Positions 1 through 64,000 of a stretch of 64,000 nt of DNA are shown one piece after another. This DNA is from Sphingorhabdus wooponensis (GTDB lineage Bacteria > Pseudomonadota > Alphaproteobacteria > Sphingomonadales > Sphingomonadaceae): NCBI RefSeq assembly GCF_003933235.1, contig NZ_RWJI01000001.1, forward strand, positions 1,308,001 through 1,372,000, in the 5' to 3' direction. Positions within the stretch are counted from its first letter, which is position 1. Every line of letters begins with the position of its first letter. The notes beneath the pieces are model-generated. The model saw nothing but the letters and a program-made list of their open reading frames with translations, made no database searches and was not told the DNA's origin. A program made the position numbers and the translations under genes.

Positions 1-59
1 GCTTCTTTTTGTCTCATTTCTTCATTGCGCGTTCATGCAGTTCGGGCCATTCAACAAAC

Positions 60-1427
60 ATGGGTTATTTTACGCTTCGCGCCGTCCGGGCAATATTTGT
101 CCTGCTTCTTGCTGTTATGGTGTCCGTGCACCCCGTCATGGCCCAGTCGATTTTGCGCGATGCGGAAACCGAAGCCTTTTTCGAAGAAATTTCCGCGCCG
201 TTAATTGAGGCGGCAGGACTTGATCCCAAAAATGTCGACATCATCCTGATCAATGACAAGTCAATCAATGCCTTCGTCGCGGGCGGGCAAGCAGTTTACA
301 TCCACAGTGGCTTAATCGACGCAGCAACAACCGCAAATGAAGTCCAAGGCGTGATTGCGCACGAGCTAGGTCATATTGTCGGAGGCCATGTCGTGCGCTT
401 TGACGAGGGTGTCTCAGCCGCTAGCGGCATTAGCATCGCTAGCCTCATTCTCGCAGCAGCGGCCATTGCGGCGGGTGCAGGCGAGGCAGGCATGGGAATA
501 TTGTCGGCAGGTCAGCAGGCCGCGATGGGCAAGTTCTTAGCTTACAGCCGCGGACAAGAAGGGACTGCCGATGCGTCAGGTGCGCAATATTTGTCAAAGG
601 CAGGGATATCAGGCCGCGGTTCAATAAGCTTCTTCAAAAAGCTGCAAAATTTTGAATTCCGCCTCGGCATCCCGCAAGAGGATAGCTACGGCCGCACGCA
701 CCCTTTATCCGGTGAGCGTATTGCGATTCTGGAAGACACATATGCAGCAGACCCTGCGTGGAACGCGCCGCTTAACCCCAAATGGGAAAGTGATTTCAAG
801 CGCGTCAAAGCAAAGTTAACTGGCTATCTCGCTGACCCAACGGCGACGATGCGGGATTATCCTGAGTCCGACAAATCCGTGCCTGGCCGCTATGCCCGCG
901 CATATGCCTGGCACAAGTCGGCTTATCCGCAAAAAGCGCTGGATGAATCATCTGCCCTTGTCGCCTCAGCGCCCGAAGATCCCTATTTCCTTGAACTACA
1001 TGGACAGATTTTGTTGGAATCGGGGCGCCCTGCCGATGCGATCGCACCATTGCGCAAAGCCGTGAACCTGACTGGCAACCAGCCATTAATCGCCGCCATA
1101 TTCGGACATGCATTGATCGCTACAGAAGACAAAACGCAACTGGATGAAGCGGCGCAGGTGTTAAAAGCCGCCGTCACCAAAGATAACCAAAACCCCTTCG
1201 CATGGTATCAGCTTGGCGTTGTCTATGCACAAAAAGGTGACACGGCGCGCGCCGCACTCGCCAGCGCGGAACGCTATATGATGGAAGGCGCACCACAATT
1301 CGCGTTATCTAATGCGCAAACCGCAATGGCTGGGCTGCCCGAATTTTCACCGGATTGGATCCGCGCGCAGGATATCAATATGGTGGCCGAGGCACAGCTT
1401 GCACGGTTGAAGAAGCGCCGACGCTAA
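60..1427 (+). CDS. M48 family metalloprotease with C-terminal TPR region (BepA/YfgC-like)
   Basis: Predicted periplasmic zinc metalloprotease; BepA relatives degrade or help assemble outer-membrane proteins such as LptD. I chose the ATG at 60 because it opens directly into a signal peptide (MGYFTLRAVRAIFVLLLAVM, cleavage near AQS); an upstream ATG at 9 would add 17 unconvincing residues. The zinc motif HELGH is at about residues 101-105 of this start, and a downstream EGTAD segment probably supplies the third ligand. The second half (about residue 270 onward) is alanine-rich helical sequence of TPR type, as in BepA. Length (455 aa) is normal for the family. It lies 40 bp before a dsbA-like gene on the same strand, so both may serve envelope protein quality control. 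Confidence 0.85.
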   Translation: MGYFTLRAVRAIFVLLLAVMVSVHPVMAQSILRDAETEAFFEEISAPLIEAAGLDPKNVDIILINDKSINAFVAGGQAVYIHSGLIDAATTANEVQGVIAHELGHIVGGHVVRFDEGVSAASGISIASLILAAAAIAAGAGEAGMGILSAGQQAAMGKFLAYSRGQEGTADASGAQYLSKAGISGRGSISFFKKLQNFEFRLGIPQEDSYGRTHPLSGERIAILEDTYAADPAWNAPLNPKWESDFKRVKAKLTGYLADPTATMRDYPESDKSVPGRYARAYAWHKSAYPQKALDESSALVASAPEDPYFLELHGQILLESGRPADAIAPLRKAVNLTGNQPLIAAIFGHALIATEDKTQLDEAAQVLKAAVTKDNQNPFAWYQLGVVYAQKGDTARAALASAERYMMEGAPQFALSNAQTAMAGLPEFSPDWIRAQDINMVAEAQLARLKKRRR

Positions 1428-1467
1428 AAAGCTGGCAGAATATGCGTGGCGCAGCTAATCAATATCT

Positions 1468-2292
1468 ATGAATGAACAAGCTCCAACTCGCCGGATTATC
1501 ATCGCAGCCATCATTACAGGATTAGCGATTTTACTTGCCTTAGCGGCCTATATCTTCTGGCCAAGCGCCGTCACGGTTCGCCCTTCTGATGCAGCACCTG
1601 TCGCCGAAGACGCTGCAAAATCGGCCGACGAGGCTGTTGCTGCTGCTGGCATGTCGCCCGCCAATCGCAAGGCGACAGAGGCATTGGTGAAAGCCTATAT
1701 CCTCGAAAATCCAGAAATCATAACCGACGCTGTCGCCATTCTCCAGCAACGCGAAATCGCACAACGCCTATCCGCTGCAGGAAATGAGATCACCAAGCCC
1801 TTCCCCGGAGCAGAAGCGGGTAACCCTAAGGGCGATGTGACGATTGTCGAATTCACCGACTATAATTGCGGATTTTGTCGGGCGAGTGTGCCCGATGTCC
1901 AGCGCTTGCTGAAAAGCGATGGTAATATCCGCTTGGTTTATCGCGAATTGCCGATACTCAGCCAATCTAGCCGCGACGCGGCCTTATGGGCGCTTGCGGC
2001 AGCACGCCAAGACAAGCACAAGGCATTTCATGATGCATTATTTGCAGGTGGCCGCGCTGACGCCGCGAATATAGCGGCCGCCGCGCGCAAGGCAGGGCTA
2101 GATATCGCCGCGGCCCGCGCCTTCGCAGCCTCTCCGCAGGCAAGTCAAGAAATTGAACGCAACTTAGCGTTTATGCAGCAAATCGGTTTCAACGGCACGC
2201 CCACATTCATTATCGGTGATCAGATATTGGAGGGCGCGTTGGGCTACGAGGCTTTGAAACGCGCCGTCGAAAAGGCCCGTCAAAAGGGCTGA
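1468..2292 (+). CDS. DsbA family thiol:disulfide oxidoreductase, membrane-anchored
   Basis: Thioredoxin-fold oxidoreductase expected to act on disulfides of exported proteins. An N-terminal hydrophobic segment (about residues 10-30) is a signal anchor, followed by an Ala-rich linker and a small N-terminal helical domain. The active site CGFC is at residues 134-137 (context DYNCGFCRAS) and the cis-proline loop GTPTF is at about 243-247. The 274-aa length fits the BdbD/Com1-type DsbA proteins common in sphingomonads. Whether it works as oxidase or isomerase cannot be told from sequence. It follows the M48 protease on the same strand, and its stop codon lies inside a hairpin shared with convergent rlmE. 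Confidence 0.88.
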   Translation: MNEQAPTRRIIIAAIITGLAILLALAAYIFWPSAVTVRPSDAAPVAEDAAKSADEAVAAAGMSPANRKATEALVKAYILENPEIITDAVAILQQREIAQRLSAAGNEITKPFPGAEAGNPKGDVTIVEFTDYNCGFCRASVPDVQRLLKSDGNIRLVYRELPILSQSSRDAALWALAAARQDKHKAFHDALFAGGRADAANIAAAARKAGLDIAAARAFAASPQASQEIERNLAFMQQIGFNGTPTFIIGDQILEGALGYEALKRAVEKARQKG

Positions 2293-2304
2293 TTAGCCCT
2301 TTTT
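2282..2304. terminator. Bidirectional intrinsic terminator shared by dsbA-like gene and rlmE
   Basis: AAAAGGGCT (2282-2290), loop GATT, AGCCCTTTT (2295-2303) form a perfect 9-bp stem with A/T runs on both sides, so it can end transcription from either direction. The TGA of the dsbA-like gene (2290-2292) and the stop of rlmE (2293-2295, reverse) lie inside it: two convergent genes end back to back within one terminator. Confidence 0.8.
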
Positions 2305-2979
2305 CCCTTGAGCAATTACATACCATTCAACTGAACCCTTGCGGCTTGCGGGCGGCTTTGCGTGTTTAACCGTCGTAAAGTTTGTCTTCAGGATGCTCAA
2401 CATTGCTGGATCGGTACCGCCTGCGAACACCTTCGCAACAAAATCACCGCCCGGCACAAGGACCTTGATTGCAAAATCCACCGCAGCCTCAACAAGGCCC
2501 ATCGTGCGCAAATGGTCGGTCTGCTTATGGCCGACGGTATTGGCTGCCATATCTGACAAAATCAGGTCTGGCGCTGTGCCTAGTTCGGCGATCAACCGGT
2601 CTGGCGCGCTGTCATGCATGAAATCCATTTCAAGCAGGATGACTCCCTCAAGCGGGTCAACGGGCAATAGATCAATGCCGACAATGGCGGCCTTTGGTTG
2701 CTGCCGACGCACAACCTGCGCCCATCCACCGGGTGCAACGCCCAAATCAACGACCGCCTTTTTGCCCCGCAAAATATGGAATTTTTCGTCCAGCTCGACC
2801 AGCTTATATGCTGCACGGCTACGATAGCCTTCGCCATGCGCGCGCTTCACATATGGGTCATTCAATTGCCGTTCCAGCCAACGCGTCGACCCTGCCGTGC
2901 GCCGCTTGGCTGTTTTGACCTTTTGTTTGCCAGCCAGTGTCCGACCGGAATTTTTACCACCAAAAAGATTATCTGCCAT
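2293..2979 (-). CDS. rlmE: 23S rRNA (uridine-2'-O-)-methyltransferase RlmE (FtsJ/RrmJ)
   Basis: Methylates the 2'-OH of U2552 (E. coli numbering) in the A-loop of 23S rRNA using SAM, a late step in 50S assembly. The SAM-binding segment VDLGVAPGGWAQ is at about residues 77-88, and the family K-D-K-E catalytic set is visible: K59 (AAYKLVELDEK), D143 (LSDMAANTVGH), K183 (DFVAKVFAGG) and E218 (GSVEWY). Length of 228 aa is typical, with a basic N-terminal extension usual in alphaproteobacteria. It starts 3 bp after the Ppx/GppA gene and is probably co-transcribed with it. Confidence 0.95.
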   Translation of the reverse strand: MADNLFGGKNSGRTLAGKQKVKTAKRRTAGSTRWLERQLNDPYVKRAHGEGYRSRAAYKLVELDEKFHILRGKKAVVDLGVAPGGWAQVVRRQQPKAAIVGIDLLPVDPLEGVILLEMDFMHDSAPDRLIAELGTAPDLILSDMAANTVGHKQTDHLRTMGLVEAAVDFAIKVLVPGGDFVAKVFAGGTDPAMLSILKTNFTTVKHAKPPASRKGSVEWYVIAQGKKG

Positions 2980-2982
2980 GTC

Positions 2983-4167
2983 TCAATTCCGCCGATTGCG
3001 GCGCTTGGCGTCGCTGGCCATCAGCGCACGCAATATACCCTCGCGAATGCCGCGATCTGCCACACCCAGCCGTTCGCCGGGCCATATGTCAAAAATGGAT
3101 TCCAATATCGCACAACCGGCCACTACCAAATCGGCGCGCTCTTGACCAATCGTCGGAAATTCGGCGCGTCCGGCAATGTTACGATGTGCCAGTTCGCGGC
3201 TGATATCGCGCATGGCAGAGGTTGGCAGATGTAATCCGTCCACGGCACGCCGGTCATAGCTGCTCAGCTTCAGATAGACGCTAGCGAGCGTTGTGACAGT
3301 CCCAGATGTCCCTAACAGACGACGATCGCCAGCATCTTCGGGTAAACGGGCCGCAAAGTCGGCAAAGCTGGCCATGACTTTGTCACGCATGGATTGGTAG
3401 CTTGCCTTTAACTGTTCGGGACTGTCGCCGTCCGTACGTTCGCTTTCGGTCAACGATACGACACCCCAAGGCACGCTCACCCAATCGAGAATTTCAGGAA
3501 CCACATTTTGGGTAGACACAAGAACCAGTTCGGTTGAACCTCCACCAATATCAAAAATCAGCGCGGGCCCTTCGCCCTGTTCCAACAAAGCGTAGCATCC
3601 CATCACAGCCAGCCGCGCCTCTTCCTTTGGGCTGATAATATCAAGATGGATGCCCGTCTCACGTTTCACCCGCTCGATAAACTGCACCCCGTTCACGGCC
3701 TGACGGCAGGCCTCGGTGGCAACAGATCGGGCCAGCACCACATTACGCTTTTTTAACTTTTCAGCACATACAGATAGCGCCTCAACCGCGCGGTCCATGG
3801 CTTCTTCGCTCATGCGGCCCGTCGCGGTCATTCCCTCCCCCAAACGGACTACGCGCGAAAACGCGTCCACGACTGTAAAATCGTCGCCACCTGCCCGCGC
3901 GATCAGCAACCGGCAATTGTTTGTGCCAAGGTCAAGCGCCGCATAGGCGGTTCGTTCAAGCCAATTTCGGCGCAACGCAGACTTGTCGCCCTGTTGCCCG
4001 CCGTAGCTAACTTGACTCATAGTCTTCGTCGTATCGAGACGCACCGCGCCCTCGACCGAAGTCTGCTGCACCATTGCAGCCTTGGGTGCCGCATTTTTGC
4101 GACGGGGCGGCTTTTTACGTTTTCGCCCACGTCCTTTTTGCGGCGATGGCGCGACATTTTCGCCCAT
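2983..4167 (-). CDS. Ppx/GppA family phosphatase (exopolyphosphatase / pppGpp phosphatase)
   Basis: Sugar-kinase/actin-fold phosphatase that removes terminal phosphates from polyphosphate or pppGpp; sequence alone does not separate the two. Nucleotide-binding motifs are DLGTNN at residues 79-84 and DIGGGSTE at 206-213. The first 25 residues are a strongly basic Lys/Arg-rich tail, perhaps for polyanion binding. The protein (394 aa) is the short form without the HD domain of E. coli Ppx. The rlmE gene follows 3 bp later; this ppx-rlmE pairing occurs repeatedly in sphingomonads as far as I know. Confidence 0.88.
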   Translation of the reverse strand: MGENVAPSPQKGRGRKRKKPPRRKNAAPKAAMVQQTSVEGAVRLDTTKTMSQVSYGGQQGDKSALRRNWLERTAYAALDLGTNNCRLLIARAGGDDFTVVDAFSRVVRLGEGMTATGRMSEEAMDRAVEALSVCAEKLKKRNVVLARSVATEACRQAVNGVQFIERVKRETGIHLDIISPKEEARLAVMGCYALLEQGEGPALIFDIGGGSTELVLVSTQNVVPEILDWVSVPWGVVSLTESERTDGDSPEQLKASYQSMRDKVMASFADFAARLPEDAGDRRLLGTSGTVTTLASVYLKLSSYDRRAVDGLHLPTSAMRDISRELAHRNIAGRAEFPTIGQERADLVVAGCAILESIFDIWPGERLGVADRGIREGILRALMASDAKRRNRRN

Positions 4168-4297
4168 GGCCGATAACTCACTTCTTATTTTCTATCCGAG
4201 CGAATGTGCCGCCGGTACCTGAAGTGGACGCTACGCGCAGAGCGACAAAGTTTCAAGATTTTTGAATTCACCATCGGCAACCGCCTGATTCAGCGGG

Positions 4298-4326
4298 TTG
4301 ACCGGCTATGGCCTCAGGCATATAGG
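4298..4326 (+). promoter_or_regulatory. Sigma70-like promoter of tRNA-Gln
   Basis: TTGACC (4298-4303), 17-nt spacer, TATAGG (4321-4326). Initiation near 4333 would place the mature tRNA 5' end about 10 nt downstream. The rest of the 175-bp gap between the phosphatase gene and the tRNA shows nothing else. Confidence 0.6.
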
Positions 4327-4342
4327 CCCAGGTACGCCCTGC

Positions 4343-4416
4343 TCCCCGGTCGTCTAACGGTAAGACTACGGACTCTGACTCCGTCTATTGAGGTTCGAAT
4401 CCTTACCGGGGAACCA
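4343..4416 (+). tRNA. tRNA-Gln (anticodon CTG)
   Basis: Complete cloverleaf of 74 nt. Acceptor TCCCCGG pairs with CCGGGGA (4406-4412), discriminator A4413, and CCA is encoded (4414-4416). D stem GTCT/AGAC; anticodon stem ACGGA/TCCGT with loop CTCTGAC, anticodon CTG at 4375-4377 (reads CAG); T arm TGAGG-TTCGAAT-CCTTA with one G-T pair. Confidence 0.95.
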
Positions 4417-4500
4417 TCATCTAAAGTTGGTAAATCCTCTTGTCAGTGCTTGTAATAATGTTACATCAAATATGGGGGTAACATTGAGGGAGCCGATGTT

Positions 4501-6105
4501 ATGCGGGCGGATGCAGGGAAAGCTATAGGACACAGCAAATTTCTAAGCTGGATTGAAAGGGGTGGCAACAAGTTGCCCGACCCCGTCTTTCTCTTTCTAT
4601 ATCTGATTGCTGGGCTCATATTGCTATCGGTGTTCGGCGCGGCGATGAATTGGTCGGCGATACATCCAACAGAAATCGATCCCGAGACAGGTGCGAAGAA
4701 AGTCATTGCCGCAACCAGCCTTTTGTCAGCGGACAATATCCGCAATTTATGGGTTGAAATGCCCAAGACATTTACATCATTCCACCCGCTTGGATATGTC
4801 TTAGTGGTCATGTTGGGTGCAGGCGTGGCTGAAAAGTCAGGTTTGTTCGGCGCCGCTATGCGCGCGGGTGTCGCAAACGCCCCGACATATCTATTAACCC
4901 CGATTGTTGCCCTGGTTGCGATGATGGGCAATTTAGCTGCTGACGCGGCCTATGTCGTACTCATCCCCTTAGCTGGCGTAATCTACGCCGCTGCGGGGCG
5001 TCACCCTATCGCTGGAATAGCAGCGGCTTTCGCAGGTGTTTCAGGTGGCTTTTCTGCCAATCTTTTTCCGGGTCAGTTGGACGCGTTGTTGTTCGGCATC
5101 ACCCAGTCGGCGGCCAATACCGTGTTTCCAGATTGGCAGGCGAATATCGCAGGAAACTGGTATTTTATTGTTGGTATGACAATCGTTTTTTTACCGGTGA
5201 TTTGGTATGTCACTGACAAAATTGTCGAACCGCGTCTTGGCACATATCGGGCCGAAGGTGCAAATGCCGTTGTCGCTGGCGCAGCTATGGATGCGCGGGG
5301 CGTTTCTGAAACCGAGATTAGCCAGCCGCTCTCTTCGGATCAACGAAAGGGGCTTCGTCATGCCGGTCTGGCAAGCATAGGGGTCGTTGCGCTTTGGGTG
5401 CTTATGACGCTTGGCCCGGACACGCCATTAATAGATGAAACCGCGACACCAGAGGCACAGCTTACACCATTTTATCAGTCACTTGTCGCAGGGTTCATGA
5501 TATTGTTCTTACTTGCTGGTTGGGCTTACGGCCGCGCAACGGGTATCGTCAAGAACCACCGTGACGTGGTCCGCATGATGTCAGAATCTATGGCAGATAT
5601 GGCCTATTTTCTAGTTCTTGCTTTTGCCATTGCGCATTTCGTAGCTATGTTTGGTTGGTCCAATCTTGGCCTCATAACTGCTGTCCATGGCTCGGATGGG
5701 CTACACGCATTGGCATTGCCTGCCCCGCTATTGCTCATTCTGGTGGTGTTATTCACGGCTGCGCTAAACCTATTCATAGGGTCGGCCAGTGCAAAGTGGG
5801 CACTGTTGGCACCCGTACTCATCCCCATGCTGATGCTGTTAGGCGTTAGCGCCGAAATGACGACAGCAGCATATCGGGTCGGCGACGGAGCAACGAATAT
5901 CATCACACCATTAATGGTCTACTTCCCGCTCATTCTCGTTTTTTGCCAACGCTGGGTAAAGGACTTTGGCATCGGCAGCCTGGCCGCCACGATGCTTCCT
6001 TATTCCATTGGATTATTGTTAATTGGCATGGCGCTCGTTGGGGTTTGGGTCGCGGCCGAAATTCCGCTTGGTCCATCGGCTCCGGTCTATTTGCCGACGC
6101 GCTGA
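4501..6105 (+). CDS. AbgT family transporter (p-aminobenzoyl-glutamate / antimetabolite transporter)
   Basis: Integral inner-membrane transporter. E. coli AbgT takes up p-aminobenzoyl-glutamate, a folate breakdown product, while relatives YdaH and MtrF have been reported to export sulfonamides. The sequence has many hydrophobic helices and family-typical stretches (GNLAADAAYVVLIPLAGVIY, GGFSANLFPGQLDALLFG, VGDGATNIITPLMVYFPL). Length of 534 aa is normal. The ATG at 4501 has a GAGGGAG ribosome-binding site about 8 nt upstream. It stands alone between tRNA-Gln and a convergent ABC operon. Substrate and direction of transport cannot be deduced. Confidence 0.9.
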   Translation: MRADAGKAIGHSKFLSWIERGGNKLPDPVFLFLYLIAGLILLSVFGAAMNWSAIHPTEIDPETGAKKVIAATSLLSADNIRNLWVEMPKTFTSFHPLGYVLVVMLGAGVAEKSGLFGAAMRAGVANAPTYLLTPIVALVAMMGNLAADAAYVVLIPLAGVIYAAAGRHPIAGIAAAFAGVSGGFSANLFPGQLDALLFGITQSAANTVFPDWQANIAGNWYFIVGMTIVFLPVIWYVTDKIVEPRLGTYRAEGANAVVAGAAMDARGVSETEISQPLSSDQRKGLRHAGLASIGVVALWVLMTLGPDTPLIDETATPEAQLTPFYQSLVAGFMILFLLAGWAYGRATGIVKNHRDVVRMMSESMADMAYFLVLAFAIAHFVAMFGWSNLGLITAVHGSDGLHALALPAPLLLILVVLFTAALNLFIGSASAKWALLAPVLIPMLMLLGVSAEMTTAAYRVGDGATNIITPLMVYFPLILVFCQRWVKDFGIGSLAATMLPYSIGLLLIGMALVGVWVAAEIPLGPSAPVYLPTR

Positions 6106-6131
6106 TTAAGCGGATAGCGCAAGGGTATCCG

Positions 6132-7382
6132 CTATTCGCTTCTTAGCGCCTCAATCGGGGAGAGCCGCGATGCGCGAATAGCCGGATAGCCGCCGAAAAC
6201 AAGGCCGATAATGGCGGAAAAAGCGACCGCCATTATCGCCGTATCAAGGCCAATGGGTGCCGGAAATTCGGCCAAGCGCTCAAAAATAGAGGCCGCCAAA
6301 ATGGCGAGTGACAGACCGATAGCACCGCCGATTACGCACAAAACAGCCGCCTCCACCAGAAACTGGTTGCGAATGTCGCTCCGCTTTGCGCCCAATGCCA
6401 TGCGAAGCCCAATTTCACGGGTGCGCTCTGTCACACTGACCAGCATGATGTTCATGATGCCGATCCCCCCGACCAGCAGCGAAATCGATGCAATGGCAAC
6501 GAGCACCGCCTGAAAAATTTGCGTTACTTCGCCGGTGGTTTCCGCAATTTCTGTCGTCGTGCGCACCGTGAACGGGTTAATCTTGCCTTTTGCTACACGG
6601 TACCTATCGCGCAAGAGACGCTCTATTTCCTTTTGCCCTGTAAGCAGCGAATCTTCATCCTCAAACCCGACAAAGATCAACGTAACATCGTCAGGTCCCT
6701 GCGTAGCCGTGGTCAATAAACGTTGACGCAAAGTCGTTATCGGCACGACGATTTGGTCGTCATTATCATTACCCAAATTGCTGCCCTTACTCTCGAGAAG
6801 GCCTATGACGGTAAACGGTACCCGGTTAATGCGAATAGTTTCACCTACCGGACTTGTGTCCGGGAACAATTTGTTGGCCACGGTTTCGCCGATTACGGCG
6901 ACGCGCGCCGCCGAACCGACATCGCTCTGTGACAGAAATCGGCCTTCGGATGCCGTGACGTTGGAGACTGCGCCATATGCAGGAGTCGCGCCCGTCGCCT
7001 GCGTCGTTGCACTGCGCCCTGGAGTCACAATCTGCACGCTGCTTCGGATTTGCGGCGCCACCGCGCTCACACCGGAAACCTCGCGCAGGATTGCGTCACC
7101 GTCGCGCTCGGTCAATCTGCCGCGATCGGTTGATCGTGGGGGACCGCTGCCGCTGTCGGGTTGCGGCACAACGATGGCCATGTTCGATCCCAAAGTCGCA
7201 ATTTGCTGCGACACCGAAACCTGCGCGCCGTTACCGACTGCAACCGCCAATATGACCGAAAACACACCAATCATCACGCCCAAAGTGGTCAGGATGGAGC
7301 GCATTAAATTGGTGCGCAACGCCGTCAGCGCAATCGCGACATTCACGCCCCACCCGGCAAGCGACGCAAGCAAGTCTTTCAT
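6132..7382 (-). CDS. ABC transporter permease, MacB-like (FtsX fold)
   Basis: Membrane subunit of a mechanotransmission-type ABC exporter: one N-terminal transmembrane helix (about residues 15-45), a large periplasmic MacB_PCD domain (to about 280), then three C-terminal helices of the FtsX domain containing SVTERTREIGLRMALGAK, a hallmark of the family. Length of 416 aa fits a stand-alone permease, whereas E. coli MacB fuses this to the ATPase. The start overlaps the ATPase stop by 4 bp, showing translational coupling in the order adaptor-ATPase-permease. Substrate unknown (macrolides, peptides, siderophores or lipids are handled by relatives). Confidence 0.9.
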   Translation of the reverse strand: MKDLLASLAGWGVNVAIALTALRTNLMRSILTTLGVMIGVFSVILAVAVGNGAQVSVSQQIATLGSNMAIVVPQPDSGSGPPRSTDRGRLTERDGDAILREVSGVSAVAPQIRSSVQIVTPGRSATTQATGATPAYGAVSNVTASEGRFLSQSDVGSAARVAVIGETVANKLFPDTSPVGETIRINRVPFTVIGLLESKGSNLGNDNDDQIVVPITTLRQRLLTTATQGPDDVTLIFVGFEDEDSLLTGQKEIERLLRDRYRVAKGKINPFTVRTTTEIAETTGEVTQIFQAVLVAIASISLLVGGIGIMNIMLVSVTERTREIGLRMALGAKRSDIRNQFLVEAAVLCVIGGAIGLSLAILAASIFERLAEFPAPIGLDTAIMAVAFSAIIGLVFGGYPAIRASRLSPIEALRSE

Positions 7383-8098
7383 GCCACACTCGCTCTGCGG
7401 CGCGACTTTACCGCCGCGTCCTCAATGACCTGCCCGTCGCGAAAGACAATCCGCCGCGCGGCATATTCGGCGATATCGGGTTCGTGCGTCACAAGCACAA
7501 CGGTAATGCCGTCGTCATTCAACTTCTGAAAAATACCCATAATGTCCAAGGATGTTTGGGTGTCGAGCGCGCCCGTTGGTTCGTCCGCCAGTAGCATGAG
7601 TGGATCCGTCACCAATGCCCGCGCGATGGCCACACGCTGCTGCTGACCACCTGAGAGCTTCGCGGGCGTATTCTGTAGGCGATTAGCAAGGCCCATGGCC
7701 TCCAACTTGTCTTGCGCGCGCGCGCGCCGTTCGGCATAGCCTATCCCGGCATAGATGAGCGGAACGGCAACATTATCGAGCGCGCTGGTCCGCGCGAGCA
7801 AATTGAACTGTTGAAACACGAAGCCTATCTTGCGGTTGCGAATTTCCGCCAACGCATCGCTATCCAGAGATTTGGTATCAATCCCGTCCAGCAACAACGT
7901 GCCTGATGTGGGAATATCAAGGCAACCAATCATGTTCATAAATGTCGATTTGCCAGATCCACTTGCTCCCATAATCGCGACAAATTCACCGCGCGAAATG
8001 GACAACGACACATTATTGACCGCGTGGACAGTTTCGCCGCCAATCGCATAATCCTTGACCAGATTATGCGTTTCAAGAAGCGGCGTTGTCATCTTCAT
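7379..8098 (-). CDS. ABC transporter ATP-binding protein (MacB/LolD type)
   Basis: Cytoplasmic ATPase energising the neighbouring permease. Walker A GASGSGKST (about residues 43-51), Q-loop in VFQQFNLL, signature LSGGQQQRVAIARAL, Walker B LLADEPTGALD and an H-loop VTHEPD are all intact. 239 aa, single domain. The 5' end overlaps the adaptor gene by 26 bp and the 3' end overlaps the permease by 4 bp, so the three are one operon. An ATG two codons inside could also be the start. Confidence 0.92.
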   Translation of the reverse strand: MKMTTPLLETHNLVKDYAIGGETVHAVNNVSLSISRGEFVAIMGASGSGKSTFMNMIGCLDIPTSGTLLLDGIDTKSLDSDALAEIRNRKIGFVFQQFNLLARTSALDNVAVPLIYAGIGYAERRARAQDKLEAMGLANRLQNTPAKLSGGQQQRVAIARALVTDPLMLLADEPTGALDTQTSLDIMGIFQKLNDDGITVVLVTHEPDIAEYAARRIVFRDGQVIEDAAVKSRRRASVA

Positions 8099-9353
8099 CC
8101 GCGCTTTCGTCGGTTTCTTTCTTTGGCTTCAGTGACTTTGTGCGCACCAGCACCTTATCGCCCTTTTTCAGGCCAGAAACGACCTCGGTATATTCCTCAC
8201 CCTGCAAGCCCGTCCGGATAACGCGCCGTTCGGGGCGATAAGGATCGGACCCTACCAGATATACTTTGGGCAGGGTTTTGTCCTTTTTTGTAGTGTCCGA
8301 CGCTGGCTTCTCTACCGCGGGCTGTGGCCGGTCGGCCAAGCGCGGCCGAAACCGCATCGCGTTCGTGGGAACCCGTGTGACATTGGTCCGGACATCCGTG
8401 ATGATTTCGACATTGGCCGTCATACCCGGCAACAGCTTTCCATTCACATTATCGACATCGATAATCACAAGATAGCTGACAACATTCTGAGCCTCGACTG
8501 GCGCTTGTCGCACTTGCCGGACCTTGGCTTTGAAGACATCATCGGGATAGCTATCGACGGTAAAGCTGACCATCTGACCTTCGCGAATCTGCCCGATATC
8601 GGCCTCATCGACCGATGCCTCGACCTGCATTTTCGTTGTATCTGCGGCAATTTCGAACAGGTTTGGCGTTTGAAAACTTGCCGCAACCGTTGTGCCGGGC
8701 TCAACCAATTTGTTGATGATAACCCCGCTCGCGGGGGCGACAATCACGGTCCGCTTAAGGTCTAGTGTCGCCGACGACAGCTCGGCATTGCCCTGCCGGA
8801 TTTGTGCGCCACCGCTTTGCGTTTGCGCCAAGGCGACCTGCACGGCGTTGCGCGCGCTGTTCAGCTTGCTTTGCGCAATATCAAGGCCAGCCTTTGATAC
8901 AAATCCGCGTTCCGCCAGCGCCTTTTGTCTATCAAAATCACGCTCTTGAATTTCCAACTCAGCCCGCGCACGCGCCACATTGGCGGCGGTCTGTTGCAGA
9001 TTGGCGCGTGCCACGGCAACTTGCGCCTCAGACTGCTCGACCCGCGCACGCACCCGCGTAGGGTCAATCTCTGCCAACACTTGCCCCGCTTGCACGCGTG
9101 AATTGAAATCGACGTATACCTTGGTGATTTGCCCCGAAACTTCCGCGCCCACCTTGATGGTATTCAGCGCCCGCACTTTACCGCTGGCCGAAACCTTACG
9201 AATAACGTCGCCGCGTGTGACAGCCTCGCTGACATATTCATAATCAGGCGGCGTTGGACGAACGATCCGATACACAATGAAAAGCAGCACCAGCGCAATC
9301 AACACCGACCATCTCGGATGGCGTTTTGTCCATGAAATGAAGGTGGTTAGCAT
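8073..9353 (-). CDS. MacA-like periplasmic adaptor subunit (HlyD/RND-type membrane fusion protein)
   Basis: Periplasmic adaptor linking the MacB-like pump to an outer-membrane channel. N-terminal membrane anchor (about residues 15-30), lipoyl/barrel-sandwich halves around a long alpha-hairpin rich in Ala, Gln and Arg (about 95-200), then beta-barrel and membrane-proximal domains; the C-terminal tail is acidic and Lys-rich. Length of 426 aa is somewhat longer than E. coli MacA (371 aa) because of a Pro/Lys-rich insert near residues 340-360. First gene of the three-gene operon; no TolC-type gene is adjacent, so a channel encoded elsewhere must be shared. Confidence 0.9.
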   Translation of the reverse strand: MLTTFISWTKRHPRWSVLIALVLLFIVYRIVRPTPPDYEYVSEAVTRGDVIRKVSASGKVRALNTIKVGAEVSGQITKVYVDFNSRVQAGQVLAEIDPTRVRARVEQSEAQVAVARANLQQTAANVARARAELEIQERDFDRQKALAERGFVSKAGLDIAQSKLNSARNAVQVALAQTQSGGAQIRQGNAELSSATLDLKRTVIVAPASGVIINKLVEPGTTVAASFQTPNLFEIAADTTKMQVEASVDEADIGQIREGQMVSFTVDSYPDDVFKAKVRQVRQAPVEAQNVVSYLVIIDVDNVNGKLLPGMTANVEIITDVRTNVTRVPTNAMRFRPRLADRPQPAVEKPASDTTKKDKTLPKVYLVGSDPYRPERRVIRTGLQGEEYTEVVSGLKKGDKVLVRTKSLKPKKETDESADEDDNAAS

Positions 9354-9592
9354 ATTACCCCGTCCGGTGCTTTTTGTTCGGCTGGCTTGTATCTTGCGTT
9401 AAGCACACTGGCTAGCGCTTATGTGGGGCGTCAGGCAATTCCGGTGATAGGAATAGCTCTCAGGAAGGCCTTTCTGCGTCATTTTACCCGCCATACCTCA
9501 AAAACAAGGCTGGCTTTTGACGATAAAAGAAATGTCCCTATTGTAAATTGCTCGATTGCCGTCAAAGAGCGCCCTGAAACATGGAGTGAATA

Positions 9593-10345
9593 ATGGCATT
9601 TTCGACTGTTAAGGTTTTGACCACGCATCATTGGAACAAGGGACTTTTTTCCTTTTCGGTGTCACGGCCGGCCTCATTTCGCTTTGTGAGCGGTCAATTC
9701 GTCATGATTGGTCTCATGGTCAATGGTAAGCCGTTGATGCGTGCTTACTCCATGGCTTCGCCATTCTGGGATGAATCGCTGGAGTTTTTAAGCATCATCG
9801 TTCCAGATGGTCCGCTCACCAGCCAATTGTGCAAAATCCAGCCCGGCGACGAAATTCTTTTAGGCGCCAAACCAACCGGCACGCTCACGCTTGACGCGTT
9901 GCTGCCCGGTAAAAGGCTGCATCTGATTGGCACGGGAACCGGATTGGCCCCTTGGCTGTCAATCATTCGTGATCCTGAAGCCTATGAACGCTATGAAAAA
10001 ATAACCGTGCAACATACTGTCCGGCAAGTCGAAGATCTGGCATTTCGTGATGTTCTGGAATCGCAGCTAGCGGATGACCCCTTGGTTGCAGACGAAGCCA
10101 AGCAGAAGCTCATTTATGACGCATCCGTCACCAAATGTCCGACTTGGACAGGCGAAAATCGGCGCATCACGCAGAGAATTGAAAGTGGCGATTATCCGCT
10201 CGACCCCGAATTTGACCGCGTCATGCTCTGCGGCAGCATGGCGATGATTAAGGAAACTGGGGCACTTTTGGAAAGTCTTGGGTTCACTGAAGGCGCACAA
10301 TCGCAACCCGGCACTTATGTGCTGGAACGCGCATTTGTCGGCTAA
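9593..10345 (+). CDS. fpr: Ferredoxin--NADP(+) reductase
   Basis: FAD enzyme exchanging electrons between NADPH and ferredoxin/flavodoxin, used in redox defence and Fe-S biosynthesis. The FAD-binding motif RAYSMAS is at about residues 50-56, the NADP-binding GTGTGLAPWLS in the middle, and the C-terminus ends in VLERAFVG like subclass I bacterial reductases. Length of 250 aa is typical. GGAGTGA precedes the ATG at good distance. A weak promoter candidate (TTGACG at 9517, 18-nt spacer, TTGTAA at 9541) lies in the 239-bp gap upstream. The last 4 bp overlap the end of the convergent epimerase gene. Confidence 0.92.
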   Translation: MAFSTVKVLTTHHWNKGLFSFSVSRPASFRFVSGQFVMIGLMVNGKPLMRAYSMASPFWDESLEFLSIIVPDGPLTSQLCKIQPGDEILLGAKPTGTLTLDALLPGKRLHLIGTGTGLAPWLSIIRDPEAYERYEKITVQHTVRQVEDLAFRDVLESQLADDPLVADEAKQKLIYDASVTKCPTWTGENRRITQRIESGDYPLDPEFDRVMLCGSMAMIKETGALLESLGFTEGAQSQPGTYVLERAFVG

Positions 10346-11358
10346 TCGGGCAATGACCCCGCTTTTGTTCCGAACCGCCAGATGATGCTATTTTCATAGC
10401 GCTCCCCGGGGACGAGTAAAATCGGCGCAAAAGACGCTTGATTTGGCGCATCAGGAAACATCTGCGGTTCCAAAGCAATGGCATCACCCTTGTGATAGCT
10501 TTTGCCCGCCTTGCCCGCGATGGAACCGTCAAAAAAATTACCGGAGTAGAATTGCAGACCGGGTTGGTTGGACAGCAATGTCATTGTCCGTCCCGACACG
10601 GGATCTTCCAACACCGCCTGCGGCCGTGGCTGTTGCGCAACAACCTCATCAACGACCCAATTATGGTCATATCCATGCCCATGCCGCATTTGGGCATCAG
10701 CAACATCTCCGATATACTTACCGATTGGCTTCGCTGTGCGAAAATCAAAGGCGGTGCCCGCCACAGGGCGGCGCTCGCCGGTCGGGATGAGTGCGGCATC
10801 CACGGGCACATAATGCGCGGCATGGATCGTCAACAGATGGTCCATTGCGTCGTAGGCGCTGCCCTCCCCGCCCAAATTCCAATACGCATGGTTAGACAGA
10901 TTTACGACAGTTGGCGCATCTGTGGTCGCTTGATACCGCACCGATAGAGCGTTGTCCGCGTGCAATTGGTAGGTCGCCGTTACGGATAGGTTTCCAGGAT
11001 AGCCTTGGTCACCATCTGGGCTAAAATGCGAAAGCGTGACCGACAGTGCATCTTCGTCGCAGGCGGTGATGGTCCAGTTGGCTTTGTCAAATCCCACATC
11101 GCCACCATGCAAGGAATTGCCGGCATTATTGGCAGGAACCAGATATTCTTTTCCCTCTAACATAAAGCGCGCACCCGATATGCGGTTGGCGACGCGCCCT
11201 ACGGTAGAACCGAAATAATGCAGATGCGCCACATAGGCGTCCAGCGTATCAAAGCCCGTTATCACATCCGCAAACCGGCCTTGCGCATCGGGCACATGGA
11301 CCGATAATATGGTCGCACCATAGCTGATGATACGCACCCGCATGCCGTTTGCGTTCAT
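10342..11358 (-). CDS. galM: Aldose 1-epimerase (galactose mutarotase), N-terminus unresolved
   Basis: Interconverts alpha and beta anomers of aldoses. Family features: NSLHGG loop, catalytic His region LSNHAYWNLGG, and the catalytic Glu in ALEPQMFPDAPNQ. The first in-frame ATG is at 11358, but the reading frame stays open upstream to 11463 and encodes a typical GalM first strand (FFGTLANGDSVEAITL) just before that ATG. No ATG, GTG or TTG occurs in this extension. Candidates are ATT (11434-11436) after a GAGGAA sequence, several CTG codons, or an ATG near 11448 in another frame implying a frameshift. So either a rare start codon is used, or the gene is N-terminally damaged. Confidence 0.85.
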   Translation of the reverse strand: MNANGMRVRIISYGATILSVHVPDAQGRFADVITGFDTLDAYVAHLHYFGSTVGRVANRISGARFMLEGKEYLVPANNAGNSLHGGDVGFDKANWTITACDEDALSVTLSHFSPDGDQGYPGNLSVTATYQLHADNALSVRYQATTDAPTVVNLSNHAYWNLGGEGSAYDAMDHLLTIHAAHYVPVDAALIPTGERRPVAGTAFDFRTAKPIGKYIGDVADAQMRHGHGYDHNWVVDEVVAQQPRPQAVLEDPVSGRTMTLLSNQPGLQFYSGNFFDGSIAGKAGKSYHKGDAIALEPQMFPDAPNQASFAPILLVPGERYENSIIWRFGTKAGSLPD

Positions 11359-11522
11359 CAGCGTAATCGCTTCAACGCTATCTCCGTTGGCGAGCGTTCC
11401 GAAAAATTCTCTGCTCAGTTTCGACAGCGTCAGAATAGTTTCCTCTTCATTCAGGCGCTTTTACGCGTCACAAACGCCTCAGATTTCGTGCAGCACACGG
11501 CGTCCTAGCTATGTGAAAGCCG

Positions 11523-12248
11523 TTAGACGTTCTGCCCCTGTGCTTCTTTGTTATCGTAGCGCATTTCAAGATAACGGCCACGCACCGCCAGCTTATCCAG
11601 CTCTCCGCGTGAAATCTGTCCGGTCATGGTTTCAATTTCGCGATCTATGGTTTTCAATCCGTCCACAAGCTGCTGGGCGGGTGTTTTCCCCGCATGTTCT
11701 TTGTGTTTCAGGCTATCCGGAATTTTCTTATAACCGTTAATAAGTTCGGGCAGATGTTCGCCCACCAGCTTACGCACTTCGCGCGCTGCCGGGTCGTTTT
11801 CATCCAATGTCTGCAATTGCGGCGCAAGCTGGTCCAATCGCAAGCCAATATCCTGCATCAACGTTACCGCTGGCGCAGGCAGCGCCGGACGCTGCGCCTC
11901 CAACCAGATTTCGGTCTTGCCCGCCAAAGTGGCCAAATCCGTAACGCGCAGGCTCTCCGCAGTAGGCATGGGCATTTCGGGATAGCGCATCAACACATAT
12001 GCCGCCGCCGCACTGACGATGCCGGTAATCATCACGCCCCAAAAGCCGATGCCGTCGATAATCGCGCCAACAATGCCAGCGCCAATCAACACCACGCCGA
12101 CAGCGACCACCGCCTTGCTCAGCTTGCCCCAAAAATGCGCACGGCGCAGCGCCTGCGATTTGGAACCGATGGGTTTCATCCGCACATTGCGCAACGAACG
12201 CGCAGCCGCGTTTAGCGTCTCGTTAGCGTTTGATGCTGGGCTGTTCAT
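11523..12248 (-). CDS. XpaC-like membrane protein (5-bromo-4-chloroindolyl phosphate hydrolysis family)
   Basis: Small protein with a basic N-terminus, two adjacent transmembrane helices (about residues 35-58 and 65-88) and a charged, helical cytoplasmic C-terminal domain. It resembles the XpaC/YceG family, which is almost always encoded next to TelA, as here (36 bp downstream of telA on the same strand). The family name comes from a Bacillus phenotype; true function is unknown, and a role in envelope stress tolerance with TelA is inference. Confidence 0.75.
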   Translation of the reverse strand: MNSPASNANETLNAAARSLRNVRMKPIGSKSQALRRAHFWGKLSKAVVAVGVVLIGAGIVGAIIDGIGFWGVMITGIVSAAAAYVLMRYPEMPMPTAESLRVTDLATLAGKTEIWLEAQRPALPAPAVTLMQDIGLRLDQLAPQLQTLDENDPAAREVRKLVGEHLPELINGYKKIPDSLKHKEHAGKTPAQQLVDGLKTIDREIETMTGQISRGELDKLAVRGRYLEMRYDNKEAQGQNV

Positions 12249-12283
12249 ATGATCAATGCATTCATGGATAGATATGGCACGGC

Positions 12284-13492
12284 TTACCCCTCCAAAGCCG
12301 CGAGCAGACCAGTGTCTTGGCTATCCTTCACCGCCTGCGCCTGACCTTCGGCACGGGCGATGTAGCCCTTGGACTTTTCGACTTCTTTCTCAAGCGCGTC
12401 CGATGTCTGCTTCATGCTGTCGAGCGCCTTCAACTTGAACGTATCAATAGCGTCCATCGTGTCATAGATATTTTGGAACGCACGGCTTAATGTTTCCAGC
12501 GGAATGGTCGATGCCGCTGCCTGTTCATGAATGCGCCCCGTATTGTCGCGCAGCAATTTTCCAGTGCTGTCGATGATATTCGCTGTTGTCGTGTTCAACG
12601 ACGTGATTTGGTCCAATACCAGTTTTTGGTTGGTCATGGCCTGTGCCACCGTCACCGCCGTCCGCAATGCCCCGACCGTCGTGGTCGATGCTCGGTCAAC
12701 GCCTTTTACCAGCTCGACATTATTCTTCTTCACAAGATCAAGCGCGAGATATCCCTGCACCGTCACAGCCATTTGGGTAAGCAAATCCTGTGTCCGTTGC
12801 CGCACATAGAATAATGCGCTTTCCTTTATCGCCCGCGACTTGGCTGGATCGGATAACTCCAATTCAGCCGCCTTTTCCTCCAGCTTTGCATCCAATTGCT
12901 TGGACATGACGATCATTTGTTCGAGCTTGCCCATGGCAACCCACAGATTTTGACGCTCCACATCGATGGCAGCATTGTCCATCAACAGTTCGTCTTTGCC
13001 GTTGCCAAGCCGCCCGAGGATTGAGCTGATATGCGTTTGTGAACTTTGATAGCTGTCGAAATAATTGCGTAATTTATTGCCAAAAGGGATGATGCCAAAC
13101 AGCTTCTGCTTAGTCATCAGATTGCCCTTTTTGGAAGGATCCAAATCTTCGACAACGCGGCGCAGTTCGGCCAGGTCGGCACCAACCCCAGACTCAGCGT
13201 CCATGCGGCGAATGGGTTTATCCAGAAAGCGGTTCGACTGCGCCGACGCCTCCATAATTTCCTTGCGCCCCATGTTGGTCAGCTGGTCAACCCGCTTGCC
13301 AAATTCAGGGCTGTTAACGTCCTGCGCAATCAGATCCGCGACATAGGCATCCACCCGCTGTGCCAACTTTGTTTGCTGTTCATCGGTCACGGGGACCAAG
13401 CCCATTGCCTGTTGCGGCGTGACGGTTGGTACAGGATCCGGCGGTGTAAGCTTCAGCTCTTGCACGGTCGTGGTTGCGGTTTCACTCGACAT
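12284..13492 (-). CDS. telA: Toxic anion resistance protein TelA family
   Basis: Long, mostly alpha-helical soluble protein of the TelA family (named after plasmid tellurite resistance; chromosomal members are linked to tolerance of envelope-acting antibiotics, mechanism unclear). Typical segments include LGIIPFGNKLRNYF-like and LRDNTGRIHEQ-like motifs in the middle and the conserved C-terminal helical part (LETLSRAFQNIYDTMDAID). I prefer the ATG at 13492 (MSSETATT), which has GAGGGA about 9 nt upstream, over the ATG at 13513, which lacks one. Pairs with the xpaC-like gene downstream. Confidence 0.88.
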   Translation of the reverse strand: MSSETATTTVQELKLTPPDPVPTVTPQQAMGLVPVTDEQQTKLAQRVDAYVADLIAQDVNSPEFGKRVDQLTNMGRKEIMEASAQSNRFLDKPIRRMDAESGVGADLAELRRVVEDLDPSKKGNLMTKQKLFGIIPFGNKLRNYFDSYQSSQTHISSILGRLGNGKDELLMDNAAIDVERQNLWVAMGKLEQMIVMSKQLDAKLEEKAAELELSDPAKSRAIKESALFYVRQRTQDLLTQMAVTVQGYLALDLVKKNNVELVKGVDRASTTTVGALRTAVTVAQAMTNQKLVLDQITSLNTTTANIIDSTGKLLRDNTGRIHEQAAASTIPLETLSRAFQNIYDTMDAIDTFKLKALDSMKQTSDALEKEVEKSKGYIARAEGQAQAVKDSQDTGLLAALEG

Positions 13493-13575
13493 GGCCAAAA
13501 ATCCCTCTGTCATTGATTATGAATTTAGATGGAACGCATGCCCGACCATTTCAAGCATTTCCGCCCCCAGCTGTA

Positions 13576-14280
13576 TTATTTTTCTAATACAGCGTCATCT
13601 TGCTGCTTCAAAGCAGCTTCGACCAGCGGCGATAATCCTTCGACAACCCGCGACACACCCTTGGCATTGGGATGGATATTGTCCGGCAGCATTAAGGCCG
13701 GATCCGTCACCACGCCGTCGAGGAAAAAGGGATATAATGACGCACCATATGCATTGGCCAGATCGGGGAAAATCCCGTTGAAAGATTTGACATAATCGGC
13801 ACCTAAATTTGGTGCGGCCAACATGCCCGTCAGCACCACCGGAATGTCACGGCGTTTCAATTCGTCCATCATCGCGGTCAAATTGGCCTTGGTTTCCGTA
13901 GGCTTGATCCCGCGCAACATGTCATTGCCGCCAAGTCCAAGCACAACCAGATCAGGTTTTCGGTCCAGACTATCCAGCACGAAGGCCAGCCGTGCTTTTC
14001 CGGCTGCTGTGGTATCCCCCGACACGCCGGCATTGTGCACCCGGGCATTTATGCCCTCTGCCTGCAATGCCGCCTGCAATACCGGCGCCAGCCCTTCTTG
14101 TGGTGCAAGGCGATACCCAGCATAAAGGCTGTCGCCAAACGCAACGACCAATTGGTCATATTGCGTGACTTTTGCCATTTGCTGCGTTTCGGTCTTATTT
14201 TCGGCTACAGGATTAGACCCGCATCCCGACAACACTTGGATTGCGACACATAACGCCCCATATACCCAAAAACTTCTCAT
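13576..14280 (-). CDS. Arylesterase / SGNH-hydrolase lipoprotein (TesA-like)
   Basis: GDSL-type esterase or lysophospholipase. Block I contains GDSLYAGY (catalytic Ser), block III GGNDMLRG (oxyanion Asn) and block V DNIHPNAKG (Asp and His). The start at 14280 (MRSFWVYG) gives a lipoprotein signal peptide with lipobox LSGC and has AAGGA upstream; an ATG at 14313 would bury it. Divergent from a YbbA/YbbP-type ABC transporter, an arrangement conserved from E. coli tesA-ybbA-ybbP. Confidence 0.88.
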   Translation of the reverse strand: MRSFWVYGALCVAIQVLSGCGSNPVAENKTETQQMAKVTQYDQLVVAFGDSLYAGYRLAPQEGLAPVLQAALQAEGINARVHNAGVSGDTTAAGKARLAFVLDSLDRKPDLVVLGLGGNDMLRGIKPTETKANLTAMMDELKRRDIPVVLTGMLAAPNLGADYVKSFNGIFPDLANAYGASLYPFFLDGVVTDPALMLPDNIHPNAKGVSRVVEGLSPLVEAALKQQDDAVLEK

Positions 14281-14292
14281 AAGGATTTTTCC

Positions 14293-14994
14293 TTGCACGC
14301 TCCGGTCACTCACAAAGCGGATATGGCAATCCGCGCTGCAAATGTCACCCTTAGCCTTGGTAGCAACGACGCATCCGTGTCGATTTTACGCGGCGTAGAC
14401 CTTGATGTACCCTATGACAGCAGCGTGGCGTTGCTTGGGCCGTCAGGATCAGGAAAATCTTCTTTAATGGCGGTGTTGGCGGGCTTGGAACAAGCCAGTG
14501 GCGGCACTGTCCTCGTCGATGGTCTGGATTTCACAAAACTGGATGAAGACGCGCTCGCGCGGGCACGACGTGGGCGCATTGGCATTGTGCTGCAGGCGTT
14601 TCACTTGCTGCCAACCATGACCGCACTCGAAAATGTGGCGATTCCTTTGGAACTGGCGGGTCTGGAAAATCCCTTTGGCCGCGCGCAAAGCGAGCTTGAA
14701 GCTGTTGGCCTTGGTCATCGGCTCACGCATTATCCATCGCAATTATCCGGCGGCGAACAACAACGTGTCGCCATTGCTCGCGCCATGGCCGCAGGACCAA
14801 AAATCATCTTTGCCGACGAACCAACGGGTAATTTGGATGGGTCCACCGGCGCGTCTATTGTCGACCTCTTGTTCGCCCGCCGCGCTGCATTGGGCGCAAC
14901 TTTGTTGATCATAACCCACGACCCCGAACTTGCGCGCAAATGTGACCGGGTGATTGCGATGCAGGATGGCCATGTGGTGGAGAACGCGGGTTGA
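14293..14994 (+). CDS. ABC transporter ATP-binding protein (YbbA/LolD-like)
   Basis: ATPase of a YbbAP-type transporter. Walker A GPSGSGKSS, signature LSGGEQQRVAIARAM, Walker B IIFADEPTGNLD and H-loop ITHDPE are intact. A TTG start at 14293 has AAGGA 7 nt upstream; an ATG at 14323 (MAIRAANVTL) matches the family start better, and either may be used. Divergent from the arylesterase with only about 12 bp between the two starts, so their promoters must overlap the opposite coding regions. Overlaps the permease gene by 4 bp. Confidence 0.9.
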   Translation: MHAPVTHKADMAIRAANVTLSLGSNDASVSILRGVDLDVPYDSSVALLGPSGSGKSSLMAVLAGLEQASGGTVLVDGLDFTKLDEDALARARRGRIGIVLQAFHLLPTMTALENVAIPLELAGLENPFGRAQSELEAVGLGHRLTHYPSQLSGGEQQRVAIARAMAAGPKIIFADEPTGNLDGSTGASIVDLLFARRAALGATLLIITHDPELARKCDRVIAMQDGHVVENAG

Positions 14995-17501
14995 ACCTTC
15001 CGCTCGCTGCCATTTGGCGCATATCGCGCCGTGATTTGTCCGCGCGTATCCGTGGGCTCCGTTTACTGGCGATTTGCCTGTTTCTCGGTGTTGCAACGCT
15101 TGCGGCAATTGGCAGTCTGACCGCAGGCATAGCCGACGAACTGTCAAAGCGTGGTCAGACGATCCTTGGCGGCGATGTCGAAATCGGCATCGCACAACGC
15201 GAAGCAACGCCAGCCGAAATGGCCGCCATGCGCAAAGCAGGCGCAGTCTCCGAAACCATCCGTTTGCGGGCAATGGCGATAGGCACGCAAACAGGCAGCG
15301 ACAGCGTGCTCGCCGAATTAAAGGCCGTAGACCGTGTCTATCCGCATTATGGTGCATTAACCCTGCGCGATGGCGGCATAGCCAAGGCACCGGCCAAGGA
15401 CGAAATTTACATCGGGCCGACCTTAGCCGAACGGCTTGATATCGAAACTGGCGGAACGATCCGCTTTGGTGACGCGACGTTCAAGGTCGCGGGCATTATC
15501 GGCGAAGAGCCTGACCGCTTAGGCGAAGGCTTCACACTTGGTCCGGTGGCTATCATCAACATGACCTCTTTGCCGGATACCGCGCTGATACAACCGGGCA
15601 GCATGTATGAGGCAAAATACCGCATCAAGCTGGCTGCGGACGAAGATGCCGCAGCCGTCGCCAAAGCACTGGAGGCGCAGTTCCCGTCGGCCGGTTGGGA
15701 CATTACGGACCGTTCCAACGGCGCGCCCGGCACGCGGCGCTTCATTGAACGTATGGGCCAGTTCCTGACTTTGGTCGGCCTTGCCGCCTTGGTTATTGCG
15801 GGTATTGGCGTCGGTAATGGCGTGAGCAGTTACCTCGCCAGCAAGCGCGCCAGCATCGCAACATTGAAAGTTACGGGCGCGGACAGCGGGACGATATTCC
15901 GCATATATATGCTACAAATCCTGACCGTTGCCGCAGGCGCAATCATCGCTGGCCTTATGGTGGGCAGTGTTATGCCCATGGTCATTGGCGGGGTCGCTGG
16001 CGACATTTTGCCCGTCGCGCCGGGTTTCAACCTGCATCCCCTGCCCTTATTCATCAGCGCGATTTATGGCCTGTTAATCGCCATTGCCTTTGCCTTGCCA
16101 CCTTTGGCCCGTGCGCGCACGGTGCCTGCTGCGGGCCTGTTCCGCGCGATTGTCGAAGGCAACGCCCGCATCGACCGGCGCAGCACGGTGTGGGTTATCT
16201 CGGCTATCCTTGCCATCATTGCACTTGCGGTGGTGACGGCGCGAGAGCCTTTATTCTCGCTCGCCTTTATCGGCGCGGCTTTTGGCCTGCTGTTGTTGCT
16301 GACTGGCATCGCTTGGTTGCTGCGCTTTATCGCGTTACGCCTGCCACGGCCAAAGGCACCGCTGCCACGGCTCGCACTCGCCAACCTGCACCGGCCCGGT
16401 GCGCAGACGCAGGCATTGGTTGTGGCGCTTGGGCTCGGCCTGACCTTGTTCGTGACCCTCGCGGCCATTCAAACCAGCATCAACAATGAAATCAAAAACA
16501 GCGTACCTGACCGCGCGCCCAGCTTTTTCGCTTTGGATATTCCGCGCGACGGCGAAGCGCAGTTCCGGCAGATGGTCAAAAAGGCTGACCCCAAAGCGGC
16601 TATCAACATGATCCCCGCCTTACGCGGCACTATTGTTGAATTTGGCGGCCAGCGTGTGGAACAATTGGAAGAACTGCCAGAGGGCGCGTGGATCCTGAAC
16701 GGCGATCGAGGACTGACCTATAGCAGTGCCCTACCCAATGGCAGCGAGATAGTTGCGGGAAATTGGTGGCCGCAGGACTATAATGGCCCTGCCTTGGTTA
16801 GCCTTGAGGCAGATGCCGCGGAAAGCTTAGGCGTGGGTGTAGGCGATAGCTTAACCATCAGCCTGCTGGGCGTCGAAGTTCCCGCCAAAATCGCATCCTT
16901 GCGCACCGTCAAATGGGACAATTTTGGCCTCAATTATGTGATGGTATTTTCGCCGGGAAGCCTAGAAGCAGCGCCGCATAATATGGTGGCGACCTTAACG
17001 GTGTCCAAGCCAGCCGAGCGCATATTGGCAAAATCGTTTCCACCGACATTCCCGTCCGCGTCACTGATTGAGGTCGGCGAAGTCACCGCGCAAATCACCG
17101 TTTTACTCACGCAAATGGCGCAAGCTATCGCCGCTGCGGCATCCATCGCCATCTTAGCTGGTATCGCCGTCCTCGTTGGCGCTATCGCCGCTGCGCGCCA
17201 GTCGCGCATCTATGACAGTGTCATTATGAAAATGTTGGGCAGCACAAGGCGGCAAATCTTGGGCGCGCAGGCGTTGGAATATGGCATTTTAGCGGTGGTG
17301 CTTGGTTTAGTGTCGCTGGTGCTCGGCATGTTGGCCGCTTATTTTGTCGTGGTCGAGATATTCGACTTTAGCTTTGCGCCGGATTATGCGGTGCTGGCCC
17401 TGACGCTCGTCGGGGGCGCCGGATTGACATTTGTGTTGGGGATTATCGGATCACTCCCGATCTTAGCGGCACGGCCTTCGGAAGCACTGCGTAGCCTCTA
17501 A
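14991..17501 (+). CDS. ABC transporter permease (YbbP-like, FtsX/MacB superfamily)
   Basis: Large inner-membrane permease with about ten predicted helices in two FtsX-type repeats plus a periplasmic domain. It begins at a TTG inside the stop of the ATPase gene (GGGTTGAAC), so translation is coupled. Recognisable elements are the N-terminal RISRRDLSARIRGLRLL, FtsX segments around YLASKRASIATLKVTGAD, and a C-terminal MKMLGSTRRQILGAQALEYG. Length of 836 aa is close to E. coli YbbP (804 aa). With YbbA and TesA relatives it has been suggested to extract hydrophobic compounds from membranes; substrate not shown here. Confidence 0.9.
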   Translation: MNLPLAAIWRISRRDLSARIRGLRLLAICLFLGVATLAAIGSLTAGIADELSKRGQTILGGDVEIGIAQREATPAEMAAMRKAGAVSETIRLRAMAIGTQTGSDSVLAELKAVDRVYPHYGALTLRDGGIAKAPAKDEIYIGPTLAERLDIETGGTIRFGDATFKVAGIIGEEPDRLGEGFTLGPVAIINMTSLPDTALIQPGSMYEAKYRIKLAADEDAAAVAKALEAQFPSAGWDITDRSNGAPGTRRFIERMGQFLTLVGLAALVIAGIGVGNGVSSYLASKRASIATLKVTGADSGTIFRIYMLQILTVAAGAIIAGLMVGSVMPMVIGGVAGDILPVAPGFNLHPLPLFISAIYGLLIAIAFALPPLARARTVPAAGLFRAIVEGNARIDRRSTVWVISAILAIIALAVVTAREPLFSLAFIGAAFGLLLLLTGIAWLLRFIALRLPRPKAPLPRLALANLHRPGAQTQALVVALGLGLTLFVTLAAIQTSINNEIKNSVPDRAPSFFALDIPRDGEAQFRQMVKKADPKAAINMIPALRGTIVEFGGQRVEQLEELPEGAWILNGDRGLTYSSALPNGSEIVAGNWWPQDYNGPALVSLEADAAESLGVGVGDSLTISLLGVEVPAKIASLRTVKWDNFGLNYVMVFSPGSLEAAPHNMVATLTVSKPAERILAKSFPPTFPSASLIEVGEVTAQITVLLTQMAQAIAAAASIAILAGIAVLVGAIAAARQSRIYDSVIMKMLGSTRRQILGAQALEYGILAVVLGLVSLVLGMLAAYFVVVEIFDFSFAPDYAVLALTLVGGAGLTFVLGIIGSLPILAARPSEALRSL

Positions 17502-17502
17502 T

Positions 17503-17527
17503 CTCCCCATCGACTTGCGATGGGGAG
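17503..17527. terminator. Hairpin between convergent ybbP-like and BASS genes
   Basis: CTCCCCATCG (17503-17512), loop ACTTG, CGATGGGGAG (17518-17527): a perfect 10-bp inverted repeat starting 1 bp after the permease stop and ending 5 bp before the stop of the opposite gene. No T-run follows on either strand, so termination is likely but not certain. Confidence 0.5.
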
Positions 17528-17532
17528 GTCTA

Positions 17533-18492
17533 TTACCGATCTTTCGCAAAATGGGTGGCCAATGGCGCGGAAAGGATCAACTGCGCCATATGATATATCA
17601 GCGTTGGCAGCAGGACCATGCCCGCTATCGCAGGCGGAAATATCGTTGCCGCGAGCGGCGCACCGATGGCGATGCTTTTTTGCCCACCCGAAAACAGCAT
17701 CGTAATCCGGTCGCCGCGCGGTAGCTTCATCGCCCCACTTAAGGCCCAAGCCCCACCAAAGCCGACAAGCAACATGACCGATAACGCCAGCGCGAGCCAC
17801 GCAAGCTCATCGCCGCGCACGATGCTCCATATTCCAGCCACAACCGCGCCCGAAAACGCCACATAGACCGCAATCGCAATCGAGATACGGTCCATCCACG
17901 TTGCCAACTCTTTGTTCCGGTCTACCCATGGTTTGCACCAACGCTGAGCAATTTGGCCAAGTGTGAAGGGCAGAAGCAAGATGAGCGCAATGCGCGCAAC
18001 GGCAGCACCTGAAATATTCGCCTCCCCCACATGCGCCAACACCGCCAAAAGCAAGGGCGACAAAAGTACGCCGATCAGATTGACCAAAGCCGCCGCAACA
18101 ACCGATGCTGCCACATTACCTTTGGCCAAGGCGCAATAAGCCGAAGCCGACTGCACGGTGGAAGGCAGAATGCCCGTAAACAGCAATCCCAAAGCAAGTG
18201 TCGGCGGCAAGATATTGTCGAACACATATGACAAAGCCAATCCTGTCACCGACATCACGCCAAATACGAAAAAGAAAATCGCCCCCTGCAACCGCCAGTT
18301 GCGCACACCATTGACCACTTCATGTCGCGGCAAACGCACGCCGTTGAGAAAGAACAATAGGAATATCGCCGCCAATGAAATGAATGACGCAACCTCTGCC
18401 GCCGCGCCCCGAACGGGCAAGACGCTCGCCAGCAATATGGTGGCGAGCAACAGCATGACAAAGCGATCAGCGAAGATACGAGCGAACATCAT
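17533..18492 (-). CDS. Bile acid:sodium symporter family protein (BASS, YfeH-like)
   Basis: Inner-membrane transporter with about nine or ten helices; LPFTLGQIAQRW and LPSTVQSASAYCALAKGN are typical of the YfeH/SBF-like branch, which is predicted to move organic anions with Na+. Start placed at the MM pair (18492 or 18489, MFARIFADRF), because the longer frame to 18624 would run into typA, whose own start is 18625. Substrate unknown. Confidence 0.85.
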   Translation of the reverse strand: MMFARIFADRFVMLLLATILLASVLPVRGAAAEVASFISLAAIFLLFFLNGVRLPRHEVVNGVRNWRLQGAIFFFVFGVMSVTGLALSYVFDNILPPTLALGLLFTGILPSTVQSASAYCALAKGNVAASVVAAALVNLIGVLLSPLLLAVLAHVGEANISGAAVARIALILLLPFTLGQIAQRWCKPWVDRNKELATWMDRISIAIAVYVAFSGAVVAGIWSIVRGDELAWLALALSVMLLVGFGGAWALSGAMKLPRGDRITMLFSGGQKSIAIGAPLAATIFPPAIAGMVLLPTLIYHMAQLILSAPLATHFAKDR

Positions 18493-18624
18493 TGGCCTTT
18501 GACCGCTGCAATCGCGTATTGCAACACCAGCGATGTTGCGCTGCAGCGCATATTGGGTTAATGGCGCGCGAGAATCTGGCGGCATGTGGCCGCTATGAAG
18601 ACCTTCCAAAAGGCCCATTTCCAA

Positions 18625-20445
18625 ATGTCATTGCGTAACATCGCCATCATCGCGCACGTCGATCACGGCAAAACCACTCTTGTTGACCAACTGTTTCGGC
18701 AGTCGGGTACCTTCCGCGACAACCAGCGCATCGAAGAACGCGCGATGGATTCGAACGATCTAGAAAAAGAACGCGGCATCACCATTCTTGCCAAATGCAC
18801 CTCGGTTGAGTGGAATGATACCCGCATCAACATCGTCGACACACCGGGCCACGCCGACTTTGGTGGTGAAGTTGAGCGCATTTTGTCGATGGTCGACGGC
18901 GTAATCTTGCTCGTCGATTCGTCCGAAGGCGCCATGCCGCAAACGAAGTTCGTTACCGGCAAGGCTTTGGCGCTTGGCCTGAAACCAATCGTCGTCGTCA
19001 ATAAGGTGGACCGCCCTGACGAACGTATTCAGGAAGTGCTGGACGAAGTGTTCGATTTGTTCGTTTCGTTGGATGCGACTGACGAGCAGCTCGATTTCCC
19101 CGTGCTGTATGCCTCGGGCCGCAACGGCTATGCGTCCACAGACCCCAGCGCGCGTGAAGGCACGCTGACGCCGATGTTTGAAACCATTGTCAGCCATGTT
19201 CCAGAGCCTAAGGCAGATGTGGACGGCGAATTCAAAATGCTTGTCACCTTGCTTGACCGTGACAACTTTCTTGGCCGTATTCTCACCGGCCTTGTATTGT
19301 CAGGTACGGTGAAGGTGAACCAACAGATCCACGCATTGAACCCAGACGGCAAGATCGTCGAAAGCGGCCGTGCGTCGAAGATCATGTCTTTCCGCGGGCT
19401 TGAGCGCGTTCCTGTGGACGAAGCCAAGGCGGGCGATATCATCTCCATCGCTGGTTTGACCACTGCAACTGTGGCCGACACTATTGCCGAGCCAACAGTG
19501 ACTGAACCGCTTCAGGCGCAGCCTATCGATCCGCCCACTTTGTCCATGCGCTTTTCGGTGAATGACAGCCCGATGGCTGGCCGTGAAGGCACCAAGGTTA
19601 CCAGCCGTATGATCCGTGATCGCCTGATGCGCGAAGCTGAAAGCAACGTCGCCGTCCGTATCACTGAGGCGGAAGACAAGGATAGCTTCGAAGTTGCTGG
19701 TCGTGGAGAACTTCAATTGGGCGTTCTTATCGAAACCATGCGCCGTGAAGGCTTTGAGCTGGGCATTAGCCGCCCACGCGTGCTGTTCCGTGAAGATGAA
19801 AATGGCCAGAAGACAGAGCCTTATGAAACCGTCGTCATCGATGTGGATGATGAATATTCGGGCACAGTCGTTGAGAAAATGGCGGTGCGTAAGGGCGACC
19901 TTACCGATATGCGTCCATCAGGTGGCGGCAAAACACGCATTACCTTCAGCGCACCATCACGCGGTTTGATTGGCTATCATGGCGAATTCCTGTCCGACAC
20001 GCGCGGCACAGGCATTATGAACCGCCTGTTTGAAAAATATGGCCCACATCGTGGCACCATTGAAGGCCGCAAGAATGGCGTGTTGATTTCCAACGGCGCG
20101 GGCGAAGCGGTTGCTTATGCCCTGGGCCCATTGGAAGAGCGCGGCATCCTGATGGTCTCGCCTGGTGAAGCCTTGTATGAAGGTATGATTATCGGCGAAA
20201 ATGCCAAGCCGGATGACCTTGAAGTCAATCCGATGAAGTCAAAGCAGCTGACGAACTTCCGTTCGACTGGCAAGGATGACGCCATCCGCCTCACCCCGCC
20301 TAAGCGCCTGACGCTTGAGCAAGCCATTGCCTATATCGATGATGATGAAATGGTTGAGGTCACGCCAAAGAATATTCGCTTACGCAAGCGCCTGCTTGAC
20401 CCGAATGAGCGGAAAAAAGCATCGCGCGCCAAACAGGCGGCATAA
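18625..20445 (+). CDS. typA: Translational GTPase TypA/BipA
   Basis: Ribosome-associated GTPase involved in 50S assembly at low temperature and stress responses. G1 [10 protein letters not shown]3 [16 protein letters not shown] and G4 NKVDRPDER are intact, followed by EF-Tu domain II, EF-G domain III/V-like modules and the BipA-specific C-terminal domain ([19 protein letters not shown]-type). Start [15 protein letters not shown] at 18625 matches other TypA proteins; an upstream in-frame ATG at 18586 would add 13 non-conserved residues. Length 606 aa. A terminator follows. Confidence 0.97.
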
Positions 20446-20447
20446 TG

Positions 20448-20476
20448 AAAAGGGCGTCGATTTCGGCGCCCTTTTT
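20448..20476 (+). terminator. Intrinsic terminator of typA
   Basis: AAAAGGGCG (20448-20456) pairs with CGCCCTTTT (20467-20475) around a 10-nt loop and ends in a T-run, 2 bp after the typA stop. The A-run on the other side means it could also stop transcripts of the convergent flavoprotein gene. Confidence 0.75.
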
Positions 20477-20491
20477 CTTTGGGCAACGGCC

Positions 20492-21703
20492 CTAAAGGGC
20501 TTCGCCTGCCGCGACGCCGCTGGCCCACGCCCATTGGAAATTATATCCGCCAAGCCAGCCTGTGACATCCACCGCCTCGCCTACGCAATACAGCCCCGGC
20601 ATTTTCTTTGCTTCCATCGTCTTTTGCGACAGACCATCGGTGCTAATCCCGCCCAATGTCACCTCTGCCTTGGCATAACCCTCGCTGCCATTGGGCACAA
20701 ATGGCCAGTTGCCGAGTAGCGTACCCGCACCCACCAAATTCCGGTCGTTTTGGTCGGCAAGGTTGCCGAGTAGCCCAATTTTCGCAGCAAGCGCTTCAGC
20801 CAAGCGCGCTGGTAAGACACGGTCCAATGTTGACCGCAATGTCGCGCGTGGTCGTGCGCGCTTTTCCGATAGCAATAATTCGGTCGCATCCAAGGATGGC
20901 AAGAAATCAATTTCCACTTGGTCGCCAGGTCGCCAATAGCTGCTGATTTGCAGCACTGCGGGGCCACTGAGCCCCCGATGGGTAAACAATGCCGCCTCGC
21001 GGAACGCAGCCTTTCCATGCTTCGCAACAACCTCAGACGACACGCCCGATAATTCGCGGAACAAGACATCATCTCCGCCCAGCGTCAGCGGCACTAAGGC
21101 TGGTCGTGGTTCTACAATCTTCAACCCGAACTGGCGCGCAAGATCATAAGCAAAGGCCGTCGCCCCCATTTTCGGAATGCTTGGGCCGCCGGTCGCAATC
21201 ACAAATGCCGCGCCTTGCGCGCGTACTCCATTGTAAGTGACGTGATAGTCGCTGCCGTCATGTGTCACTTCCCCCACAGGCGCATCGAACACAAAATCGA
21301 CCCGGCCGCCAAAGGCCACTGACTTATCACATTCGGCCATCAGCATGGCGACAATCTGCCGCGCAGAACCGTCGCAGAATAATTGACCCAGCGTCTTTTC
21401 ATGAAACGCGATACCATGCGCGTTCACCAGATCGATAAAATCCTGCGGCGTGTAGCGGCCAAGCGCTGATTTTGCGAAATGCGCGTTGGCCGACAAATAA
21501 CGTTCTTGCGCGTGCGTGGTGGTCGCATTCACATTGGTGAAATTACACCGCCCGCCACCAGATATCAGAATTTTCTTTCCCGGCCCGGTGGCGTGATCAA
21601 TCACCAGAACGCGCTTGCCGCGTTGTCCGGCGGTCAATGCACACATCAAGCCCGCACCGCCAGCACCTAGGATAATTGCGTCATAGTTGTTTGAACTTGC
21701 CAT
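20492..21703 (-). CDS. YhiN/HI0933 family NAD(P)/FAD-dependent oxidoreductase
   Basis: Flavoprotein of the BaiN/HI0933 family; physiological substrate mostly unknown. The dinucleotide-binding LGAGGAGLMCA is at about residues 11-21 and the family signature GGGRCNFTN at about 49-57; the C-terminal second FAD segment is GLYCVGEAVDVTGWLGGYNFQWAWASG. I start at 21703 (MASSNNYDAIILG); the frame extends to 21802 but the extra 33 residues overlap the divergent DUF3297 gene. Length 403 aa is normal. Confidence 0.88.
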   Translation of the reverse strand: MASSNNYDAIILGAGGAGLMCALTAGQRGKRVLVIDHATGPGKKILISGGGRCNFTNVNATTTHAQERYLSANAHFAKSALGRYTPQDFIDLVNAHGIAFHEKTLGQLFCDGSARQIVAMLMAECDKSVAFGGRVDFVFDAPVGEVTHDGSDYHVTYNGVRAQGAAFVIATGGPSIPKMGATAFAYDLARQFGLKIVEPRPALVPLTLGGDDVLFRELSGVSSEVVAKHGKAAFREAALFTHRGLSGPAVLQISSYWRPGDQVEIDFLPSLDATELLLSEKRARPRATLRSTLDRVLPARLAEALAAKIGLLGNLADQNDRNLVGAGTLLGNWPFVPNGSEGYAKAEVTLGGISTDGLSQKTMEAKKMPGLYCVGEAVDVTGWLGGYNFQWAWASGVAAGEAL

Positions 21704-21767
21704 TTCGTTCCCCTGCACTGCCTGCGCCATATTGCCAAGTGCTATGCTTTGCGGCAAAGCGCGCAGC

Positions 21768-22058
21768 ATGACTGAAGAAACGAAATCCGCGGGCCCAAAC
21801 ACCCCGCCAGATCACCTGTCGATTAACCCGATGAGCCCGCATTTCGACAGCGACCTGCTGTCGCGTGGCATTGGCATCCGCTTCAAAGGCGAAGTCCGCA
21901 CCACCGTTGAGGAATATTGCATTTCCGAAGGCTGGATAAAGGTTCAGGCTGGCAAGGCGCGGGATCGCAAAGGCAATCCTTTGCTCATAAAGCTCAGCGG
22001 TCCGGTTGAAGCATGGTTTGAAGACCTTGGCGACGACGCGCCCGTGGCGAAGCTTTAA
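21768..22058 (+). CDS. DUF3297 family protein
   Basis: Small soluble protein of 96 aa with the conserved core PDHLSINPMSPHF, GIGIRFKGEVRTTVEEYCISEGW-like and WFEDLGDDAP. The family is widespread in proteobacteria and has no known function. Start MTEETKSAG at 21768 chosen over an upstream ATG at 21687 that overlaps the divergent flavoprotein. The stop codon sits in an 8-bp hairpin (GCGAAGCT at 22047-22054 with AGCTTCGC at 22062-22069), which may serve both this and the convergent hydrolase gene. Confidence 0.85.
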   Translation: MTEETKSAGPNTPPDHLSINPMSPHFDSDLLSRGIGIRFKGEVRTTVEEYCISEGWIKVQAGKARDRKGNPLLIKLSGPVEAWFEDLGDDAPVAKL

Positions 22059-22070
22059 CCGAGCTTCGCC

Positions 22071-23210
22071 TTACTGCTTCGGAAAAGCCGAAATCAGCTT
22101 GGCCAATTGGTCGTTAACGGGGTCAAGCTGATCATCCGGCGTTTTGCCAAGCCGCACAATTGTTAGCCGATGCTGCGGTGACACCACCACAAATTGCCCC
22201 AAATGGCCGAGTGCGGCAAAGACATCCGATGGTGCCTTGCCGGGGAACAGGACTTGGTCAAGGCCATCCTTACGTTTCCGGTTCAACCAGATATGCCCGC
22301 CATAGCTTGCATCGGTTTGGCTTGGCGTTTTCATAAAACGTATCCAGCTTGTCGGCATCATTTGCGCCGCGCGGATTGAACCATTGTTGCGCAGAAATTC
22401 GCCGAATTTTGCCCAATCACGCGCGGTCGCGTGGATAAAGCTTCCGCCTAGCATCGTGCCACTGCGGTCAAATTCAGGCACAGCGCTTGTCATGCCCAGT
22501 GGCTCAAACAAACGTCCCCGCGCATAATCCAACATCGCATCCCGCCGCACAGCAGGATCTTTGCTGTCGGTTAATGACCGCGTCATGATGTCGGCGAGTA
22601 TATGGCTGGTCGCTGTGCTATATTCGAATTTCTTGCCAGGAATTGCTTCCAACGGCCGTGTTTCGGCATAACGCGCGACATCTTCACGGCCATCGAGAAA
22701 CAGCATGCGGGGCGTGTCAGCATCAAAAATCTCGACACTTCCTTGCGCCATTTCGGTATGGTCCAGTCCGGACGACATGTGCAACAAATGACGCAATGTT
22801 ATCGCCGCCCGACCATCGCGCGGCGTTTGCCATTCGGGGACAATCGCTGGTTCGTCCAAGGCCAACCGCCCGTCCGCCACCATCATGCCCACCAAAACGC
22901 CCGTCACGCTTTTGGCCATAGACCAACTGATCAACCGCGTGTCCGGTCCATATCCCGGCGCGTAGCGTTCGGCGACGATACGTCCGCCATGCATCACCAC
23001 CAAAGCGCGGGTTTCACCAACCGCTGGATCTTCAAAAAAGGGCGCTATCGCCGCGGCAAGCTTTGCTTCGCTAATTACCGCATCATCGACCGTCATGCTA
23101 AAGCCCGGACCAGCAGGCTTTGCAGGCGGTTCAGCGGCGCATCCAGACAGGCTGAGTGCGGCCATGGCACAAAAAGCGGTTGCGGCGCGGTGAATTTTGT
23201 TTCTAGGCAT
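22071..23210 (-). CDS. Serine hydrolase lipoprotein (class C beta-lactamase fold)
   Basis: Beta-lactamase/DD-peptidase-fold hydrolase. Nucleophile motif S-M-A-K in SWSMAKSVTG, second motif Tyr in EYSTATSHILAD, and a C-terminal strand region; the classical KTG is replaced by less clear sequence, as in many esterase-like members. The start at 23210 (MPRNKIHRAA) gives a signal peptide with lipobox LSGC, so it is probably membrane-anchored; the longer frame to 23369 crosses the divergent gene. Substrate may be an ester or a peptidoglycan fragment; antibiotic hydrolysis is not implied. Confidence 0.82.
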   Translation of the reverse strand: MPRNKIHRAATAFCAMAALSLSGCAAEPPAKPAGPGFSMTVDDAVISEAKLAAAIAPFFEDPAVGETRALVVMHGGRIVAERYAPGYGPDTRLISWSMAKSVTGVLVGMMVADGRLALDEPAIVPEWQTPRDGRAAITLRHLLHMSSGLDHTEMAQGSVEIFDADTPRMLFLDGREDVARYAETRPLEAIPGKKFEYSTATSHILADIMTRSLTDSKDPAVRRDAMLDYARGRLFEPLGMTSAVPEFDRSGTMLGGSFIHATARDWAKFGEFLRNNGSIRAAQMMPTSWIRFMKTPSQTDASYGGHIWLNRKRKDGLDQVLFPGKAPSDVFAALGHLGQFVVVSPQHRLTIVRLGKTPDDQLDPVNDQLAKLISAFPKQ

Positions 23211-23241
23211 ATTAGGCTTCGATGCACCAAATGGAGGGCCC

Positions 23242-23616
23242 ATGGCAACCGCAACTTCGACCCAAGGACCAAAAGAATCTGAACCTCGGTTCAAGAGGTT
23301 GAAAATTTCTGGCGCGGTCATCGCCCTATTCGCGGCCCTTTGGCTATTATGGAACTGGAACAGTATCATAGGTCAAGCGCGTGTCGCCGCCGCTTATGGC
23401 GCACATGTCACCTGCTCGTGTCGTTATATTCAAGGGCGTGATATGGCGTCGTGCGCCACCGACAAGGAAAAGGGCATGGAAATTGTGCGCTTAAGCGACG
23501 ACCCCGAGAATAAACGCGTCTACGCATCGGTACCGTTTCTGGCCGAAGCTGTGGCGGAACGGCGCGGTGCCTTTGGCTGTATGCAATTGAACGCAGCGGA
23601 AATAGAGGCGCTTTGA
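23242..23616 (+). CDS. Hypothetical single-pass membrane protein with a Cys-rich exported domain
   Basis: Not recognised. From the ATG at 23242 (MATATSTQ): about 30 charged residues, one hydrophobic segment (ISGAVIALFAALWLLWNWN) and a short domain with four cysteines (CSCRYIQGRDMASC and FGCMQL), which could form disulfides outside the cytoplasm. 124 aa. It is divergent from the serine hydrolase with about 30 bp between starts, suggesting a shared control region and perhaps a linked role. It ends 1 bp before the stop of the convergent membrane protein gene. Confidence 0.7.
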   Translation: MATATSTQGPKESEPRFKRLKISGAVIALFAALWLLWNWNSIIGQARVAAAYGAHVTCSCRYIQGRDMASCATDKEKGMEIVRLSDDPENKRVYASVPFLAEAVAERRGAFGCMQLNAAEIEAL

Positions 23617-23617
23617 A

Positions 23618-24145
23618 CTAACGCTTTGCCGGCACAAGAATGAACGCCGAACATAATAGCTCAGTCGCGCCCCCAGCGAAGGCGACAAATGCCGGCGCCA
23701 TGCCACCCGATAAAGCAGCGGCGGCGATAGCCATGAGGACCACGCCCAACACAAGGTAAAGGCGCATGCCATATACGGTCTGAAATACCAGATAGCGTGC
23801 CCCCACAGCCAAAAGGGCAATGGCGAAGAACCAATCCCCATAGGTCGCGCTGACCAAATAGGCGATGACAACGCCAATGATGAGAAACGCCGTCGATTGC
23901 AGCGCGAGCATCTCCAACGGGTTAGGCGCACGCGCCCTGCCCCGATAAAATACCCGCCGCGCTAGCAACACCGACAAGGGATGAATCAGCATACCGCCGA
24001 AAAACAAGGTGGCCATGCCAGAAAACAGGTCGGCATATAGCGTGACCGCCCCTGCCATCACCCACACTAGACCAGATACGAAAATACCAACCCCGCCATT
24101 GACATAGGCCCGGCGCATGTCGCGTTGTGCTTCCCTCAAATGCAT
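23618..24145 (-). CDS. Hypothetical membrane protein (possibly DUF7010 family)
   Basis: 175-aa polytopic membrane protein with five or six helices and no charged catalytic motif. Start at 24145 (MHLREAQRDMRRAYVNGG) is supported by AGGGAG about 9 nt upstream and by the membrane topology; the long frame to 24448 overlaps mnmA out of frame. The N-terminal MRRAYVNGGVGIFVSGLVW and the GMLIHPLSVL loop recall DUF7010 proteins, but I am not sure of the family. Lies 31 bp downstream of mnmA on the same strand. Confidence 0.7.
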   Translation of the reverse strand: MHLREAQRDMRRAYVNGGVGIFVSGLVWVMAGAVTLYADLFSGMATLFFGGMLIHPLSVLLARRVFYRGRARAPNPLEMLALQSTAFLIIGVVIAYLVSATYGDWFFAIALLAVGARYLVFQTVYGMRLYLVLGVVLMAIAAAALSGGMAPAFVAFAGGATELLCSAFILVPAKR

Positions 24146-24176
24146 CCTGAACTCTCCCTTCAGTAAGCGCCTGATT

Positions 24177-25301
24177 TTAAGCGGCGGAGGCCATCTCCAC
24201 CGCAATTGTTTCTTCGATCCAGCCACCGCCAAGCACGCGGTCACCATCATATAAAACCGCCGCCTGCCCCGGCGCGACGCCATATTCGGGCGTATCAAAA
24301 CGCAGCCATTCGCAATCCAAACGCGCAGGCACAGGGCGGGACATTGATCGCACCTTTGCCATGACAGACCGGTTGCCGATATCGCACAGCCAATTGGCAT
24401 CGATGATCCGCGCGGCGGGGACGGCAAGCGCCGCCCGTGGCCCGACAATTACGCGCTGCGTCGCGGCATCCAGGCGGATGACATAAAGAGGCACAGGCTG
24501 CCCGCCCACCTCAAGCCCTTTGCGTTGCCCAACGGTGTAATGGATAAGGCCCTTATGCTGGCCAAGGACGCGGCCATCGAGATGGACAATGTCCCCGCCA
24601 ATTTCCGCATCCGGCCGAATTTTGCGGACAACGCTGGCATAATCGCCATCAGGTACAAAGCAGATGTCCTGACTATCGGGCTTCATCGCGACGATTAAGC
24701 CCATTTCCTGCGCAATTGCTCGCACCTGCGGCTTAGGCATGCCGCCCAAAGGAAAACGGAGATACTCCAATTGGTCTTGCGTGGTTGCAAACAGGAAATA
24801 GCTTTGATCGCGTGCTGGATCAGCCGCGCGGTGCAATTCGGCCCCCGCTGGTCCTTCAACGCGGCGGACATAATGGCCGGTAGCCAGGCAATCTGCACCA
24901 AGCTCCCGCGCAAGACGAAACAGATCGGTGAATTTTACACCCATATTGCAGCGCACACATGGGATGGGCGTCCGGCCCGCCATATATTCATCGGCAAAAT
25001 GGTCGATAACCGATTCGCGAAAGCGGCTTTCATGGTCAAAAACATAATGCGCGATGCCAAGCTTATCAGCGACCGCGCGCGCATCGCGAATGTCCTGACC
25101 CGCGCAGCACGCCCCTGCCCGCTTTACCGCGCTTCCATGATCATAAAGTTGTAATGTGACGCCAATGGTTTCCGCGCCCGTGCGCGCCGCGAGCGCCGCG
25201 ACGACCGAGGAATCCACACCGCCCGACATCGCCACGACAATTCGCTTACCCTTCAAATCAGGGCCAAGTTGGAAATCAGAATGATAAATATCGTCGGTCA
25301 T
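24177..25301 (-). CDS. mnmA: tRNA-specific 2-thiouridylase MnmA
   Basis: Adds sulfur to position 2 of the wobble uridine in tRNA-Lys, -Glu and -Gln. The PP-loop SGGVDSSV (about residues 29-36) binds ATP; the catalytic cysteines are in [11 protein letters not shown] and [10 protein letters not shown], as in the family. 374 aa; N-terminal ATPase, central and C-terminal beta-barrel domains all present. The 287 bp upstream of it (25302-25588), shared with the divergent RND operon, show no recognisable RNA element or gene. Confidence 0.95.
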
Positions 25302-25588
25302 GGGATTGTCTCCCTATAAGCTTCACGCAGGAAATGCCAGTTTTCTGGATAGCCCTATATATTTGGAGTAAGAGGTATCGCGCCAATAATGCGTTGTTTG
25401 TCGAAACATATGAGGCATCAGTCTGTATTGTTGCGCACCAGCAATTGCGATATTCTATACATCTATAACGCGTTTGACCCTCTTAGGCTGTGCGGCTTGC
25501 GGACAGTGACTTATTGGGGTAATACAGCCACATTATGAACAAATTAGGGGCGTAAGCACTCCCTGAAGCTATTATTTGGAATTCCAAG

Positions 25589-26764
25589 ATGAATTACGAG
25601 ACGACGATGAGCGCAACGCTAGATGGTGAGATATTGCAGGACGATCAAGATCGGAAGCAGCGTCGGATCCGCATGGCTGCGATCATCGCGGCCATATTGG
25701 TGATAGCGGGCGGCGCTTATTATTTCTTCGGTAGTAGCAGCAGTGCGCCTACCGATGCGGATAAGGCTGGCCAAGCCCAGACAGTGACCGTTGTCGCGCC
25801 GGGTCGTGATAATGTGGTGCGTGCGATTAACGCGACTGGCACATTGGCCGCACGTCGCGAAATTCCGGTCGGTGTCGTTGGCGAAGGCGGACGCGTGTTG
25901 CAGGTCTATGTCGATGCCGGTGATTGGGTAACTCAAGGTCAAGTGTTAGTAAGCGTTGACCGTTCGGTACAAACACAACAGGCCGCCGCATTGGAGGCAC
26001 AAATTGGTGTCGCCCGCGCGGACCTGCAGCTTGCCCAAAATGAACTCGACCGCGCGATGCAGTTGGTTGATCGCGGCTTTGTCTCCAAGTCAGATGTGGA
26101 TCGCAAGACCGCGACGCGCGACGCCGCGCGCGCACGGGTGAATGTTGCCAACGCACAACTTGCTGAAACCCGCGCCCGCAATGCGCGTCTGGACGTTCGT
26201 GCGCCTGTGTCCGGCTATGTTTTGGAACGCAATGTCGAAACCGGACAGACGGTATCCGCAGGCAGCGGCATATTGTTCCGCATCGCCAAGGATGGGCAGT
26301 TGGAACTGCAAGCCCAGCTGAGCGAAGATGATCTCGCGCAAATCACCGTCGGCGTCCCAGCGTCGGTAACCCCTGTCGGCACCGACCGGGTGTTTGAAGG
26401 CAATATCTGGCAAGTTTCACCTATGATCGACACGCAAAGCCGTCAGGGTATGGCGCGCATCGCTTTGCCATTTGACAAGGCATTGCGCCCCGGTGGCTTT
26501 GCGTCAGTTGAAATCAAATCAGGCGAGATGTTGGCACCTGTTCTGCCGGAATCGGCCGTCCAAACCGGCCGCAATGGTAGCTTTGTGTATATCGTTGGCA
26601 AAAATAACAAGGTGCAGCAACGCCCTGTGAAGCTTGGCCCTGTAACCGCCAATGGCTTAATCATCGAACAAGGCCTCGACGGCAGCGAACGGGTTGTTCT
26701 GTACGCTGGCGGCTTCCTCAATCCGGACGAAACGATCAATCCCAAACTGTTGAAGAAACAGTAA
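25589..26764 (+). CDS. RND efflux pump periplasmic adaptor subunit
   Basis: Membrane fusion protein coupling the RND pump downstream to an outer-membrane channel. N-terminal anchor about residues 27-48 (IRMAAIIAAILVIAGGAYYF), lipoyl halves on either side of a coiled-coil hairpin (about 125-195), then beta-barrel and membrane-proximal domains. 391 aa. An ATG six codons inside (25607) is an alternative start. 27 bp before the RND gene, clearly one operon; the outer-membrane factor is not encoded nearby. Confidence 0.9.
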   Translation: MNYETTMSATLDGEILQDDQDRKQRRIRMAAIIAAILVIAGGAYYFFGSSSSAPTDADKAGQAQTVTVVAPGRDNVVRAINATGTLAARREIPVGVVGEGGRVLQVYVDAGDWVTQGQVLVSVDRSVQTQQAAALEAQIGVARADLQLAQNELDRAMQLVDRGFVSKSDVDRKTATRDAARARVNVANAQLAETRARNARLDVRAPVSGYVLERNVETGQTVSAGSGILFRIAKDGQLELQAQLSEDDLAQITVGVPASVTPVGTDRVFEGNIWQVSPMIDTQSRQGMARIALPFDKALRPGGFASVEIKSGEMLAPVLPESAVQTGRNGSFVYIVGKNNKVQQRPVKLGPVTANGLIIEQGLDGSERVVLYAGGFLNPDETINPKLLKKQ

Positions 26765-26791
26765 GTCGTTGGGCCATTCGGGATATACATC

Positions 26792-29700
26792 ATGAATTTA
26801 AATAACATTTCTGCATGGTCCATCCGCAATCCGGTGGTGCCGATCGTCTTGTTCGTCGCGCTCACCATTGCCGGCATCATGTCGTTCCGGAACATGGATG
26901 TTCAGAATGATCCCGATATTGAATTTCCGGTCGTTGTTGTTTCAATTTCACAACCCGGTGCTGCACCGAGCGAAATCACGACCCAAATAACGCAAAAGGT
27001 CGAATCTGCGATCCGCAGTGTGCAAGGTGTGCGCAACATTGATGCCAGCTCAAGCGAAGGCAACACAACGGTTAGCGCCGAATTCGAAATTGGCGATGAC
27101 ATCAACGCCGCGGTCAGCGAGGTGAAAAACGCCGTCGACCAAATCCGCAGTGACTTGCCAGACGGTATATTGGAACCGCAGATTTTCAAGGTCGCGACAT
27201 CCAGCGATCCAATCGCCTATTTCGCGGTCGAAGCCAGCGATATGACGCTGGAACAATTGAGCTGGTTTGTGGACGATAGTGTTGCACGCCGGTTACTCTC
27301 CGTCGAAGGCATGGCATCAGTTAGCCGCAATGGCGGCGTAAACCGCGAAATCCGCGTGGTGCTTGACCCTGCAAAAATGCAATCTCTGGGCGTGAGCGCG
27401 AGCCAAATTAACGCCGTTCTGCGTCAACAAAATATCAATGCTTCGGGCGGCCAATCGCAGATAGCCGGATCACGCCAGTCGGTCCGCGTGCTTGGCAACG
27501 CAACGGACGCCTTTGCCCTCAGCCAGACACAAATCAGCTTGGGCGGCGGTCGCTCTATAAAGTTGGCTGATGTGGCTGAAGTCACCGATGGGTTTAGTGA
27601 ACAACGCGCCATGGCCTTTGCCGGCGGCAAGCAAGTCGTCACCTTTGGCATGTCACGCGCCAAGGGCGCATCCGATGTGACGGTATTCGACGACGCCATG
27701 GTCAAAATCGCCGAAATCGAAAAAGAAAATCCCGGCGTCAAATTCATCACTTTGTTCAACAGTGTCGATTACACCAAGGGTCAGTATAAAAGCTCCATGG
27801 CGGCGATGATCGAAGGCGCCTTACTCGCGATTGTCGTCGTATTCCTGTTCCTGCGTGATTGGCGCGCAACGATTATTTCGGCGATTGCCATTCCCTTGTC
27901 CGCCATTCCGACCTTCTGGTTCCTCGACCTTTTGGGCTTCACGCTCAACACTATGTCACTGCTCGCTCTTGGTCTTGTGGCTGGGGTGCTCGTCGATGAC
28001 GCTATTGTGGAAATCGAAAACATCGTCCGACATATGCGCATGGGCAAATCGGCCTATCAGGCATCGATTGATGCCGCCGATGAAATCGGCCTTGCGGTGG
28101 TTGCTACCACATTCTCGATTGTAGCGGTATTCTTGCCCGTTGGTCTGATGCCTGGCGTTGCCGGACAATTTTTCAAAAATTTCGGGCTTACGGTCGTCGC
28201 ATCGGTACTCATGAGCCTTGCCGTAGCTCGTATGATCACGCCCATGATTGCCGCCTATTTCCTAAAAGCCGACGGCATGGCCGAACATGGCGAAGCGGGT
28301 TGGATTAATCGATATATGAAAATCCTGCGTTGGTCGCTTGGCCATCGCCGTTGGATGATGGGCATTGGCGCACTGGCGTTGGCGCTGACGGTTGCCTTAC
28401 TGGTCGTCTTACCAAAGCAATTCTTCCCCGATGGCGATACCGATTTCAGCCGAATTCGTATTGAAATGGTGCCTGGCACAACGCTAGAACGCACACGCGA
28501 AATCAGCAATGAGGCCGCTGCCATCGTCGAAAAGCAACCCGAAGTAAAAACTGCCTTGCAAAGTGTTCGTGAAGGCGGCGCTAGCATTTTTATCACCTTG
28601 CATGAGGACCGCGACCGGACCAGCCAGCAGTTCGAAGAAGATCTGACGCCTTTGCTGACCAAGATCGCCGACGCGCGCGTAACTTTTCAAGCTAACGGCC
28701 CAGGCGGTGGTGGTGGCGGTTCGGGACGTGACGTTTCGGTCATGTTGTCAGGATCAGACCCCAGAATGCTTGACCGAACTGCGGCAACGCTTGTGGAACA
28801 GATGAAAACCCTGCCCGAATTGCGTGCGCCGCGTATTTCAGCTGATTTGCAACGTCCTGAATTGATCATAACCCCTCGCAATGACATTGCTTCTCAGCTT
28901 GGTGTATCGACCGTAGCACTCAGCCAGACAATTCGCGTCGCAACGCTGGGTGACATTGACCAAAATAGCGCAAAATTCTCGCTCTCCGACCGTCAAATCC
29001 CGATCCGCGTAATGCTGGCCAAGGAATCGCGCCAGAATCTCGATGTTATCCGCAACCTGCCCGTCCCGTTGGCAAGCGGCGGATCTGTTCCGCTGTCCCG
29101 CGTGGCCGACATCAGCTTCGGCGCTGGTCCCACCTCGATTCAGCGTCGTAACCAGAATTTCCGTATCTTTATTGGCGCGGATTTTGCGCCGGGCATTGTT
29201 TCGTCCGAGGCAGACAAGAAAATCAACAACCTGCCCATCATGAAAAATCTGCCCACTGGCGTGTCCCGCGCGCCCTTCGGTAGTCAGGAATGGGAACAAG
29301 AAATGCAGGGGGACTTCCTTGTCGCCTTGGTTTCCGGAACCTTGTTGGTATTTGCCGTTTTGGTACTTTTGTACCATCGCTTCATGTCGCCTTTGGTCAA
29401 CATGGGGTCCTTGTTGCTTGCGCCCTTGGGCGGCTTGCTGGCGCTGGGTCTTGTGGGTCAGCCCATATCCATGCCGGTCTTCATCGGTATATTGATGCTC
29501 TTTGGCATCGTGGCGAAAAACTCCATTTTGTTAATCGACTTCGCGATTGAAGAAATGGCGCGCGGCGTGCCCAAATTCCAAGCGATTATGGAGGCCGGAC
29601 ATAAACGCGCACAGCCAATCGTCATGACGACCGTTGCCATGACCGCTGGGATGGTCCCCACCGCTCTGTCCTTGGGCGGTGATGGGCAATGGCGTTCGCC

Positions 29701-29935
29701 GATGGGCACAGTCGTAATCGGTGGTCTCATCGTATCCACCTTGTTGACCTTGCTCATCGTCCCTGCGGGCTTCAGCCTGGCGGACGGTTTTGAAAAGCGT
29801 GTTGGACCATGGCTGCGCACACGATTGCTGACCTATGATCCCAATAAGCATGGCGAAAACATCGTCGAACCCGCGAAGCTGAAGGACACCACCTCGGACA
29901 AAGCCTATTTGGCGGGGATACAACCGGCAGAGTGA
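26792..29935 (+). CDS. RND efflux transporter permease (HAE-1-like)
   Basis: Proton-driven inner-membrane pump of 1047 aa with the two-fold repeat of RND proteins: N-terminal helix, porter loop, helices 2-7, second loop, helices 8-12. Typical segments: VQNDPDIEFPVVVVS after helix 1, GLVAGVLVDDAIVEIENI with the acidic helix-4 pair, and the second-half GIVAKNSILLIDF. A flexible GGGGGGSG stretch interrupts the second porter loop near residue 640, and a short polar C-terminal tail follows helix 12. Probable substrates are drugs, solvents or lipids; no closer call is possible. Confidence 0.92.
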   Translation: MNLNNISAWSIRNPVVPIVLFVALTIAGIMSFRNMDVQNDPDIEFPVVVVSISQPGAAPSEITTQITQKVESAIRSVQGVRNIDASSSEGNTTVSAEFEIGDDINAAVSEVKNAVDQIRSDLPDGILEPQIFKVATSSDPIAYFAVEASDMTLEQLSWFVDDSVARRLLSVEGMASVSRNGGVNREIRVVLDPAKMQSLGVSASQINAVLRQQNINASGGQSQIAGSRQSVRVLGNATDAFALSQTQISLGGGRSIKLADVAEVTDGFSEQRAMAFAGGKQVVTFGMSRAKGASDVTVFDDAMVKIAEIEKENPGVKFITLFNSVDYTKGQYKSSMAAMIEGALLAIVVVFLFLRDWRATIISAIAIPLSAIPTFWFLDLLGFTLNTMSLLALGLVAGVLVDDAIVEIENIVRHMRMGKSAYQASIDAADEIGLAVVATTFSIVAVFLPVGLMPGVAGQFFKNFGLTVVASVLMSLAVARMITPMIAAYFLKADGMAEHGEAGWINRYMKILRWSLGHRRWMMGIGALALALTVALLVVLPKQFFPDGDTDFSRIRIEMVPGTTLERTREISNEAAAIVEKQPEVKTALQSVREGGASIFITLHEDRDRTSQQFEEDLTPLLTKIADARVTFQANGPGGGGGGSGRDVSVMLSGSDPRMLDRTAATLVEQMKTLPELRAPRISADLQRPELIITPRNDIASQLGVSTVALSQTIRVATLGDIDQNSAKFSLSDRQIPIRVMLAKESRQNLDVIRNLPVPLASGGSVPLSRVADISFGAGPTSIQRRNQNFRIFIGADFAPGIVSSEADKKINNLPIMKNLPTGVSRAPFGSQEWEQEMQGDFLVALVSGTLLVFAVLVLLYHRFMSPLVNMGSLLLAPLGGLLALGLVGQPISMPVFIGILMLFGIVAKNSILLIDFAIEEMARGVPKFQAIMEAGHKRAQPIVMTTVAMTAGMVPTALSLGGDGQWRSPMGTVVIGGLIVSTLLTLLIVPAGFSLADGFEKRVGPWLRTRLLTYDPNKHGENIVEPAKLKDTTSDKAYLAGIQPAE

Positions 29936-29958
29936 ATTTAGGCCGTTTCCTACAAAAT

Positions 29959-30006
29959 ATCGTCGTCCTGAAACATATTCAGGATGACGATGGTTGGCGT
30001 TTTTTA
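29959..30006 (+). terminator. Intrinsic terminator of the RND operon
   Basis: ATCGTCGTCCTGAA (29959-29972) pairs with TTCAGGATGACGAT (29978-29991), 14 bp with one G-T pair and a 5-nt loop, followed after 8 nt by a T6 run (29999-30005). It makes the in-frame TTG at 29994 an unlikely start for the next gene. Confidence 0.6.
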
Positions 30007-30029
30007 GACACTGCTTTAAGGTCCGCCAC

Positions 30030-31310
30030 GTGAAAGCTATCAACCAACTCGGCCTGTCGGAAAAAGCCCGCTATGCGGAGCGGGATGCCGAACTGCGGCG
30101 CATGCGGATCATTGCAACAGGGTTGTTGTTGTGCATGGCCGCATTGTTCGTTTTCGGCAAATATATGGAAACCCGTTATATTGGCTATTGGGGCTTTTTA
30201 AGGGCCTTTGCTGAGGCGGGGATGATCGGTGGCCTCGCGGACTGGTTTGCTGTCACAGCGCTCTTCCGACACCCTTTGGGCATACCCATTCCGCACACCG
30301 CGATCATTCCGAATAATAAGGAACGGCTTGGCCGCACTTTGGCTAGCTTCTTGCGCACCAATTTCCTGACAACCACGGTCGTGGCCCGCCGCGTGCAGCG
30401 CATGGACGTAGCAGGCGCCGTCGGCAAATTCCTGAGCGCTCCATCCGGCGGCGAAGGACGGATGCGCTTGGGTGCATCGCGCTTGATGGGGGATATCATC
30501 GCCGCGCTCGACGATGAACGATTGGGCGGGATCGCCAAAGGCGCCATCCGCAAACAACTCGACAAGCTCGACATCGCGCCGTTGCTGGGCCAGTTGCTAA
30601 CCGCGATGATCCGCGAACGGCGGCATATTCCCGTGCTCGACAGCATCATCAAATGGGCGTCCGTAACATTGGAGGCCAATGAACATCTGATCCGCGAAAT
30701 GGTGGAGGAACGCGCCAACACCCTTATGCGCTGGACAGGCCTTGATGACAAATTGGCCAATGCCATCGTCAACGGCCTTAACAAATTGCTGCACGACATG
30801 GCCGAAGACCCCGACCATCCTTTACGCGAAAAGGGCGAAGAGGGACTCGCTAAGCTGGCCCATGACCTGCGCCATGATAAGGAATTGCAGGCCAAGGTTG
30901 CGCATTGGAAGGGGCAGTTGTTGGAAAACCCCGCAATGGGCAAATGGATCAACAGCCTGTGGGACCAAGGCCGCGATGGCCTGTTAAAGGCAGCGCGGAA
31001 CCCCGATGCCGCCTTGGCGGGCAGCTTTGGTGATGCGCTCATAAAACTTGGCGGTAATTTGCAAGCCGACAGTGGGCTGAAACACCAAATCAACCGCTTT
31101 GCCCGCCGCGCTATTGTCGGCGCTACCGAAAATTACGGCGACAATATCGTTCGTTTGGTGTCCGATACCGTTGCGCGCTGGGATGCATCCACCATCACCG
31201 ACCGCGTCGAAAACGCCGTCGGCAGCGACTTACAATTCATCCGCATTAACGGGACTTTGGTCGGCGGGCTGGCGGGTATTATCATCCACGCCGTCGGCCT
31301 GTTAATTTAA
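30030..31310 (+). CDS. DUF445 domain-containing membrane protein
   Basis: 426-aa protein with hydrophobic segments near the N-terminus (IIATGLLLCMAALFVFGKYM and the GFLRAFAEAGMIGGLADWFAVTALF-type region), a long helical cytoplasmic part and a C-terminal helix (GTLVGGLAGIIIHAVGLL). The GGLADWFAVTALFRHPLGIPIPHTAIIPNNK-like block, seen here from GGLADWFAV onward, defines the family (YjiN-like); function unknown. I favour the GTG at 30030 (AAGG upstream) over the TTG at 29994, which lies in a terminator. Confidence 0.85.
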   Translation: MKAINQLGLSEKARYAERDAELRRMRIIATGLLLCMAALFVFGKYMETRYIGYWGFLRAFAEAGMIGGLADWFAVTALFRHPLGIPIPHTAIIPNNKERLGRTLASFLRTNFLTTTVVARRVQRMDVAGAVGKFLSAPSGGEGRMRLGASRLMGDIIAALDDERLGGIAKGAIRKQLDKLDIAPLLGQLLTAMIRERRHIPVLDSIIKWASVTLEANEHLIREMVEERANTLMRWTGLDDKLANAIVNGLNKLLHDMAEDPDHPLREKGEEGLAKLAHDLRHDKELQAKVAHWKGQLLENPAMGKWINSLWDQGRDGLLKAARNPDAALAGSFGDALIKLGGNLQADSGLKHQINRFARRAIVGATENYGDNIVRLVSDTVARWDASTITDRVENAVGSDLQFIRINGTLVGGLAGIIIHAVGLLI

Positions 31311-31339
31311 CCTCGCTAAGGCGCAAAACAGTCCGCAAC

Positions 31340-32173
31340 TTAAGCCGCCTTACGCGCTGCCCCCACACCGCGGTCCAGAAACGCACGGATCGCCGAGATG
31401 CTTTGTTCGACATGGCTTAACAGGAACAAATGCCCGCCATTTTCGACCACAAACAATTCGCTGTTCGGAATAAGGAAATTTAAAAACTTGCCATTGGCGA
31501 GCGGGACAATCTGGTCATCATCGCCCATCATAATCAAGGTTTCAGTTTTCATAAACGGCAGAAACGGCGCGCTGGTCCATCCCATCATCGCGATTAACTG
31601 ATAGAAATACCCCGTTTTCGACGGCGGCGTAATGCGGCCAATATGCTCGGCCTTGTTGCCCACCATGCCGCCGTACAGCGTCTTGAAATGCTTCGCCATG
31701 AAATCAGGGTCGATATAACGACGTGGATCGGCCATTTTGACAAGCGCCGCCGGATTACCCGGAACCATCAACATACCAGCGCTGGTCGCAACCAAGATCA
31801 GCTTGTTGGTGCGCGCACTGTTCTGCAGCGCAAATTGCTGCGCCATTGCCCCGCCCCAGCTCACGCCCATGACATCGACGATGGGCATTTCAAACCGGTC
31901 CAGCAACAATGCCGCAATCCGCGCCATCAACAGGGCATTATAAGGCACAACGGGATCGGGTGATCCGCCAATACCGGGCATGTCAAAAGTGATGAAGTCA
32001 CGGTCATCGAGCAATTCGGCCATAGGCGCCATCGCCTCAATATTCGCGCCAATGCCGTTGAAGAACAATATCGGTAGCTTCGTTGTTGCCTTCGAAGCCC
32101 GCCAAACCGCCACCCGCAATGTCCGCCCGTCAACGGTCTCCATGCTAAATTTGGGCGCGCGGTTTTTGGTCAT
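31340..32173 (-). CDS. phaZ: Intracellular poly(3-hydroxyalkanoate) depolymerase-like alpha/beta hydrolase
   Basis: Alpha/beta hydrolase with lipase box GVSWGG (catalytic Ser), catalytic Asp in MMGDDDQIVP and His in VENGGHLFL. The sequence MGVSWGGAMAQQFALQ is characteristic of medium-chain PHA depolymerases of the PhaZ type, which mobilise storage granules. Located 81 bp downstream of phaC on the same strand, supporting a role in PHA turnover. A GGGGGC/GCCCCC inverted repeat (about 32228-32253) lies between the two genes and could modulate read-through. 277 aa, full length. Confidence 0.82.
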   Translation of the reverse strand: MTKNRAPKFSMETVDGRTLRVAVWRASKATTKLPILFFNGIGANIEAMAPMAELLDDRDFITFDMPGIGGSPDPVVPYNALLMARIAALLLDRFEMPIVDVMGVSWGGAMAQQFALQNSARTNKLILVATSAGMLMVPGNPAALVKMADPRRYIDPDFMAKHFKTLYGGMVGNKAEHIGRITPPSKTGYFYQLIAMMGWTSAPFLPFMKTETLIMMGDDDQIVPLANGKFLNFLIPNSELFVVENGGHLFLLSHVEQSISAIRAFLDRGVGAARKAA

Positions 32174-32254
32174 ATGCGTTCCTTTGGTCCCAATTGGGAC
32201 ATGAAGTAAGGTTTAACCGAACGGTTAGGGGGCGCAAGCCAATTTCTGCCCCCC

Positions 32255-34012
32255 TCACTCCAAAACATAGAGGCCCGGCGCGGCTTCCATCGCGGGATGG
32301 GCTTTGCTGCCGAGCGCCTTCGGAGCGGCGACTTCAACGCCTGACCGCGCGTGGAGCCAGTCCATCCAGTGCGGCCACCAGCTTCCGGCGACCTCTTCGC
32401 TGCCCTTCATCCATTCGGTGACATCGGCGGGTGCTTTGCCTTCGCTATGTTTCCAATATTTCGCCTTGGGGTTGCCTGGTGGGTTCAAAATCGCCTGCAT
32501 ATGCCCTGCCTGGCTGAGGATGAATTCGACATTCTTGCTGCCGAACAATTGCGTGGAACGATAGCAAGCGCGCCAAGGCGTGATATGGTCCGTCGTGCCG
32601 CCTAGAACGAACAGATCGCCCGTCACCTTAGTCAGGTCAAGCGTGTGTCCGGCAATGTCGAACGTGCCCGGCGCAGCATAGGCATTCGCCTCAAACAGCT
32701 CCAAGAAATCGCCCATCAAGGCCGACGACAGGTTTGTTGCATCGGCATTCCAGAACAATATATCAAAGGCTGGCGGATCATCGCCAAGCAGATAATTGTT
32801 AATCACATAATTCCAGATAAGGTCATTAGGCCGCAACCAAGCAAAGCCGCGCGCAAGACTACTGCCTTCAATCACGCCTTTCTTCGCCGCGCGTTGGCGG
32901 GCCAGTGCGATGCCATTGTGCGACACTAGGCTCGACGCCTCAGTATCGCCGGGCTTGGGTTCCAACACGCAAACCATCATAGTAACGGCATTGGCGCGGG
33001 TATCACCCATTGATGCCAGTTTCGATAGCAACACCGACATGGTCTGCCCGCCCGAACAGCCGCCCGAAATATTAACCTTATCGCTGCCGGTAATTTCGCA
33101 CACCACATCCAACGCCTTGATGCAGCTTTCGATATATTCGGCCATGCCCCACACGCCCATATCCTCGGTGGGGTTGCGCCAAGAAATCATGAATGGCTGA
33201 ATGCCGTGATCAGTCTGCCATTTGATGATCGATTTTTCTGGCGAAAGATCGTTGATATACATTTTGTTGATCTGCGGCGGAATGGTCAACTGCGGCGTTG
33301 CGTAGACTTTGTCGGTCGTGGGCGCATATTGGACAAGCTCAAAGCGTTCGTCGCGATACACCACCGCGCCCTTTGCCGTTGCGACATTCTCGCCAAGCTT
33401 GAACGGCTTCTTGTTGACCTGGCTCACCATCATATCATTGTGAACCAAGTCATTATATGCGTTTTTCAGGCCTTTCACGAGGCTGAGGCCGCCTGAATCC
33501 ACCAGCCGCTTTTGCGCGGTCGGGTTGCCAATCAACGTGTTGGTCGGGGACATTGCATCAATGATGATTTGTGAAATGAAATTTGCGCGGTCGCGTTCGA
33601 GCGCGTCGAGTTCCAAATCCTCAATATAGCTTTTAACACCCTTTTGCACCGCGAGATAATATTGCGCGCCCGCCTTGAAAAACGGGTTAAACGTCCATGC
33701 GGGGTCCATGAAGCGCTTATCCTTGGGATCGGGTTTGAGATCGGATTTTCCGGTGATAATTTTCACCACATCTTCGGAAAAGCTGGTGGTTGCTTTCCAT
33801 GCCTTATCGGGGTTGCTCGCGGTCTGGCGCAGCATCAGGCCGATTGCGCCAATAAAATCTTCCCGCGCCAATCCGGCCAAAGGGCCAAGCGCCATGGTAG
33901 CATCATTCGCGGCGTCAAAAGCGCCCGCGACGCCCGAAAATGGCGCGCCTTTCTTTTGCGCCTTCTTTTTACCAGCCTTCGCGTTGCCGCCTATGTCCGC
34001 TTTGCTCGCCAT
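32255..34012 (-). CDS. phaC: Poly(3-hydroxyalkanoate) synthase PhaC
   Basis: Polymerises hydroxyacyl-CoA into storage polyester on granules. The lipase-like box is GGCSGG with the nucleophilic Cys in place of Ser; catalytic Asp in GGTTDHITPW and His in SQAGHMQAILNPPG. The start at 34012 (MASKADIGG) has a strong purine-rich GGAGGAAGAGGAGG upstream; the frame to 34093 adds residues without support. The first 25 residues are Lys/Ala-rich. 585 aa, class I-like length. Forms an operon with the depolymerase. Confidence 0.92.
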   Translation of the reverse strand: MASKADIGGNAKAGKKKAQKKGAPFSGVAGAFDAANDATMALGPLAGLAREDFIGAIGLMLRQTASNPDKAWKATTSFSEDVVKIITGKSDLKPDPKDKRFMDPAWTFNPFFKAGAQYYLAVQKGVKSYIEDLELDALERDRANFISQIIIDAMSPTNTLIGNPTAQKRLVDSGGLSLVKGLKNAYNDLVHNDMMVSQVNKKPFKLGENVATAKGAVVYRDERFELVQYAPTTDKVYATPQLTIPPQINKMYINDLSPEKSIIKWQTDHGIQPFMISWRNPTEDMGVWGMAEYIESCIKALDVVCEITGSDKVNISGGCSGGQTMSVLLSKLASMGDTRANAVTMMVCVLEPKPGDTEASSLVSHNGIALARQRAAKKGVIEGSSLARGFAWLRPNDLIWNYVINNYLLGDDPPAFDILFWNADATNLSSALMGDFLELFEANAYAAPGTFDIAGHTLDLTKVTGDLFVLGGTTDHITPWRACYRSTQLFGSKNVEFILSQAGHMQAILNPPGNPKAKYWKHSEGKAPADVTEWMKGSEEVAGSWWPHWMDWLHARSGVEVAAPKALGSKAHPAMEAAPGLYVLE

Positions 34013-34077
34013 AATTGCCTCCTCTTCCTCCTCCGAAAGATTGCACGGCATGCGACCTGCGTCAAACACTCCGCACA

Positions 34078-34106
34078 ATGTTAACAATTGCAAATAAACA
34101 TATCAA
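34078..34106 (-). promoter_or_regulatory. Sigma70-like promoter of phaC
   Basis: On the minus strand TTGATA (34106-34101), 17-nt spacer, TAACAT (34083-34078), giving a leader of about 60 nt to the phaC start. The rest of the 312-bp gap between phaC and the divergent hydrolase (34013-34324) holds two ATTGCAA-type palindromic words but no gene. Confidence 0.45.
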
Positions 34107-34324
34107 AACTGGAGGCAAGCCACTGCGACGCTTAACACGCGCATCAGATTGCAATGTTGCGTAAAATCTGAACGGTTGAAGCGGCGTTGTTAGTGGTCAA
34201 ATCGCATAATGGCTGTCCGTGAATGGCGTTCCCTTGCCGGAATTGGGTTCTGCATTTAAAGCGCCCAAATATCTGTTGGAGTACGCGCAAAGCTGTCAGC
34301 CCTTACACAAACAAAAGTCGGATC

Positions 34325-35455
34325 ATGCGTAAATTCTTCAACATATTCGCCATCACTCTCACACTGACTGCCGCGCTCGGTGTCACTGCATATGCAGGCA
34401 CGGCATCGGCTTATACCTCAGACAAAACGCAAGCGCCGGATGCGCTTGCGAGAGCCGACGAGAAACTAACGGCCGATATTGATAGCTATTGGAAGAAATT
34501 CCCAGGTCGCTCAGGAATCGCCATCTACACGCCCTTTTCCGAAGAGATTATCGGCAAACGCCATACCGAGCGCTTTCCGCAACAAAGCGTGTCCAAAATG
34601 TGGGTCGCACTGACAATTTTGGAACAAGAGGCGTCGGGCAAATTATCACTGGATAAACGCATTCGTGTCAGCCGCGAAGACGTTGTTGTCTTCAGCCAGC
34701 CGTTGAAAAATTATCTCGACGGGCGGGACTCATTCGATATGCCGTTACGTGAACTGCTCGCGCATTCCATCAATGCCAGCGATAATCTTGCGAATAACGT
34801 CCTTTTACGTGTTGCTGGTGGTCCGCAAGCAATCAACCAAATGCTCGAGCGCCGCAAAATACAATCCATTCGCTTCGGTCCCGGCGAAGTCTTGCTGCAA
34901 AGCGCCATTGCTGGCCTGGAATGGAAACCAGAATATCGCAAAGGCAATGCATTCAAGGCGAAGCGTTCGGGCATTCCTATGGCAAAAAGGCAGGCCGCGC
35001 TGGATGCCTATCTAGAATCGCCGCTCGATGGCGCAGCCCCCGGCACAATCGCGTTGGTACTGAAACGTTTTAGCGAACGGGATGCCAATGACCCCGGTGC
35101 CAAATTACTGAAGTTGATGGCTGGCACCTACACAGGGCGGTCGCGCTTGCGGTCTGGCCTCGCGCCGGGCTGGCGCCTTGCGCACAAAACGGGGACTGGG
35201 CAAGTGCTGGGTTCAATCGCAACAGCAGTCAATGATGTTGGCGTTATGAAGGCCCCAGATGGCTGCGTTTATCCTGTGGCGGTGATGGTTGCGGAAACGC
35301 GTGCCGGTACACAAGCGACAAATGCCTTGATGCAAAATGTCGCCCTCGCCGTCATACGCCATCATGAGCACGTTCACCCAAAGGCGCAGAAGAAGGCATC
35401 TGAGGTAAGGCCTAAATCAACACCGGTTATCAAGCCTACAAAAAATTCAGGTTAA
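34325..35455 (+). CDS. Serine hydrolase, class A beta-lactamase-like, exported
   Basis: Penicillin-recognising fold with all three motifs: S-V-S-K in QQSVSKMWVAL, S-D-N in INASDNLANNVLL and K-T-G in LAHKTGTGQV. The start at 34325 (MRKFFNIFAITLTLTAALG) provides a clean signal peptide ending near ASA; an upstream ATG at 34223 would hide it. 376 aa, longer than a typical class A enzyme (about 290), with extra sequence in the second half and a basic C-terminal tail. No obvious Glu166 loop (ExxLN) could be pointed out, so peptidase or esterase activity is as likely as lactam hydrolysis. Confidence 0.8.
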   Translation: MRKFFNIFAITLTLTAALGVTAYAGTASAYTSDKTQAPDALARADEKLTADIDSYWKKFPGRSGIAIYTPFSEEIIGKRHTERFPQQSVSKMWVALTILEQEASGKLSLDKRIRVSREDVVVFSQPLKNYLDGRDSFDMPLRELLAHSINASDNLANNVLLRVAGGPQAINQMLERRKIQSIRFGPGEVLLQSAIAGLEWKPEYRKGNAFKAKRSGIPMAKRQAALDAYLESPLDGAAPGTIALVLKRFSERDANDPGAKLLKLMAGTYTGRSRLRSGLAPGWRLAHKTGTGQVLGSIATAVNDVGVMKAPDGCVYPVAVMVAETRAGTQATNALMQNVALAVIRHHEHVHPKAQKKASEVRPKSTPVIKPTKNSG

Positions 35456-35533
35456 GGAAAGAATAAGCTATTCTTCGTTATCCTTAGCGGCCTTCGGCGC
35501 CCCAATTTCTAAACCAAAACTGACTGAAATTTC

Positions 35534-35588
35534 GTAACAAAAATCATTCATTTACATTAGTTGACATAATTATTGTTACAAATGTAAA
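35534..35588 (+). promoter_or_regulatory. Promoter region with two interleaved inverted repeats upstream of response regulator
   Basis: GTAACAA (35534-35540) is repeated inverted as TTGTTAC (35573-35579), and TTTACAT (35551-35557) as ATGTAAA (35582-35588). The right arms flank the space after a perfect -35-like TTGACA (35561-35566), and a poor -10 (TGTAAA at 35583) overlaps the second arm. This looks like an operator-promoter overlap, possibly for autoregulation. The rest of the gap from 35456 holds a 7-bp hairpin (AAGAATA/TATTCTT) right after the hydrolase gene. Confidence 0.4.
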
Positions 35589-35636
35589 GCGATGTCACAA
35601 ACCTTACTAGACATACGTTGCAACAAGGGTGAAATC

Positions 35637-36374
35637 GTGAGCAGCTATAACATTGCCGTTGTCGAGGATGACACCATATTTGCAGCCGAACTTGAAGAGT
35701 TTTTAAGTAGCTTAGGCTACACCGTAGCAATCTACAGTTCAGCGCAGAAATTCCTGACCGCTGTGCGCCAAAAAGAATGCGATCTTGTGATCGTTGACTG
35801 GTCTATTCCTGACCTAACCGGCATTGAAGTTATAGAATATATCCGGAAATTTCACCCAGATATGCCATCCATAATGCTCACCGCACGAACCGATCGCCGC
35901 GACATCATCCGTGGGCTTGAGGCAGGAGCTGATGATTTCGTTTCAAAACCGGTTGACCCAGAAATATTGTCCCTACGGATCAACTCTGTTTTGCGCCGAT
36001 ATAATGGCAATGTACGAACGCGACCGGAATCGATTGTACTTGGACCATATCTTTTGCGTCCATCCACATCGACGGTGCATTTAAACGATGAGGCCATAAT
36101 CTTGCCAAAGCGGGAATTCGATATGGCGATGTTGTTTTTCACCAACCCCAACCGATTATTGTCGCGCCAATATCTCGCGGCAACATTATGGGGCAAAATC
36201 GTCGACTATCAATCGCGTACCATTGATACGCATGTTGCACGGCTACGCAAGAACCTAAAACTTGACCCAGCATCGGGCATTAGTTTGAATGCTCTTTACG
36301 GATTTGGCTATACGTTGCAGGCCGATGGGCACGCGATGAACACCGCAAAAGAGCCACTTGCTATGTCTGCATAA
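35637..36374 (+). CDS. OmpR/PhoB-type response regulator
   Basis: Two-component transcription factor: receiver domain with acidic pair (VVEDD), phospho-acceptor Asp in VIVDWSIPD (residue 54 of this start) and the conserved Lys in FVSKPVDP, then a winged-helix DNA-binding domain ending in YGFGYTLQ. I prefer the GTG at 35637 (AAGGGTGAAATC upstream; protein starts SSYNIAVVEDD) over the ATG at 35592, because a TTGACA-based promoter at 35561 would put transcription start at or after 35592. No histidine kinase gene adjoins it, so it is an orphan in this window. Confidence 0.85.
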   Translation: MSSYNIAVVEDDTIFAAELEEFLSSLGYTVAIYSSAQKFLTAVRQKECDLVIVDWSIPDLTGIEVIEYIRKFHPDMPSIMLTARTDRRDIIRGLEAGADDFVSKPVDPEILSLRINSVLRRYNGNVRTRPESIVLGPYLLRPSTSTVHLNDEAIILPKREFDMAMLFFTNPNRLLSRQYLAATLWGKIVDYQSRTIDTHVARLRKNLKLDPASGISLNALYGFGYTLQADGHAMNTAKEPLAMSA

Positions 36375-36452
36375 TCCCAAATGTGCGAGACTTGAGGGAC
36401 TTCAGCCTCACACAACCGCATTAAGGCGGAGCGGGACGCAAAGGGCGCGGCC

Positions 36453-38318
36453 TCAACCTCTCTCCAACGCCTCGCTCGCGGCAATCCAGCGGGCTTCCGC
36501 CGCCTCTTGCGCCGCGACAATCTTGCCGCGGCGTTGTGACAATTCGCCCATCGTTAGGTTCTTATACTCATTCGCTGCGGATGCTGGGTCGAACATCGCG
36601 CGGTCAATCGCGCTCAACACGACCTCCAACTTGGCAAGATCTGCCTCAGCATCACTCACATCACGCTTGAGTTTCGCCAGCGCCTCCCGCGATGCCGCGG
36701 CGGCTTTCTTATCTTCCTTGCGGTCGGCCTTGGAGAGTTTCTCCTTCGCGGGCCCCTTGCCCAAGATGAAGTCAGTATAATCCTCAATCGTACCGGAAAA
36801 TTCGGTCGCCGTCCCATTATCAACGAGCACCAGCCGGTCCGCCGTCAGTTCCAGCATGTGGCGGTCATGGCTGACCAGCACGACCGTGCCGTCATATTCA
36901 TTCAGCGCCTGCACCAACGCCTCACGCGCATCGACGTCCAAATGGTTCGTCGGTTCGTCAAGGATCAGCATGTGCGGCGCATCGCGGGTAATCAGCGCCA
37001 GCGCCAGCCGCGCGCGCTCCCCGCCGGACAGCTTGCCGACCTTCGTCGTCGCCTTTTGCCCGGAAAAGCCAAAGCGCCCTAATTGCGCACGCACCGCGCC
37101 GGGGCTCGCGCCCTTCATCTGCTGCGTCATATGCTCCAGCGGGGTATCGTCGCCGTCCAGCTCCTCCACCTGATATTGCGTAAAGTAACCGACGCGCATC
37201 TTGCCCGAGGAACTCATCTGCCCTTCCATCGGCGTCAGTTGCGCCGCGAGCAAGCGCGCGAGGGTTGTCTTACCATTGCCGTTGCGGCCCAGCAGAGCGA
37301 TCCGGTCATCGGGGTCAATCCGCAGGTTCAAACGCTGCAATATCGGGTTACCCTCGGTATAGCCCACACTCGCCAGATCCAGCGTCACCAGTGGCGGCTT
37401 CAGTTCATCGGGGCTTGGAAAGTCAAAGCTTAACGTCGGGTCTTCGGCCATCGCGGCAATCGGCTGCATCCGCGCCAGCGCCTTGGCTCGGCTCTGCGCC
37501 TGCTTTGCGGTCGACGCCCGCGCCGAGTTACGCGCCACATAATCCTGCAGCTTGGCACGTTGCGCGTCTTGGCTGGCCTTGGCCGCCGCCAATTGCGCGG
37601 CGCGTTCGGCACGTTGCCGCTCGAACGAGTCATAGCCGCCTGAATAGAGCGTTACCTGACCATTATCGAGATGCAGGATATGGTCGACGACATTGTTCAA
37701 CAAATCGCGTTCATGGCTGATCACCACCATCATCGCAGGGTAACCCTTGAGGAAATTTTCCAGCCACAAGGTCGCTTCCAAATCCAAGTGGTTTGACGGT
37801 TCATCAAGCAACAGCAAATCCGGCTGCGAAAACAATAAGGACGCCAGCGCCACGCGCATTTTCCAACCACCGGAGAAGCTATCGAGCGGCCGCCCCTGCA
37901 TATCTTCGTCAAAGCCAAGGCCCACCAATATCCGCGAGGCCCGCGCAGGCGCCGTATAGGCATCAATCGCGATTAGGCGTTCATGCACTTCGGCCATACG
38001 GTCGGGGTCAAGGCCCTCTTGCTCGCTTTCCGCCATCAACGCCGCGCGCTCGGTATCCGCCGCCAGCACCGTGTCAAACGGCGTGGAATCGCCCGCAGGC
38101 GCCTCTTGCGCGATATAGCCAATGCGCGTGCCCTTGGGCATGTCGAGGCTGCCGTCATCCGTCTCGAGCGAACCAATCATCACCTTCATCAATGTCGACT
38201 TACCCGCACCATTGCGCCCGATCAGGCCAATACGGCTGTAAGGAGGCAAGGCCGCGGTGGCGCGGTCAAGGATAGTGCGTCCGCCAAGGCGCACGGTGAT
38301 ACCGTTCAGATTAAGCAT
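36453..38318 (-). CDS. ABC-F family ATPase (YheS/Uup-like)
   Basis: Soluble protein with two ABC ATPase domains and no membrane segments: Walker A GRNGAGKST and GRNGNGKTT, signatures FSGGWKMRVALASLL and LSGGERARLALALI, Walker B LLLLDEPSNHLD and LILDEPTNHLD, separated by a charged linker (about residues 225-290, the P-site tRNA interaction motif region). C-terminal charged coiled coil. Such proteins act on ribosomes (translation factors) rather than in transport. 621 aa. It is divergent from the bacteriocin locus; no functional link is needed. Confidence 0.92.
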   Translation of the reverse strand: MLNLNGITVRLGGRTILDRATAALPPYSRIGLIGRNGAGKSTLMKVMIGSLETDDGSLDMPKGTRIGYIAQEAPAGDSTPFDTVLAADTERAALMAESEQEGLDPDRMAEVHERLIAIDAYTAPARASRILVGLGFDEDMQGRPLDSFSGGWKMRVALASLLFSQPDLLLLDEPSNHLDLEATLWLENFLKGYPAMMVVISHERDLLNNVVDHILHLDNGQVTLYSGGYDSFERQRAERAAQLAAAKASQDAQRAKLQDYVARNSARASTAKQAQSRAKALARMQPIAAMAEDPTLSFDFPSPDELKPPLVTLDLASVGYTEGNPILQRLNLRIDPDDRIALLGRNGNGKTTLARLLAAQLTPMEGQMSSSGKMRVGYFTQYQVEELDGDDTPLEHMTQQMKGASPGAVRAQLGRFGFSGQKATTKVGKLSGGERARLALALITRDAPHMLILDEPTNHLDVDAREALVQALNEYDGTVVLVSHDRHMLELTADRLVLVDNGTATEFSGTIEDYTDFILGKGPAKEKLSKADRKEDKKAAAASREALAKLKRDVSDAEADLAKLEVVLSAIDRAMFDPASAANEYKNLTMGELSQRRGKIVAAQEAAEARWIAASEALERG

Positions 38319-38406
38319 GCAGCGGCGCGTAGCAGACCAAGCGCGCGCTGTCAGTCAGAGAATTAGGGCTTATGCGCGGCGAATGCAGATTGGGGAAACC
38401 CGCGTC

Positions 38407-38426
38407 GCCCCAGCGTAGGCTGGGGC
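38407..38426. repeat. REP-like palindrome
   Basis: GCCCCAGC-GTAG-GCTGGGGC is a perfect 8-bp hairpin in the 312-bp gap between the ABC-F gene and the first precursor gene. It resembles the repetitive extragenic palindromes scattered through sphingomonad genomes. I noticed only this copy here, so calling it a repeat family member is inference. Confidence 0.4.
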
Positions 38427-38486
38427 CTATCCCGCCTGTCGTTCTATGCGCGGCGGACCAAATATGCACGCCCGTGCGAGACGCCG

Positions 38487-38515
38487 TTGGTCGCGCGAGA
38501 TCAATTTTTTATATA
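38487..38515 (+). promoter_or_regulatory. Candidate promoter of the bacteriocin locus
   Basis: TTGGTC (38487-38492), exactly 17 nt, TATATA (38510-38515), in an abrupt AT-rich patch. Initiation near 38522 would give a leader of about 110 nt before the first precursor gene. The -35 is weak, so an activator may be needed. Confidence 0.45.
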
Positions 38516-38630
38516 CCAACGATTAGTATACGAAAATTAAAGCCCTCTGAACCCTCGACAATTTGGCGGCGGCGGAGCAGCCTGCTCTCGGGTCGCAATG
38601 ACGCGGCCCCGTAAGGATGGACAAGAGCTT

Positions 38631-38939
38631 ATGTCGTATATGAATACACATGCCGCCTTTGCACCCGCTGGCGGAATTCAGGAATTGAGCTTTGATGAGA
38701 TTGCGCATGTAGGCGCAGGTGATCGTGGATCTGCTACTGCTGCCGGTGCTATCGGTGGATTCACGGTTGCAGGCGGATATATGACCGCTTTACGGTTTGC
38801 TAGTTATGGAGCGCGGATTGGCATCTTAGGCGGTGCCGCTGGCATTATTGGCGGCGCTATCGTCGGTGGAGCTATCGGATTTGCAGCTTATACCATCGGT
38901 GGATCTGGTTCAAAACCTAGCACATTGACCCAAAGATAA
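38631..38939 (+). CDS. Bacteriocin/microcin precursor peptide 1 (double-glycine leader)
   Basis: 102-aa peptide in two parts. Residues 1-30 form a leader with the classical double-glycine pattern L-S-x-x-E-I-x-x-V at -12, -11, -8, -7 and -4 (LSFDEIAHV), ending in GAG, where an A-G pair replaces G-G. Residues 31-102 form the core: Gly/Ala-rich, hydrophobic and without cysteine, with repeated GxxxG spacing (AAGAIGGF, ILGGAAGIIGGAIVGGAIG), like membrane-active class II bacteriocins. I start at 38631 (MSYMNTHAAF) because precursor 2 begins the same way; an upstream in-frame ATG at 38598 is weaker. It overlaps the next ORF by TAATG. The C39-peptidase exporter 3 kb downstream is the expected processing machine. 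Activity and target are unknown. Confidence 0.75.
   Translation: MSYMNTHAAFAPAGGIQELSFDEIAHVGAGDRGSATAAGAIGGFTVAGGYMTALRFASYGARIGILGGAAGIIGGAIVGGAIGFAAYTIGGSGSKPSTLTQR
38647..38695 (+). repeat. 49-bp direct repeat, copy 1 (leader-coding)
   Basis: Bases 38647-38695, coding the leader from the residue-7 His (residue 6 in part) to the Asp before EI, are identical to 39482-39530. Sequence on either side diverges. Confidence 0.9.
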
Positions 38940-39133
38940 TGAATAAACCTGAAGAAAATAGAATTCTAGCCACACCTCTTAAAACCATACTTTTGTTCGT
39001 TATTTTGGCAGCGACTTTTTTCGTAAATATGAAATTACTGTCCGATTGGGACATCATAAGGGCCTTAATTGTCGTGACTTTAATGTCATTTGCTATGGTT
39101 ACAGTAATGAGACATGGTGTGGAATCGAGCTAA
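38939..39133 (+). CDS. Small two-helix membrane protein, candidate immunity protein for precursor 1
   Basis: 64 aa: short polar N-terminus (MNKPEENRI), hydrophobic segment LKTILLFVILAATFF, a short charged loop, and a second hydrophobic segment IIRALIVVTLMSFAMVTVM. The start overlaps the precursor 1 stop (TAATG), so it is translationally coupled to it. A tiny membrane protein coded immediately after a bacteriocin gene is the usual place and form of an immunity protein (compare Cvi of microcin V), but no sequence family is recognised; function is inferred from position only. Confidence 0.6.
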   Translation: MNKPEENRILATPLKTILLFVILAATFFVNMKLLSDWDIIRALIVVTLMSFAMVTVMRHGVESS

Positions 39134-39135
39134 TT

Positions 39136-39363
39136 TTGTTTCGACCCGAAGCAAATTTAACGCACCGCAATCGCTTGTCAGGAGACGTGGCGATTGCGGT
39201 TCCCGTTGCATGGCAAAGTATCGGCTTTTTGATTTTCGGCAGTGTCGCACTAGGCGTGTTGTTTCTGTCATTGGCCAGCTATTCCCGCGTAGAAACAGTC
39301 ACTGGCATCATCACACCCAACACAGGCGTTTCGAATATCATCCCCACCCATTCAAGATATTGA
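39136..39363 (+). pseudogene. Truncated 5' copy of the HlyD-type adaptor gene
   Basis: From a TTG at 39136 the frame codes FRPEANLTHRNRLSGDV and continues through the first membrane helix to ITPNTGVSNIIPTHSRY, then stops. It matches the first 70 or so residues of the intact adaptor at 40472 closely (same cytoplasmic tail, helix and start of the barrel domain); the DNA is similar but not identical. Homology ends near 39353 and the next bases are unrelated AT-rich DNA. It lacks lipoyl, hairpin and barrel domains, so it cannot work as an adaptor. A remnant of recombination. Confidence 0.8.
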
Positions 39364-39392
39364 AAAATATATTTATTTACAAATAATTACAA

Positions 39393-39420
39393 TTGACATC
39401 TTTAATGCGGTCGATAGCTT
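39393..39420 (+). promoter_or_regulatory. Possible promoter of precursor 2
   Basis: Perfect -35-like TTGACA (39393-39398), 16-nt spacer and a weak -10-like TAGCTT (39415-39420), in AT-rich DNA 46 bp upstream of the precursor 2 start. The -10 is poor, so confidence is low. Confidence 0.35.
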
Positions 39421-39465
39421 TGTCTAGTCGACTCTTTTGGCTCGGCATTAAATGGAGGTAAGAAT

Positions 39466-39702
39466 ATGTCTTATATGGATGCACATGCCGCCTTTGCACC
39501 CGCTGGCGGAATTCAGGAATTGAGCTTTGACGAGATAGGTCAGGTAAATGGTGGCGCACGTGCGGCGGCTTTGGTTATCCGAATAATCGATTGGATTGGG
39601 AGAGCGCAAACAGTAAAAGCTGTTATGGATGTCATGCCACATGTTAACTTGGTTGAAATCGGCGAGCATGAGCAAGGTCGTCGGCCGGGTGCGGGTGGCT
39701 AG
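39466..39702 (+). CDS. Bacteriocin/microcin precursor peptide 2 (double-glycine leader)
   Basis: 78-aa peptide. Leader residues 1-30 differ from precursor 1 at only six or so positions and end in a true G-G (LSFDEIGQVNGG). The 48-residue core starts ARAAALVIRIIDWIGRA and is quite different from core 1: amphipathic in its first half, mixed charge, ending in a basic/Gly tail (QGRRPGAGG), no cysteine. A strong GGAGGTAAG ribosome-binding site precedes the ATG at 39466, unlike the weaker one of precursor 1. The next gene starts 6 bp after its stop. The two cores could act alone or as a two-peptide bacteriocin. Confidence 0.75.
   Translation: MSYMDAHAAFAPAGGIQELSFDEIGQVNGGARAAALVIRIIDWIGRAQTVKAVMDVMPHVNLVEIGEHEQGRRPGAGG
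39482..39530 (+). repeat. 49-bp direct repeat, copy 2 (leader-coding)
   Basis: Identical to 38647-38695. Together with the duplicated adaptor 5' end it shows that a precursor cassette was duplicated or brought in by homologous recombination. Confidence 0.9.
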
Positions 39703-39708
39703 TTTTTA

Positions 39709-40215
39709 GTGGTTAAAAAATTTCTATATTTGTTGCTCTCGGCACTGCCACTCTTTGGGGCAGTTGCCGGGATTTCTCTGCTTTATGCAGTAATTCACGT
39801 TATGTTGTCGCCATTAATGAAGCCTGTAGACGCGTCAATATTTTCCGCTGTTCGCGCACCAGTGGTGGAAGAGGCGTTTAAATATTTTATCCTTTGGAAA
39901 ATTTTTGACTCAAACTCAAAAAAAATAAATTTGCTCAAAATTGGGTTTGGCATGGGGCTCGCCGAAACAACAATAAATTTAATTGTTGTTTACAAAGATA
40001 TGATGATCGATCTTAAGTCTTTATTTGTAGATTTTACTATTTTTGAATTATATTTAATCATATCTATTACCTTGATTTTTAAATTTATCTTTGCAGGCGT
40101 CTTGCATGCAATCTTCGTGTTTGCTGGATTAAAGTTGTCTAGTGAAAGGATGTTTCCTGCATTTTTCATCTCTGTCTTTATTCATTGGGCCGCAAATGTG
40201 ATTATTTTGACATAG
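39709..40215 (+). CDS. PrsW-like intramembrane protease homologue in bacteriocin cassette
   Basis: 168-aa polytopic membrane protein starting at GTG 39709, 6 bp after precursor 2. Pattern of the PrsW branch of CPBP-like intramembrane metalloproteases: PVVEEAFKYF (E54, E55, K58), a glycine-rich helix with Glu (GFGMGLAETTINL, E86), AGVLHAIF (H133) and FIHWAANV (H159, N163). All expected metal-site residues appear present. Related proteins in bacteriocin clusters serve as immunity or processing proteins. Codon use and base composition are much more AT-rich than neighbouring housekeeping genes, suggesting transfer. Assigned by motif reading, not by search. Confidence 0.6.
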   Translation: MVKKFLYLLLSALPLFGAVAGISLLYAVIHVMLSPLMKPVDASIFSAVRAPVVEEAFKYFILWKIFDSNSKKINLLKIGFGMGLAETTINLIVVYKDMMIDLKSLFVDFTIFELYLIISITLIFKFIFAGVLHAIFVFAGLKLSSERMFPAFFISVFIHWAANVIILT

Positions 40216-40471
40216 TTGTTACAAAATATATAATAAAAATTTTAAACTAAAAATGTATAATTTTACTTTATTATTATATATTTTTTTCTGAAATTTTCCA
40301 CAATAATTTTATTTGTTAGAATTATAAATAATTGTGAAGATATCTCCACCTCACATTATTTCAAAAATAAATTCACTCAAGCAATCACAAAAGATAACTG
40401 CATAGATTTTGGATACTAGAATGGTGCTCGAGATGAAATAATTCGCAAGGCTATAAAAGGAACGCTAATAA
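40216..40471. other. Very AT-rich intergenic stretch
   Basis: 256 bp, mostly A and T (runs such as TTTTTTTC and TATAATAAAAATTTTAAA), with no credible gene. It separates the PrsW-like gene from the intact adaptor. A possible -10 (TATAAA near 40454) and AAAGGAACG stand just before the adaptor start. The composition contrasts sharply with the GC-rich adaptor that follows, marking a junction between foreign DNA and the export genes. Confidence 0.6.
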
Positions 40472-41695
40472 ATGTTTCGCCCTGAAGCCTTAATGACCCA
40501 TAAGGATCGCCTCTCAGGCGAAGTGGCGATTGCGGTCCCTGTACCTTGGCAAAGCGTCGGCTATCTGATTTTTGGCGGTGTCGCGCTAGGCCTTCTGTTT
40601 CTATCATTGGCTAGCTATTCCCGCGTCGAGACCGTCACGGGCATGATCACCCCCAATACAGGCGTTGCGAATATCGTCCCCACCCGTGCGGGCATGATTG
40701 CGTCGCTTGCCGTGCGCGATGGTCAGAATGTTTTTGCTGGCGCAGTATTGGCGACGATCCGCGCCGAGGAAGATGGCGCAGCAGTGCAGACTCCCGCCGC
40801 TCTTGTGCAATCCGCCATAGACAGACAGGACGCGAGCTTGGTGGCGCAATCCGATGCCGCACTTGCAGCTGCCCATGCGCAAGGTGCGCAGCTCGCCGCG
40901 CAACGCTCCGGCTTGGTTGCCGAAATCGTGCAGTTGCAGTCGCAGATAACAACGCAGCAAGCGTTAATCGCGTCCGCGCAAAAGGACCTTGATCGCGCCC
41001 GATCAATTGCCGACCGTGGTTTTATCAGCGGGCGCGATTTGCAGGTGCGCGAAGAAACCCTGCTCGCGCGGCAACAGGGGTTGTCGCAAATAGAACAGGC
41101 GCTTGCCGCCAAGCGCGCTGCGTTGGCCGAAAATGAACGCAGCAATGGACAGATCTTGGCCCAAGCCCGCGCCCAGAATGCCAGCCTTTCGGCAACGCGC
41201 GCGCAAGTGGCCCAACAAGCGGCCAGCGCAACGGGCGCACGTTCCTATGTCTTGCGCGCGCCCGTGGCGGGACGCGTTACTGCGCTTACCGCACGTGTCG
41301 GCCAACCTGCCAGCCCACAGGGGCAGTTGATGGTGATAGTGCCCGCTGGCGCGAAGCTGCATGCAGAATTGGCCGTACCCAGCGCGGCCATTGGTTTTGT
41401 AAAACCGGGCCAACAGGTCCGCCTTGCGATCGACGCGTTCCCCTATCAACGCTTCGGCACGGTTACCGGCATAGTGCAAACCGTGTCGGCAAGTGCAATT
41501 AATGCCCAAGGACCGAACGGCGCGACGATTGCGGTTTATCCCGTCACCGTTGCCGTCGATAAGACAAGCGTTTCTGCTTATGGCCGCAATGAAGCTTTAG
41601 TTTCCGGAATGACGCTGAACGCGCGCATCGTCACCGATAAGCAATCCTTGCTTGAATATTTGTTCGAACCCTTATTCGCTGTGCGGCAACGGTAG
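40472..41695 (+). CDS. HlyD family secretion adaptor of the bacteriocin exporter
   Basis: Membrane fusion protein (CvaA/HlyD type) that bridges the ABC exporter to an outer-membrane channel. Cytoplasmic tail of about 28 residues, one membrane helix (VGYLIFGGVALGLLFLSLAS), barrel-sandwich start (VETVTGMITPNTG), a long coiled-coil hairpin rich in Ala/Gln/Arg (about residues 110-235), and the closing barrel domain (VLRAPVAGRVTAL onward). 407 aa, complete. The 5' part exists a second time as the broken copy at 39136. Followed 8 bp later by the C39 ABC transporter. A TolC-like channel must come from elsewhere. Confidence 0.9.
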   Translation: MFRPEALMTHKDRLSGEVAIAVPVPWQSVGYLIFGGVALGLLFLSLASYSRVETVTGMITPNTGVANIVPTRAGMIASLAVRDGQNVFAGAVLATIRAEEDGAAVQTPAALVQSAIDRQDASLVAQSDAALAAAHAQGAQLAAQRSGLVAEIVQLQSQITTQQALIASAQKDLDRARSIADRGFISGRDLQVREETLLARQQGLSQIEQALAAKRAALAENERSNGQILAQARAQNASLSATRAQVAQQAASATGARSYVLRAPVAGRVTALTARVGQPASPQGQLMVIVPAGAKLHAELAVPSAAIGFVKPGQQVRLAIDAFPYQRFGTVTGIVQTVSASAINAQGPNGATIAVYPVTVAVDKTSVSAYGRNEALVSGMTLNARIVTDKQSLLEYLFEPLFAVRQR

Positions 41696-41703
41696 GCGCT
41701 GCC

Positions 41704-43818
41704 GTGCTCGACCTTGGCTTTTTCACGCGTTCGCGTGTTCGCCTTGTCCGGCAGACCGAAATTGCGGAATGCGGGCTGGCCTCACTCACGATGGTCGCCA
41801 ATTTTCATGGGTTGGATATTGACCTTGGCACCATGCGCCGTCGCTTTGCGCCGTCCTTGCGCGGGGCCGCGCTCAAAACGCTGATCGGCCTTGCCGACCG
41901 GATTGGCCTGACCCCGCGTGCGGTCAAGCTGCCGCTGGAGCAGCTTGGTAATCTCCATATGCCCGCTGTTCTCCATTGGGACATGAACCATTATGTGGTG
42001 CTAGAACGGGTAAAAGGCGAGAAGGCGCTCATCCATAATCCCGATGGACGCTCGACCTGGATGCCAATGGTCGAAGTGTCGGACCATTTTACCGGCGTTG
42101 CATTGGAATTACGCCCAAGCAATGATTTCCAGACTGGTAAACAGCGCGAGCGGTTGCGCCTGTCGCAGCTCTGGCAGCGTATGACGGGTATCAAGCGGGC
42201 GTTGCTTCAGGTGCTGGTGCTGACATTGGTGTTGCAAGCCTTTGTCCTTGCCTCACCTTATTATATGCAGTTGGCGATTGACCAAGCCATACCCGCGCTC
42301 GACAATGACCTGATGACAGTGTTGGCGTTGGGGTTCGGGCTGTTCACGATCATTAATGCGGGCGCGGCGTTGTTGCGTTCATTTGTGTTGTTGGTTGCCG
42401 GGACGAGCATCGGTTTTAGCCTTGCATCGAACATCGCACGCAGGCTGTTTCGCTTACCCATTGATTGGTTTGGAAAACGGCATACGGGCGACATTCTTTC
42501 GCGGTTTCAGTCCATCGGCCCGATCCAGTCAATGCTGACCACGGGCGCCGTCGCGGCGCTTGTCGATGGCATCATGGCGATCCTAACGCTGGCGTTGATG
42601 CTGTGGTATGGTGCGCAACTGGCGGGTGTCGCGCTGATTGCTTTTGCGCTTTACACCATTGTTAGGCTTGTCTCCTTTTCGTTTGAACGCGAAGCCATTG
42701 AGGCGTCGATTGTTACCGGCGGCAAAGAGCAAAGCACGCTTATCGAAACCTTGCGCGGCATGACGACATTGCGCTTGTTCGGACGCGAAACCTTGCGCCA
42801 TGCGCTGTGGCAAACGCGGCTAACCGATGCCGTTAATGCCGATGTCCGTGTGGCGCGAATTGGCATTTGGCAAGGCACGGCCAATACGCTGATTTTCGGG
42901 ATTGAGAATATCGTCACCATCTGGCTGGCGGTGGGATTTGTAATCGACGGTGCGGGGTTCAGCGTCGGCATGGTCTTTGCCTATATGGCCTATAAGGGCC
43001 AGTTCATCAGCAAAGCTGCTGCGCTGATTGACCAAGTCATTGCATTTCGAATGCTTGGGCTTCACCTTGAACGCTTATCGGACATTGCACTATCGGAAGA
43101 GGATAGAAGCTTTGGCGATAGCGTCGACACGGAAACCAACCTGCAAGGCCGGATTGAGCTACGCGATGTGTTCTACCGCTACGCGCCGAGCGATCCATTG
43201 GTGCTTGAAGGGGTAAATTTGACCGTGGAACCCGGTGAGCATGTTGCAATCACTGGACCATCGGGCGGCGGTAAATCCACTCTGGTCAAGCTTCTGCTCG
43301 GTCTAGTCGAACCGGAAGCGGGCAACGTGCTCGTCGATGGGCTGCCGCTGGCACGGTTTGGGTATAAAAGCTTCCACGGGCAGATTGCAGCGGTGCTACA
43401 AGAAGATAGCCTGTTCGCAGGTAGCCTATCAGACAATATAGCATTGTTCGATGAATCGATTGATATGGAACGCGTCGTCGGCGCGGCGGTCGCAGCGTCC
43501 ATCCATGAAGATATATCGCGCATGCCGATGCAGTATGAAACGCTGGTTGGCGACATGGGCTCAACGCTGTCGGGCGGGCAAAAACAACGCGTTCTGCTCG
43601 CGCGCGCGCTTTACCGACAACCGAAAATTCTAGTCATGGACGAAGGTACGGCGCATTTGGACTCCGCGCATGAGCAGGCCGTGAATGCAGCTATCGGCGC
43701 AATGGGCATAACCCGCATCATCATCGCACATAGGCAGGAAACAATTGCCGCTGCCGACCGCATTGTGGTGATGGACGCGGGAAAGCTTACTCTTCACCCA
43801 TCCGCAACGCCGCAATAA
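41704..43818 (+). CDS. Peptidase C39-containing ABC transporter (bacteriocin processing and export)
   Basis: 704 aa, GTG start at 41704. N-terminal C39 cysteine peptidase (about residues 10-140) with complete catalytic set: Gln and Cys in [12 protein letters not shown], His in [11 protein letters not shown], Asp in HNPDGRSTW. Then six-helix membrane domain (about 160-440) and ATPase with Walker [10 protein letters not shown], signature [15 protein letters not shown], Walker [13 protein letters not shown] and H-loop IAHRQ. Such CvaB-type exporters cut double-glycine leaders and export the core, matching the two precursors upstream. Its last 32 bp overlap the 3' end of convergent lepA. Confidence 0.93.
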
Positions 43819-45604
43819 AGGCTTCCTGCGGGATACTCACATTCCCATATTCTCTCATCCGCGCCTTGCCCTTTTTCTGCTTTTCCAGCAGCTTTTTCTT
43901 ACGGCTGATGTCGCCGCCATAGCATTTCGCCGTCACGTCCTTGCGCATGGCGGCGATGGTTTCGCGGGCGATGACTTTGCCGCCGATGGCCGCTTGCACG
44001 GGGATTTTGAACAAATGGCGCGGGATCAGGTCTTTTAGGCGTTCGCACATGCCGCGGCCGCGCGATTCCGCGGTGCCGCGGTGGACAATCATGCTCAACG
44101 CGTCGACCGGGTCGCCATTGACCATGATGCTCATCTTCACAAGGTCGCCTTCGCGGTGGCCAATCTGGTGATAATCGAACGAGGCATAGCCACGGCTGAT
44201 GCTCTTTAGGCGGTCGTAAAAGTCGAACACAACTTCGTTCAATGGCAATTCGTACACGATCTGCGCGCGGCCACCGACATAGGTCAGTTGCTTTTGAATG
44301 CCGCGCCGGTCTTGGCACAGTTTCAGGATGGAGCCGAGATATTCATCGGGGCAGTAAATCGTCGCCTGTATCCACGGCTCCTGAATTTCGTCGATGCGGT
44401 TGACGTCGGGCATGTCGGCGGGGTTGTGCAGCTCCATATCCCGCGCATCTTCGGTCTTGCTGCGGCTCAGCTTCAATTTGTAGACCACCGACGGCGCGGT
44501 GGTGATAAGGTCCAAGTCAAATTCGCGGGTTAGGCGCTCTTGAATGATTTCCAAGTGCAGCAACCCCAAGAAGCCACAGCGAAAGCCAAAGCCCAACGCC
44601 GCGCTGCTTTCAGTTTCGAAGCTGAACGATGCGTCGTTGAGGCGCAGCTTGCTGATGCTTTCGCGGAGTTTTTCAAAGTCGGCGGCGTCTGTTGGGAACA
44701 GGCCGCAGAACACCACGGGCTGCACTTCCTTAAAGCCGGGCAAGGCTTCCGCGGCGGGGCGCTTGGCATCGGTAATCGTATCGCCGACGCGGGTTTGGGC
44801 GACTTCTTTAATCTGCGCGGTGATGATGCCAACTTCGCCGGGCCCGATTTCGGAGAGGATCTCCAGCTTGGGCCGCATACATCCGACGCGGTCAACCAAA
44901 TGCTTTGTGCCTGCGGCCATGAATTGAATTTCTTGGCCCTTTTTAATCACGCCATCAATGACGCGGATCAGGATGACGACGCCCAAATACGGGTCGTACC
45001 AGCTGTCGACCAACATCGCCTTTAACGGCGCGTTGCGGTCGCCCTTTGGCGGGGGAATGCGGGTGACGACGGCCTCCAGCACTTCGTCGATGCCAATGCC
45101 CGATTTGGCGCTGGTCAGGACGGCGTCGTCGGCGGGTAAGCCGATTATGTCCTCAATCTCGGCCTTGACCTTGTCCACCTCTGCCGCGGGCAGATCGATT
45201 TTGTTGATGACGGGAACGATTTCATGGTCATGCTCAATCGATTGATAGACGTTGGCGAGCGTTTGCGCCTCCACCCCTTGCGCGGCGTCGACGACGAGCA
45301 ACGCGCCTTCGCATGCGGCGAGGCTGCGGCTGACTTCATAGGCGAAGTCGACATGGCCGGGGGTGTCCATCAGGTTAAGCTGATATGTAATGCCGTCTTT
45401 CGCGGTGTAATCCAGGCGCACTGTTTGCGCTTTGATCGTGATGCCGCGCTCTTTCTCAATGTCCATATTATCAAGGACTTGGCTCGTCATTTCCCGCGCC
45501 GTAAGCCCGCCGGTTTGTTGGATTAACCGGTCGGCCAAGGTCGACTTCCCATGGTCAATATGCGCGATAATGGAGAAATTACGGATAAGGGAGAGTTCAG
45601 TCAT
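43787..45604 (-). CDS. lepA: Elongation factor 4 (LepA)
   Basis: Conserved translational GTPase acting on stalled or initiating ribosomes. G1 [10 protein letters not shown]3 [20 protein letters not shown]4 [14 protein letters not shown]-like domains, and the LepA-specific C-terminal domain ending [23 protein letters not shown]. 605 aa, full length; the C-terminus is intact despite the 32-bp overlap with the bacteriocin exporter gene. Confidence 0.97.
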
Positions 45605-45804
45605 ACTGAGCCCCTAGCAGGGCCGCCCCGCCCCTTCAAGCATGGCGGAAAGGCGGTAGGTGGTTATGTGCGATGGGGTGCGCGATTGGGGCGGTTTGTG
45701 TGGAAGTGGTTTGTGAGAATTCAAGTTAGAATATTCGAAATACTATGTTTCGCTCGCCAACTTTATTATGGTAATGAAGAATTGAGATCGACGTGCAGAT
45801 CGGA

Positions 45805-46809
45805 TCAAAAATCAACTGTAAATCGCTTTCTAACGTCGCTTTCGGATATCAATGCCTCAATATCAGTTGCAAGGTTGCTTAGCTTTCGGATGAACGGCTT
45901 ACCATTTATATTAAGAGGCATAAGTGTATTGTTATCTAAGTGGAACTGCTCGATCTCATGATAGGTTGATGTTCCCGCGTTCAATTGACGCTCGTTAACT
46001 GCAACGTCTGGGCAATACATTGCCAAAAAGCCAGCACGTTGAAAATTTCGAATTCTAACAGGCTGAGTAAACTCAGAGGCATCTTCAAAAAAACCCGCCC
46101 CCAAAATGTCGTTGCTGTAGCCCGACGCAAGAAGTCTTTCACGCGCAAAATTAGATTTTAAGGATATCCAAAGGTTATTAGGCAAACAGACTACTACGAA
46201 GTCCCCATATGACTGAACCTTAGGATTTCCAATTTTGAAAAACGCAACCGTGTCAATGAGCGATGCCATAACCGTGTTTAAAAGGGTTTCCGAAATAGCA
46301 CCCAATACAGATACCCCTGATTGCCCCTCACTGGCATCTTGATCTCTGGTCCAATTTTTTCGATTAATTCTATCAATTATCTTTTTGAGATGAATGAAAT
46401 TACTACCATCACATTGTTCGCCCAACAAAAACTCAGCATTTGCTATCGCGATTGGTGCTGTTGTAATTATGTTATTGAAAAACCCAGCGATTGCTGGAAA
46501 TTTCTCTGAAACGGTTCTAACGCAGAACTGCGTTTGCAAACGATCTCGGTTGGATGCTTTTGCTGATGGCTTTTGGACATTTACCCCATGCGCTGCGGCA
46601 CATTTTTGGATGTCGAACCCCAAGGCGCCGGCATGCAACTTATCAACGTTAATTTGCGGCGCGTACTCACCAGGTACTAGTTGGTTGAATATCCAAGTGT
46701 ACGCCTCCTCAAAAAATGAATTGGTAAACACTAAATCAGCTGGATCGGTTATCTCGACCAATCTTCCGTCGAACTGAAACTGCTTGGCAGGCATCTGCTT
46801 CTCCCTCAC
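45805..46809 (-). CDS. Putative type II restriction endonuclease (partner of the cytosine methyltransferase)
   Basis: 334-aa soluble protein without a close family I can name. Reading for PD-(D/E)XK elements: an upstream Glu (E173 in AISETLLNTV), Asp D203 in GDFVVVCLP, then S-L-K (216-218) in NNLWISLKSNFARERLLASG, a spacing usual for restriction nucleases. It lies 140 bp downstream of the cytosine-5 methyltransferase on the same strand, the standard restriction-modification layout. The gene is distinctly more AT-rich than lepA and rpoB on either side. Start may be 46809 or ATG 46794. Function is inferred from context plus the motif; recognition site unknown. Confidence 0.55.
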   Translation of the reverse strand: MREKQMPAKQFQFDGRLVEITDPADLVFTNSFFEEAYTWIFNQLVPGEYAPQINVDKLHAGALGFDIQKCAAAHGVNVQKPSAKASNRDRLQTQFCVRTVSEKFPAIAGFFNNIITTAPIAIANAEFLLGEQCDGSNFIHLKKIIDRINRKNWTRDQDASEGQSGVSVLGAISETLLNTVMASLIDTVAFFKIGNPKVQSYGDFVVVCLPNNLWISLKSNFARERLLASGYSNDILGAGFFEDASEFTQPVRIRNFQRAGFLAMYCPDVAVNERQLNAGTSTYHEIEQFHLDNNTLMPLNINGKPFIRKLSNLATDIEALISESDVRKRFTVDF

Positions 46810-46949
46810 GGGTGATTAAACAGAGAATACTTCAGGCGGCAACAGTAATTAACTTAGGGACTTATATGAAAGTATAACGCAATCGACTAAGCCCTTGTTA
46901 GTCCAACGCAGGCGCTGGCTTTGGACACCTTATCACCTGTATCTTAAAA

Positions 46950-48251
46950 TCAACGTGTGTCTTCAAAGGCGGCGCGAATAAGCTCACTCCCTGCGAAATC
47001 CAACATTCGCTCGGCGAGTGCATGTATCACTGGAACAGAAACAGAATTTCCGAATTGCCGATAAGCTTGAGTGTCTGACACCGCATCAACGATAAACTTG
47101 TCTGGAAAACCTTGGATGCGCGCGCACTCACGCGGTGTAAGCTTTCTTGGGTTTTGCCCAATATCATCCTGACTGATTAGAATCTCGCTGCCATCCTTAT
47201 AGTAACGAGCGCTAATAGTGTTACAATATGGGCTGTCTTGGTCAAACACGCTAAACCCAAAACCATTCCCCCTTCTTGCATGCTCAATACGCCGTCGTTT
47301 ATGTCCTGCAAGCAAGCGGTCGGAAATAGTATAGCGGTCATCTACCAAAATATTGGGCTCCAGTATATCGCCAAGACGAGTACTTGGAGCATTATGTCCC
47401 AAGCCCTCGAAAAAACCTGAAATATCTAGATCAGGGAAGACACTATTAGAAAATCCGACAATGTAGATACGCTCACGTTTTTGGGGAACTCCAAAATCAG
47501 TAGCCTTAAGCACTTTGGTTTGGACTTTATAATCCAGCTTTTTGGAAAGGCTTTTTCGTGCTTCCTCAGACATCGGAACAGCGTCAGGAATGGAAGACTG
47601 AGATTCTCCAGTCAATATTTCTATAATTGTTTTCAACGTGCGGCCGCCGTCGTGTCCTTTAAGCTGCTTTACATTTTCAAGTAAAAATGCGGCGGGGCGT
47701 TTTTCGGCCAAAATACGCTGTATTTCAAAAAACATTGTTCCCCTTGTGTCGCGAAATCCCTGCCTCAAACCGGCTTGCGAAAAAGCCTGGCATGGGAACC
47801 CTGCGAGAAGTATCTCGTGGTCAGGGATATTTGATGCAGAAATTTTTGTAATATCGCCATCCGGTACATCACCAAAATTTGCTGCATAGGTCTTCTTCGA
47901 AAAAGGGTCCCACTCGGAAGTAAAGACGCACTCACCGCCTAGCTCTTGAAATGGAAGCCGAATGCCTCCTATACCGGCAAAGAGGTCAATAAATCGAAAC
48001 AGTCCCCGATTGTGTTTTTTAAAAGGGGCACGCTCTGGAAACGACAGTACTTCTCGGAGCCGATGGGCAGAGGGCTTGTGCTCGCTATTTTCCCACCCTC
48101 GAATTGTTCTCTCTCCAAGCTCTCCCAAGCCCAACATTTCGGCAAACTGCTTCTGGCTCAATCCAAGCCTTTCACGTTTTGATTTCAGCAAATCACCCGC
48201 TTGTTGCAACACAACGCATCTCCATGTTCTATGTTTGTACGCAAATGTCAT
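46950..48251 (-). CDS. DNA (cytosine-5)-methyltransferase with N-terminal HTH
   Basis: 433 aa. N-terminal XRE-type helix-turn-helix (about residues 20-65: LLKSKRERLGLSQKQFAEML, then ERTIRGWENSEHKPS) fused to a complete 5mC methyltransferase: motif I DLFAGIGGIRL, IV GFPCQAFSQAG with the catalytic Cys, VI ENVKQL, VIII PQKRERIYIVGF, a variable target-recognition region, IX RKLTPRECARIQGFP and X YRQFGNSVSVPV. HTH-fused enzymes such as M.SsoII and M.EcoRII repress their own promoter to time restriction-modification expression; the same is likely here. Target sequence cannot be read. The start might be an internal GTG/TTG about 13 residues later. Confidence 0.9.
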   Translation of the reverse strand: MTFAYKHRTWRCVVLQQAGDLLKSKRERLGLSQKQFAEMLGLGELGERTIRGWENSEHKPSAHRLREVLSFPERAPFKKHNRGLFRFIDLFAGIGGIRLPFQELGGECVFTSEWDPFSKKTYAANFGDVPDGDITKISASNIPDHEILLAGFPCQAFSQAGLRQGFRDTRGTMFFEIQRILAEKRPAAFLLENVKQLKGHDGGRTLKTIIEILTGESQSSIPDAVPMSEEARKSLSKKLDYKVQTKVLKATDFGVPQKRERIYIVGFSNSVFPDLDISGFFEGLGHNAPSTRLGDILEPNILVDDRYTISDRLLAGHKRRRIEHARRGNGFGFSVFDQDSPYCNTISARYYKDGSEILISQDDIGQNPRKLTPRECARIQGFPDKFIVDAVSDTQAYRQFGNSVSVPVIHALAERMLDFAGSELIRAAFEDTR

Positions 48252-48648
48252 ACCTAATTCGCCGGGTCAATAGCAGGATAAGTGCATTTTATGCTTCCAG
48301 ATGAAAAAATCTATTTCCGCCCTCGAAAAATCGGCTTTACCCAGTCACCATAACGGCCGTCATTGCAAACTGCTCCACTATCTAAACCTAACGGTTTTGC
48401 ACGATAGCTAGCGGGGGACAGGCCTTGACCCGACGTTCTTGCCCTTCTATACCACCCTCAACATCCAAACCATCGGGAATAGCCTTGTCGTCGCGCAACT
48501 TGGCTAACGCATTGATGGATATGGGTTTTCACATACGCGAAACGGCTGCACGGCAGGACCCGATTCTTCGGTCCATTGCTATGCGGCCTTTTCTTGTCTG
48601 TGGAATGGCACGTCGCGACTGACATTTCTAACTGAGGCAAAGCACCTT
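48252..48648 (+). other. Intergenic region and rpoB leader
   Basis: 397 bp between the methyltransferase start and rpoB. The part to about 48420 contains no gene I can support and should carry the promoter of the restriction-modification genes (reverse strand). From the rpoBC promoter to the ATG there is a leader of about 190 nt with a GGACC/GGTCC hairpin (about 48556-48574) and no ORF. No rplJ-rplL genes precede rpoB, unlike the common bacterial order. Confidence 0.5.
48425..48453 (+). promoter_or_regulatory. Sigma70-like promoter of rpoBC
   Basis: TTGACC (48425-48430), 17-nt spacer, TATACC (48448-48453): the same -35 and near-identical -10 as the tRNA-Gln promoter. Initiation near 48460. 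Confidence 0.6.
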
Positions 48649-52806
<4,158 letters not shown>

Positions 52807-52887
52807 AGCAGCGATGGGCGGATCTCGGTCCGCCCCCTGCCCCCGCCTTTAGGTTTTCATGGGCACGTGCCCAATGAGGAAAAGAAT

Positions 52888-55800
52888 ATGAACGAACTGA
52901 GCAAATTCAACAATCCCGTCGCCAAGGTCGAAACATTTGACCAAATCCAGATTGGGATCGCGTCACCGGAGAAAATCCGCAGCTGGTCTTTTGGCGAAAT
53001 CAAAAAGCCAGAAACCATCAATTACCGTACTTTTAAGCCAGAGCGCGACGGCCTTTTCTGCGCACGCATCTTTGGTCCGGTAAAGGATTATGAGTGCTTG
53101 TGCGGTAAGTATAAGCGCATGAAGTATAAGGGCGTCGTCTGTGAAAAGTGCGGCGTTGAAGTTACGGTCACTAAGGTACGCCGTGAGCGTATGGGCCATA
53201 TCGAATTGGCAGCGCCTGTTGCACATATCTGGTTCCTGAAGTCGCTGCCTTCGCGCATCGGCCTGCTGCTTGACATGCAGTTGAAGCAGCTTGAGCGCGT
53301 GCTGTACTTCGAAAACTATATCGTGACTGAGCCCGGCCTGACTGCGCTAGAGAAGTTCCAGCTTCTGAGCGAAGACGAACTGCTCGACGCACAGGACGAA
53401 TATGGCGAAGACGCCTTCACCGCCAGCATTGGTGCCGAAGCCGTAAAGACCATGTTGATGGACCTCGACCTTGAGCAAGAGCGTGCAGACCTGCTCGATG
53501 AGTTGGCCGTAACGAAGTCCGAACTCAAGCCAAAGAAGATCATTAAGCGTTTGAAGGTCGTCGAAAGCTTCATCGATTCAGGTAATAAGCCAGAGTGGAT
53601 GATCCTCGACGTTATTCCAGTCATCCCGCCAGAATTGCGCCCATTGGTGCCGTTGGATGGTGGCCGCTTTGCGACCTCCGACCTGAACGATCTCTATCGC
53701 CGCGTTATCAACCGTAACAACCGTTTGAAGCGCCTGATCGAACTGCGCGCTCCAGACATCATCGTCCGCAACGAAAAGCGCATGCTGCAGGAAGCTGTTG
53801 ACGCACTGTTCGACAATGGCCGTCGCGGCCGTACGATCACCGGCGCGAACAAGCGTCCGTTGAAGTCGTTGTCCGACATGCTTAAGGGCAAGCAGGGCCG
53901 TTTCCGTCAAAACCTTTTGGGTAAGCGCGTCGATTATTCAGGTCGTTCGGTTATTGTGACCGGTCCTGAACTGAAATTGCATCAGTGCGGCCTGCCAAAG
54001 AAGATGGCGCTCGAGCTATTCAAGCCGTTCATCTACTCGCGTCTGGATGCAAAGGGTCTTTCAATGACCTTGAAGCAAGCCAAGAAGTGGGTCGAAAAGG
54101 AACGCAAGGAAGTTTGGGACATCCTCGATGAGGTTATCCGCGAGCATCCTGTGCTGCTGAACCGTGCGCCAACGCTGCACCGTTTGGGCATTCAGGCGTT
54201 CGAACCTGTCCTGATTGAAGGCAAGGCTATCCAGCTTCACCCCCTCGTCTGCTCGGCATTCAATGCTGACTTTGACGGTGACCAAATGGCCGTTCACGTT
54301 CCATTGAGCCTTGAGGCGCAATTGGAAGCACGCGTTTTGATGATGTCCACCAACAACATCCTTTCGCCTGCAAACGGTAAGCCCATCATCGTTCCTTCAC
54401 AGGATATGGTCTTGGGTCTCTATTATCTTTCGATGGATCGCCGCGGCGAGCCAGGCGAAGGCATGATGCTGTCCGACATGGCTGAAGTGCATCAGGCGCT
54501 TGAAGTGGGTGCGGTAACGCTCCACTCCAAGATCATCGCCCGCGTCCCACAGACCGGTGAAGATGGCGTTGAGCGCATGGTTCGCTTTGACACCACACCT
54601 GGCCGTATGTTGCTCGCAGAAACGCTGCCAAAGAGCCACCGCGTGCCGTTCGAAACCGTTAACCGCCTTCTCACCAAGAAGGAAATCGGCGACGTTATCG
54701 ATCAGGTCTATCGCCACACCGGTCAGAAAGACACGGTATTGTTCGCCGACGCCATCATGTCGCTTGGTTTCAAATATGCGTTCAAGGCCGGTATTTCGTT
54801 CGGCAAGGACGACATGATCATTCCGGAAGAAAAGACCGAAATGGTTGCCGAAACAAAGGCGATTGTTGCCGATTTCGAGCAGCAATATCAGGATGGTCTG
54901 ATCACCCAGCAGGAAAAATACAATAAGGTCATCGACGCTTGGTCTACATGTGGTGACAAGGTCGCCAACGCCATGATGGACAAGCTGAAGGCCTCGCCCA
55001 CCGACGAGCATGGCCGTGAATTGCCAGTAAACTCGGTGTATATGATGAGCCACTCCGGTGCGCGTGGTTCGCCAGCGCAGATGAAGCAGCTTGCCGGTAT
55101 GCGTGGATTGATGGCCAAGCCTTCGGGCGAGATCATTGAAACGCCAATCATCTCGAACTTTAAGGAAGGTCTGACCGTTCTCGAGTATTTCAACTCGACC
55201 CACGGTGCCCGTAAGGGTCTGGCCGATACCGCACTTAAGACTGCAAACTCAGGTTATCTGACGCGCCGTCTGGTTGACGTATCGCAGGATTGCACCATCG
55301 TTGAAGTTGATTGCGGTACTGAGCGTGCCTTGGAAATGCGTTCAATCGTTCAGGGTGGTTCCACAATCGCCTCGCTCGGTGAACGTGTCCTTGGCCGCAC
55401 GACGGCAGAAGACATCATGGGCCTTGATGGCAAGGTGTTAATCCCATCGGGAACCTTGCTCGACGAGCCAATGGTTGTCGCGATGGAAGAAACCGGCATA
55501 CAAGCGCTTAAGATCCGTTCGCCACTGGTATGCGAATCCAAAGTTGGTGTTTGCGGTACATGTTATGGCCGTGACCTTGCACGTGGTACGCCAGTTAACA
55601 TCGGTGAAGCTGTAGGCGTTATCGCCGCCCAGTCCATCGGTGAGCCAGGTACACAGCTGACCATGCGTACGTTCCACATTGGTGGTGCAGCGCAGTTGAA
55701 CGAGCAGTCGAACCTCGATGCCACAGCGTCAGGTAAGGTTATGTATCGTGACCTGCCAAGCATCGTCGACAAGAGGAAAAAGCGTTTGGCAATGGCACGT

Positions 55801-57168
55801 AACGGTGAACTGATCATCGTCGACAAGGACGGTCGCGAGATGGAAATCCACCGTCTGCCTTATGGTGCAACGTTAATGTTCGCGGATGGCGCTGACGTAA
55901 ATGTCGGTGACCGCTTGGCCGAATGGGATCCATTCACCATGCCGATCATCACCGAAAAATCGGGTATCGTGAAATATCAGGACCTGATTGATGGCAAGAC
56001 GCTGACCGAGCAGACCGACGAAGCAACGGGTATTGCCCAGCGCGTCGTTATTGAAGATCGTGCCGGTAGCCGCACCAAGAAGGAAGACCTGCGTCCGCGC
56101 ATAACCTTGCTGGATGACGATAGCGGCGAAGCTGCGCGTTATCTGCTTGGCGTTGGTACGATGCTTTCGGTGGAAGATGGTGCCGTTGTGCAGGCAGGCG
56201 ATGTTATCGCTCGTGTGACACGCGAATCTGCCAAGACCCGCGACATCACCGGTGGTTTGCCACGCGTTGCTGAATTGTTCGAAGCGCGCATTCCTAAGGA
56301 CAATGCGATCATCGCTAAAATCTCGGGCCGCGTTGAGTTCGTTCGTGATTATAAGGCGAAGCGTAAGATCGCGATTGTACCGGAAGAAGGCGATCGGATT
56401 GAGTATCTAATCCAGAAGTCTAAGGTTCTCGATGTTCAGGAAGGCGATTTCGTTCGTAAGGGCGACAATTTGATTGCTGGTTCGCCGAACCCGCATGACA
56501 TTCTTGAAGTCATGGGCATTGAGGCACTGGCGGAATATCTGGTTGCAGAAATTCAGGAAGTGTATCGTCTGCAAGGCGTGAAGATCAACGATAAGCACAT
56601 CGAAACGATTGTTCGTCAGATGTTGCAAAAGGTTGAGATCACCTTCGGTGGCGACACAACTTTGCTTCCAGGCGAGCAAGTCGATCGCGAAGAAATGGAC
56701 GCAATCAACGCAAAGCTTACCAAGGGCCAAGCACCAGCAACAGGTAATCCTGTATTGCTTGGTATTACAAAGGCTTCGTTGCAGACACGTTCGTTCATCT
56801 CGGCGGCATCCTTCCAAGAAACCACGCGCGTTCTGACGCAGGCCGCTGTGGAAGGTAAGAAGGACATTCTGACTGGTCTGAAGGAAAACGTCATCGTAGG
56901 TCGCTTGATCCCTGCGGGTACGGGCTCTGCCATGAACCGTATGCGGATTGCCGCAACAAGCCGCGACGTTGCGCTTCGTGCCAGCTACAAGAAGCTGCAA
57001 GAAAGCCTGATTGCGCCAGAGACAGCCGCTGAAGAGCATGCTGCCGAACTGGCACAGGGTTCTGAAGCCGCGATTGGCGATGATGTGTTGGCAAAGGTCA
57101 TAGCAGATGACCTGACCACCACCGACGCCTCTATCGACGATGTCGTTGACACGAGCGAAGAGGAATAA
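52888..57168 (+). CDS. rpoC: DNA-directed RNA polymerase beta' subunit
   Basis: 1426 aa from the ATG at 52888 ([10 protein letters not shown]), which has GAGGAAAAG upstream; an ATG 21 bp earlier adds residues without support. First zinc site [20 protein letters not shown], catalytic [12 protein letters not shown], and second zinc cluster ending [13 protein letters not shown] are visible. The C-terminal 45 residues are acidic and Ala-rich. 81 bp after rpoB, same operon, ended by a strong terminator. Confidence 0.98.
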
Positions 57169-57190
57169 GCTTCGCGTTCAAGGCAAACAA

Positions 57191-57223
57191 AAACCCGCCG
57201 GATGTAATTCCGGCGGGTTTTTT
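57191..57223 (+). terminator. Intrinsic terminator of rpoBC
   Basis: AAACCCGCCGGA (57191-57202), loop TGTAAT, TCCGGCGGGTTT (57209-57220) and a T-run to 57223; a 12-bp perfect stem. The A-run on the left also makes it usable by the convergent TonB receptor gene. Confidence 0.9.
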
Positions 57224-57262
57224 GTTGGTCCGCTTTGCGCCCAAATATATAAAGATAAAGGT

Positions 57263-59377
57263 CTAGAATTTACCCGACAATGATAGTTGCAATAACGGGT
57301 CCAATCTGCGCTCACGGTTCACAATTTGCGTAAGAGTGTCCGATGCCCGTGTTCCTGCATAAATGAAGCGGTCACGTCGAAAGCCGGCCATGTCAGTCAC
57401 TTGGAAGCGGATCGTTCCCAATTTAAACTTGCTATACTCCATAAAAATCGTTGTCCGAGTACCCTCTTTTTGTCGGCGCTTCTCGTTGAAGAAATAGTCG
57501 TAATTGGCGTCTTGAACACTAATCGATCCGCCAAAGACAAGCCCTAAATCGGCCATGTCATGACGGATATCCCATTGCTGATGCCACAATGGCCGTTGCG
57601 ATACGCGCCGGTTCAGACCCGTCACAGGGTCTGTCACGCGGCTTCCATGGTAATGGCCGACATAGCGTGCCTCGATACCCACAAAACCGATAGGCTTGGT
57701 AAGCCAATCAAGCGGCAGAGTGATTTCTAACTCGCCATTCCACTTTGTGCTTTTGCCGATATTGCCCGTGCCATCAAATTGAGCAATAATATTGCCGTCA
57801 GCGTCACGAACAGTAATTGGAACTAGGTCCTGTGTATCACTAACAAGCTGATAGTCGGCACGAAATTGGATACTACCACGATCCAAGAATTTATGCCGGA
57901 TCAACGCCGATAATGTAGTCGATTTCTCTGGTACCAAATCGGCATTACCCGCATCCACCTGATTGCCGACGGTCACATCAACGGAAGTTGCGAATTCATT
58001 GAAGTTTAACTGCGCCACTTGACGCTCAGCACGCAGTTCCAATGTAGTCTGAGGGCTAAACGTCCAAGTTGCAATCGCGCGTGGTTTGATGAATGTAAAT
58101 CTGCGTTCCGCGGTGCTGTCACCGGACAGCGTCAACTTTGACAGCTCAGCGATTGCGCCAGCTTCAATCTTCCAAGCTGGACCAAGCGTCCACACATCGC
58201 TCACAAATGGTTCGAGCCGCGTTTCTTCTACCAACACATTTGACGCTGGGAAGTTCGTGACCGCACCTGCTACCGAATTAGCTACGCTGAACTGAGCGTC
58301 TAAGCGATTGTAAGCGATTTCAGCACCAAATTGGACAGCGTGCCCTCTAACGGCAGCCCAATCATTTTGCATGCGTACAACGGCTTCCATGGGCTTGTTT
58401 CGGCTTCGTGTTTCAAACAGCGTCACCGGCTGCGCAATTCGGGTGGTTTCAATGCTACTGAAGCTGCTTTCATTACCGGTCCGGTATAGTCCCACAATCT
58501 TGGTGCTGGTTTTCGGTGCCGCAGAGAATTCGATATCGCCGCCCAATTCGTAACTCAGGTCGCCGATCGGCCCGTCGCGCATCAAAAATTCTTCGCCGGT
58601 GCGTTCCCGCTCTGCATTGGAATATTCTGCATTGCGAATGTCAAACTTATCATTCCAGCGCAATTGTCCATTGAGGTTGAGTTTTGCTCCACCTACTCTG
58701 GTTTTAATGGCACCCCCGAACGCAGCTTCGTCATGGCCCCCTTTCCCCGTATAATATCGCCGCTCCACAAGTCTTCCGGAACCTGTCTTAAAATCTTCAG
58801 GACCGAAACCGTAAACCCGCTCCGAATAAGACGAAAAATTCACTTCATAGCTGGTGTCGCCGCGTCGCATTGTTGCTGAAGTATTGAGTGAAGGCTGGAA
58901 CCCATAGCGCCTTCCGGCCACGATGGTGGCCTCATAGGTTCCGTTGACCTTTGCGCTGCGTATACGGACGACATTGACGACTTGCCCCTGTCCCTGGGTT
59001 TCGGTGTCTGCGCCCGCTTGCTCCGAAAGCGATATGAACGCGACTTGGCTTGCTGGTATTCGGGACAGGATTGTTATAATGTCATCGGATTTGGTTGAAG
59101 GACGGTCACCGTCAATCAGAACATTGCTGGCATTTTCACCGAAACCTCGGCGCCCTTCCCCTTGTTCGATTGAAAAACCAGGAATGCGTCTCACCATGTC
59201 GAGCGCAGTAACCGGTGCATAAGTAGCAAAAAAATCAGGTTCAAATTTCCAACTACCTGTTGCTGTAACGGACATATCAGTATTGGCATTATCGATATTC
59301 GCAATAGCAACGCTGGGCACAACCAGAATAGCCGCTGCTGTCGCCAGCAACGCTTGCCGAATATTCAAACCAGACAT
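57263..59377 (-). CDS. TonB-dependent outer-membrane receptor
   Basis: 704-aa outer-membrane protein: signal peptide (MSGLNIRQALLATAAAILV, cleavage near AIA), plug domain (ALDMVRRIPGFSIEQGEGRRGF, NVLIDGDRPSTKSDDI) and a long beta-barrel ending in the aromatic C-terminus LSLSGKF. The plug wording is typical of a receptor subgroup abundant in sphingomonads. No TonB box or metabolic neighbour tells the substrate. 183 bp separate it from the small lipoprotein gene upstream. Confidence 0.88.
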   Translation of the reverse strand: MSGLNIRQALLATAAAILVVPSVAIANIDNANTDMSVTATGSWKFEPDFFATYAPVTALDMVRRIPGFSIEQGEGRRGFGENASNVLIDGDRPSTKSDDIITILSRIPASQVAFISLSEQAGADTETQGQGQVVNVVRIRSAKVNGTYEATIVAGRRYGFQPSLNTSATMRRGDTSYEVNFSSYSERVYGFGPEDFKTGSGRLVERRYYTGKGGHDEAAFGGAIKTRVGGAKLNLNGQLRWNDKFDIRNAEYSNAERERTGEEFLMRDGPIGDLSYELGGDIEFSAAPKTSTKIVGLYRTGNESSFSSIETTRIAQPVTLFETRSRNKPMEAVVRMQNDWAAVRGHAVQFGAEIAYNRLDAQFSVANSVAGAVTNFPASNVLVEETRLEPFVSDVWTLGPAWKIEAGAIAELSKLTLSGDSTAERRFTFIKPRAIATWTFSPQTTLELRAERQVAQLNFNEFATSVDVTVGNQVDAGNADLVPEKSTTLSALIRHKFLDRGSIQFRADYQLVSDTQDLVPITVRDADGNIIAQFDGTGNIGKSTKWNGELEITLPLDWLTKPIGFVGIEARYVGHYHGSRVTDPVTGLNRRVSQRPLWHQQWDIRHDMADLGLVFGGSISVQDANYDYFFNEKRRQKEGTRTTIFMEYSKFKLGTIRFQVTDMAGFRRDRFIYAGTRASDTLTQIVNRERRLDPLLQLSLSGKF

Positions 59378-59560
59378 GGAAAATCTCCCGTAAGTCCCAC
59401 AATAATTCTGTCTGCTGTGGTGCCTATATTGGCTAGCAGCGCATGATGATTATGCGCCAGCACCCTTCGACCAACGGGCTAGGTGCTCGACAAGCGTCAA
59501 AATGGAGCTGCTTCAGCCGTGTGCCGATGTCATTAACACGGAGGTGGAAAGGTGCAGTTG

Positions 59561-59878
59561 TTACCCACCGCCCCGCTCGTCTTCGATCCGTTCGCGAATG
59601 TCATCAGCTTTTTCGCACGCATCTCTGTCTCCATCGGAACAGCGTTTTTGGGCTTTTTTCAGCTGCCGAGACAGTTTTCCTACCTTTTCTTCACGCTTAC
59701 GCATGTCACGCCCACGTTTTTCATCGGACTCAGACTGGCTAGTAGTCAGTACATCGGCGGTTTTGGATACGATCTTTACCGGTGCTGTAACAACGTTTGA
59801 AACCATAGATGCGACGCAACCTTGTAACAGAAACAGGGGCGCTATCGCCAACACCAAACGCACATTTCGTCCCACCAT
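59561..59878 (-). CDS. Small lipoprotein of unknown function
   Basis: 105 aa with signal peptide and lipobox LLQGC (mature from Cys at about residue 21), a short hydrophobic/Val-rich segment (VVTAPVKIVSKTADVL), then a highly charged Lys/Arg/Glu coiled coil with two Cys (RCSDGDRDACEKADD) and a Gly tail. Resembles short periplasmic lipoproteins seen in sphingomonads; no function known. It starts 19 bp after galU on the same strand. Confidence 0.75.
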   Translation of the reverse strand: MVGRNVRLVLAIAPLFLLQGCVASMVSNVVTAPVKIVSKTADVLTTSQSESDEKRGRDMRKREEKVGKLSRQLKKAQKRCSDGDRDACEKADDIRERIEDERGGG

Positions 59879-59897
59879 AAATTCTCCCGAAATAAAT

Positions 59898-60770
59898 TTA
59901 CTTCAGTAAATTCAATGCAATCGCTCGGATTTGCTCTGCCATATCTGGTCGCTGTAGCGCTAGTGCTAAATTTGCTTCGATATACCCCACTTTTGATCCG
60001 CAATCGTAACGATTGCCACTAAATGTCACGGCATTAAAGGGTTGTTGCCCGATCATCTGCGCCATGGCGTCCGTAAGCTGTATTTCACCGCCTGCGCCTT
60101 TTTCCTGACCTTCCAGTATGCGCATTACCTCCGGCTGAAGGATATAACGACCAGAGACGATCAAATTCGATGGCGCATTCTCAACCTTTGGCTTTTCAAC
60201 TAAGCCCAATACTTCTGTGACAGCACCATTCGTCGCGCCAGGTGCAATCACACCATAGCTAGAAACATCATTACGCGGTACTTCAAGAACACTGATGACG
60301 TTCCCGCCAATCTGATGATACGCATCGACCATCTGTTTCATACATCCTGGCGACCCGTGCATAAACTCGTCGGGTAGGAAGATGGCAAAGGGCTCATCGC
60401 CAATGATATCACGCGCGCACCAGATGGCATGGCCAAGGCCCAAGGGCTCTTGCTGCCGAACATACACACAATTGCCGGGGCTAAGCCGCGTATTTGCCAA
60501 AACTGAAATGTCTTTGCCGCGCACAGTCATGGTTTGCTCAAGCTCAAAGGCGATGTCGAAATGATCTTCAATGACGCTTTTGCCGCGACCTGTGACAAAA
60601 ATCATTTGCTCTATGCCGGCCTCACGGGCTTCATCCACCGCATATTGAATGAGCGGGCTATCGACAATCGGGAGCATTTCTTTGGGAATGGCTTTGGTTG
60701 CCGGCAGGAAGCGCGTTCCCAATCCAGCAACAGGAAAAATAGCCTTTCGAACAGGTTTATGTGTCATCAT
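59898..60770 (-). CDS. galU: UTP--glucose-1-phosphate uridylyltransferase
   Basis: Makes UDP-glucose for exopolysaccharide, LPS and sugar metabolism. The N-terminal nucleotide loop VAGLGTRFLPATKAIPKEML, FLPDEFMHGSPG-type centre, and VEKPKVENAPSNLIVSGRY are characteristic. 290 aa, normal length, MM start. 28 bp after msrA. Confidence 0.95.
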   Translation of the reverse strand: MMTHKPVRKAIFPVAGLGTRFLPATKAIPKEMLPIVDSPLIQYAVDEAREAGIEQMIFVTGRGKSVIEDHFDIAFELEQTMTVRGKDISVLANTRLSPGNCVYVRQQEPLGLGHAIWCARDIIGDEPFAIFLPDEFMHGSPGCMKQMVDAYHQIGGNVISVLEVPRNDVSSYGVIAPGATNGAVTEVLGLVEKPKVENAPSNLIVSGRYILQPEVMRILEGQEKGAGGEIQLTDAMAQMIGQQPFNAVTFSGNRYDCGSKVGYIEANLALALQRPDMAEQIRAIALNLLK

Positions 60771-60798
60771 ATCCGCTTAACGCATGAAACAACAAAGT

Positions 60799-61338
60799 CT
60801 ATGCAGAGTTGGCAATTCGTGCGGCAAATCCTTTGCGCAGCTTCGCCAATTTGGGCGGGATGACGGCGAGACAATACGAATTGCGCTGCCCTTCGCCTGC
60901 CCAATATTCTTGATGATAATCTTCGGCAGGATACCAAGTCGCGGGTCCCTCAATGGTCGTCACGATAGGTGCAGGCCAATCGCCCGCAGCTCTTTTTATT
61001 CCCGCTTCGGCTTCTTCGCGTTGTTCGTCGGATAATGGGAAAATTGCCGAACGATATTGGGTACCGATGTCATTTCCCTGACGGTTCAACTGCGTTGGGT
61101 CGTGCGTCGCAAAGAATATTTCGAGCAAATCGGCATAGCTGATGACATTGGCATCAAATGCGATGCGGATTGCCTCGGCATGGCCGGTATTTCCCCCGCA
61201 AACCTCTTTATATGTCGGGTTCACCGTGTTGCCGCCAATATAACCACTCACGACGCTGTTGACGCCGTTCAGTTGTCCGAAGACGGCTTCAGTACACCAG
61301 AAACAACCTCCGGCGAAAATGGCTTCTTCTTGCGGCAT
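60799..61338 (-). CDS. msrA: Peptide-methionine (S)-S-oxide reductase
   Basis: Repairs methionine-S-sulfoxide. Active-site GCFWCTEAVF near residues 11-20; GYIGG and GHAEAIRI motifs follow, and YHQEYWAG near the end. 179 aa. It has no C-terminal cysteine beyond the active-site pair, so recycling probably differs from the three-Cys E. coli enzyme. 3 bp after the RND gene on the same strand, likely one transcript RND-msrA-galU. Confidence 0.93.
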   Translation of the reverse strand: MPQEEAIFAGGCFWCTEAVFGQLNGVNSVVSGYIGGNTVNPTYKEVCGGNTGHAEAIRIAFDANVISYADLLEIFFATHDPTQLNRQGNDIGTQYRSAIFPLSDEQREEAEAGIKRAAGDWPAPIVTTIEGPATWYPAEDYHQEYWAGEGQRNSYCLAVIPPKLAKLRKGFAARIANSA

Positions 61339-61341
61339 AAT

Positions 61342-64000
61342 TTATCCTTGAACTTGAGCAGAATTTGCAGCCTTAGCCGCATCCCCGCGCACCACCAGAA
61401 GGTACATGGCTGGCGTGACAATACGTGATAGCAAAGTCGAAGAAATCAACCCCCCAATCAACACGATGGCGAGCGGCCCATACAGGCTGCCACCAAACAA
61501 TGCGAGTGGCATTAGACCGCCAATAGCGGTCACAGATGTCAACAACACCGGAAGGAATCTTACTTCGCCAGCCTTTTCAATCGCTTCGCGAAGACCAAGA
61601 CCGCGCTTGCGCAACTGGGTGGTGAAATCGACCAGCAATATGGAGTTTTTAATCTCAATCCCGACCAACGCAATGAAGCCAATGATTGCAAGGAAGGACA
61701 GGTTGTTGCCAGTAAGCACCAAAGCGATAAGGCCTCCGAAAGTACCCAAGGGAATTACGCCAGCAACGACCAAAGCCTCCTTAAATCGGCCAAATTCGGC
61801 GACCAATATGGCGAATATGCTAAACAACGCCACCATCACAACGGGACCAAAGCCAGCGAAGGTATCATTGATTTTCTCAGCCTCGCCGCCAACGGCGATC
61901 GAGTAACCAGCTTTAAGCGGGATCTGATCCATCTTCTCTCGTGCGTCCAGATTGACCTTAGATACAACGACGCCGTTGTTAATCTGCGCTGTGACGCCAA
62001 CATAACGTTGCAAATTATACCGATAAATGGCGGCGGGCGTTGATTCCAGCGTAGGGTTAGAAATCTCCGCCAATTGCACTGCTTGGCCGCTGCGGTTGGA
62101 CACATAGATTGATTCCAACGCTGAAACCGGCTGCGTCTCCGCAAGTGGCAAACGGACGACAACCGGGTAGCTGTCCCCTTCTGTGTCACGATAAGTGCCG
62201 GCCCGCTCACCGCTAAGAGCAAGCCGTATCGCGCGCCGAGCCGCGCCAGCCGGTACATCCAGCAACGCTGCTTTGGCGTCGTCGACGCGGATGTCCAAAT
62301 CGACCTTATCAAACGCAACGGGGTTGTTAATATCTCTGGTGCCGGGCGTATCGCGTAAGACTTGCTCCATTTGCCCCGCCAGGCGCTTCAGCTCATCTTG
62401 ATCAGGACCATAAACGCGGAATTCAACAGGGGCGTTGATGGGCGCACCGTTTTGAAACAACACCAGCTTAATCCGTGCGCCTGATATCTGGTCCAATTGC
62501 TTACGCAATCTGTCCACCATCGCGCGCGATTTCGCTCCCTGCCAATTGTCCATGATGGCGAGAACTTCTCCATGGGTCGGGTTCTCTCCGCGCTGAAAAA
62601 CATTGTAGAAAACGGGCGGATTGTAGCTGCCGACATTTTCAGCACGTACTTTGATCGCAGGTTCCGTTTTTAGTATCGCAGAGACTTGCCGCACAATGCG
62701 CCCCGTTTCGGCGACACTCGCACCTTGCTCTGCCTCTATTGTAACCCGAAAGTAGGATGTGTCGGCATTTGGAAACAGGCTAAAACCAAGCAATGGCACC
62801 AAAAGAAATGCGGCACAGGTGCAAATCAAAGCACCCCATACGGAGCGGCGGGGCCGGTCTAGCGCCCAATGAAGCATGGGGTGATAAAAACGGTCAATTT
62901 TGCGCATCAACCATTGCAAAAGTGGGCTGCCATCCTCCGGCTCATCGCCTTTGAGAAGTCGGCTCGCTAGAAACGGAACTATAGTGAGCGAAACAATCAT
63001 TGATGCCGTAATTGTTGCAACGATGGTGCCGATGAAGCTCTGGATAAATTTACCCGCCCCTTCAGGTAAAAAGAACAAGGGCAAAAAGGCAAAGACCAAC
63101 ACGCCGGTTGACCCCAACACCGCCATCGTAATTTCTTTGGTACCGTCAATTGCGGCTTGGCTGCGGCTTTTTCCCATGCGCAGGTGTCGCGAGATATTCT
63201 CGACGACTACAATGGAGTCATCGACCAATAATCCTAATGTCAGGATGAAGCCTGCAACCACCAATTGGCTAAGGTTAAAACCATAAGCTGATATCGCCAG
63301 CAGTCCCGATGCAATCGAGAGTGGGATAGATATCATCACGATAACAGACGCACGCCAGCCTAAGGGCAGCAAGGTTATGAGGACGAGAAAAAGGGCAATT
63401 GCAAAGTCGCGCGCAAGCTCGTTTAGGCGCTTGCGAATATCCTTGCTTTGGTCAAACTGGATAACCGCCTGTATGTCGGGCGGCAATAATTTCTGTTGCC
63501 GTGCAAGCTCTTCGACCAATCGGTTCCGCAATTTGGTCGCGTCGGTACCTTGTTTTTGATTGGCGGTAATGAATACGGCGCGCTTGCCATTATGGCTTAC
63601 TTTCACGCGCTGTTCCGCAGCGCTGATTTTCACGTCGGCTACATCGCCGACACGAATTATCGAACCATCGTTCGTCCGGATCGGAAGATTGCGAATTCTT
63701 TCGAGGTCGCGAAACGCGCCCCCTGTCTCCACATTGAACCTGCGCGCGCCGCTAATAACGGCACCCGCAGGTACATCTGCTCCGCCAATACGGATCGCAT
63801 CGACCACAACACTGGCAGGCAAACGCAGTTCCGCTAGTTTCCCTGAATTGATCGCCACGCTAATTTCCGGCTGCGGCAGGCCGTAAATTTCAGCTTGTCG
63901 AACCTCCTTATACCGTCCCAAAGCCTCGCTGACATCACGGGCATATTTCTCCATCCGATACCAGCTTGCACTGTCGCTCAGCAGTGCGATTTGGAGAATT
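61342..64000 (-). CDS. RND efflux transporter permease, partial (5' end beyond window)
   Basis: The frame is open to the window edge (coding ILQIALLSDSASWYRMEKY before the first internal Met at 63954), so the true start lies outside; about 886 residues are visible of an expected 1000 or more. Present are the end of the first porter loop, helices 2-7 with LGLLVDDSIVVVENI, a second loop and C-terminal helices with ALVGIEIKNSILLVDF. It is a different subgroup from the pump at 26792. Its adaptor, if linked, should lie beyond 64000. Confidence 0.9.
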   Translation of the reverse strand, partial: ILQIALLSDSASWYRMEKYARDVSEALGRYKEVRQAEIYGLPQPEISVAINSGKLAELRLPASVVVDAIRIGGADVPAGAVISGARRFNVETGGAFRDLERIRNLPIRTNDGSIIRVGDVADVKISAAEQRVKVSHNGKRAVFITANQKQGTDATKLRNRLVEELARQQKLLPPDIQAVIQFDQSKDIRKRLNELARDFAIALFLVLITLLPLGWRASVIVMISIPLSIASGLLAISAYGFNLSQLVVAGFILTLGLLVDDSIVVVENISRHLRMGKSRSQAAIDGTKEITMAVLGSTGVLVFAFLPLFFLPEGAGKFIQSFIGTIVATITASMIVSLTIVPFLASRLLKGDEPEDGSPLLQWLMRKIDRFYHPMLHWALDRPRRSVWGALICTCAAFLLVPLLGFSLFPNADTSYFRVTIEAEQGASVAETGRIVRQVSAILKTEPAIKVRAENVGSYNPPVFYNVFQRGENPTHGEVLAIMDNWQGAKSRAMVDRLRKQLDQISGARIKLVLFQNGAPINAPVEFRVYGPDQDELKRLAGQMEQVLRDTPGTRDINNPVAFDKVDLDIRVDDAKAALLDVPAGAARRAIRLALSGERAGTYRDTEGDSYPVVVRLPLAETQPVSALESIYVSNRSGQAVQLAEISNPTLESTPAAIYRYNLQRYVGVTAQINNGVVVSKVNLDAREKMDQIPLKAGYSIAVGGEAEKINDTFAGFGPVVMVALFSIFAILVAEFGRFKEALVVAGVIPLGTFGGLIALVLTGNNLSFLAIIGFIALVGIEIKNSILLVDFTTQLRKRGLGLREAIEKAGEVRFLPVLLTSVTAIGGLMPLALFGGSLYGPLAIVLIGGLISSTLLSRIVTPAMYLLVVRGDAAKAANSAQVQG

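What the first reader, a model, noticed from the sequence alone, without database searches (positions are those of the whole stretch)
38487..43818. Two-precursor bacteriocin (microcin-like) locus with dedicated C39 exporter
Seen: two small ORFs with almost identical leaders fitting the L-S-x-x-E-I-x-x-V-x-(G/A)-G rule, each followed at once by a small membrane-protein gene, then a HlyD-type adaptor and an ABC transporter with a complete C39 peptidase (Gln, Cys, His, Asp). Known: CvaA/CvaB/CvaC/Cvi of microcin V has this composition. Inference: the strain secretes two unmodified class II-type peptides, core 1 a Gly/Ala-rich GxxxG hydrophobic 72-mer and core 2 an amphipathic 48-mer. I recognise neither core, so this may be an undescribed sphingomonad bacteriocin family.
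Basis: partly seen in the sequence, partly recalled or inferred. Interest (0 to 1): 0.8.

Follow-up and report, generated by a model that had tools for sequence, protein, structure and literature searches.

The report
Swappable bacteriocin cassettes sharing one exporter
A sphingomonad bacterium appears to carry several interchangeable toxin-plus-protection gene cassettes, two beside and one far from a single peptide export machine, and the cassettes look as if they are gained, swapped and lost like plug-in parts.

Summary
The locus is real: precursor P1, membrane protein I1, precursor P2, membrane protein I2, a HlyD adaptor and a C39-ABC exporter with an intact Q-C-H-D set. P1 and P2 therefore look like separate cassettes, not one two-peptide bacteriocin. 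A third leader-core-membrane-protein cassette, also ending in an hlyD remnant, lies about 1.1 Mb away; the genome has one C39 domain. The leaders are 90-93% identical in DNA; cores differ. A close relative holds a different cassette at that distant site, and four others have it empty. The P2 core plus I2 recurs in another genus with a different leader and an hlyD-like remnant beside it. Three relatives keep a scar where the exporter stood. Best reading: a Cdz-like/class II bacteriocin system whose leader-toxin-immunity cassettes are exchanged by recombination, with leader and hlyD 5' end as shared ends and the exporter able to act in trans. P1 meets most published Cdz criteria; P2 lacks the zipper. 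Secretion, killing and immunity are inferred. Such modules are known for CDI, Rhs and T6SS; my searches found no report for this exporter type.

The parts
38403..38630 (+). 5' flank of cassette 1 (repeat-like segment and presumed control region)
   Evidence: window 38403-38698 (flank running into the leader) is 90% identical to the third cassette at G000:C1:237168-237464; the 228 nt upstream of the leader are 88% identical to it and 80% to G033's cassette
38631..38939 (+). P1: precursor with LSFDEIAHVGAG leader and glycine-zipper core (G67/71/75/79/83)
   Evidence: no family match
38617..38711 (+). leader DNA repeat, copy 1
   Evidence: 95 nt, 85% identical to 39452-39546
38939..39133 (+). I1: 64-aa protein with two predicted TM segments, presumed immunity protein of P1
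   Evidence: overlaps the P1 stop; TM by hydropathy; function inferred
39136..39354 (+). psi-hlyD: truncated 5' end of a second hlyD
   Evidence: 73 aa, 78% identical to HlyD 1-73, E=3.8e-34; DNA 39170-39349 83% identical to 40506-40685
39452..39546 (+). leader DNA repeat, copy 2
39466..39702 (+). P2: precursor with LSFDEIGQVNGG leader and amphipathic core, no glycine zipper
   Evidence: core homologue in G403 (47% over 38 aa, E=3e-5 among 4433 peptides)
39709..40215 (+). I2: 168-aa membrane protein, weakly PrsW-like, presumed immunity protein of P2
   Evidence: PrsW-protease E=0.0044, below its cut-off; 4 TM segments; one homologue in the 395 other genomes searched, beside the P2-core homologue
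40472..41695 (+). HlyD-family periplasmic adaptor
   Evidence: TIGR01843 E=4.7e-50, below its cut-off
41704..43818 (+). C39 peptidase-ABC exporter, Q17/C23/H96/D114; its 3' end overlaps the convergent lepA
   Evidence: the only C39 match in the genome at E<=0.001

Best explanation
The locus is the export hub of a modular, Cdz-like/class II bacteriocin system. Each cassette encodes a precursor (near-invariant leader plus variable core) and a membrane protein that most likely protects the producer. The C39 domain of the single ABC exporter should cut each leader after residue 30 and export the core through HlyD and one of the genome's TolC-type proteins. P1 (glycine zipper) most likely acts on target membranes, perhaps while held on the producer surface as in Cdz; P2 is an unrelated toxin with its own PrsW-like partner. 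Cassettes are gained and exchanged by recombination, with leader/5' flank and hlyD 5' end as shared ends. A new cassette brings a fresh hlyD start and leaves the older one truncated. The third cassette, far away, keeps a complete leader and so could be exported in trans. Shown from sequence: anatomy, remnants, shared leader with differing cores, different cassettes at one site, empty sites, deletion scars. Inferred: cleavage, secretion, toxicity, immunity, the recombination mechanism and the order of events.
For: Complete C39-ABC and HlyD. W1/W2: leader 93%, cores unrelated; W1/O3: upstream 88%, leader 93%, core not clearly above shuffles (20 of 200 as good or better); O3/G033, at the same chromosomal site: upstream 79%, leader 92%, core 73 of 200. 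hlyD 5' remnants in the window, the third cassette, G413, G021 and G057, and beside the P2/I2 homologues in G403 (iE 0.0024; none of 4433 reversed decoys below iE 1). HupE-NupC site empty (about 100-108 bp) in G003, G010, G040 and G004, and filled by different cassettes in G000 and G033. Scars of the ABC 3' end beside lepA in G003, G034 and G040 (29 of 30 nt each). Leader and exporter co-occur: leader by single sequence (E<=0.05) in 3 of 15 exporter-positive and 1 of 381 other family genomes, window genome left out, p=2e-4; by profile (E<=1e-4) 4 of 15 against 1 of 381, p=7e-6. One C39 domain and three OEP-type proteins in the genome.
Against: No experiment. Leaders occur in G033 and G013, which lack C39 domains, so an orphan cassette is not always exportable. 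Nine of the 14 strong leader matches were themselves in the profile, which inflates the profile-based association. Not all cores are unrelated: O3/G028 and G033/G028 cores score above nearly all shuffles (1 and 3 of 200 as good), so the glycine-zipper cores may be distant relatives or share a repeat pattern. psi-hlyD is no closer to relatives' HlyD than the intact 5' end is, so which copy is resident is undecided. The third cassette's hlyD remnant holds a stop and its surroundings look decayed. The G033 remnant is weak (iE 0.041); most scanned exporter loci show no remnant.
Confidence: 0.72

Rival explanations
1. P1 and P2 form one two-peptide (class IIb or CdzC/CdzD-type) bacteriocin.
For: Both have near-identical leaders and lie upstream of one exporter. 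Tandem GG-leader precursors do occur in relatives: G269 and two sites in G413.
Against: In those relatives the two precursors overlap or lie within about 30 bases of each other; here an hlyD remnant and I1 separate them, each has its own membrane partner, and the P2-core/I2 pair occurs without a P1-like gene in the 4 kb read in G403.
Confidence: 0.1
2. The peptides are diffusible class II microcins like microcin V.
For: Same parts list (adaptor, C39-ABC, GG-leader precursor, small membrane protein; microcin V parts recalled and in PMC6795089 passages).
Against: No cysteine in either core, and P1 has the glycine-zipper build of Cdz toxins (criteria from PMC5380434). Diffusibility cannot be told from sequence; P2 could be diffusible.
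Confidence: 0.25
3. The exported peptides are signals or adhesins and the membrane proteins are receptors or chaperones.
For: C39 exporters also carry pheromones and other cargo (recalled); here the same exporter clade stands beside an ATP-grasp gene in G026.
Against: Differing cores each paired with a differing membrane protein, with different pairs at one site, is what toxin-immunity modules show (compare); a signal would be expected to be conserved.
Confidence: 0.1
4. The locus is a decaying relic: duplicated leader, truncated hlyD, non-functional cassettes.
For: hlyD remnants, a stop in one of them, exporter deletion scars in three relatives.
Against: In the window all six main genes are open, the C39 active-site set is intact, and the P2/I2 pair is preserved across genera.
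Confidence: 0.12

Closest known systems
Cdz system of Caulobacter crescentus (CdzABCDI; PMC5380434: abstract, passages, sections 13 and 32 read)
   Same: Alphaproteobacterial type I exporter without its own TolC gene, small precursors with a leader ending G[G/A/S], glycine-zipper core with polar tail, small TM immunity protein
   Different: Cdz has two co-acting glycine-zipper toxins under one immunity gene; here each core has its own partner, P2 has no zipper, and cassettes are separated by an hlyD remnant or lie far from the exporter. Direct sequence relation to CdzA/CdzB was not tested.
Orphan cdiA-CT/cdiI modules of CDI systems (PMC3150448, passages read)
   Same: Toxin-immunity modules marked by a shared sequence next to a variable one; strain-to-strain exchange
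   Different: Most CDI orphans lack start signals; here the remnant comes from the exporter's adaptor gene and the orphan precursors keep start codon and full leader, so trans export is possible
Sequential displacement of T6SS effector-immunity modules in Vibrio cholerae (PMC5361080, abstract and outline seen)
   Same: Successive addition of toxin-immunity pairs by recombination, leaving traces of the earlier state
   Different: There the effector is replaced and the immunity gene kept; here precursor and partner both stay and the adaptor's 5' end is left behind
Microcin V and the MccH47/MccM clusters of E. coli (PMC6795089, passages read)
   Same: ABC exporter plus adaptor for leader-bearing peptides; shared secretion of MccH47 and MccM is suggested, and a truncated partner gene is reported (mcmI in E. 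coli H47)
   Different: No sequence similarity of cores tested or shown; no cysteines here; chromosomal sphingomonad sites; adaptor remnants mark cassette ends

Membership tests
Cdz-like toxin (criteria of PMC5380434) | 60-151 residues | tested here: met
   P1 102 aa, P2 78 aa
Cdz-like toxin (criteria of PMC5380434) | leader ending in G[G/A/S] | tested here: inconclusive
   P2 ends GG; P1 ends V-G-A-G, so a cut after residue 30 leaves AG and one residue earlier GA
Cdz-like toxin (criteria of PMC5380434), P1 | glycine zipper not interrupted by proline or charged residue | tested here: met
   GxxxGxxxG at 67, 71, 75
Cdz-like toxin (criteria of PMC5380434), P2 | glycine zipper not interrupted by proline or charged residue | tested here: not met
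   no GxxxGxxxG in the core
Cdz-like toxin (criteria of PMC5380434), P1 | short charged or polar C-terminus | tested here: met
   P1 ends SGSKPSTLTQR (sequence)
Cdz-like toxin (criteria of PMC5380434) | type I secretion genes homologous to CdzAB nearby | not tested
   HlyD and C39-ABC are adjacent, but no Cdz sequence was at hand for comparison
Cdz system | two toxins required together, contact-dependent, cell-surface retained | not testable with these tools
   needs competition and fractionation assays
Class IIb two-peptide bacteriocin | two adjacent precursors served by one immunity gene (definition recalled) | tested here: not met
   two precursors, each with its own membrane gene, separated by psi-hlyD
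Microcin V (class IIa microcin) | disulphide in the mature peptide | tested here: not met
   no cysteine in P1 or P2 core (sequence); microcin V's disulphide from PMC6795089 passage
C39 peptidase-ABC bacteriocin exporter | N-terminal C39 domain with Q, C, H, D, then ABC membrane and ATPase domains | tested here: met
PrsW-type membrane protein (I2) | Pfam PrsW-protease match above cut-off | tested here: not met

The most novel reading that the evidence does not exclude
Sphingomonads carry a mobile cassette economy for type I-secreted bacteriocins. The leader works as an export key and recombination port and the hlyD 5' end as the second port. Cassettes of toxin plus immunity are loaded in front of, stacked on, or parked far from one exporter, which serves all of them in trans. 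Genomes that lose the exporter can keep cassettes as an immunity bank.
Probability: 0.45. Interest if true: 0.75.

Novelty: new variant of a known kind. Interest (0 to 1): 0.6.

Why it matters
It would extend the polymorphic toxin-immunity module logic known from CDI, Rhs and T6SS to the small peptides of type I exporters, give a sequence signature (hlyD 5' remnants and conserved leaders) for finding orphan bacteriocins that a search tied to an adjacent exporter would miss, and offer a natural set of different cores on one leader to test what a C39 exporter will accept.

Tried and rejected
Which hlyD 5' copy is the resident one: identity of psi-hlyD and of the intact 5' end to six relatives is about equal (psi 52, 53, 52, 44, 50, 44 of 73; intact 48, 54, 50, 45, 47, 43 of 73), so undecided.

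Family labels: P1 and P2 have no match in Pfam or NCBIfam at E<=1; I1 has only noise (E 0.59 and 0.23); none of P1, I1, P2, I2 matches PHROGs or PADLOC at E<=0.01. No plasmid match for P2 (E<=0.1) or I2 (E<=0.01). HlyD matches 108 plasmid records at E<=1e-30, all below 60% identity.

Leader as part of a non-secreted family: the 14 matches at E<=1e-4 all head short precursor-like ORFs. Of the weaker ones (E 1e-4 to 0.01) most were not opened; one (G002, E=0.002) lies in a 1088-aa frame and is not a precursor.

G413 and G013 orphan cores look alike (20 of 30 identical), but the pairwise E-value is 0.21, so I do not rely on it.

The L065 hit of HlyD residues 41-120 (22%, E=0.002) I set aside as another protein; the L085 hit is the exporter itself. 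In one search the query for L034 was cut to 4 residues by a wrongly set start, so 37 of the 38 loci were really scanned; the same G035 stretch was covered by profile (L169, no short piece).

Promoter scan: a 12-of-12 consensus at 40207-40234 ahead of hlyD, but 10 sites were found against 5.4 (sd 2.3) expected, so weak.

Full report
Observation. The six genes described are present. Domain searches give C39 peptidase, ABC membrane and ABC ATPase domains, and HlyD. The ABC aligns to the solved C39 transporter 4ry2 over residues 11-696 and keeps Q17, C23, H96 and D114 (roles recalled). P1 and P2 share a leader that is 93% identical over 72 nt; their cores are unrelated. I1 (64 aa, 2 TM) and I2 (168 aa, 4 TM) follow the precursors at once.

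What was missed. Directly after I1 lies a truncated hlyD 5' end, 39136-39354, 78% identical over 73 residues to the intact HlyD start and 83% over 180 nt. So the locus reads P1-I1-psi-hlyD, then P2-I2-hlyD-ABC. One 500-base window before hlyD falls to 28% G+C, while windows starting 40500-45000 are 54-63%; I1 and I2 are the AT-rich genes (0.36, 0.35). P1 and P2 thus look like two stacked cassettes.

A third cassette. The leader search found three copies in the window's genome. The third, at C1:237 kb on the minus strand, about 1.1 Mb away, encodes a 116-aa precursor with a glycine-zipper core, then a 70-aa two-TM protein, then an hlyD 5' remnant with a stop in it. Its 228-nt upstream flank is 88% and its leader 93% identical to cassette 1, but its core is not clearly above codon shuffles (20 of 200 as good). 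Behind it lie a zipper-like fragment and another two-TM ORF, perhaps a fourth, decayed cassette. The genome has one C39 domain and six OEP matches in three open frames.

Same site, different cassette. In G033, whose LepA is reported as 100% identical to the window's, a cassette lies at the same place, between a HupE/UreJ-type gene and a gene I call NupC-like (name recalled). It has the same leader (92% to O3), a related flank (79%), a core not alike (73 of 200 shuffles as good) and a different two-TM partner. Both neighbours were placed in nine genomes (seven of the eleven read, plus G000 and G033): G003, G010, G040 and G004 have the site empty (about 100-108 bp), G000 and G033 hold cassettes, and G026, G007 and G034 hold other DNA; in four more distant genomes no HupE was found within the stretch. 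In G000 the insert is flanked by a direct repeat of the HupE 3' end (32 of 36 nt); in G033 it is not.

Core comparison in full. Of the ten core pairs among W1, W2, O3, G033 and G028, eight are not clearly above shuffles (20 to 196 of 200 as good); O3/G028 and G033/G028 are (1 and 3 of 200). Glycine-zipper cores may therefore be distantly related or share a repeat pattern; P2 stands apart.

The exporter site. The exporter sits between an ABC-F-type gene (name recalled) and lepA. Among nine other genus genomes read here, G040, G034, G003 and G008 have about 98-102 bp at this site, and G033, G004, G006, G007 and G018 hold 1.5-4.4 kb of other DNA, in G006 a different HlyD/C39 exporter. In G003, G034 and G040 the short gap still holds the 3' end of the ABC gene (29 of 30 nt), a stretch that is coding and conserved among ABC transporters (alignment): the exporter was probably there and was deleted. 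G034 and G040 have the same sequence, so this may be two events, or one. G008 has no such scar.

hlyD remnants elsewhere. With each locus's own HlyD start against itself, 37 loci (38 given, one query void) gave extra N-terminal pieces in three: the window, L040 (G021) and L044 (G057); one further hit (L065) was set aside. Six loci opened for their leader matches gave two more, L081 (G000) and L083 (G413). Sixteen further exporter loci gave none. A profile search of 16 loci (4433 peptides) gave nine hits below iE 1 and no reversed decoy: four long HlyD-type proteins and five short pieces, L083, L081, L040, L256 (G403) and weakly L165 (G033, iE 0.041); the L044 piece was not recovered by it. So remnants recur but are a minority finding.

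P2 and I2 travel together. I2 has one homologue in the 395 other genomes of the order that were searched, in G403 (28%, E=2e-13). Upstream of it is a 69-aa precursor whose core matches P2's (47% over 38 aa, E=3e-5) behind a different GG leader, and downstream is an hlyD-like remnant. Core and membrane partner are kept together while the leader differs. This argues that P2 and I2 are a functional pair.

How common. Leader matches at E<=1e-4: 11 in six of 397 family genomes, plus three in G033, G028 and G013 among 45 genus genomes, 14 in all; nine of the 14 were themselves rows of the profile. Seven lie beside this exporter (two each in G000 and G106; G124, G413 and G028) and seven do not (G000 third copy, G382, two in G413, G269, G033, G013; for G013 the contig is short of proof). 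Sixteen of 397 family genomes have the exporter's HlyD start at E<=1e-34; by profile, leaders occur in 5 of these 16 and 1 of 381 others (p=3e-7; 4 of 15 without the window genome, p=7e-6); by the single leader in 3 of 15 and 1 of 381 (p=2e-4). G033 and G013 have no C39 domain. G269 and two G413 sites hold two GG-leader precursors in tandem.

Cargo beside the exporter varies. In the 21 loci, 12 have a short ORF with the GG-leader pattern within 3 kb upstream of hlyD and nine have none by that pattern (no chance control was run for it). In Sphingorhabdus WA123a (G026, same contig stretch) this is a GG-leader peptide followed by an ATP-grasp protein (GSH-S_ATP above cut-off, MvdD domain below it). 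A Rhizobium leguminosarum plasmid has three unnamed ORFs, then HlyD and the C39-ABC.

Mechanism. From C39-exporter biology (recalled): the C39 domain reads the leader, cuts after the GG-type site and the exporter moves the core out. The new inference is the exchange model: a donor with leader, core, partner and hlyD start recombines at the leader/flank or by illegitimate joining on one side and within hlyD on the other, and the old hlyD start is left behind. The direction could not be settled.

Comparison with the known. By the criteria printed in PMC5380434, P1 fits a Cdz toxin in length, zipper and polar tail; its leader end (AG or GA) is borderline; P2 lacks the zipper. Orphan toxin-immunity modules are described for CDI, with toxin-immunity pairs for Rhs (PMC3150448), and displacement for T6SS (PMC5361080). 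For this exporter type I saw no such report in the listings, which cover open-licence PubMed Central papers only.

Verdict. Observation confirmed; interpretation partly supported; a new variant of a known kind, with the cassette behaviour as the interesting part.

Noticed in passing
L030 (G026; same place as L058) 8472-9914: GG-leader peptide and an ATP-grasp protein (GSH-S_ATP; MvdD pre-ATP-grasp below cut-off) directly upstream of the same hlyD/C39-ABC clade: a graspetide-like, modified cargo on the same exporter type.
   Followed up: partly
window 38318-43787 and loci L243, L247, L248, L249, L251: The ABC-F/lepA gap looks like an insertion hot spot in the genus: exporter island, another exporter, or other cargo. 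A similar segment near the ABC-F side recurs in G000, G033, G004 and G006.
   Followed up: partly
L249 (G007), ABC-F/lepA gap: Two small ORFs resembling a RelE/HigB-type toxin and an HTH antitoxin (recalled, no search; ORFs).
   Followed up: no
L082 (G382) 6581-8045: Orphan leader cassette next to an IS1595-type transposase gene.
   Followed up: partly
window 45805-48251: ORF of 334 aa near an HTH plus C5-cytosine-methylase-like ORF of 433 aa, minus strand: looks like a restriction-modification pair near lepA (recalled, no search; ORFs).
   Followed up: no
L045 (G013 contig 24) 592-915: A truncated hlyD start near transposase-like and Rhs-like ORFs (labels recalled) in a genome without any C39 domain.
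   Followed up: no
L044 (G057) about 6.4-6.7 kb, minus strand: An hlyD 5' piece in frame with, and directly upstream of, a GG-type leader motif in a single 77-aa ORF.
   Followed up: no
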